Assembly (NCBI GenBank): GCA_016212935.1
Contig: JACRDE010000385.1
Location: 1-32,917, forward strand
Direction of reading: 5' to 3'
Length of the DNA stretch: 32,917 nt
Source of the DNA: Desulfomonile tiedjei
Lineage (GTDB): Bacteria > Desulfobacterota > Desulfomonilia > Desulfomonilales > Desulfomonilaceae
Shown here: positions 1 to 32,917 of the stretch, one piece after another
Numbering within the stretch: position 1 is the first letter of the stretch
How the letters are laid out: each line of letters opens with the position of its first letter
Translations under genes and position numbers: made by a program
Notes under the pieces: generated by a model
Told to the model about the DNA's origin: nothing
The model's database searches: none
The model's input: the letters and a program-made list of their open reading frames with translations, nothing else

Positions 1-582
1 CCCAACCCTTATGCACTTCCGGCTCACCGCCACAATTCTTTCGCTTGAACTGCTCATGAAACTGACTCCCTGAAACCAGGTTACCCTACGCGTAAGCCAA
101 GCTCCAAATGCCGATAACTTGATCGACGCAGGCACGGCGAAAACAACGGAGGTTGGTCGCGGCCCCATACGTCCCAGAACACACTGGGGACTTCGGAAAC
201 TAATCCCAATGATTTCGTTAACGTTTGCCGCCAGTGAGGACCCATGATAGAATACACTGGCTTTTTCGTCCAGTCCGGATCTGAGCCCCGAGGAGTTCAC
301 GCTCATGAGAGGAACCCAGCTGGCTCGGCGTTGGACGAACGGCCCGTTGTCCTCGCTTTTGGGTTCTATCCCGTAAAGTTGGCCGGATAATGCGGCCCGC
401 ACCCTATCAAAAGTGCGAGCTTCATGCCAGTGCCAGTGGAAGATGAACGCCCTGAGGACCGGTTACCAGGAATTCCATGGACATGCCGTGGCCTCATGGA
501 ATAAAAGCAACGCAGCGGTGTTTCAACCGTAGACCGGCGCTCGTGCAGGCATGTGGTCCTCAACTCCTGCGGGATATTCGCT
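1..582. other. Left-edge region with no supported gene
   Basis: No reading frame here looks like a real gene. The only frames present are short, have skewed composition and lack a ribosome binding site. No tRNA cloverleaf or obvious repeat was seen. It may be the 3' flank of a gene outside the window or intergenic DNA. Confidence 0.5.
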
Positions 583-858
583 ATGGCATGTTGGTACGTA
601 TATCTGCTCCGCTGCTCGGATGACAGTCTGTATTGCGGAACAACGACTGATGTGGATAGGCGTCTTCAAGAGCACAATGACGGCACAGGATGTCGGTACA
701 CGAGGTCGCGGCTTCCGGGCCGGGCCGTATGGTCGTCCGAGGCTTTGGGAAAAGAGGCGGCCTACAGAGAAGAATACCGGATTAAACGGCTCAGCAAGGC
801 TGCAAAGGAAATGCTGGCGAGTCAGGTGTCAGAGAGGACGATGGACGGCCATCCGTGA
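583..858 (+). CDS. GIY-YIG nuclease superfamily protein (UPF0213/YhbQ-like)
   Basis: A 91-residue protein of the small single-domain GIY-YIG class. What is seen: near the N-terminus a V-Y-L-L segment followed about ten residues later by Y-C-G (the equivalents of GIY and YIG), then D-V-D-R-R-L with the conserved Arg, the E-H-N segment, and a downstream Glu in E-A-A-Y-R-E-E. This matches the length and motif order of the YhbQ/UPF0213 family, whose members are thought to cut or process DNA; their cellular role is poorly defined. The ATG at 583 is chosen because the conserved strand starts two residues later; an in-frame GTG at 553 would add ten residues with no family character. No strong Shine-Dalgarno is visible. 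The gene stands alone, with no neighbour within several hundred bases. Confidence 0.8.
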   Translation: MACWYVYLLRCSDDSLYCGTTTDVDRRLQEHNDGTGCRYTRSRLPGRAVWSSEALGKEAAYREEYRIKRLSKAAKEMLASQVSERTMDGHP

Positions 859-1844
859 GCTGGAGAGTGCCGGATTATGAAGCAATTATGAGGGGAAAGG
901 CTCGGTTCGCATAGATAGCAACGTGCGCAAGGTTCCCGAAAACCCTGTACCCATGCATCATATCCTTAGAGTTTCCACGCCGGTCGAATATCGCCTTGGC
1001 CAGGATAGATATTGGGAAAAGTGATTCGATTCCCGGAAGGTATAGGGGCCACCGCCTTTTTGCAGTATCCATGCAGCATTTGTCTCATTCATGTGTGCCG
1101 AACGGTGGGCAAAGCGGTCAATATTGCTGACTGGACCTGTAAGAACCTTCATTTCGGCCCAGCAATTATGGTCTGCTCTTTCGCTTGTTTCTCCAGGAAT
1201 GGAGCGGGTAATCGGTAGGAATTCCACGAGCGGACATTCCCAGAAACACTCGAGCCCTGACCGAACAGTTTCGCCGTTTGTACCGCAGCGGCGCACTATA
1301 TCACCCATTTGCACACGTTCCAACCGGCTGTAAATTGGTCGATGTCCGAAGAGCGAAGGGCAAGAACGACAGCTTGGACGCGGAACCCCGACCGATGGCC
1401 CTTGAAGACAGACTGTGTGCCTTTCTCACGGATTGAACCCCAAGAAATAAGCTCTGCCACCGTCTGCGGCTCTATGTTCCTCGAAATTTCGCCTCTTTCT
1501 CATGATCCCGCCCACGGGTTGACGTTCCGGCAGCTTGATCAGCATGCTTTCGTCCCATTGTGCCGTCTTCCCGACAGCCCCACTGATCTACTCTTTCTTC
1601 TTTGTTCTTTCTTCTTTCCCCTTCTTCTATTGATGGGGTTATAGAGGGGGCTTCATTGAAGGGTACAATGAATTAATGTGTCCGTCTGTACGGCTCCATT
1701 CGTTCTCTGCCGAGCGTCTTCACGAACAGCCGCACAGGCGACGCTATCTATATTTAATGGTTAATGGTTCTTGTTTGGATGGGAAATGAACGAACGTGCG
1801 TCTCTGCGTTCATCCGCTTTTCTGGAAGACAGGAGGTGATATCG
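859..1844. other. Long region without a convincing gene, upstream of the recombination operon
   Basis: Nearly 1 kb with no supported gene. A minus-strand frame at 958-1323 (about 121 codons from a TTG) has fairly protein-like composition but no ribosome binding site and no recognisable motif; it could be a decayed gene. A pyrimidine-rich stretch lies near 1588-1628. An inverted repeat (1652-1672) and a tandem TTAATGG duplication (1754-1767) sit close to the start of the downstream operon and suggest that its control region is here. A TATATT at 1749-1754 could be a -10 box, but no good -35 is properly spaced. Confidence 0.5.
1652..1672. promoter_or_regulatory. Perfect inverted repeat, possible operator
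   Basis: TTCATTG (1652-1658) and CAATGAA (1666-1672) are perfect inverted arms around a 7-base centre, about 170 bases upstream of the first gene of the recombination operon. There is no T-run after it, so a terminator is unlikely; a binding site for a dimeric regulator is the simplest reading. The function is inferred only. Confidence 0.3.
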
Positions 1845-2045
1845 ATGCTGGTCTGTCAAATCGGAATCGTGATGCTCGCGGGTTTGAACCTCCTCGTAAA
1901 CAACGCTCTTGGCCTGATGATCTTGCTTCACCGGCCCTCCGACGTACGGGCAATCTCAAAGGCATGGCATGATCATCGCCAGAAGAAGCCAGATGTAAAA
2001 ACCGAAGAGAAAGGAAAACAACCCGATGAAGAAACCGTGGTCTGA
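1845..2045 (+). CDS. Small single-pass membrane protein, unknown function
   Basis: A 66-residue protein. The N-terminal 30 residues are strongly hydrophobic (about residues 4-28, one transmembrane helix), followed by a charged tail rich in Lys, Asp and Glu (PDVKTEEKGKQPDEETVV), which predicts one helix with a soluble C-terminus. The start is decided by a near-perfect Shine-Dalgarno AGGAGGTGAT at 1831-1840, five bases from the ATG; the frame is open further upstream but without a ribosome binding site. It is the first of three overlapping small membrane genes: its last 20 bases overlap the next start. No family is recognised. Size and position resemble early or accessory membrane peptides of phages and plasmids, including holin-like proteins, but nothing proves that role. 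Confidence 0.6.
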   Translation: MLVCQIGIVMLAGLNLLVNNALGLMILLHRPSDVRAISKAWHDHRQKKPDVKTEEKGKQPDEETVV

Positions 2046-2130
2046 TGTGTTGGTGGCTGTATTGATAGCAGCCTCTGGGGCTATTTTGGAAATCATCAAG
2101 ATCTTCAGCAAGAAAGGCAGGGCAGCATGA
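2026..2130 (+). CDS. 34-residue membrane micropeptide, unknown function
   Basis: A very small gene starting at ATG 2026 and ending at TGA 2128-2130. The peptide begins MKKPWSDVL, continues with a hydrophobic helix (about residues 8-26, rich in Ala, Val, Ile and Leu), and ends with a basic tail (KIFSKKGRAA). A purine-rich AAGGAAAA at 2012-2019 is correctly spaced as a ribosome binding site. It overlaps the end of the upstream gene by 20 bases in another frame, and its stop overlaps the next start as ATGA. That pattern of overlap, start signal and one clean transmembrane segment argues for translation. No homologue is recognised. Confidence 0.5.
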   Translation: MKKPWSDVLVAVLIAASGAILEIIKIFSKKGRAA

Positions 2131-2273
2131 TAAATGAACTTGACAAACTGATCGTCGGTGCTGCCGCAACGATGGCCATAATCTACCTGATCGGCTCCTC
2201 CGCCATTTGGGAGATCACCAAGACGGTAGCTGAGTGTTTGTTGGTTATTCCCGTGCTGATCTGGGCGATTTAA
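2127..2273 (+). CDS. 48-residue membrane micropeptide, unknown function
   Basis: Starts at ATG 2127, overlapping the upstream TGA (ATGA, the classic translational-coupling arrangement), and ends at TAA 2271-2273. After MINELDKL there is a hydrophobic helix (about residues 9-29, including AAATMAIIYLIGSSAIW), a short ITKTVAE segment and a second hydrophobic stretch to the C-terminus (CLLVIPVLIWAI), so one or two membrane helices are likely. The upstream AAAGGCAGGGC can serve as ribosome binding site. It is the third of the overlapping membrane genes and lies 46 bases before the annealing-protein gene. No family is recognised. Confidence 0.5.
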   Translation: MINELDKLIVGAAATMAIIYLIGSSAIWEITKTVAECLLVIPVLIWAI

Positions 2274-2319
2274 GCATCGCCAACATCCAGCTGACAACAA
2301 GAAGAAGGAGGAGAATCAC

Positions 2320-2991
2320 ATGAGCACGAACGCTTTCTTGGATTATGAACTGGTGACCCGTCGAGTGAAGGTTGGCAATGAATGGCAGACCAAGGTGTTC
2401 CCTGTGGTCGGTGGCCGACTGAGAATCGTACATGAGAGCAATGACCACCTGAGCATCGAAACTCAAATCGTCAAGCTGGAGTCCGACTTCGTGGTCGTTC
2501 GGGCTACCGTGGAAACAACCAAAGGCAAATTCAGCGGTACCGGCACTGCGTCGACCCAAAGAGATGCGAGGCTTGCCGATGCTCTGGTGGAATTGGCGGA
2601 GACTCGGGCGATTGCGAGGGCTCTTCGGTTTGGCGGCATCGGAAGCGAATACACCTCGGCAGAAGAGGTTTCTCATGTCGTGGCAGAACCTGAGCTCTCA
2701 ACGGGAGGAAACGAAAGCAAAGTGGGCAAACCCGTGCTTGAGCCGCAGGAGAGCGAGAACAAACAAGAAACAAAGCAACCGGTTCACCCCAAGAATGGTG
2801 GCAACGGCAACGGAGGTCGGGCCACTGGCGCTCAATGCAGAGCCTTGTATGCCCTTTCCAAAAAGGCAAAGATGTGTGACGAGGACCTGGACAGCTTACT
2901 CCGCCCGCTCAATTCCACCCGCTTCGAAGATCTCACCCTGTCCGATGCCAGCCGCTTGATTCAATATTTTCAAACCCAGATCGCCGCGTGA
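2320..2991 (+). CDS. Putative single-strand annealing protein (Rad52/Erf-like recombinase)
   Basis: A 223-residue protein. Residues 1-70 are a beta-rich section; residues 73-118 carry the signature GTGTASTQRDAR...ALVELAETRAIARAL...GSEYTSAEE, the helix and turn typical of phage and plasmid single-strand annealing proteins (compare the AET-x-A-I-x-R-A-L motif of Sak/Erf-type proteins). Residues 120-167 are a low-complexity polar linker rich in Gly, Asn and Glu. Residues 168-221 form a helical C-terminal module (ATGAQCRALYALSKKA, LTLSDASRLIQYF) of the kind common at the end of such recombinases, often binding a partner or ssDNA. An AAGAAGGAGGAG ribosome binding site precedes ATG 2320. The RecB/Cas4-like nuclease two genes downstream is the expected partner in a two-component exonuclease/annealase system. 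The exact subfamily is not settled. Confidence 0.6.
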   Translation: MSTNAFLDYELVTRRVKVGNEWQTKVFPVVGGRLRIVHESNDHLSIETQIVKLESDFVVVRATVETTKGKFSGTGTASTQRDARLADALVELAETRAIARALRFGGIGSEYTSAEEVSHVVAEPELSTGGNESKVGKPVLEPQESENKQETKQPVHPKNGGNGNGGRATGAQCRALYALSKKAKMCDEDLDSLLRPLNSTRFEDLTLSDASRLIQYFQTQIAA

Positions 2992-3061
2992 TGTTGCCCT
3001 TACCAATCTATCATCACTGTTCATAACGGGGCGAGTGGCCAAACTCTTCCGGGGGAGAAGT

Positions 3062-3199
3062 ATGTACAGGTTTACACGATTCCTTCGTCAACTATTCCAG
3101 GAAAGAAAACACTGGAGGAGAAGAAACCGCAAACTGTTCCGGCATTGTAGCCGGTTGACCTACCGGCCGGGTCTGCGCCGAAAAAGGAGAAGACGATGA
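3062..3199 (+). CDS. 45-residue Arg-rich basic peptide coupled to the nuclease gene
   Basis: Starts at ATG 3062 after a good ribosome binding site (GGGGGAGAAGT), and its TGA (3197-3199) overlaps the start of the nuclease gene as ATGA. The peptide starts MYRFTRFLRQLF and ends RPGLRRKRRRR; Arg and Lys together make up over 40% of it, with a few aromatics. It has no hydrophobic segment. Such a peptide could bind nucleic acid, or the frame could exist mainly to couple ribosomes to the downstream start, since the purine-rich AAAAAGGAGAAG that encodes its Arg-rich end is also the ribosome binding site of the nuclease gene. That dual role may explain part of the Arg bias, so the product is less certain than the frame. 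Confidence 0.45.
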   Translation: MYRFTRFLRQLFQERKHWRRRNRKLFRHCSRLTYRPGLRRKRRRR

Positions 3200-3972
3200 A
3201 CGACCAGGCACAAGAGAAGCCTCATCTCAGCTACAGCCAAATCAACACATACTGTACGTGTCCCTTGAAATACCGCTTCCACTACATCGACCGGATCGAG
3301 CCTCCCTTCACCGCAGCCCCTCTCGCTTTCGGGTCGGCCATTCATGAGGCAGTGGGAGCATTTTATCAGAGTTGTCTTGAAGGCGATCCTCTTTCGGCCG
3401 GTAACATTCATGACGTATACCGTCAAGCGTGGGAAAGCCATGCCAAGGAGCGACCGATTCGTTTCTCTAACGGTGATTCCGCTGAGAGCCTCACGGAAAA
3501 GGCAAAGCGGATGCTGGAGGTGTTCCACGCAGAATTCGATCCGGCTGTTCAGATCATCGGGATCGAGGAGCCCTTCGAGGTGGACCTCGGCAAACGCATG
3601 CCACCGCTGGTGGGTTGGATTGATGTGGTGGAACAGGCGCCGGAGGGCACCGTAACCGTAGCGGATCTGAAGACCGCATCAAAGCGTTACTCGGATAACA
3701 CCGTCCACGCCAACATGCAGCTCACCTGCTATTCACTGGGTGCACAGACGCTTGGCTTCAATGGGGACACTCGCTTTCGTTTGGACGTGCTCCTCAAGAC
3801 CCAGAATCCGGAGTTGATCCGGTACGAGACTACCCGAACCGATGCCAACCGCGACAGATTCCTGAAACTGGTGAAGAGCGTTTGGCAAGGCATCAAAAAG
3901 GAAGTCTTCTTCCCCAAAGCAGATTGGCAGTGCGGGCAATGTCCGTTTGCTGATCCGTGTGGGCAGTGGTAG
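3196..3972 (+). CDS. PD-(D/E)XK exonuclease, RecB/Cas4-like with probable Fe-S cluster
   Basis: A 258-residue RecB-family nuclease. Seen: an N-terminal S-Y-S-Q-I-N-T-Y-C-T-C-P segment (residues 12-23), the motif I helix G-S-A-I-H-E-A with the conserved His, then G-W-I-D-V-V followed by V-A-D-L-K-T-A (the Asp and Asp-x-Lys metal-binding residues), the Q-x3-Y helix (QLTCYS), and a C-terminal C-G-Q-C-P-F-A-D-P-C. One N-terminal Cys (C20 or C22) plus the three C-terminal Cys is the arrangement that holds a 4Fe-4S cluster in AddB and Cas4 proteins. The activity expected is 5'-3' or ssDNA exonuclease, feeding single strands to the annealing protein encoded upstream. Translation is coupled to the preceding Arg-rich peptide through ATGA. 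Confidence 0.8.
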   Translation: MNDQAQEKPHLSYSQINTYCTCPLKYRFHYIDRIEPPFTAAPLAFGSAIHEAVGAFYQSCLEGDPLSAGNIHDVYRQAWESHAKERPIRFSNGDSAESLTEKAKRMLEVFHAEFDPAVQIIGIEEPFEVDLGKRMPPLVGWIDVVEQAPEGTVTVADLKTASKRYSDNTVHANMQLTCYSLGAQTLGFNGDTRFRLDVLLKTQNPELIRYETTRTDANRDRFLKLVKSVWQGIKKEVFFPKADWQCGQCPFADPCGQW

Positions 3973-3981
3973 GAGGGCGAG

Positions 3982-4242
3982 ATGGCTACAAAAGCAAAAC
4001 CCGCTGCAACAGCGGAAGAGCCTGCCTCGGTTACGGTCGATAGACACATATCTTTGGATATGGAAAGAGGGAGCGTAGCCGTATCTCGCAACGGGCTCAC
4101 CCTTTCCGTGTCAGGCAAGAACGTGCAGTTGCGCAAGCAATCCCCTCTCAATCTGTCGTTCGATTCCGGCGAAGTCGAGTATGATGATGGAGAGATCCAG
4201 GTGAAGGCAGAGGGAGATGCGATCAAGCTGCAACTGGATTGA
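3982..4242 (+). CDS. Hypothetical 86-residue protein
   Basis: A small soluble protein with an Ala/Thr/Glu-rich N-terminus (about 20 residues) and a compact beta-rich body with alternating hydrophobics (for example VTVDRHISLDM, SLNLSF-like strands, EIQVKAEGDAIKLQLD). It starts nine bases after the nuclease stop with GGAGGGCGAG as ribosome binding site, so it is in the same transcript. It is not recognised as any family. Size, acidity and position would suit a small DNA-mimic, chaperone or ssDNA-associated protein, but nothing visible decides between these. A strong hairpin follows at 4263-4297. Confidence 0.65.
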   Translation: MATKAKPAATAEEPASVTVDRHISLDMERGSVAVSRNGLTLSVSGKNVQLRKQSPLNLSFDSGEVEYDDGEIQVKAEGDAIKLQLD

Positions 4243-4262
4243 TTCATCACTGTTTCATCACG

Positions 4263-4297
4263 AGCCCGGCTGATCTTGGGATTAGTCGGGCTTTTTC
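4263..4297 (+). terminator. Intrinsic terminator inside the gene cluster
   Basis: Arms 4263-4275 and 4280-4292 pair over 13 positions, with two G-U wobbles if read as RNA, around a TTGG tetraloop, followed directly by TTTT. This is a textbook intrinsic terminator on the plus strand. It sits between the 86-aa gene and the methyltransferase gene, splitting the cluster into two transcripts or acting as a partial attenuator. The next gene begins only 16 bases later with its ribosome binding site GGGAGGACACC. Confidence 0.8.
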
Positions 4298-4312
4298 ATT
4301 GGGAGGACACCG

Positions 4313-5326
4313 ATGCGAATAGCAGGTCGAATGAAGATGGGTTATTACCCGACTCCTGCAAGAGTCGTGGATTACATAAAGAAATGGCTTTCTTTTCCCC
4401 CCGCGCCTTTCACAGCGTTGGACCCGTGCTGCGGCGAAGGCATCGCTTTGGAACATCTCGTGCGAGGCAGTGAAGCCATTACCTACGGTGTGGAGCTGGA
4501 TGAGCAACGAGCGGACGCAGCCCAAGATCGCATTCAGAACGTTCTGAAGTGCGGAATCGGGGAGACACGGATCGCTCACCAGTCCTATTCGCTTCTGTTT
4601 CTCAATCCGCCCTACGATGAAGCGACCCTTGAAGAGGATGCGGACATCAAAACCGAGCGACAGGAGAAGGCGTTTCTCCGTATGACGGTACCGTATTTGG
4701 TTCCCGGTGGGGTGATAATCTACATCATTCCTCAGAAACGCCTAAACAGGGGCATTGCGCGTCTATTGGCTTCTCGCTTTGAGCGGGTCAATGTCTTCCG
4801 TTTTCCCGATCCCGAGTACGACGACTTCCAACAGGTGGTGGTGTTCGGCGTACGCAAGTCAGTCAATTCCTTGGATGATGGCGTGGCTCTGAAGCTTCAG
4901 AACGTTCCGAACCGCAAGCTGAAGCCCTTGCCGGAGACTGACACGGCACAGTACTCCGTTCCCCCTGCCGGACCTTTGAAGCTGTTCCGCTCGACGGTTA
5001 TCGACCCTGAAGAACTGGCGAAGCAGATGGCACAGTCTCCTTTGTGGCGTAGGTTCGATGCAATGACCACCCGAAGCGAGTTGAAATTGCCCCGCCCGCC
5101 TCTGCCTTTGCACTCGGGACACTTGGGTCTGCTGTTGGCGGCGGGAAAGCTCGACGGAGTGGTGGGTGAAGGCCCGGATCGCCATGTGGTGAAAGGCAAA
5201 GTAACCAAGGTCGTTTCCCGGGTGGAGGAGTACAAAGGAGACGTATTGGAGCAGCGGGAGCTGGATCGGTACGTGGTCTCCATCAAGATTATGAACCGTA
5301 ACGGCGAAATCCGTGAGTTGACTTGA
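4313..5326 (+). CDS. DUF6094-type SAM-dependent DNA adenine methyltransferase
   Basis: A 337-residue protein. The opening RIAGRMKMGYYPTP is typical of DUF6094 proteins; GYYPTP is also the start motif seen in many N6-adenine methyltransferases. Motif I (SAM binding) is D-P-C-C-G-E-G at residues 37-43, and the catalytic N-P-P-Y is at 98-101. Residues 140-190 continue the Rossmann-like fold. The C-terminal half (about 200-337) is mixed and may recognise DNA or a partner. No restriction enzyme gene is adjacent, so it is likely an orphan methyltransferase that marks the element's DNA or protects it from restriction. It shares an operon with the 195-aa gene (stop TGA 5324-5326, next ATG 5338) and with the helicase. 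Methylation specificity cannot be read from the sequence. Confidence 0.75.
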   Translation: MRIAGRMKMGYYPTPARVVDYIKKWLSFPPAPFTALDPCCGEGIALEHLVRGSEAITYGVELDEQRADAAQDRIQNVLKCGIGETRIAHQSYSLLFLNPPYDEATLEEDADIKTERQEKAFLRMTVPYLVPGGVIIYIIPQKRLNRGIARLLASRFERVNVFRFPDPEYDDFQQVVVFGVRKSVNSLDDGVALKLQNVPNRKLKPLPETDTAQYSVPPAGPLKLFRSTVIDPEELAKQMAQSPLWRRFDAMTTRSELKLPRPPLPLHSGHLGLLLAAGKLDGVVGEGPDRHVVKGKVTKVVSRVEEYKGDVLEQRELDRYVVSIKIMNRNGEIRELT

Positions 5327-5337
5327 GAGGGGGAGCC

Positions 5338-5925
5338 ATGTTGGACCATGTCGTGTTTGAGGAGCCCTGGAAAGGCATCAAGGTGTCGGCTTACACCGAC
5401 CAATATGCCTACGACCCGGAGGACAATTCACTGGTGTTCATTTCCTTGGCCGGTACCGAGCAGGCGGTAAAGGCCATATCATCCGCGATTATCGGGGGAC
5501 AAACCGTGAGCATCATGGGTGCAGACAATTCGGAAATCCTGCTGGACGGGCACGCTGCAACCCATTTCCGAGTCTTGTCCACAAAGCTTTCCGGCGGCGC
5601 TGTGCATCAGCTGGTGGCGGACAGCAGGTTCTTCGGGAGTGACGAGCCCGGAGCCTATCTCGTGGTCATCCCTCAACAAGAGGATGTATCCAAGGTTGTC
5701 TATCGCCAAGTCCTTACCCACTTGGCTTCTCCGCTACTTCCCGAGTGGGTTCAATGGATTTGCGGGCAGCTCAAAGAGGTGGACCGGATGCGGGAGATGG
5801 AAGGGACCTTGAGAGTTGCGCAGGTCTCGGCAAACGAGGCCACCGTGGATCAACTGGTCTCGCAAGGATTACGTACGGGACAAATTCGTCTCGAAGGAGG
5901 AGGAACTCATGCTCGATTCCATTAG
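5338..5925 (+). CDS. Conserved-context protein of unknown function
   Basis: A 195-residue soluble protein not recognised as a family. It opens MLDHVVFEEPWKGIKVSAY and looks alpha/beta throughout; the C-terminal 60 residues are more helical (QLKEVDRMREMEGTLRVAQ). There is no signal peptide, membrane helix or metal motif. ATG 5338 is preferred because GAGAGGGGGAGCC precedes it at good distance; an in-frame TTG at 5323 overlaps the upstream stop but would start inside that ribosome binding site. The last 17 bases overlap the helicase start. Placement between a methyltransferase and a helicase suggests it works with one of them, perhaps as a loader or adaptor. Confidence 0.65.
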   Translation: MLDHVVFEEPWKGIKVSAYTDQYAYDPEDNSLVFISLAGTEQAVKAISSAIIGGQTVSIMGADNSEILLDGHAATHFRVLSTKLSGGAVHQLVADSRFFGSDEPGAYLVVIPQQEDVSKVVYRQVLTHLASPLLPEWVQWICGQLKEVDRMREMEGTLRVAQVSANEATVDQLVSQGLRTGQIRLEGGGTHARFH

Positions 5926-7963
5926 CGATGTGAACGGATATTTGCAGCAATTCGGAGGGGCTTTGGCTAACAAGATTCAGGTGGAGGCCGAGCCTCTTTT
6001 CAAACCCGGTAACCCATGGCACCCACGCATGAGCAAGCTTCTGCGAAAACCATTTCAAGCCCAGGCCGATGCGATTCAGGGCGCTGTCGAGACGTTGCGC
6101 AAACACAACCATGTGATGTGCATCGGAGAGATGGGCGTGGGCAAGACGCTCATAGGAGCCGCTGTGCCGTACATCATGGAAAACGGGCATCCTCCGCGTG
6201 TCTTGGTCATGTGCCCCGGTCATCTCACCCGCAAGTGGGTGCGAGAGGTGAGAGAAACCGTGCCGGGCGCTGATGCAACCATCATCACGCGTTTGTCTGA
6301 CGTGTCGGCCATTGACCATTATGAGCCACATGGGGGCCTGCGGTACTACGTGGTCAGTAAAGAGCGGGCAAAGCTGTCCTATGCGTGGCGGCCCGCTTTT
6401 AATCTTCGTCGCGGGGTTCCCGTATGCCCGGACTGTGGCTCGACTGTTGTAGATGGAGATGGCGTAGAGGTCAGCGCTGAAGCTCTACAGCATCGTAAGG
6501 CTCGCTGCGGGTCCTGTGGGGCCGCATTGTGGCAGGCGGACAATACTCGGTTCCGCCGATTCTCCATTGCGGATTACGTCAAACGCCACTTGAAGGGTTA
6601 TTTTGATTTCTTCATCTGCGACGAAGTCCATGAGATGAAAGGAGGAGACACCGCTCAAGGCAACGCCTTCGGGACGCTGGCCAGTGCGTGCAAGAGGACC
6701 ATTGCGCTCACGGGAACTTTGTTGGGCGGGTACGCCAGCCACATGTTCCATCTCCAGTACCGGATGAGCCCACAGGCCATGAACGCGGACGGATTTTCCT
6801 ACGGCAACCGCATGAACTTCGTCAATCGGTACGGAGTGCTCGAAAAGATCACTCGCTACTATCCCGGTGATGACAACATCTGCTCCAAGGGCAAGAAGGG
6901 TACTACAGTCACTCGGGAGAAGCCCGGCGTGAGTCCTGCGATCTTCTCGAATCATTTGATGGGCTCCACGGTGTTCCTCCATTTGCAGGACATTGCGGTG
7001 GATCTGCCGGGTCTCACAGAGGACGTTGTTCCGGTTGCGATGGAAGACGACCTTTCCGTTGCCTACAAGGACCTTGAGCACAGGATAGGCTCTGAGATGA
7101 AACGACTCCTGGTCCAAGGATCTCGGCGGCTCCTCGGCGCGTATCTCAATACCCTGCTCTGCTATCCCGACCGGCCTTTTCACAGTGAGCCCCTGGTCGA
7201 TCCGGCCAATGGAAACGTCATCGCTGAGCCACCCCAGTTACCCTCGGATCGCGTGTACCCCAAAGAGGCCGAGCTTCTCAAGATCGTTCATGGAGAGATT
7301 TCTCAGAGCCGACGGAGTTTTGTGTACTGCACCTTCACCAACACCAAGGACGTGACGGGCCGTCTCAAAGAGATCGTCGCCCGCCAAGGGTTCTCTGTCG
7401 AGATACTCAGGTCGTCGGTAAAGCCCGAGCAGCGTGAGGAATGGCTGCGGCAGAAAGTGACGGAAGATGTGCAGGTGGTGATCGGTAACCCCATGCTGGT
7501 TCAAACCGGCTTGGACCTGTTGGATTTTCCCACGATAATCTTCTATCAGACGGGCTACTCTGTTTTTACATTGAGGCAGGCGTCCCGGAGATCGTGGAGG
7601 ATAGGCCAGAAGGAGCCTGTACACATTCACTATCTTCACTACAAAGATACCATGCAGGAACGGGCACTCGAACTGGTCGGCAAGAAGCTCTCAGCTTCGT
7701 TGGCCATTGAGGGCAAGCTCACCGATGATGGACTTGCATCCATGTGCGCCGGTGACGACATGACGTTGATGCTGGCCCGAGCCCTTGTCGAAGGCAGGCA
7801 TATCCAGGGCGCTGAGTCGGTGTGGCGAAAGCTCAACTGCCCCAAACAGACCCCCACCCCGGGGAACGTCATCCCACTTCGCCGGAACTGGTCTTTGGAG
7901 CTGATGGAAGAGCGGTCGGGTACGCTCTGGGATGATTTTTCGGTCATCCAGGCGCTCGGCTAA
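5909..7963 (+). CDS. SNF2/DEAH-like superfamily 2 helicase with zinc-finger insert
   Basis: A 684-residue SF2 enzyme. Walker A is G-E-M-G-V-G-K-T at residues 73-80, motif Ia near V-L-V-M-C-P-G-H, Walker B D-E-V-H at 238-241, and motif III T-G-T-L-L-G-G at about 268-274. Between Ia and II lies an insert with C-P-D-C (C173, C176) and C-G-S-C (C200, C203), a probable zinc ribbon. The C-terminal RecA lobe has Q-T-G-L-D-L (about 530) and the SNF2-type motif VI R-Q-A-S-R-R-S-W-R-I-G-Q. SNF2-like enzymes translocate on dsDNA; in a phage- or plasmid-type recombination operon this one may remodel replication or recombination intermediates. Start ATG 5909 follows GAAGGAGGAGGAAC and overlaps the upstream gene by 17 bases, so translation is probably coupled. 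Confidence 0.8.
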   Translation: MLDSISDVNGYLQQFGGALANKIQVEAEPLFKPGNPWHPRMSKLLRKPFQAQADAIQGAVETLRKHNHVMCIGEMGVGKTLIGAAVPYIMENGHPPRVLVMCPGHLTRKWVREVRETVPGADATIITRLSDVSAIDHYEPHGGLRYYVVSKERAKLSYAWRPAFNLRRGVPVCPDCGSTVVDGDGVEVSAEALQHRKARCGSCGAALWQADNTRFRRFSIADYVKRHLKGYFDFFICDEVHEMKGGDTAQGNAFGTLASACKRTIALTGTLLGGYASHMFHLQYRMSPQAMNADGFSYGNRMNFVNRYGVLEKITRYYPGDDNICSKGKKGTTVTREKPGVSPAIFSNHLMGSTVFLHLQDIAVDLPGLTEDVVPVAMEDDLSVAYKDLEHRIGSEMKRLLVQGSRRLLGAYLNTLLCYPDRPFHSEPLVDPANGNVIAEPPQLPSDRVYPKEAELLKIVHGEISQSRRSFVYCTFTNTKDVTGRLKEIVARQGFSVEILRSSVKPEQREEWLRQKVTEDVQVVIGNPMLVQTGLDLLDFPTIIFYQTGYSVFTLRQASRRSWRIGQKEPVHIHYLHYKDTMQERALELVGKKLSASLAIEGKLTDDGLASMCAGDDMTLMLARALVEGRHIQGAESVWRKLNCPKQTPTPGNVIPLRRNWSLELMEERSGTLWDDFSVIQALG

Positions 7964-8136
7964 CAGTCCCCCCGGCACGATACCCCACGACGATTTCATC
8001 CTATCCCGCCGCTGCCCTTTCAAAACCTTCACCACGTTCAAAGCAGCGACTGACCTTTCCTTCGTAACGTTTCGCACGTTCAGAACCGGAGGCTTCCTCT
8101 CCGGAAGTACCCAAACAAAGGAGGTACACCACTCTC

Positions 8137-8751
8137 ATGTCACCCCCAGACAAAGATCTGATGACCCGACTCACCGAGTTGGTCCACGAACATGGTCATC
8201 AATGGAAACAGATCGCCCCGATTCTCGCCGCCGAAGGCTATCGGGATGCGAAAGGTGGGCCTTACTCGGACAACTACCTTCGCAAGAGGATGAAAAGCCG
8301 GGAGACGGCAGCGTCCGGGATATCTTCAAAACCTTCTGAAGATTCGCAACGCAGAAATTCTGAACCTGTGAAACCTTCTGAACAACCAGTCCTGGACATT
8401 CCGCAACTGGCCTGCGCTGTCATTTCCATCCTGAAAGAAGAAGGGTCACTGGAGTCAGCCGTCCAAGATGTGCTGGGTGATCTGGAACGTACCAAACTGG
8501 ACCCTGCCTGCGAGATGCCTCCCCAGCCCGTCAGAGTGACTGATCGCCGCTGGGAGAAGCTGGCAGGCACCTGTGACTGTGATCTTGCAAAGCTATTCCA
8601 TGAGAAGCGCCGTGATCTGCGCCTGTCTGTTTCACAGATGCTGGATTACGTGCTGTGGAATTTCTTCGAGAAGCCGCAGCTTTCCTTTCAATCAAAAGCT
8701 TCTGAAGGTTTCGAAGAAGCGGGGGAGGAGTCGCATGTCAGGCCATCGTGA
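8137..8751 (+). CDS. Putative DNA-binding regulator (recombinase-like HTH N-terminus)
   Basis: A 204-residue protein preceded by the ideal ribosome binding site AAAGGAGGT. Residues 5-50 (LMTRLTELVHEHGHQWKQIA, ILAAEGYRDAKGGPYSDNYL) resemble the small helix-turn-helix segment found in serine-recombinase C-termini and plasmid regulators: helix, glycine turn, Q-I-A-x-x-L-A-x-x-G-Y, then G-x-P-Y-S. A polar low-complexity linker follows (about 52-90). The C-terminal 55 residues (DLAKLFHEKRRDLRLSVSQM and following, LWNFF) resemble a ribbon-helix-helix or four-helix dimer module. No catalytic recombinase domain is present, so it is not an enzyme of that type. It lies 173 bases after the helicase and overlaps the next gene by 17 bases. 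The regulatory role is inferred. Confidence 0.55.
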   Translation: MSPPDKDLMTRLTELVHEHGHQWKQIAPILAAEGYRDAKGGPYSDNYLRKRMKSRETAASGISSKPSEDSQRRNSEPVKPSEQPVLDIPQLACAVISILKEEGSLESAVQDVLGDLERTKLDPACEMPPQPVRVTDRRWEKLAGTCDCDLAKLFHEKRRDLRLSVSQMLDYVLWNFFEKPQLSFQSKASEGFEEAGEESHVRPS

Positions 8752-8929
8752 GCTAACGTGGGAAAAGGTCTCGGGCATTGAGCTGGCCGAGATCAGGACG
8801 CTGATGCTCATCAAGGAAGTCCATCCCCAGCAGTTACAGCGCATATTGGACGCCAAGGGTGTCACAGCGCTGGACCACTTGGACTGTCTCACCGTGAGGA
8901 ATTTCCTTCACTACCTGCGGTCCCTGTAG
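8735..8929 (+). CDS. Hypothetical 64-residue protein
   Basis: A small all-helical protein starting MSGHRELTWEKVSGIELAEI. It is soluble and carries no recognised motif; the pattern of short amphipathic helices would suit a DNA- or protein-binding accessory factor. ATG 8735 follows the strong ribosome binding site GGGGGAGGAG, and the first 17 bases overlap the upstream regulator gene in another frame, so the two are translationally linked. A terminator follows 21 bases after the stop, marking the end of the plus-strand cluster. Confidence 0.65.
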   Translation: MSGHRELTWEKVSGIELAEIRTLMLIKEVHPQQLQRILDAKGVTALDHLDCLTVRNFLHYLRSL

Positions 8930-8950
8930 GCAGGATCTACCGTATGGGAG

Positions 8951-8979
8951 CCGCAATCCTATATTTGCGGTTTCTTTTT
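8951..8979 (+). terminator. Intrinsic terminator at the end of the recombination operon
   Basis: CCGCAA (8951-8956) and TTGCGG (8965-8970) form a six-pair stem with an eight-base loop, followed by TTTCTTTTT. It lies just after the last gene of the plus-strand cluster. Confidence 0.7.
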
Positions 8980-9337
8980 CCCCGTTCGGCACACGGAGTC
9001 ATGGTGTTTTTATTGCACTGACGAACAAGAACCCCGCCTCCGCAAGTGCGATACAGGCCAACACGCATTAAGTAAATCGGATACTTATGAGGCGATCCTA
9101 TCCTTATGTGTCCGAGAGGCTGGATTTGATTTCACCGGACTTCAAAGAAATCTTGTGGCAGAAATGTCCGCATAAATTACTCTTGTATTAGGTCTATCCA
9201 TGAATAAGCGGCTGATAAACCTTCCATTTTCAAGAGAAGGAGAGACATAGGCATTAGTCTTATGTGATATGAAGACACGATCTAGCAAGGTGTTATTGGA
9301 AGTAATCATTTGCCGGCTTTCGTTATTTCAAGACACT
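8980..9337. other. Intergenic region between convergent operons, no gene seen
   Basis: About 360 bases between the plus-strand recombination operon and the 3' end of the minus-strand restriction operon. No reading frame with a ribosome binding site was found, and no clear terminator for the minus-strand operon is visible. A+T content is higher than in the operons on either side. Confidence 0.5.
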
Positions 9338-10024
9338 TCATCCACCGCTCACTGAATTTGGAAGAGAATTACGTAACAAAGGCAAGAGATATTCCAAAAC
9401 ATCCTCAGGAATCTTTGCGCTACCATGATTTGTCAGATGGATAGGCGCAAGCTTGCTATCAAATTTAGCCTTAAGTTGCAGCTTTTCCACAACATATCTA
9501 CGACCTTTGACGAAATGGTCTAGTGCGATCCTGACATCTTTGTCACCAGTGACCAGTACTTTTGCACTCACCCCTGTCTCAAGCTCAAGTCCAGCAATCT
9601 GCATCGAATCAATAGTGACCTGTTTTCTCAACTCAGCTTGGAACGCTACAGCCCAATCTAGCAAATTGACTCGAAGAGGACTAATCGAAAGAGAGAAACT
9701 ACTGAGTTCAAGAAGTTTACTGACATAGGCCTGGAAGCTACGAGGTGCATCCCAAAGCTCAATGTTTGGAAAATCCTCAAATAGATTGAAGTCCACTTGT
9801 CGATAGCTCACCCGGTCAAAAATCTCTTCGTTACCGAAGGGGTCTGTAACTGTTTCCTGGTAAGTGATTTTTTCAATGTAGCGAGCTTCAACAGAGGTAT
9901 CTCGCACTCGCTCAACGACAAAGCCGTCATAGCTGTCTTCAGTGAAGGCATTGGCCTTCATTTTGGAAGCCAGTATTCTAAGGGGTACCGGCCACTGAGC
10001 GCTTAACCACCGGATACGCTTCAC
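9338..10024 (-). CDS. Unknown protein, last gene of the hsd-linked cassette
   Basis: A 228-residue protein starting at GTG 10024 with a good ribosome binding site (GGGGAGAAAATCT), 12 bases after the stop of the upstream gene. It is beta-rich, with strand-like segments such as GFVVERVRDTSVEARYIEKI and SSFSLSISPLRVNLL. There is no membrane helix, signal peptide or catalytic motif that can be named. Its tail (IPEDVLEYLLPLLRN) is helical. It is the fourth gene in a run that continues directly from hsdS, so it is probably expressed with the restriction system. The A/T-rich codon use resembles its two upstream neighbours more than hsdR/M/S, which suggests that these genes travelled together. Confidence 0.65.
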   Translation of the reverse strand: MKRIRWLSAQWPVPLRILASKMKANAFTEDSYDGFVVERVRDTSVEARYIEKITYQETVTDPFGNEEIFDRVSYRQVDFNLFEDFPNIELWDAPRSFQAYVSKLLELSSFSLSISPLRVNLLDWAVAFQAELRKQVTIDSMQIAGLELETGVSAKVLVTGDKDVRIALDHFVKGRRYVVEKLQLKAKFDSKLAPIHLTNHGSAKIPEDVLEYLLPLLRNSLPNSVSGG

Positions 10025-10036
10025 AGATTTTCTCCC

Positions 10037-11158
10037 CTAGTCTGTGTGATCTGCAGCCACTTCCTCTACCTTATTGCGAATCTCAGCAAGGGTCCTGTGG
10101 GCTGTCTGCTCGATCAAAGAGAGAAGTTGTTGTTTGTGCTCAGGAGAAATTGGTCTGAGGGTCTTCGTGTATTCGCGATTTTGGAAGTGAAAAGCACCAC
10201 GCACAATGTACTTGAACCCCCTACCTGCGTCCGGCTCTTCGAAGCCAGCCTCATATTCTACGATGAAGTAAGGAGAGATTGTCTGCTTGGATCTCCAAAT
10301 GATTGAAGTGATGAAGAAGCCTTTGGCTCGTAGCTGCTGATACTCAGTTGAAGCAAGCAAACTCTGCCCCTTGAATGCAACGTTCTTGACCAAGGCCAGC
10401 ATTTCCTGCCCTGCTTGCTCGGCATCTTGGTCATCCTCAAGATCAAGCTCATTTTCATCTACTTCCTTGATGTTTGACTCAACTTTGACACTGGTTACAT
10501 CGTCCAGCTTGAAATCTGGAAGTTTGCTGATCAATGAAGTGAAGAACTCCGTCCGCTGCTCGGAGTTGGTGAATTCCGTGAGTTCAATCAAATCAGCTGG
10601 AATGTCGGTCTTCTTCTTTCCGTCAAGGCGCTCCTTGAGATTGTGGACGATCTCCTTTGCCTTGGCATTGGCTGGCATTCGTACAATAGTTTTGTCCCCT
10701 TCGATGATGAATTCAATGCCTGCTTGTTTAGGGCGCCGTTGAACAAGTCGGTTTTTAGAATAGTCAATCTCCGAGTACTGCACTGTCACAAGATACTTGT
10801 TGGTACCATCCTGGTGTGTGATTACTTTTTCATCGCCGGGTGCTTGCTCCCTATAATCATCTGAAACTTCTTTAATTTCATCAATGGACAGTTGGGTGTT
10901 GAGGACAATAGACGTAAGTTTTTCCGCTCTGCCGGAATGCTCACGCTGGTCAAGAATGAGGTTTAAGTCATGATAGTCCTGGGGCAACAGGGAAAGATTA
11001 TTTGCAAGCGTTTCCCGTGAATCTCTGGGCGAGTAGAATATGCCTCTGTCTTTTGCTAATTCGAGCATGACAGATTCCGTAATTCGCAACTTAGACGCCA
11101 TTAGAACGTCAAAAATTTCTTGGTCTGTCGCACAGTAAAGTGGATTGCTTTTAGACAT
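10037..11158 (-). CDS. Unknown two-domain protein with acidic linker, hsd-linked cassette
   Basis: A 373-residue protein. Residues 1-45 are helical and could be a winged-helix or SAP-like DNA-binding start (TDQEIFDVLMASKLRITES). A central region with beta strands follows, then an acidic linker (about 227-255, ending DENELDLEDDQDAEQAGQE), then a C-terminal alpha/beta region. It has no Walker motif or clear nuclease motif. The preferred start ATG 11158 overlaps the upstream stop by eight bases; an ATG six codons earlier is possible. Overlap and spacing suggest it works in stoichiometric complex with the 326-aa upstream protein, as in two-component defence systems that pair a nuclease with a recognition subunit. 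That role is inferred. Confidence 0.65.
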   Translation of the reverse strand: MSKSNPLYCATDQEIFDVLMASKLRITESVMLELAKDRGIFYSPRDSRETLANNLSLLPQDYHDLNLILDQREHSGRAEKLTSIVLNTQLSIDEIKEVSDDYREQAPGDEKVITHQDGTNKYLVTVQYSEIDYSKNRLVQRRPKQAGIEFIIEGDKTIVRMPANAKAKEIVHNLKERLDGKKKTDIPADLIELTEFTNSEQRTEFFTSLISKLPDFKLDDVTSVKVESNIKEVDENELDLEDDQDAEQAGQEMLALVKNVAFKGQSLLASTEYQQLRAKGFFITSIIWRSKQTISPYFIVEYEAGFEEPDAGRGFKYIVRGAFHFQNREYTKTLRPISPEHKQQLLSLIEQTAHRTLAEIRNKVEEVAADHTD

Positions 11159-12131
11159 TCTCCATTCCAATATCAAGCTCAGAGAATCTTGTTTGCACTT
11201 GATTTATTTGGCCGTATTTGATGGAATCGAGCAGTTTCTTGATATCCGTCGCTCCGTCGCACTGATCGATGTACTGGTCTATCGCCTTTCCAAAAAAGGC
11301 AGGCGCATCACGATGGGCGTCAAGAGTCTTGATTTGAACATCTGTATCGTCCACCAGGACCTGGTAATGCATAAGATAGTCAATCAAGTAAAGGAACTCC
11401 TCTACTGATTCGCCTCTCCGTCTGTAATAGATGACAACTCCCCTACGATTCCGGCTCTTGGGGTCAGCGTAGGAAAGAATGATCCATGGGCCAGTCAACA
11501 TCTCCAATGTGGCCGCCTTGGCATGTTCCAACTGGACCTTTTTCTTGCGTACAAGATGCGGATAGAAGAAACGACAGTGCTCACGGGCAGGCAACTCTCC
11601 AGTACCGCGCATCTGAACTATTTCGTAGCGCACATTGTTCAGCCAGAAGATATCTTTAGGACCGAAGACTACTATTTTAGATTTCTTTGGAATGTCCAAT
11701 GTCTCATGTTTCACTGCATCTAAAAGGCCGCTGAAGTCTTTATCGTGTTCACCGTCATGATTATAGACAAAAAGAAGACCACATATTCCTGGGGAAACAT
11801 CGTTGTGAATGTACTTGTTTCTCCATTCGTCGCTTTTTTCGGCACAAGTCAAGGCTCGTGCAAGGCCTTCAATTGCGGCACAAACCTTGCCGGTGCTGAT
11901 AGTTCCCCTTGCATAACTCTTCAGATCACAATTGATATAGGATCTGGCAAGAGTATAGGGCTCGTCATAGTAAAAAACGATATCCGATGGATGTGTCTTG
12001 GCATTGTGCCGTTCTTTTTCCTCACACGGCCAATTCCAGTTCCAGGGGCCAACCTGCTCCCATAAGAATTCGGAAAAAAGTTCTTTTGACAGCTTTTCTG
12101 CCATCTTGGCAATATTCGATGTTTCTCCCAT
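11151..12131 (-). CDS. Putative PD-(D/E)XK-type nuclease, hsd-linked cassette
   Basis: A 326-residue protein. After an amphipathic N-terminal helix and a Trp-rich stretch (EQVGPWNWNWPCEEKER), residues 46-75 read T-H-P-S-D-I-V-F-Y-Y-D, then about 12 residues later I-N-C-D-L-K-S-Y-A. The spacing of D50 to D69-x-K71 fits a PD-(D/E)XK metal-dependent nuclease core, with E38/E39 a possible upstream acidic helper. The remaining 250 residues hold alternating strands and helices (SKIVVFGPKDIFWL, GPWIILSYAD, RGVVIYYRRR) without a recognised domain. It starts three codons' worth of bases after the 88-aa gene (ATG 12131, ribosome binding site AGGAAG) and overlaps the next gene by eight bases. Nuclease identity is inferred from the motif alone. 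Confidence 0.6.
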   Translation of the reverse strand: MGETSNIAKMAEKLSKELFSEFLWEQVGPWNWNWPCEEKERHNAKTHPSDIVFYYDEPYTLARSYINCDLKSYARGTISTGKVCAAIEGLARALTCAEKSDEWRNKYIHNDVSPGICGLLFVYNHDGEHDKDFSGLLDAVKHETLDIPKKSKIVVFGPKDIFWLNNVRYEIVQMRGTGELPAREHCRFFYPHLVRKKKVQLEHAKAATLEMLTGPWIILSYADPKSRNRRGVVIYYRRRGESVEEFLYLIDYLMHYQVLVDDTDVQIKTLDAHRDAPAFFGKAIDQYIDQCDGATDIKKLLDSIKYGQINQVQTRFSELDIGMENV

Positions 12132-12133
12132 AT

Positions 12134-12400
12134 TCAGCTTCCTGATTCAATAGAATTTGACTTCCGAACTAGAATCAAAATCTGGCTGTCTTTATGCTCA
12201 GGGCGCATTTCGAGAGGATCACTTTCATTGTCTATGGTCGGACCGCCACTGAATACTTTGCCGATTACATCCGGCCGGTGCTGGTCGTCCAATGTATTCA
12301 TAATGGCTGTCTTGTTTGAGGGCAGCGATGATTTTCTCCATTCCTGCGAGTTGGTCCGGTTTGGCTTCGTGATCAAATTGGGAAATTCGTGAATTGGCAT
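12134..12400 (-). CDS. Small unknown protein immediately after hsdS
   Basis: An 88-residue polar protein (begins MPIHEFPNLITKPNRT) with a low-complexity first half rich in Asn, Thr and Ser and a short strand-like IGKVFSGG and DSQILILVRK. It has no membrane segment. It starts three bases after the hsdS stop and ends two bases before the nuclease-like gene, so it is tightly embedded between the specificity subunit and the cassette. It could be a regulator, an antitoxin-like or adaptor protein, or the degenerate remnant of a larger gene. No family is recognised and no strong ribosome binding site is present; coupling to hsdS translation is the likely route. Confidence 0.5.
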   Translation of the reverse strand: MPIHEFPNLITKPNRTNSQEWRKSSLPSNKTAIMNTLDDQHRPDVIGKVFSGGPTIDNESDPLEMRPEHKDSQILILVRKSNSIESGS

Positions 12401-12403
12401 GGG

Positions 12404-14050
12404 TTAAACCTGCGCCGTAAGTTCAGCAACAATGGCGTCCATGAGATCTGTCTCCATAACCCGAGAGGCTACAAGCTGGGCTTCCAACTGGTCAACCAAT
12501 GACATCAGCTCATTGATTTTGGAAACTATCCGCCGTTGTTCGGCGAGGGGTGGAAATGGAATCGGGCAATTGCGGACTTGGCGCATATTGATCGATGCGA
12601 GATTCGTGGTTTGTTTCGACGCAGACTCAAAGTAGCCCCGGCCATCAGGGGAGTTGAAATAATGCTCAAACCAAAACGGCGTAATCTCGGGGGACCGCAT
12701 TCGCGCACGAAATATATGGTTCTGGTGAAGGCAGACGGGAATTTCGGCCCTCCAGATAGCTGCCCGACCGACCTTATCCCAATCGCCACCCTCGGTCATC
12801 AGAAGGTCGTTCTCACGGAGTGCATAACGATCAATCTCATTTTCGGCGATTGACACATTCTTGATCACTGAGAGGTCGATCTCGCCGCGTTTTACATTGG
12901 CCACTCGGAGATACGGCAAGGTCACTGTCTTTCGCTGTGCGAGCTTGCGACCGAGCGTGACGCCGCCAGCGACAAGAGCAACATCCTCAAATCGAACTCG
13001 CGTCCATGACGGTGGAAGCGAGTCATAATCGGCGTCATCTGCATTTAAAAAGGCAACGGTGCTTTTCAACCCAAGCCGTGAGAGACACTCCTCCGCCGAT
13101 TCGTCGTTTGGGTCTTGCGGAACAAGCTTTCCCTGGACGGCAAGAGCGAGAATGGTCTTACGGAGGTCGGCTGGCTCGATTGTATAGGAGTCATGGAAGA
13201 GGAACTTGAGATTCGCTGAAGTAGGCGCTTCGCCGAAATGGGTGAGTGCGGCTCGGGATAGTGCCGTGTGTTGCTTATCGCGCCCATGTTGCTGCGCTCC
13301 TAGCTGATCACACAACCTCATCAACTCATCCACTTTTGCTACAATTCGGTGTTGCTCGGCGAGGGGTGGGATCGGAGCGAGTGTCGACCGCAGATTGTTC
13401 TGTGTAATTTGGTTGATCGTGGTTGTGTTCACTTCGCCGATCATTTGCCGAAACAACGGAGAGCAAATGAAGTGGTATAGATATTGATTCACCTCGCTTC
13501 GAAAGATTGCCATAAAGGCTCCAAAAGCTGTCGGCTCGTTGAGGTCCTGAATCATTGCAACTTTCCCGACCAGCGCTCGGCTTCCATTCCTCGCGCAGAT
13601 TAGCAAGTCACCATCTTGCACCATGAGGCTCTGTTTGGGATCAAGTTTCACTCGCACGAGGTCGGAGAAATCGAGTTTGCCCTTCTGTATGTTACTTGAG
13701 CGCAGAACCGGAATCCCTACGACGGATACGTCCCCTGGCGAATAGGTCAGGCCTATATTAGTTTCGCCAATATTACCAAGACGTTCCCATGCCCATCCAG
13801 AGGGTAGTCCGAACGGAATCTCGTCTGGCGTGATCGCTGGCATGGGCTGTGATTTTCGTCGCTGATAATTGTCAAGGCCCGTTCGGTTCGTTAGCCTGGC
13901 TAGCAAAGTATCCGCCGACTCGTCATTTGGGTCTTGCTCAACGAGCCTTCCGCGAACCGCCAGTTGTAGCACCAACTCCCGCATCTTCTGCATCGCTTTA
14001 GGCCAATCGGCGAACTGGTCAAACTTCTCAAAGAACGTCTCAATCTTCAT
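12404..14050 (-). CDS. hsdS: Type I restriction enzyme specificity subunit (S)
   Basis: A 548-residue HsdS with the usual two-half design. Each half has a target recognition domain plus a conserved helical region. Central and C-terminal spacers show as PIPPLAEQHRIVAKV-D-E-L-M (from about 227) and PPLAEQRRIVSKINELM (about 500), and a second internal repeat LAVRGRLVEQDPNDESA (about residue 30) recurs as LAVQGKLVPQDPNDESA (about 303). The first TRD spans about 70-225 and the second about 335-495; they differ in sequence, so the target is expected to be bipartite and asymmetric. The target itself cannot be read. It overlaps hsdM by 11 bases with GGAAG as ribosome binding site. The subunit appears intact, without frameshift. 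Confidence 0.93.
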   Translation of the reverse strand: MKIETFFEKFDQFADWPKAMQKMRELVLQLAVRGRLVEQDPNDESADTLLARLTNRTGLDNYQRRKSQPMPAITPDEIPFGLPSGWAWERLGNIGETNIGLTYSPGDVSVVGIPVLRSSNIQKGKLDFSDLVRVKLDPKQSLMVQDGDLLICARNGSRALVGKVAMIQDLNEPTAFGAFMAIFRSEVNQYLYHFICSPLFRQMIGEVNTTTINQITQNNLRSTLAPIPPLAEQHRIVAKVDELMRLCDQLGAQQHGRDKQHTALSRAALTHFGEAPTSANLKFLFHDSYTIEPADLRKTILALAVQGKLVPQDPNDESAEECLSRLGLKSTVAFLNADDADYDSLPPSWTRVRFEDVALVAGGVTLGRKLAQRKTVTLPYLRVANVKRGEIDLSVIKNVSIAENEIDRYALRENDLLMTEGGDWDKVGRAAIWRAEIPVCLHQNHIFRARMRSPEITPFWFEHYFNSPDGRGYFESASKQTTNLASINMRQVRNCPIPFPPLAEQRRIVSKINELMSLVDQLEAQLVASRVMETDLMDAIVAELTAQV

Positions 14051-15506
14051 TGACGCTTCCGTTTTCAGCGGTTAAAGCGCGATAGAACTCCTGCTTAAGT
14101 GTGGCTCGGGTCTCCGCTATTTGCCTGAGAAGTTTCTCGTATCTGGGCAGCAGATGGTCGACATCGCCAGGGCCGTCATCATTCTTGTATGGGTTTTTAA
14201 AATCGAGGTTGTAGTTGCCTGCCTTGATCTGGTCGATAGAGACACGCCAGGCCTGCTCGTTTTCCACCCGGTTGTTCCACCATGTCTTTTCCGGTTCGAA
14301 CTCCTGTATGCGGATAGGTTTGCCTTTATTGTAGCTCTTGGCCCCCCGTGGATACGGATGCTCGTAATACCAAGTCTCTGTCGTAGGCTGATCCTTGGTG
14401 AAGAAGAGGAGGTTGGTGCGGATGCTGGTATACGGATTGAAAACGCCGTTGGGCAGGCGGACGACGGTGTGCAGATTGCAGTCGGTTAACAGAGCTTCCT
14501 TAATGCGCGTTTTAACCCCTTCACCGAAGAGAGTACCATCTGGTAGCACGAGGCCTGCTCGGCCACCCGGCTTTAGTATCTTCATGAGGAGTACAAGGAA
14601 TAGGTCGGCAGTCTCACGGGTGCGGAATTCTGCGGGGAAGTTCGCCTCAATGCCGTCCTCCTCCATGCCCCCGAAAGGCGGGTTTGTGACGATAACGTCC
14701 ACACGTTCCTTGGGCGACCAATCACGCAGAGGACGAGCGAGGGTATTGTCATGCCGGACATTCGAAGGAACATCGATACCGTGGAGCAACATATTGGTCA
14801 TGCACAGGATGTGGGGCAAATGCTTCTTTTCGATGCCTTGAAAACTTTCCTGTATGTAATGCTCGTCGTCCTCCGTTCTTGCCTGTTTACGCAGATGTTC
14901 GATTGCACAGACCAGAAAGCCTCCAGTGCCACATGCAGGGTCGAGAATGGTTTCTCGTTTTGCAAGACTTGGATTAACCTGATCGACAATGAACTGAGTC
15001 ACAGCGCGTGGAGTATAAAATTCGCCTGCATTACCGGCGGACTGAAGATCCTTGAGGATTTTCTCGTAGATGTCGCCGAACATGTGACGGTCATTTGAGG
15101 AGTTGAAGTCGACGCCATTGATTTTATTGATGACCTGCCTCATTAGAGTGCCGTTCTTCATGTAATTGTTGGCATCTTCAAAGGACATACGGATCAGGCC
15201 GCTGATTTTGTTCGCTCTCCCGTTTAGCGACTTCAGTTTGGGTAACAGAGTGTTGTTTACGAAGTCCAGAAGCGCTTCCCCCGTGATGCCTTCTTCGTCC
15301 CCAGCCCACGCAGACCAGGATAGATTCTGTGGAATAGGCGACCTGTATTCGTCGTGAAGCAGTTCGAGTTCTTTTTCTCGGTCGTCGAAGATCTTAAGAA
15401 AAAACATCCAGCCGAGTTGTTCAAGGCGCTGCGCATCACCGTAGGTTCCGGCATCTTTGCGCATGATATCCTGAATGGATTTGACTATGGTGGAAATATT
15501 GGACAT
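14040..15506 (-). CDS. hsdM: Type I restriction-modification methyltransferase subunit (M)
   Basis: A 488-residue N6-adenine methyltransferase. The N-terminal helical domain (residues 1-150) contains the typical QRLEQLGWMFFLKIFDDRE and GDIYEKILKDLQSAGNAGEF segments. Motif I for SAM is D-P-A-C-G-T-G-G-F at 189-197, and catalytic motif IV N-P-P-F is at 275-278. It pairs with HsdS to methylate adenine in the target, and with HsdR for restriction. The start ATG 15506 lies three bases after the hsdR stop, so the genes form one operon in the order R-M-S. Length and motifs are normal and the gene looks functional. Confidence 0.95.
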   Translation of the reverse strand: MSNISTIVKSIQDIMRKDAGTYGDAQRLEQLGWMFFLKIFDDREKELELLHDEYRSPIPQNLSWSAWAGDEEGITGEALLDFVNNTLLPKLKSLNGRANKISGLIRMSFEDANNYMKNGTLMRQVINKINGVDFNSSNDRHMFGDIYEKILKDLQSAGNAGEFYTPRAVTQFIVDQVNPSLAKRETILDPACGTGGFLVCAIEHLRKQARTEDDEHYIQESFQGIEKKHLPHILCMTNMLLHGIDVPSNVRHDNTLARPLRDWSPKERVDVIVTNPPFGGMEEDGIEANFPAEFRTRETADLFLVLLMKILKPGGRAGLVLPDGTLFGEGVKTRIKEALLTDCNLHTVVRLPNGVFNPYTSIRTNLLFFTKDQPTTETWYYEHPYPRGAKSYNKGKPIRIQEFEPEKTWWNNRVENEQAWRVSIDQIKAGNYNLDFKNPYKNDDGPGDVDHLLPRYEKLLRQIAETRATLKQEFYRALTAENGSVNED

Positions 15507-15509
15507 GGC

Positions 15510-17876
15510 TTAAGCCGCTTCCCGGTAAAGTTGATTTTCGAGTTCGCGTATGACTGCAAGGTAGTTTTGCTTCCCGCCGAAGAGTTTTACGATTTCGACA
15601 GGCGTACCGAAAGCGGTGAGTGGATCAACTTTGAGGATTTCGAGCGACTCAACGCTCTTAATACCGCTGTCGGCGTACTTCTGTAACAAGGCTTGGATTA
15701 CAGCCCGAGCCTTTTCGCCATAGGTCGTGAACAGATTGCGCTTCTTAACACGGTCAGCCCGTTCACGACGGGTCAGAGGAGGTTGGTCGAATGCGACATG
15801 GCAGACAAGATCGAAGGCATCGTAATCCCTCCCCACCTGCTCAGCCAGTTCCTCAAGAAACACTCCTTGATTTCCGAGTTCTTCTATGATGACGTGCTTG
15901 CGATCTGTATCATTCCAAGCGTTCAAAAAGGCATCCAGTGATGTATACATCCTGCGAATGGTATTGCGTGTATAGTCTCTAAGGGATTCAGTAATCAGAT
16001 TGCCGTTGGCGTCGAGGAATTGAACACGCTCGCTGATGATCGTAACTTCCACATCATCGACATAATACTTGACCTGCCGCCCGCTGACGTCAGTCGGTTG
16101 CGACATGAAAGGTCTGTCGATTCCATCGAGGGGCGATTCTTGACCTGATGTGCCTGTAGTTTCATCGGGGGGGACCGGCGACTCGTTGGAGTTCGGTTCG
16201 TAAACCTGAACAGGATCACCATCGAAGCTAGGGTCCGCGAACAGTGTTGTGGCCCGCCTAAAATCCATAATAGTAAAGAAGAACTTGTTGTATTCCTCAT
16301 TGATGCGGGTCCCACGGCCGATAATTTGCTTAAACTCCGTCATGGAATTTATGCGTTTGTCGAGGACGATCAAACGGCAGGTCTGTGCGTCGACTCCCGT
16401 CGACATCAGTTGCGAGGTCGTAGCTATGACCGGGAATGTGGACTCTGGATCAATAAAATTGTCCAGCTGCGCCTTGCCCTCATCGCTGTCGCCGGTAATA
16501 CGCATCACGTACTTGTTATTTGCAGCGGCAAGGTCTGGATTGGCATTCACGAGGGCTTGTCGCATCCGCTCAGCATGATCAATATTCTCACAAAAGATGA
16601 TTGTTTTGGCGAAACGGTCTATAGATTTGAGGAACTCAGTTATCTTTGCGGCGACGAGTTCAGTCCGTTTTTCCAGGATCAAGTTCCGGTCGAAGTCCAT
16701 CTCGTTGTACTCACGGTCTTCGATAAGCTGGCCGTATTTGTCCGTCTTTCCCATTGTGGGACGCCATCCTTCGAGATCTTTGTCGAGACCGATGCGGATG
16801 ACCTTGTACGGTGCTAGGAAACCGTCAGAAATGCCTTGCCTGAGTGAATAGGTATAGATCGGATCGCCGAAATACTCGATGTTGGAAACATCTCTGGTTT
16901 CCTTAGGGGTTGCTGTCAAACCGATCTGGGTTGCAGATGAAAAGTACTTCAGAACTTTGCGCCAAGCCGCATCGTCTGCAGCGCTGCCTCGATGACACTC
17001 ATCCACAACAACGAGGTCGAAAAAATCAGGTGTAAACTGCTTATAGATATTCTGTTCTTCTTCGGTGCCGGTAACAGCCTGATACAGAGAAAGATAGATT
17101 TCAAAGGCTTTATCAACGGTTCTATTCGTGATCTTGGTCATCGCCTGACCGAACGGCTTAAAATCATTGGTCTTGGTCTGGTCGGCGAGGATGTTGCGAT
17201 CCACGAGGAACAGTATGCGTTTCTTAGCGCCGGATTTCCACAACCGCCATATAATCTGGAACGCTGTGTACGTCTTTCCGGTGCCTGTGGCCATGACCAA
17301 TAGTAAGCGGTTCTCACCTCGGGCTATGGCATCGACGGTTCGGTTTATGGCAACGATTTGGTAATAACGCGGTGTTTTTCTGGAGTCTCCATAGTAGTAG
17401 TCCTGGGTTGCCACCGTTTCCTGTGCGCCTGTGTAATGTTTTGCTATGCAATAACGTGCCCAGAGTTCATCGGGTGTCGGAAATTGGTCGAGCGGGATCT
17501 CCCTTTCCACGGTGCCGCTAGTGCCGGTTCGGTCGTGTTCCAGGAACGCATCGCCGTTAGAACTGTAGGCAAAAGGCACATCGAGTATCTCAGCGTATTC
17601 AAGCGCTTGCGGCATTCCATCGCCGACCGAGTGTCTGTTGTCCTTGGCTTCCACAACCGCTATAGGGATATTCGGCTTGTAGAACAGGATGTAATCCGCC
17701 TTTTTCGCTTCGCCTCGGGTGACGGTCTTGCCCAGCACAATGACGCGGCCCCTAGTGAAGTAGTGCTCCTCAAGCACCTGGGTCATCACATTCCACTTGG
17801 TTCCGTTCTCCCCGACAATTGCCGGTGTGATGAATTTCGTTCGGATGTCCGCTTCCGTTAAAGCCTTCTTATTCAT
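15510..17876 (-). CDS. hsdR: Type I restriction enzyme motor and endonuclease subunit (R)
   Basis: A 788-residue HsdR from ATG 17876. The N-terminal nuclease domain has D61 (K-K-A-D-Y-I-L-F) and V-V-E-A-K with E76 and K78, the PD-(D/E)XK core that cuts DNA. The SF2 motor has Walker A A-T-G-T-G-K-T at 196-202, Walker B V-D-E-C-H (DECH at 292-295), and motif VI with I-I-G-R-G-T-R. The C-terminal 200 residues are helical and bind the methyltransferase core. This is the EcoAI-like, shorter HsdR type. The start is ambiguous: ATG 17876 matches the usual family beginning (MNKKALTEADI), but an in-frame GTG at 17918 has the better ribosome binding site (AAGGAAAC) and would add 14 residues. No frameshift or missing catalytic residue is seen. 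Confidence 0.92.
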   Translation of the reverse strand: MNKKALTEADIRTKFITPAIVGENGTKWNVMTQVLEEHYFTRGRVIVLGKTVTRGEAKKADYILFYKPNIPIAVVEAKDNRHSVGDGMPQALEYAEILDVPFAYSSNGDAFLEHDRTGTSGTVEREIPLDQFPTPDELWARYCIAKHYTGAQETVATQDYYYGDSRKTPRYYQIVAINRTVDAIARGENRLLLVMATGTGKTYTAFQIIWRLWKSGAKKRILFLVDRNILADQTKTNDFKPFGQAMTKITNRTVDKAFEIYLSLYQAVTGTEEEQNIYKQFTPDFFDLVVVDECHRGSAADDAAWRKVLKYFSSATQIGLTATPKETRDVSNIEYFGDPIYTYSLRQGISDGFLAPYKVIRIGLDKDLEGWRPTMGKTDKYGQLIEDREYNEMDFDRNLILEKRTELVAAKITEFLKSIDRFAKTIIFCENIDHAERMRQALVNANPDLAAANNKYVMRITGDSDEGKAQLDNFIDPESTFPVIATTSQLMSTGVDAQTCRLIVLDKRINSMTEFKQIIGRGTRINEEYNKFFFTIMDFRRATTLFADPSFDGDPVQVYEPNSNESPVPPDETTGTSGQESPLDGIDRPFMSQPTDVSGRQVKYYVDDVEVTIISERVQFLDANGNLITESLRDYTRNTIRRMYTSLDAFLNAWNDTDRKHVIIEELGNQGVFLEELAEQVGRDYDAFDLVCHVAFDQPPLTRRERADRVKKRNLFTTYGEKARAVIQALLQKYADSGIKSVESLEILKVDPLTAFGTPVEIVKLFGGKQNYLAVIRELENQLYREAA

Positions 17877-18417
17877 TGGTCTCTGACCATAGTCCGTCTT
17901 ATCACACGGCGGACTCACGCTGTTTCCTTCGGCACAAGATGTTCAAGGGTCTTCTTGTATTCCGAAATTGTTCGGCGATCTTGTGAAAATAAGAACCTGA
18001 TTATCTAGCTGCTGAGCTTATCGCATCACACCGCTCTGGGTCAAGAAAAACGAGGTGTTTGGCTGATTTAAGCCTCTTGGGGTCCAGGGTCGAAAGGATG
18101 GTCGAAATTCTTTGAGCTGTGAGAAACTGCTTCGATAAGCTGTTTCGGTGCCCATTCGGAGTGGGAATCAAACCATCGGCAAAAGGTCTCATGAATGCTG
18201 GACCAGGTTTCTCCTTCCGCGACCTGTAAGTTAGAGGCCTGCTCTCTCAATCAGGGGGGCCAAGGATGGGATGCGCGATCTTAGCCAGGCCCGGGACCCT
18301 CATCGTGTGTGGTTTTCCGCTGTCCAAAATACCACCGTCTCTCAGAATCGATCTGACTCAGCCTTAGCCGATTTCCTTCAAGCAAAGCGCCTTGGAATCG
18401 GGGTGTGAGTGGGTCCT
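17877..18417. other. Upstream region of the hsd operon, no gene seen
   Basis: About 540 bases without a supported gene; short minus-strand frames here lack ribosome binding sites and family features. The part nearest hsdR holds a nested inverted repeat described separately. The rest may include the hsd promoter, although no convincing -35/-10 pair was found, and decayed sequence that leads into the 112-bp repeat. Confidence 0.45.
17933..17985 (-). promoter_or_regulatory. Nested inverted repeats upstream of hsdR
   Basis: CACAAGAT (17933-17940) and ATCTTGTG (17978-17985) are perfect eight-base inverted arms; inside them CCGAA and TTCGG (17962-17975) form a second small dyad. They lie about 60-110 bases upstream of the preferred hsdR start, where an operator would be expected. 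No regulator gene of the C-protein type is adjacent. The function is inferred. Confidence 0.3.
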
Positions 18418-18529
18418 TCAATCGGGGCGGAGACAGAAACGGGGCTTCAGATCTGAAGGTTAATACCGGTGCAGGGCAAGATCGATCAAGGCGCTTCCTC
18501 TAGAAAAGACCCTACCAAAGCGGGGGATG
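18418..18529. repeat. Copy A of a diverged 112-bp direct repeat
   Basis: Aligns without gaps to 19657-19768 over 112 positions with about 75 matches by eye (near 67%). The ends are best conserved: TCAATCG at one end and AAGCGGGGGATG at the other. Read on the minus strand, both copies end a frame with a similar LKP-x-F-x-LR-x-D followed by stop, but copy A also has an in-frame stop in the middle. It is probably a degenerate dispersed element or gene fragment. Confidence 0.55.
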
Positions 18530-18666
18530 CCCTTCTGTAGAAATGTATAGATATACTTGCATCAATGCAAACATCTTGCTGTAAACGTCGTCTCAAGGCT
18601 GGGACGCACAACGTCAGACGCAATCCTGATCAATCAATAGACTGCTCAGAACAAAAGAGAATCGGC

Positions 18667-18687
18667 GACTTGCCACCGTGGCAAGTC
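18667..18687. repeat. Perfect 21-base palindrome after the plasmid-regulator gene
   Basis: GACTTGCCAC (18667-18676) and GTGGCAAGTC (18678-18687) are perfect inverted arms around a single C. The site begins at the stop codon of the minus-strand gene. No U-run follows directly on either strand, so an intrinsic terminator is not the best reading; a protein-binding site for a dimer, perhaps the product of the adjacent gene, is possible. Confidence 0.5.
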
Positions 18688-19418
18688 TACTCTTTGCTCT
18701 TTGATAACAAATCCTTAATCCCTTCGAGAATTTCTTTCTGTCTCTTCGCGGTCAGTCCTTCGATGAGAATCTTGGTCCCGTCTCCCGATGGGCGAACCTT
18801 GCAGCCTCCGACTTCCACGAACTTCGGCTTTCGCCCGCCTTTCTTCTTTTCCCTTTTGGCCTGGAGTGTTCGGACCTGCTTCTCGAATTCCTCGGCCGGT
18901 TCTGTTGCGATCATTTCCTCATTGTCCTGCACGTATTCAGCGCAGTTCGGTATCCGGGAGGCGATCAGAAGTCTCTTGATTCCCAGGTGGCTCAACTGAG
19001 GCAGTTGTTCCCCAAATCCTTCGTACACACGCAAGTAGTTGTAGGCCGTCCTCTCGGGAATCCCAGTGTACCGTATCCATGTAAGGAAAAGTTTCTGGGG
19101 CTTAAGGGCCTTACGCACTTCGGACAAGAGATGGCCTGTCTCATACAACGATTGCATCATGGCCCCCATAACCGGGTAGGCTTTCTGGAACAATCCAATG
19201 AAGGCATCTTTGGTGTCGCCCTCGAAGGGGACTTCCTCACCTTTGTCGTTCTTAATGGTGTCGGACTCCCGCAAGCCTTGTACGGCCTTTTCAAACTTAT
19301 CGCTGGGCACGAGAGTTATAGTCTCGGCCTGTGCAGGCGTTTCCTCTTGCAAGGGTATCGTGGCAATCTCCGCAATTTCCTGCTTCGTAACCTCAATTGG
19401 TTCTTTCCGCTTAGCCAT
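18687..19418 (-). CDS. Plasmid regulator-like protein (DUF3102-like helix-turn-helix)
   Basis: A 243-residue protein starting at ATG 19418 after AGAGGAGAG. A polar N-terminus (residues 1-75) leads to a conserved-looking core at about 85-135: MMQSLYETGHLLSEVRKALK, then LTWIRYTGIPERTAYNYLRV, a pattern like the DUF3102 and ParB-type helix-turn-helix proteins of plasmids, where a resident element senses growth or binds DNA (E-R-T-A-Y-N-Y as recognition helix). The C-terminal part is basic (KREKKKGGRKPKF) and ends with a small alpha/beta segment. It stands alone between the hsd operon and the helicase operon, between two diverged repeat copies and next to a perfect palindrome. A role in copy control, partition or regulation is inferred. 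Confidence 0.6.
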   Translation of the reverse strand: MAKRKEPIEVTKQEIAEIATIPLQEETPAQAETITLVPSDKFEKAVQGLRESDTIKNDKGEEVPFEGDTKDAFIGLFQKAYPVMGAMMQSLYETGHLLSEVRKALKPQKLFLTWIRYTGIPERTAYNYLRVYEGFGEQLPQLSHLGIKRLLIASRIPNCAEYVQDNEEMIATEPAEEFEKQVRTLQAKREKKKGGRKPKFVEVGGCKVRPSGDGTKILIEGLTAKRQKEILEGIKDLLSKSKE

Positions 19419-19656
19419 CCGTCTCTCCTCTTACGTCGCTGTCACTGGAATCGCTGGACGACATCTCATCTTACCGGTTTAGCCCGGCCACATCTTTCCA
19501 CGGCACGATGCTTAACCGCCCGACGCCTCCAATGGTTCGGCACCATAACACAAGCAGAAAAAGTCGCCAATAAGTTTTCTCACCTAATTGGGTTACGCCT
19601 GGTCAGGCTTGCCCTCGGGGCATATCGATGGGAATGTCGGAATGGCAATCGGCAGG

Positions 19657-19768
19657 TCAATCGAAGCGAAGAGAGAAATGGGGCTTGAGACCCTGAAGTT
19701 GGGGCCAGAGTGGCACACGAGTGATCAGGTGGCTTGCTCTAAGAAATGCGGTGGCTAAGCGGGGGATG
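19657..19768. repeat. Copy B of a diverged 112-bp direct repeat
   Basis: Partner of 18418-18529 in the same orientation, on the other side of the regulator gene. On the minus strand this copy keeps an open frame of about 45 codons ending LKPHFSLRFD-stop, but no start or ribosome binding site is evident, so it looks like the less decayed remnant of the same sequence. Confidence 0.55.
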
Positions 19769-20021
19769 ATTGTCCAGGTACATAGGCATTTTCATTCCAG
19801 TTATGAGACGTTTTCTGTCAAAGCGACCCTTCCATTCGCATGTACAGGAAATTTGAAAAGAACTTTCAACAACTGCTCCCCTGTCTTTGCAGTTACTCTC
19901 ACGGTAGGCGAGGATGATTCTTCGTCTCGTTGCCATCTCTGTCGTACCATGAACAGTCGTTTTCCGAGAATTGGTCTTTTTGCGTGACGAAAATGGTCCT
20001 GTCCTGTATACTTTCGCCCGT

Positions 20022-20050
20022 TTCGGTAAGGATTGTGGATTTCTTATTAT
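20022..20050 (+). promoter_or_regulatory. Possible sigma-70 promoter for the helicase operon
   Basis: TTCGGT (20022-20027), a 17-base spacer and TATTAT (20045-20050). The -10 is good (five of six), the -35 weak. It would give a leader of about 255 bases before ATG 20311. Confidence 0.3.
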
Positions 20051-20310
20051 GAATTGGAAATGAGGATTACAACAGCTGCCGAAAGACTCTGGTTCGAGGA
20101 CCAGGATATGACTGAACACCGTCTGAGGTTGCAGTTCCCTGTCGCGAATCCGGGGTGCACGCCAAGCCGGATATCCCACCATTTACCGTGGCGTCGCAGA
20201 AGAATTCCGAATCCACCTGAAATGAGCTGCGGAGACAACCCAGGATCTGACGATAAGGACTACGACAACGTGCAAATCGCCGAGCCCTTGGCTCATGACG
20301 GAGATGAGAG

Positions 20311-22467
20311 ATGTCAGTAAGCATCATCCGTGGAACCAATGACAAACCTGTGGCAAGCGAGCTTCTGGCCAATTTGTTTCGGAAGCAGTCCAATCTCACC
20401 GGACAATTGTTCGTGGGATATCCGATCATCGGCACCCCAGAAGGGAGACTCTCGATTGATGCATTGTTGATCACACCCGAAAAAGGTTTGGTCATTTTCG
20501 ATCTAGTCGAAGGAAGAGAAATACAGGACTGGAAGAATCGTCAAGATCAAGCTGCCAATTTATTGGAAGCGAAGCTGAAGGCGCACCGCGAATTGGTGAA
20601 GCGTCGCGATCTTCTGATTCCCATCCAAACGCTGACTTTCGCTCCGGCTGTCTCCGATTTGCCCGTAAACAAAGATTACCTGATAGCGAACAATAAAGGG
20701 CTCGAAAGGGCTCTCAATGAATTGGAGGAGTGGGACCCGCAAGACGCGGACCTCTTCGACAAGACTCTATCTGCTATCCAGAGTATATCCTCGATCAGAA
20801 AAAGCCGAACTAAGCGGGTAGTCGAGAAGGAAGACTCTCGTGGAATGAAATTAAAACACCTGGAGGATTCAATCGCGACCTTGGATTCCCAACAAGGAAA
20901 GGCCGTGGTGGAAACCGTGGAAGGTGTACAGCGAATTAGAGGACTTGCGGGATCAGGCAAGACAATCGTCTTGGCCTTGAAAGCAGCCTATTTGCACGCT
21001 CAACATCCGGAATGGCGTATCGCTGTGACGTTTCATACCCGCGCTCTTAAAGGACAATTTCACAGGCTGATAAATACTTTCTGTATTGAACAAACTGGGG
21101 AAGAACCAGACTGGGAAAACGTTCTGGTAATCAATGCATGGGGAGCTCCAGGAAACGCCGAGAGGGACGGCATTTATCATCAATTCTGCCGAGTTCATGA
21201 CTTGCCCTACTACGATTTCCGCTCCGCGAGAAATCAAGCCAGAGGGAGAGAATTCGAATGGGCATGCGAAGAGGCACTTAGGAACACACCCAAGCCAAAA
21301 CATATGTATGATGCCATTTTGGTGGACGAAGCACAAGATTTTCCCCCTGAATTCATTCGGCTTTGTTACGAGTTCCTCCGTAAGAAAAAACGCCTGGTGT
21401 ATGCTTACGATGAATTGCAGAGTCTTTCAGGTGAATCACTGCCATCTCCGGAGGACATCTTTGGCAAGAATTCTGATGGGACGCCTCGCGTTAGTCTTGA
21501 TGTCTCCACAACGGGATCTGCGCGAAAGGACATAATTTTACCGAAGTGTTATCGCAATTCTCGACCACTTTTGGTGACCGCTCATGCTTTGGGCTTCGGA
21601 ATTTACAGGAAACCGCCTACAAGATTCTCCACAGGCCTAGTGCAGATGTTTGATCATCCAAATTTGTGGGAGGAGGTAGGATACGCGGTTGAGGACGGGC
21701 GGCTCGTGGAAAACTCCGAGGTAACTCTTGCACGTACTCCAGAAACCAGCCCGAGATTCCTGGAAGACCATTCGTCAATTGAGGATTTGGTACAGTTCCG
21801 AAGCTTCCCTTCCGAAGACGAACAAACGGACTGGTTAGTGGAACAAATACGTAAAAATCTTGAGGAGGATGAACTGCGCCATGACGATATCGTGGTCATC
21901 AATCCAGATCCATTGACGACAAGGGGAAAAGTGGGGCCTGTTCGCAAGAAATTATATGAGATTGGAATCAATAGCCATTTGGCAGGTGTCGATACAGATC
22001 CAGACATTTTCTTCAAAACGGGCGTTAAATCCGTCACGTTCACTGGGATCTACCGAGCGAAAGGCAATGAAGCGGCAATGGTCTATATTGTCAACGCACA
22101 GGACTGCCAGTCGGCTTCATCCAATTTGGCCAGCATCAGAAATCGTCTTTTTACTGCCATAACACGCAGCAAGGCTTGGGTCAGAGTCCTGGGTATCGGT
22201 GAAACTATGGAGAGGCTTGCGGACGAGTTCAGTAGATTGAAGAAGAATCAATTTCAGTTACGTTTCCGGTATCCGACTGAGGAAGAAAGAAAGAAACTGC
22301 GGATAGTCCACCGAGACATGAGTTTAGAAGAAAGAAAACGACTGAAAAAGAGAAAAGAAGGACTGGCCGGTCTAGTTCAGGATCTAGAGGCTGGCATTAT
22401 TGATCCTCAAGATTTAGATGAAGACATAGTACAGAAACTGGAAGCCCTACTCATGAAGAAGAAATAA
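20311..22467 (+). CDS. UvrD-like SF1 helicase with degenerate NERD-like N-terminus
   Basis: A 718-residue protein. Residues 1-110 resemble a nuclease-related (NERD) fold: S-I-D-A-L-L-I-T-P-E-K-G-L-V-I-F-D-L-V at 48-66 aligns with the acidic strand pair, but the usual Lys of the E-x-K motif is replaced by Val (D64-L-V66), so nuclease activity is doubtful. The SF1 motor has Walker A G-L-A-G-S-G-K-T at 211-218, motif II V-D-E-A-Q-D at 338-343, motif III-like Y-A-Y-D-E-L-Q-S-L at about 364-372, motif V at about 574-594 and motif VI with F-T-A-I-T-R-S near 614-620. The C-terminus is a charged coiled region. Ribosome binding site GGAGATGAG precedes ATG 20311. Helicases of this design are common in defence islands, and the downstream DUF2290-like gene, three bases away, is probably its partner. 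Confidence 0.75.
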   Translation: MSVSIIRGTNDKPVASELLANLFRKQSNLTGQLFVGYPIIGTPEGRLSIDALLITPEKGLVIFDLVEGREIQDWKNRQDQAANLLEAKLKAHRELVKRRDLLIPIQTLTFAPAVSDLPVNKDYLIANNKGLERALNELEEWDPQDADLFDKTLSAIQSISSIRKSRTKRVVEKEDSRGMKLKHLEDSIATLDSQQGKAVVETVEGVQRIRGLAGSGKTIVLALKAAYLHAQHPEWRIAVTFHTRALKGQFHRLINTFCIEQTGEEPDWENVLVINAWGAPGNAERDGIYHQFCRVHDLPYYDFRSARNQARGREFEWACEEALRNTPKPKHMYDAILVDEAQDFPPEFIRLCYEFLRKKKRLVYAYDELQSLSGESLPSPEDIFGKNSDGTPRVSLDVSTTGSARKDIILPKCYRNSRPLLVTAHALGFGIYRKPPTRFSTGLVQMFDHPNLWEEVGYAVEDGRLVENSEVTLARTPETSPRFLEDHSSIEDLVQFRSFPSEDEQTDWLVEQIRKNLEEDELRHDDIVVINPDPLTTRGKVGPVRKKLYEIGINSHLAGVDTDPDIFFKTGVKSVTFTGIYRAKGNEAAMVYIVNAQDCQSASSNLASIRNRLFTAITRSKAWVRVLGIGETMERLADEFSRLKKNQFQLRFRYPTEEERKKLRIVHRDMSLEERKRLKKRKEGLAGLVQDLEAGIIDPQDLDEDIVQKLEALLMKKK

Positions 22468-22472
22468 GTGTG

Positions 22473-23177
22473 ATGCTCACTGCAAGCCAGACCAAGAAAC
22501 AGATTGACGAACTCTTGAAAAAGCTAATCGAGTTTGGCCTATCAACTGATCAGAATTTTCCATTCGAAAGACACGGACCTGCCGGTTCGGTAGAGATTAC
22601 CTTCCCCTCGGCGGAACGATTCTCTGTTGCCATGAAAAACATCTCGTATGTAGAAATCTACCGACGCTTAACTAAGGAAAGGGCTTATCTACTCAAAATG
22701 ATTGACGGTGCAATAATCCAAATAATGTACGCTTTCAGTGGAGGTCGCCTGGAACGTCATCGGCTAGCATTTTTCCCTTCACCCGATCTGGAGGAATTCC
22801 AAAACAATCCAGATGTCTACTTGCAAGACGAGATCTACGCCGACATAGTTGCCAAGAATATTGTTCCGTTCCCTTTACGCTTCGACTTTGATATAAGAGG
22901 AGAAATCCACAAAGACCTGGTACATCCAAGATCCCACCTCACTTTAGGGCAGTACGAAAATTGCAGGATTCCTGTGAGTGCACCGCTTATCCCTTTTCAT
23001 TTCTTCGAATTCATTCTTCGCAATTTCTACCATACCGCTCACCACACCTGTGGTGACGCATTGCCTCGATATACTGATACATTCGATGAGTCAATCACGT
23101 ATAACGAACGCAGAGTGGTTCACGTTCAAACTCCGGTACCGGATTCAGCAGCAGTAGCAGTAGGGATGCGCGATTAG
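22473..23177 (+). CDS. DUF2290-like protein, partner of the upstream helicase
   Basis: A 234-residue protein. The most characteristic segment is H-P-R-S-H-L-T-L-G-Q-Y-E-N-C-R-I-P (about residues 149-165), followed by P-F-H-F-F-E-F-I-L-R-N-F-Y, which fits the DUF2290 family from memory. The function of that family is unknown; the conserved His and Cys could bind metal or be catalytic. The gene begins within a few bases of the helicase stop (GTG 22470 or ATG 22473), so the two are one translational unit. Its tail (VPDSAAVAVGMRD) is disordered. Pairing with a UvrD-like helicase in a defence-rich region suggests a two-gene defence module, which is inference. Confidence 0.6.
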   Translation: MLTASQTKKQIDELLKKLIEFGLSTDQNFPFERHGPAGSVEITFPSAERFSVAMKNISYVEIYRRLTKERAYLLKMIDGAIIQIMYAFSGGRLERHRLAFFPSPDLEEFQNNPDVYLQDEIYADIVAKNIVPFPLRFDFDIRGEIHKDLVHPRSHLTLGQYENCRIPVSAPLIPFHFFEFILRNFYHTAHHTCGDALPRYTDTFDESITYNERRVVHVQTPVPDSAAVAVGMRD

Positions 23178-23252
23178 TTTTTTGTGGTGACCCTCACCAA
23201 GCTTAAGTGTGCCACAAGCACTGGCGGGACAACCAATCAAGGGAGATTCTGA

Positions 23253-24194
23253 ATGTCTTTGAAAAATGCAAGCCTGTGGATGGATGAAGTCCCCGTGTTT
23301 CATGAGTTGCCTTCTGACCAGGCCATTCGCAAGTTACAACAATTCGGATACCTTAAGTCACAGGAGCCTGGTAAGACGCTAACGCGAGCGGGAATGAGCG
23401 CCAAGAGTGTCATCGATCAGCTGTCCTTTTGGAAGAAGAAGTCTTGGGCACACGACGGGCATGCTTTTGGCTATATCCCGCTGCTTCGGCACGATTCCCA
23501 AAAACCGGTACAAATAATGCATGTCGGGGCAATCCAACCCGACGAGTCATTGAAAGGTGCCAGAGTTACTATCCGACTCAACAGATTACGGGTCGCTAGC
23601 TATCCAGGCAGAGGGAGGCACAATATTCTCTTTGATTTCCATGCGGAAAACCACCTTAAAGGAAAAAAAGAGAATGTACATTTCAACCAAGTCTATAAAG
23701 TACAGGAAGGGGAGAGCGCAGGGATCATTGGCTACCCCATTTTTATAGGACTCAATGTGGGCCGAGAAGGCCTCCTATTCGATGGTTGCACCGTAAACGT
23801 CAAGAACGACCAAGACCAGGCCATCGTAAAGTTTCTGGATTCAGACACATTCAAGGCTGGACTCAAGCTTGTCAAGACAGCCCAACCTGCTATAGCCCCC
23901 TTAACAGACATTACCGTTGGGCTCACCAAGATGCTAGCCCACAGAAGCGAAAACCTCGGTGTTCAGAAATTCTCCATGGGCCTCAGCTTCGATCAGGTAC
24001 CGGGGGGTGCCAGGTTGGCTGAGGGGGCGTACGTGGTAGTCCAGATACCGGAGGAGGATCAGGTGGTCTGGGACTGGAAGGAATGGATCTACGAACCACT
24101 GTTGGGCAGCATCGTAAGGAAAGAAGAACCGACTAAGCTGATTCCATTTAACTATGTCATGTTTGGTATCAGCCGATACACTGACTCTGACTGA
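23253..24194 (+). CDS. Unknown 313-residue protein upstream of the IetAS-like pair
   Basis: Starts at ATG 23253 with ribosome binding site AAGGGAG. The N-terminal 70 residues are helical with a helix-turn-helix-like rhythm (DQAIRKLQQFGYLKSQE, TLTRAGMSAKSVIDQLSF); the central region (about 90-190) is beta-rich (ARVTIRLNRLRVASYPGRG, HNILFDFHAENH), and the C-terminus returns to mixed structure with VVVQIPEEDQ and a Trp-rich V-W-D-W-K-E-W. It has no membrane helix, Walker or nuclease motif. It could be a sensor or regulator of either neighbouring unit: 75 bases separate it from the DUF2290-like gene and 215 from the AAA+ gene, and the latter appears to have its own promoter. No family is recognised. 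Confidence 0.65.
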   Translation: MSLKNASLWMDEVPVFHELPSDQAIRKLQQFGYLKSQEPGKTLTRAGMSAKSVIDQLSFWKKKSWAHDGHAFGYIPLLRHDSQKPVQIMHVGAIQPDESLKGARVTIRLNRLRVASYPGRGRHNILFDFHAENHLKGKKENVHFNQVYKVQEGESAGIIGYPIFIGLNVGREGLLFDGCTVNVKNDQDQAIVKFLDSDTFKAGLKLVKTAQPAIAPLTDITVGLTKMLAHRSENLGVQKFSMGLSFDQVPGGARLAEGAYVVVQIPEEDQVVWDWKEWIYEPLLGSIVRKEEPTKLIPFNYVMFGISRYTDSD

Positions 24195-24361
24195 AGGACG
24201 GTCAACGACTCTCTCTGGGCGTTCTGAAGAAATCCTCTGTTTTGGCAGTTCGGCGGGGATTGAAGACTCAAATATTCTTCTGGCACGGCTCGTCACCGGA
24301 AATTCCTCCCGGCTGCAAGCGGAACGCCAACAGCCTAAGATCACCCGTCAATTATGGTTTG

Positions 24362-24403
24362 TTGTAAAATGGCCTTGACTTTTGGTCAGAACTTTTACAA
24401 ATT
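24362..24403 (+). promoter_or_regulatory. Dyad-symmetric promoter/operator of the ATPase-protease pair
   Basis: TTGTAAAA (24362-24369) and TTTTACAA (24393-24400) are perfect inverted arms; nested almost concentrically inside are TGAC (24376-24379) and GTCA (24385-24388). A -35-like TTGACT (24375-24380) is inside the dyad and a TACAAA/ACAAAT -10-like element lies 15-16 bases downstream, partly in the right arm. A start site there would fall almost on the ATG at 24410, which lacks a Shine-Dalgarno, so a leaderless transcript is possible. Confidence 0.45.
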
Positions 24404-24409
24404 CCTCCA

Positions 24410-25522
24410 ATGAAGATCGCACACGAAATTCTGCTGGCTGTAGCCCAAATCGCTGCCAGACGTCAGGACAAAGAACTCCTTGTGCTCCTCCGTCGTCGTA
24501 TCCGGCCGCTGGAGGAAGATGAACCGGAACTCGCACAAGCACTTTCTCAAGCCATAGCTTCGGCTGGTGGACTGGGTGCAATGCGGAAATTCAGGAGGCT
24601 TGCGGAAAGCCCTGTAGATCCGGATTCCGGTTTGCAGCTCCTTGAAAGCATTCCCGAACCCCAAACTGATATCATTCCGGTCTTGGACCCTAACACGAAG
24701 AAAACGGTTGACGATTTCTTGAGGCAGCGGCGGCACGCCTCCGACCTGAGGCAGGCTGGCATACGGCCCCCTTCTACAATAGCACTCCTGGGTCCGCCGG
24801 GCACGGGGAAGACCACCCTGGCTCATTGGATCGCTGCTGAACTAGGGCTTCCACTGTTTGTCTTGAACCTGGTTTCCGCTGTGACCAGCTATCTGGGTCA
24901 AACGGGCCAAAACCTTAAGAAAGCCTTGGACGAAGCCAAGAGTCAGTCCTGCGTATTTCTTATCGACGAATTTGATTCCCTCGGTCGAACAAGGGCGGAC
25001 TCCGGGGACGTGATGGAAATGCAGCGTGTTGTGACGGCCCTGCTTCAGGAACTGGACAGATGGCCTGATCACAGTGTGCTCATTGCCGCTACGAATTTGC
25101 CCGAGCTGGTGGATTTCGCTTTTCGAAGAAGATTCGACAGATGGTTACGGCTTTTACTTCCGGGAGGAAAGGAGCGCCTGAGCATCCTGCAGGCACATTG
25201 CCGGGCTGTCAAGGTGCCGACCAAGTACTTGGAACTTGCCGCCATAGGTTTGTCCCAGGCTTCGGGAGCAGACCTTGCTCTTTTTGTACGCCGCGTGGCT
25301 TCTCGCCAAGTGCTGGACCGATTGCCACCGCTGGAGGCTCTTTGGGCCGAACTTCAAGAAGTTATACCTGAGTCGGAAATTCCCGAAGAGGACAAGAGAC
25401 TCTTTGTCCAGAAAGCTCGGGCATTAGATCCGAAACGATTTACGTATAGAAATATTGCGCCTATCCTGGGTATCTCTCACACTACCGCCATGAATTTCTG
25501 TCGTGTCAACCCGAAATCGTAG
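24410..25522 (+). CDS. AAA+ ATPase, IetA-like, with C-terminal helix-turn-helix
   Basis: A 370-residue AAA+ ATPase. A helical N-terminal domain (1-115) precedes the core: Walker A G-P-P-G-T-G-K-T at 128-135, Walker B F-L-I-D-E-F-D at 183-189, sensor 1 around A-A-T-N (226-229) and Arg-rich R-R-R-F-D-R at about 239-244, all normal for FtsH/ClpX-like AAA+ proteins. The last 25 residues (YRNIAPILGISHTTAMNF) look like a helix-turn-helix. Twelve bases downstream is a subtilisin-like protease gene; this ATPase/S8 pair is the architecture of IetA/IetS, first described as a stability and incompatibility locus of an Agrobacterium Ti plasmid and later as antiphage. The ATPase is thought to restrain or control the protease. 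The start lacks a Shine-Dalgarno; see the dyad just upstream. Confidence 0.75.
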   Translation: MKIAHEILLAVAQIAARRQDKELLVLLRRRIRPLEEDEPELAQALSQAIASAGGLGAMRKFRRLAESPVDPDSGLQLLESIPEPQTDIIPVLDPNTKKTVDDFLRQRRHASDLRQAGIRPPSTIALLGPPGTGKTTLAHWIAAELGLPLFVLNLVSAVTSYLGQTGQNLKKALDEAKSQSCVFLIDEFDSLGRTRADSGDVMEMQRVVTALLQELDRWPDHSVLIAATNLPELVDFAFRRRFDRWLRLLLPGGKERLSILQAHCRAVKVPTKYLELAAIGLSQASGADLALFVRRVASRQVLDRLPPLEALWAELQEVIPESEIPEEDKRLFVQKARALDPKRFTYRNIAPILGISHTTAMNFCRVNPKS

Positions 25523-25534
25523 AGGAGGAGACCG

Positions 25535-27832
25535 ATGGCCACCAAGGATCGCTTTCCCATTCTCGGAAAAGGAGAACGGCTGGCTGAGCCAGTAAGGTTA
25601 CCTCCTCGGGGTGGTGCTAAGAAACCTATACGAACATTTGAGCAGGCCCGAAAACGCCTACTGCCACAGATGAAAGACCTGCTGAACGGTATCGACCACC
25701 TCGACCCAGGTTTACGCCTCAGCAGAGTCTTCTTTCAGGTAAAACTTGACTTTGAATATCTGGCCAAGAGCTATTTTCCGGCAACGTTTTATCGGTATTC
25801 TCGATGGGAATTCGTAGGATCAAGGCCCTGGCATCAGTCGTTTCGTGACGAGATTGCCTTGAATGAGGAAAAACCGGCTCGACTCCTCTTCTTCACCGCA
25901 TCAAGAATGTCAATTGAGGACTCATTTAACCGCCTTGAACGCGCCAAAGGCTTAACCGAGGCCGAGAAGGCCGACTTCATGAAAGTTGACGGACTCGGGC
26001 TTCAGGTCTCAGCGGACAGGCTTATCAATCTAACGTCTTTCAAGAAAGGCATAGTGGAACTGATCTTCCATCCACTAGATGGGAAGGCTTGGAAAGAATG
26101 TCAGAAGAAACTTGCTGTTATTGAGGATGAAATCAAGGGTTCGGAATTTTATTGGGTTTGGAAGAGAGGGGATTACCCGGAGCCCATTTTTGTTCCAGCG
26201 AAACTTGGGAGGAGGACCGTCGAGCGTTTAGGTTCCTTCAATCCCTTACGAGCTGCTAGGCCCATGCCTTCAATTTCCTTTCCGCGAATCAGGAAAACGC
26301 GTGGTGCAAAGCTCCAAGAAATGCCTCCCAAACCTGTGATGAGGAGCGTGTATCCTGAAATTGGTGTTCTTGATGGCGGCGCTGATATATCCTGTCAACC
26401 CTTGCGAGGCTGGGTAACTAACGAAGATGTTACGTCAGCATCTGAAAGGGATGAATACCTAGAGCACGGCACAGCTGTCTGTGGAGCTGCTCTTTTCGGT
26501 TCCCTGGATTCTGAAGACGCGCCTCAAGCACCCAAGTTTAAGATAAAGAGTTTCAGGGTGATACCCCCGACTGACCCACTGGCCTTATATCGCGCTCTTG
26601 ACTGTGTCCGATCCATTGTTGAGAGTGACGCAAATCGTTATATACACGTTTACGTCATGAGCTTCGGTCCCGATATCGCAATCGGTGATGAAGAAATCGA
26701 TAGATTTACCGTCACTCTTGATCAGCTGGCTTACCGAGAGAATGTTCTCTTCTTCGTAGCGGTCGGGAATGAAGGGGATCAGGCGCATCCGTGCAATCGG
26801 ATTCAGCCTCCGTCCGATCTTGTTAACGGCGTCGGCGTTGGGGCTTTCACCTACCGTGGGCATCGCGAGGTTGTGCCTGCAGACTATTCTTGTATTGGCC
26901 CAGGCCGCCCCGGCAGTATAATTAAACCCGATCTATCAGCCTTCGGTGGGAGCGAAAGCCATCCTTTTGGGGTAATCACGGCGGGGGAAGATGACGCGGA
27001 AGTAATCCCGTGGTACGGGACCAGCTTCTCAGCACCAGTTGCGGCGTCAGTAGCTGGAAATCTCCTCTACCGCAGCTCGGATCCAGGAGTAATGAGTCCT
27101 CAAACGGCCAAGGCTCTCATGATTCACCACGTCAAGCCGTTCAAAGGTGAAAGCACGTGCAAACACGGTAGAGGGCCGTTACTGTCCGCCGCTGAAGACC
27201 TGATGGCTTGTGCTCAAAATGAAGTCAAGACTCTTTACAATGGTGAAATCGAATTGACTCAATGCATGCGGTTAGGCTTACCCTTTCCGGACGGTCTGGA
27301 CTACGACGGACGTATTCAGTTTCAGTGGACGGTGGTCTACTCGTGCGGTGTTTGCCCCAATACCCCTGATGATTATACCTTGGCGGGTATGGACCTAGTT
27401 TTTCGCCCCAATGCCACCCTGTACAGATACTACTGGGGGAGTTCGGAGCGCAACCAATATGAGGATGTGGACGAACGAATCAATCCAGAGCGTGCATCTC
27501 AATTAAGATCCGAGGGCTGGCGCCGTGGTGGCAATCCGGCTAGCCTGACCTTCAAGAAGGAACATCAACTACGTGAAGAGGGCAAGTGGGAGACAGTGAT
27601 CATAGGTCGTCGAGCTACCCGAGCGAACAATGTCTATCGTCCTTCCCTCGATCTACATGCGATACCGAGGGGAGACTGGGAGCATGCCGGGCCGGGTTAC
27701 CTGAGCTATGCGGCTGTCGTATCTGTGAAGGTCTCGGACAAATCTGTAGAACTCTACCAAAGAGTGAGGGAACAGATTTCTCAATTGGTCCCCGTCCGAC
27801 TGAGAGCCCAGGCACGATCCCGGATCATATAA
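25535..27832 (+). CDS. Subtilisin-like S8 serine protease, IetS-like
   Basis: A 765-residue protein without signal peptide, so cytoplasmic. An N-terminal domain of about 270 residues (unrecognised, with basic stretches) precedes the S8 core: catalytic Asp in G-V-L-D-G-G (D280), His in E-H-G-T-A-V (H311), oxyanion Asn in A-V-G-N-E-G (N412) and Ser in G-T-S-F-S-A-P (S497). All four residues are present, so activity is expected. The C-terminal 200 residues are a separate, mainly beta domain with two Cys (C-G-V-C). Ribosome binding site GAGGAGGAG precedes ATG 25535, directly after the AAA+ gene. In IetAS the protease is the toxic effector; activation by phage or loss of the ATPase is proposed. 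Substrates are unknown. Confidence 0.8.
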   Translation: MATKDRFPILGKGERLAEPVRLPPRGGAKKPIRTFEQARKRLLPQMKDLLNGIDHLDPGLRLSRVFFQVKLDFEYLAKSYFPATFYRYSRWEFVGSRPWHQSFRDEIALNEEKPARLLFFTASRMSIEDSFNRLERAKGLTEAEKADFMKVDGLGLQVSADRLINLTSFKKGIVELIFHPLDGKAWKECQKKLAVIEDEIKGSEFYWVWKRGDYPEPIFVPAKLGRRTVERLGSFNPLRAARPMPSISFPRIRKTRGAKLQEMPPKPVMRSVYPEIGVLDGGADISCQPLRGWVTNEDVTSASERDEYLEHGTAVCGAALFGSLDSEDAPQAPKFKIKSFRVIPPTDPLALYRALDCVRSIVESDANRYIHVYVMSFGPDIAIGDEEIDRFTVTLDQLAYRENVLFFVAVGNEGDQAHPCNRIQPPSDLVNGVGVGAFTYRGHREVVPADYSCIGPGRPGSIIKPDLSAFGGSESHPFGVITAGEDDAEVIPWYGTSFSAPVAASVAGNLLYRSSDPGVMSPQTAKALMIHHVKPFKGESTCKHGRGPLLSAAEDLMACAQNEVKTLYNGEIELTQCMRLGLPFPDGLDYDGRIQFQWTVVYSCGVCPNTPDDYTLAGMDLVFRPNATLYRYYWGSSERNQYEDVDERINPERASQLRSEGWRRGGNPASLTFKKEHQLREEGKWETVIIGRRATRANNVYRPSLDLHAIPRGDWEHAGPGYLSYAAVVSVKVSDKSVELYQRVREQISQLVPVRLRAQARSRII

Positions 27833-27925
27833 GGTCCTTACGTCCAGAACTGAGATCTGCCACGGAGACTTATTTACCCCTGATTCGATCACGGAAAGAC
27901 TCGGATGCATAAACGGAGGGTAACA

Positions 27926-28747
27926 ATGGAATTATCGGATGAATTCCTCTTCAAGTTTCTGCTGTCAAATCGATTTGGTCATTTCAGTTGTGTAAAGAGT
28001 CTCGCCAAGTGGGAAGTCCCATCGCAAGACTTGCCAGGGACATGGATGCCTAAGATCGCAGGGAAATTAGTGCCATGCCAGACTGGGTATCATTTGGCTC
28101 GCAAGAAGGATTTGATCGAGTGGATAGGACCACTGCTCTATGTTGCTGAGCCAAGGGGGCAGTTGACTCCGTCGGATCGGAAAGTGGTTGCTTCTGAGGT
28201 TCGACTATTGTTTCGGGTTGAAACCTGGAATGACAGAACAGCCAGATTGTTTGCGGCAGACTGTGCTGAGCACGTCTTGGCCTATTATCAGTACATAGAT
28301 GTCATCAATCCCCAACACACGAGTATTAGGCAAGGAATCCAAGATCTTCAGCAAGCGATCCAAGATGCCCGAGCTTGTGCTGACGACCTCATCAGCCCTT
28401 CGGAGATGTTGAAAAGTGCTAAACTGGCAGATTACGCCGCCAAGCGTTTGGGGCATTTGATTCTGGGAAGCAAGGATTATGCCGCAGCGTGGGCAGCGGC
28501 ACTGTCGACAAAATGGGCTACATCGAAAGAGAAACCATGGGTTGCTGCAAGGAAGGCCTCAAAGTATGCAGCAGCATGCGTAGGTATTGTCGAACTTGCC
28601 CCAGCTATGATAACTCAGGCCTGTAATCAAGTGGTGATGCAGTTAGCTTCTCGTGACCCAGACCAAGAACTGGGCGATTCAGCTGGGGATTCCGAGCGGA
28701 AGTGGCAAAACGATCAATTGTGGTCTCGTCTCAACAGAGCATGTTGA
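27926..28747 (+). CDS. Immunity-like or DUF7666-like protein downstream of the protease
   Basis: A 273-residue protein. ATG 27926 is chosen because ACGGAGGG is well placed before it; an earlier in-frame ATG lacks a ribosome binding site. Residues 30-75 (W-E-V-P, L-P-G-T-W-M-P-K-I-A-G-K-L, then C-Q-T-G-Y-H-L-A) resemble the C-x2-G-Y/F-H signature of DUF7666-type proteins. The middle segment R-L-F-A-A-D-C-A-E-H-V-L and the Ala-rich helices that follow (AAAWAAALSTKWATS-like, YAAACVGIVELAPA) recall putative immunity proteins of polymorphic toxin systems. It lies 93 bases after the protease gene on the same strand, so it could be an added subunit, an inhibitor of the protease, or a passenger. The assignment is from memory and tentative. 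Confidence 0.5.
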   Translation: MELSDEFLFKFLLSNRFGHFSCVKSLAKWEVPSQDLPGTWMPKIAGKLVPCQTGYHLARKKDLIEWIGPLLYVAEPRGQLTPSDRKVVASEVRLLFRVETWNDRTARLFAADCAEHVLAYYQYIDVINPQHTSIRQGIQDLQQAIQDARACADDLISPSEMLKSAKLADYAAKRLGHLILGSKDYAAAWAAALSTKWATSKEKPWVAARKASKYAAACVGIVELAPAMITQACNQVVMQLASRDPDQELGDSAGDSERKWQNDQLWSRLNRAC

Positions 28748-28994
28748 ATGCAAGCGCTAGAGTTTCTTTGACGGTCCAATCACCTTACGTTCTATACCAC
28801 CACGTTAACTCAGTGCCATTTTTGCAGGAACAGAAAATCTCACGAAATTCTCTGTGATCTCTTTGGTCACTTCTTTACACGCGCGCCTGTGGAGCGGTCG
28901 CCTTGGAAAGTGAACCCGAGGCCATGGCGAAAAAGGAAGAACGTCTTTAGCATTGATCCCAAGTCAGTGCGGCTCCGCCATTCCTCGATAGTCA

Positions 28995-30650
28995 TTATTG
29001 AAAATCAACGGGCAAAGGGACCGACAGAATCATCGCCGTTATCATGACCATTTCCATGATCTCACGAACCTTTCGCTCTTCTTCCGCCGCTGTTTCGATC
29101 CATATCGAGTCATGAATACAGGCGACTATCCGGGCGTCCAGCCCTCTTTCCTTGAGTTCGGCACTGAGTCTGACCAGAGAAGCCTTGAGAAGATGGGACT
29201 CGACTTGCTGTAACAATGTCGCCTTCATCTCACGCATCAGCTTGTCGCTCTCTCTTTTGGGGAATCGACGGATGCGGCCTGTAACCGGATTCTTGAGCAC
29301 CCGTTCTGAGGGTCTGGGCTCCGTGAGCGTGGCGAACTCTCCATTGAAATAGGGATGAATGCTCTTGTAGGTTCCGAAGAAGGTGTCGATGTAGTTTTCG
29401 GCCTGGGATTCATCCGCTCCGCCCGGCAGTCCCTGCTCTTTCCACGATGCGGTGATCTCTCGGGCCAAAGCCCGCGACCCCTGCCCGAAAATAATGCCGA
29501 AGTTGATCGGCTTGGCTTCCTCACGGCTGCCCAGCCCCATCATTTGCCCTGTGCGGGTATGAAGATCTTCGCCGGCGAGAAACAGGCGCGACAGCTCAGG
29601 ATCTCGGCTCAAGTGGGCCAGAATCCGCGCTTGGCAAGTTTTCCAATCGGCTTTGACCAGGGTGCGGCCCGGCGGGGCGATTAGAAGAGGCCGGTATTTC
29701 TTTTTGTCGATGCTCTGCACCGGCGGATCTGAGGCCACGATACGGCCTGTGGATGCACGAGTCATCCGCCACACAGGATGAACTCTGTCGGCTCCCGCAC
29801 CAGCCTCAAGGAATCGTACATCCCGTGTGAGCTTTCGCCAAAGTAAGATTTGTGCCGCAAGCTCGATGCCATGTTCCTCGGCCAGTTCCTTCAGATCATC
29901 GTCGTCTATTCGGAAGCCGCGCCCAATACCCTCGGGAAAATCGACACCCTTGTCATGCAGGTACCAATAGGTCTTCCGGGCAGAAAAGAGGTTACGGGAC
30001 CCAAAATCGAGTTGTGATTTCAACTGCTCAAGCTGTAATCTGGCGGCCGCAAGGGAGTTACAGCAGGCGGCCTGATTGACAGCGATACCGTCCAGGTGCA
30101 TGTGCACAAGGACTGATGAGACAGGAAGTTCGACTTCCCGATAAAGCCGGAGCAGGTCCGAATCCATCTTGGCCCGCAGGACTTCCGACAAGTCGTAAAC
30201 GAGCCCGGCGTCTTTCTCAAGGCAATGATGCAGGAACTCTGGATAGCCCTGTGCGAACAGGTCCTCCCCCATGTAAGGATAGTCCTTGTAGAGGTACTCA
30301 CGCACAAGAGCGCTCAAGCGGTACCCGTGGTCATCGTCCCGGCTCGGATCGAGCAGGTGGGCCATGAGCCGAGTATCCCAGACTCTGAGCGGATCGATCT
30401 CCAAGCCCCGGATCTCATAGACCTCCCGCATCCTCTTGAGCCCATGAACCGCCACAGGAAAGCGCTTGCCGGTGTATAGAATCCCTACTGCGGAGTCCAA
30501 TTCACCCCGTGGAGCGGTGATGTAGCCCGCGCCCGTTTCAGGTCCGTAGTACCCAATGATAACCGAGTCATCCTCGGGCACAGACAGCGGAACACTCAAC
30601 CCGACGAGGGAATCTTTATTGACCGTGCTCAGGAAGCTCTTCAGATCCAC
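28995..30650 (-). CDS. Short divergent family A DNA polymerase
   Basis: A 551-residue polymerase. There is no 5' nuclease domain. The N-terminal part keeps a relic of the 3'-5' exonuclease fold (V-W-D-T-R-L-M-A-H-L-L-D-P at 90-102), but the first exonuclease motif (D-x-E) is absent, and an in-frame stop lies just upstream of ATG 30650, so proofreading is probably lost. Motif A reads D335-W-K-T-C-Q340-A-R: the catalytic Asp is kept but the usual Glu steric gate is Gln. The O-helix has R376, K380, F384 and F388 (Tyr in E. coli Pol I). Motif C is I-H-D514-S515 in place of H-D-E. The key Asp residues remain, so activity is plausible with altered nucleotide selection. With the Rep-like gene upstream it likely serves replication of the element. 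Confidence 0.8.
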   Translation of the reverse strand: MDLKSFLSTVNKDSLVGLSVPLSVPEDDSVIIGYYGPETGAGYITAPRGELDSAVGILYTGKRFPVAVHGLKRMREVYEIRGLEIDPLRVWDTRLMAHLLDPSRDDDHGYRLSALVREYLYKDYPYMGEDLFAQGYPEFLHHCLEKDAGLVYDLSEVLRAKMDSDLLRLYREVELPVSSVLVHMHLDGIAVNQAACCNSLAAARLQLEQLKSQLDFGSRNLFSARKTYWYLHDKGVDFPEGIGRGFRIDDDDLKELAEEHGIELAAQILLWRKLTRDVRFLEAGAGADRVHPVWRMTRASTGRIVASDPPVQSIDKKKYRPLLIAPPGRTLVKADWKTCQARILAHLSRDPELSRLFLAGEDLHTRTGQMMGLGSREEAKPINFGIIFGQGSRALAREITASWKEQGLPGGADESQAENYIDTFFGTYKSIHPYFNGEFATLTEPRPSERVLKNPVTGRIRRFPKRESDKLMREMKATLLQQVESHLLKASLVRLSAELKERGLDARIVACIHDSIWIETAAEEERKVREIMEMVMITAMILSVPLPVDFQ

Positions 30651-30896
30651 GAATCTCCTGCTCCTCAGGCGTAAGCCCCATGAAATCTCTATTTCCGGGG
30701 CGGTAGTTAAGACTTAGATCTCGGGGAATTCCTCTATTAATCTATACTCCGAAAGAGGAATCTCTGAACCGCAGAGCGGACCAGAGCACTATTAAATCTA
30801 ATCTGTACGCCGAGAGAACTTATCAGTAGGTACTACAAGAACTCGATTTCGTTGGGCACAACCCAGCCTAAAAACAGGGGTTTTTCTAGTACCCAT
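30651..30896 (-). promoter_or_regulatory. A+T-rich control region between the Rep-like and polymerase genes
   Basis: Contains two imperfect direct repeats (from 30734 and from 30789), both reading CTATTAA, TCTA, TAC, CCGA and AGA in order with indels between, and an inverted repeat ATTCCTCT (30728-30735) / AGAGGAAT (30754-30761). Such clustered repeats beside replication genes may be iteron-like or operator sites. The polymerase promoter should lie here, but no clear -35/-10 pair was found. Confidence 0.35.
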
Positions 30897-31937
30897 TCAC
30901 ACGTTCTCTCCTGGATTTTTGTCGGAGAGTAAACCGACCGACTCCAGGTGCTCCAGATACCTCTTGGCGGACCTCCGGGAGATCTTGTAGCCGCGTGCCG
31001 CTGTCTCTGATTCTATCTCCGCCGCTGAAGGAATACGGAAGGCTCGGTTGGCGATGGCAGCCTCAACCCTCACAACGAGCAGGTGCAGATAGATCGTTAC
31101 CGCCGGATGGTCGATCCGCTCCAATGTCCCCTCCGCCACCATGGATTGCGGAAAGCAGACGTACTTCTGGGATATCTCCGGTGGCGGCTTGTGGGTGAAG
31201 TAGACCAAATGGGAGCGCTTCCCCATGCACCTGTTGCGAAAGTTCTTGATGAGCTTAGCGGCATCGTCACGATAGTTGTCCAGGAGCCTCACGAAAGCTT
31301 CCTTCGGGACTGCGTAGTGCGGTGACCCAAAGTCATGAAGCCGAAGGTCAAACACAGCCGACACTTCCCTCACCGCCTTGCTCAAAGGCATCTTTTGTTC
31401 ACCGTAGAAGATCTGGAGTAACTCAAATAGGTCCACCCGGTTGAGTCGTTTCTGGTCGTTCTTCTTCCTTTGCAGATTCAGAGGGCATTTGATGCGCTGG
31501 CATCTCCGCGACCGGCAACTGAAACCCACGCCCACCTTGCCGTCGTACATGAACGCGCCCATCCGAAGAGCCCGAACGTACCACCGCTTCTCCACCTTTT
31601 CATCAACCTGGTCGGAGAATCGGCCTTGGTGCTTCCCGGCCAGACAGTCGAAGAGGTAATCGGGGCTTACCTGAAGCCCGAACCGATGACGCAGGAATTC
31701 CTTGGTATCGGCCCACCATCTCAGGTGCCTTATGACTCTCGGATCAAGTCTCCCGTCCTGATCTGGCTCGGGCTCGTAAGGCTCGTACATGTCCGGGTGC
31801 CACACTTCAGTGGGTGGGACGGGCTGCTCGTCGGGATGGAAGACAGCGAAGCGCTCCCCATACTCCTGCCAGAGCTTCAGCATCCATTTCTTTCTTTCCG
31901 TCGGATCTTCAGGGATACTCACCAGCGTGGCCTCCAC
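30897..31937 (-). CDS. Putative replication initiator-like protein with winged helix
   Basis: A 346-residue protein. The N-terminal third is acidic and Pro-rich (VFHPDEQPVPPTEVWHPDM). Residues 141-151 hold C-R-S-R-R-C-Q-R-I-K-C in a very basic setting, a possible zinc or nucleic-acid-binding knuckle. The C-terminal 90 residues (about 255-340: HPAVTIYLHLLVVRVEAA, RIPSAAEIESETAARGYKIS, then RSAKRYLEHLESVGLL) have the helix-helix-wing pattern of plasmid Rep and phage replication proteins. The start is GTG 31937 with only a weak GAGAG upstream; a later start at ATG 31883 would lose 18 residues. The polymerase gene lies 246 bases downstream on the same strand and may be co-regulated. The Rep role is inferred from fold pattern and context. 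Confidence 0.55.
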   Translation of the reverse strand: MEATLVSIPEDPTERKKWMLKLWQEYGERFAVFHPDEQPVPPTEVWHPDMYEPYEPEPDQDGRLDPRVIRHLRWWADTKEFLRHRFGLQVSPDYLFDCLAGKHQGRFSDQVDEKVEKRWYVRALRMGAFMYDGKVGVGFSCRSRRCQRIKCPLNLQRKKNDQKRLNRVDLFELLQIFYGEQKMPLSKAVREVSAVFDLRLHDFGSPHYAVPKEAFVRLLDNYRDDAAKLIKNFRNRCMGKRSHLVYFTHKPPPEISQKYVCFPQSMVAEGTLERIDHPAVTIYLHLLVVRVEAAIANRAFRIPSAAEIESETAARGYKISRRSAKRYLEHLESVGLLSDKNPGENV

Positions 31938-32387
31938 AGATCAGACTCTCAAGGATGGTTTAGCTAACTCCCGTTGTCGCGACATGCGTTCTTAAAGCCC
32001 CCTGAGAACGATTCTGAAGGACTTTCTTGAAGAAGTAATGGTCGAATGTGTCTCTTTCGTGAGATTACCAAATGATAAATATAAGTTAACGTATATCGGT
32101 GTATTATCAACTCCTTGCAAACATGTCCGCTACGATATTTGTCGCTCCCAGGACTGTCCGTACGGGAACACGAACGAAAAGCCTCCTGAGAGGTAATTTT
32201 AGTGATTTTGAGGTGTTGTGGCATTTACTCTCAATAACCACTGATTCGTTCAAATAAAGTTGGTCTCGGGGGTTGGTCGGGCAGTTCGAGTGGTTTAGGT
32301 GCGGCTTTGCACTCAAGTGCGACCGATGACAGACCTTTCCTCATAAAAGAGTGGAGCTACAGGATGTTTTGTCGTTGAGCATCCAGT
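31938..32387. other. Upstream region of the Rep-like gene, possible origin
   Basis: About 450 bases without a supported gene and with A+T-rich stretches (around 32070-32110). AAAGCC(C/T)CCTGAGA occurs twice in the same orientation (31994-32008 and 32178-32192). A+T-rich sequence plus short repeats upstream of a Rep-like gene would suit a replication origin, but there are too few copies to claim iterons. Confidence 0.35.
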
Positions 32388-32917
32388 CTACCCACGAGAA
32401 CGGTCGCGAATCTTTCCTATGCCGATCTGCATCAGATCCTCGCCAATGATCAACTTCCCGGAAAAGTTGTGCTGCGCCTCCCGCAAACGGTCTATCGGTG
32501 TATTTCCTGGACCGATATGGCTGAGAATCAACGTCTTAGCGCCACACTGCTGCGCGACTTTTCCGACCTCCTCAATGACCGTATGAGCGGATATGGCGTG
32601 AATGTAGAGCGGCCAAGCGGGATCTCCTTGCTTGACGCCTTTGAACGCGGTGTCAATCCAAGTCTTGTCGATGACCTCGTGAACGAGGACATCGGTGTCC
32701 TTGGCTAATTTTTGGAGATTCCCCTTGGTATTAGGACCGGTATCGCCGGAAATGACGACTGATCCGTCATCAGTGTCGAAGCGGAAGGCGAAAGCCGGAT
32801 AGACCTGGCGATGATCGACCAGAATGGCCGAAACGCGGACAAGATCGTCTTTGTAAATTTCAAACGGATCCATCGCCGGACAGGTTTCGGCATCAGTCCA
32901 CACTTTGGTCGGGTCGG
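32388..32917 (-). CDS. MBL-fold metallo-hydrolase, C-terminal part (runs off the edge)
   Basis: The frame is open to the window edge, so the gene is probably cut by it; a GTG at 32903 is a weak alternative start. The visible 170 or so residues are the C-terminal half of a metallo-beta-lactamase fold of the RNase Z/AtsA-like type: V-V-I-S-G-D-T-G-P-N with the bridging Asp, D-V-L-V-H-E-V, H-A-I-S-A-H-T, and L-I-L-S-H-I-G-P-G-N with the last metal-binding His. The N-terminal H-x-H-x-D-H is outside the window. Such enzymes hydrolyse esters, phosphodiesters or lactones; the substrate cannot be read. It has no evident link to the replication or defence genes and may be flanking DNA or cargo. Confidence 0.75.
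   Translation of the reverse strand, partial: DPTKVWTDAETCPAMDPFEIYKDDLVRVSAILVDHRQVYPAFAFRFDTDDGSVVISGDTGPNTKGNLQKLAKDTDVLVHEVIDKTWIDTAFKGVKQGDPAWPLYIHAISAHTVIEEVGKVAQQCGAKTLILSHIGPGNTPIDRLREAQHNFSGKLIIGEDLMQIGIGKIRDRSRG

Follow-up and report, generated by a model that had tools for sequence, protein, structure and literature searches.

Three genes beside a type I restriction-modification operon match the Rst_3HP defence system and include a predicted PD-(D/E)xK nuclease

Three genes located downstream of a type I restriction-modification (RM) operon in a draft genome of Desulfomonile tiedjei (5.6 Mb, 647 contigs) almost certainly form a complete, diverged Rst_3HP cassette (hereafter 3HP), a known but mechanistically unexplained system that lies beside the RM genes by chance or through the clustering typical of defence islands. 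The explanation that we consider best overall, and reasonably probable as a whole, is that of an independent 3HP system next to an unrelated EcoAI-type RM operon, acting by a clamp-nuclease mechanism. A predicted PD-(D/E)xK nuclease, a partner predicted to fold like RdgC and distant homology to GAPS4 give 3HP a mechanism that can be tested. The relevant genes of the window, i.e., the whole 32,917-nt stretch of DNA analysed, are as follows:

15510..17918, minus strand: hsdR of the EcoAI/FtnUII family (NF046051, 1188 bits, over the curated cut-off), neighbour of 3HP
14040..15506, minus strand: hsdM, type I RM methyltransferase (Pfam and PADLOC), neighbour of 3HP
12404..14050, minus strand: hsdS, type I RM specificity subunit (Pfam and PADLOC), neighbour lying outside the 3HP unit
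12134..12400, minus strand: ORF88, doubtful gene within the spacer of 272 nt that separates hsdS from Hp1
11151..12131, minus strand: Hp1, 326 aa (PADLOC Hp1, 3e-64; phrog_7059, 3.5e-109)
10037..11158, minus strand: Hp2, 373 aa (PADLOC Hp2, 5.2e-39; phrog_6531, 2.6e-90)
9338..10024, minus strand: Hp3, 228 aa (PADLOC Hp3, 2e-17; phrog_5850, 5.1e-37)

The original prediction had described a complete RM operon followed by four tightly coupled genes, which were read either as a second defence system or as an add-on that changes the RM complex. Its coordinates and spacings were correct: 3' of hsdS, on the same minus strand, lie ORFs of 88, 326, 373 and 228 aa with spacings of 3, 2, -8 and 12. The operon is indeed complete, with hsdR, hsdM and hsdS all identified on the minus strand, and no standard hsd accessory gene was found among the four ORFs, none of which matched Pfam over its cut-offs. 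The reading as a second defence system was right, the PADLOC matches to Hp1, Hp2 and Hp3 identifying that system as Rst_3HP; the three homologues are adjacent, on one strand and in the order Hp1-Hp2-Hp3. A homologous triplet in a Vibrio phage record was labelled Rst_3HP__Hp1/Hp2/Hp3 by its depositors. The window copy has the same three genes as Rst_3HP, likewise tightly spaced, on one strand and in that order, and Hp1 and Hp2 align near full length; on the other hand, its Hp1 is only about 36% identical to the E. coli P2-type Hp1, and the cassette follows hsdS in a defence island and does not occupy a P2-like prophage hotspot. We take the name Rst_3HP to denote the triplet tested by Rousset and colleagues in 2022, which fits both the 'HP' of their figure legend and the Rst_ naming. 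In that study, the E. coli triplet, tested alone, protects against P1, and against P1 only within the phage panel, its proteins being described with "no clear predicted domain" and the figure legend reading 'HP, hypothetical protein' (Rousset et al. 2022, PMC9122126). According to the authors of DefenseFinder, Rst_3HP is located mostly on prophages (PMC9090908).

Hp1, Hp2 and Hp3 are real genes, linked far beyond chance. A scan of viral contigs gave 80 3HP loci, 5 of which were cut off by the locus end, and the three genes stood together in the same order in all 75 that were long enough, contrary to the possibility, raised with the original prediction, that the homologues never co-occur; since many of the 80 loci are closely related, these 75 do not equal 75 independent events. 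The gaps between the genes in the viral-contig loci range from -104 to 14 nt, one IS insertion excepted: at locus L087, an IS3-type transposase pair (L087:10037-11205) interrupts the end of Hp2. A further 12 complete triplets were found on plasmids, in phages (including P2-like phages and two filamentous Pseudomonas phages) and in genomes. Of 5426 complete E. coli genomes, 18 carry a near copy of the E. coli triplet and, among 395 genomes of the phylum to which the window belongs, 3HP was detected only in the window's own genome. The two filamentous (Tubulavirales) Pseudomonas phages (L010 and L012) carry a complete 3HP, a large cargo for a genome of about 13 kb.

The fourth ORF, ORF88, is probably not a gene, and the four tightly coupled genes originally described are thereby reduced to a unit of three. 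ORF88 begins right past the hsdS stop codon, in the hsdS frame. Searches of Pfam, PADLOC, NCBIfam and PHROGs left it unmatched, the plasmid records searched yielded no homologue, and matches across 60 related genomes stayed at chance level; an alternative frame of the same stretch was likewise without a homologue. Rfam and tRNA searches gave no match. A ribosome-binding site was absent 5' of ORF88, and a plausible one, AGGAAG, precedes Hp1. ORF88 has a codon score of 0.125, and a different reading frame across it reaches 0.148. When the spacer was shuffled 2000 times, 47 shuffles contained an open frame as long as this one; openness alone would thus arise by chance with a probability of about 2%, which makes a chance origin of the frame unlikely. 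If ORF88 is discounted, 272 nt separate hsdS from Hp1, and, given the doubtful status of ORF88, a tight coupling of 3HP to the RM operon is not supported.

Hp1 is a predicted PD-(D/E)xK nuclease with a putative Cap4/HamA-like core. Residues E3, H47-P48, D50 and D69-L70-K71-S72 are invariant in 45/45 homologues and, as read from the alignment, include the PD-(D/E)xK pattern (E3, D50, D69-x-K71); in one genome, the RefSeq label of the E. coli Hp1 homologue is 'PD-(D/E)XK nuclease domain-containing protein'. In Foldseek, the AF2 model of Hp1 (pLDDT 89.3) was matched weakly and in part by HamA and Cap4 (prob 0.7-0.9, E about 0.01-0.02); viral PD-(D/E)xK and RPB5 proteins gave lesser matches, and there was no strong full-length structural match. 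Matches of the model to acetyl-CoA carboxylase were discarded, with an rmsd of 13-18 A. At the sequence level, none of Hp1, Hp2 and Hp3 had a match among solved structures. By the partial matches of the model, the PD-(D/E)xK core of HamA (Hachiman) and Cap4 (CBASS) resembles part of Hp1, whereas 3HP has no HamB helicase partner, no SAVED sensor domain and no cyclase. Near the nuclease motif, C36, H42, H47 and C96 are invariant in the 45 homologues, a Cys/His set that could bind metal.

For Hp3, the AF2 model (pLDDT 95.8) leads us to propose with high confidence an RdgC-fold protein and, as a possibility, a DNA clamp. The best Foldseek match of the model was E. coli RdgC (E 4.9e-7, prob 1.00), followed by CENP-L/Iml3, which we take to have an RdgC-like fold as well. 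RdgC is a ring-shaped DNA clamp. The predicted fold of Hp3 is that of RdgC (PDB 2OWL, 2OWY), although RdgC has 303 aa against the 228 aa of Hp3 and the two share no detectable sequence homology; hhalign of Hp3 against six RdgC sequences found none (probability 0.28 per cent). Sequence profiles do not join the two proteins, so it is the fold alone that speaks for the likeness. One phage record labels an Hp3 'RdgC-like exonuclease', and the resemblance is therefore not first seen here. A profile comparison of Hp2 with Hp3 gave no support for a relationship between them.

The original hint at GAPS4-type systems was a good one, because Hp1 and Hp2 are, by profile comparison, distant homologues of GapS4a and GapS4b, under the thresholds for membership. 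The GapS4a profile matches 13 of the 45 Hp1 family members (best 4.9e-12) and the GapS4b profile 3 of 42 Hp2 homologues (best 5.7e-6). In the window, Hp1 matches GapS4a at 1.3e-6 with 27.9 bits, the curated cut-off being 270 bits, and Hp2 has no match to GapS4b. A GapS4a search of the 395 genomes gave no match, but the controls were equally silent, which makes this search uninformative.

Taken together, the Hp1 motif, the predicted Hp3 fold and the GapS4 homology speak for a complex that sits on DNA and has a nuclease as its effector, and we infer its formation, its trigger and the DNA target of 3HP along the following lines: (i) Hp3, with its RdgC-like predicted fold, would clamp double-stranded DNA, alone or with Hp2; (ii) Hp2 would couple the Hp3 clamp to Hp1, or load Hp1; (iii) Hp1, as a PD-(D/E)xK nuclease, would cut the DNA of the invader, or DNA in general and so halt the cell; and (iv) the trigger would be DNA in a state specific to phages, for example an intermediate of replication or recombination. 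This arrangement of clamp (Hp3), coupler (Hp2) and nuclease (Hp1) is put forward tentatively, as slightly less than an even prospect. An alternative rationale is that the three genes are a GAPS4 variant with an added subunit, working as GAPS4 does; the GapS4a and GapS4b matches across the Hp1 and Hp2 families argue for it, yet Hp1 of the window falls far short of the curated cut-off, the window Hp2 goes unmatched and a third gene, with the RdgC fold in 3HP, is present every time, which leaves this variant doubtful. We are equally hesitant about a broader proposal, in which 3HP and GAPS4 would be branches of one PD-(D/E)xK nuclease defence family, the 3HP branch being steered by an RdgC-fold clamp; if true, a recombination-type clamp would have been repurposed as a sensor of phage DNA intermediates. 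Somewhat less probable again is that the Hp1 nuclease aborts infection by degrading RNA or DNA of the host, with Hp3 merely a structural or inhibitory partner, as the partial structural likeness of Hp1 to HamA and to the effector nuclease Cap4 might suggest; the predicted RdgC fold of Hp3, however, points to DNA binding.

The cassette is very probably a system of its own, independent of the RM operon. HsdR, HsdM and HsdS were sought at E <= 1e-3 in the flanks (at most 8-12 kb, as far as the contig reaches) of 92 external 3HP loci, comprising the 80 viral-contig loci and the 12 others, and were found in none (0/92), so that the triplet stands away from hsd genes throughout this set and the recurrence beside other hsdS genes that the original prediction had proposed to look for did not appear. 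Conversely, five plasmid EcoAI-type RM operons stop at hsdS, with different, unrelated genes next in each. These two results tell against the add-on reading, in which the cassette would functionally extend the RM operon: it would be transcribed together with the hsd genes from their promoter, and its proteins would act on the RM complex or in concert with it, for instance by cutting when a phage blocks or evades RM. Such an extension would fit the strand shared by 3HP and hsd, the minus-strand interval from hsdS to Hp1 being free of terminator-like or promoter-like sites, and the 267-nt open frame that spans it. GC content, however, falls from 0.51-0.53 across the hsd genes to 0.45-0.46 across the 3HP genes, a step that fits separate acquisition, and in E. 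coli the published protection was obtained with the three genes by themselves (Rousset et al. 2022, PMC9122126). We therefore hold the extension to be highly improbable and the independent system to be the better reading; since 3HP normally stands alone, its place beside the RM genes is ordinary defence-island stacking.

The window is a defence island, in which unrelated systems are expected side by side. Its other systems and genes are these:

20311-23177, plus strand: complete Helicase-DUF2290 system (PADLOC helicase, E=0; DUF2290, 1.9e-49), 2.4 kb from hsdR
23253-24194: gene of unknown function, 313 aa, directly upstream of the IetA/IetS pair
24410-27832, plus strand: Ietas defence pair, IetA (AAA ATPase) and IetS (subtilase) (PADLOC)
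27905-28747: gene of unknown function, 280 aa, directly downstream of the IetA/IetS pair
2320-7963, plus strand, and 28995-30650, minus strand: phage-like module with a PD-(D/E)xK exonuclease (PDDEXK_1, 5e-36), a DUF6094 methyltransferase, a helicase and a family A DNA polymerase

The Helicase-DUF2290 system, like the E. coli triplet, was among those examined by Rousset et al. (2022), who were the first to test it. The phage-like replication and recombination genes that the window also carries suggest that the defence island rides on a mobile element.
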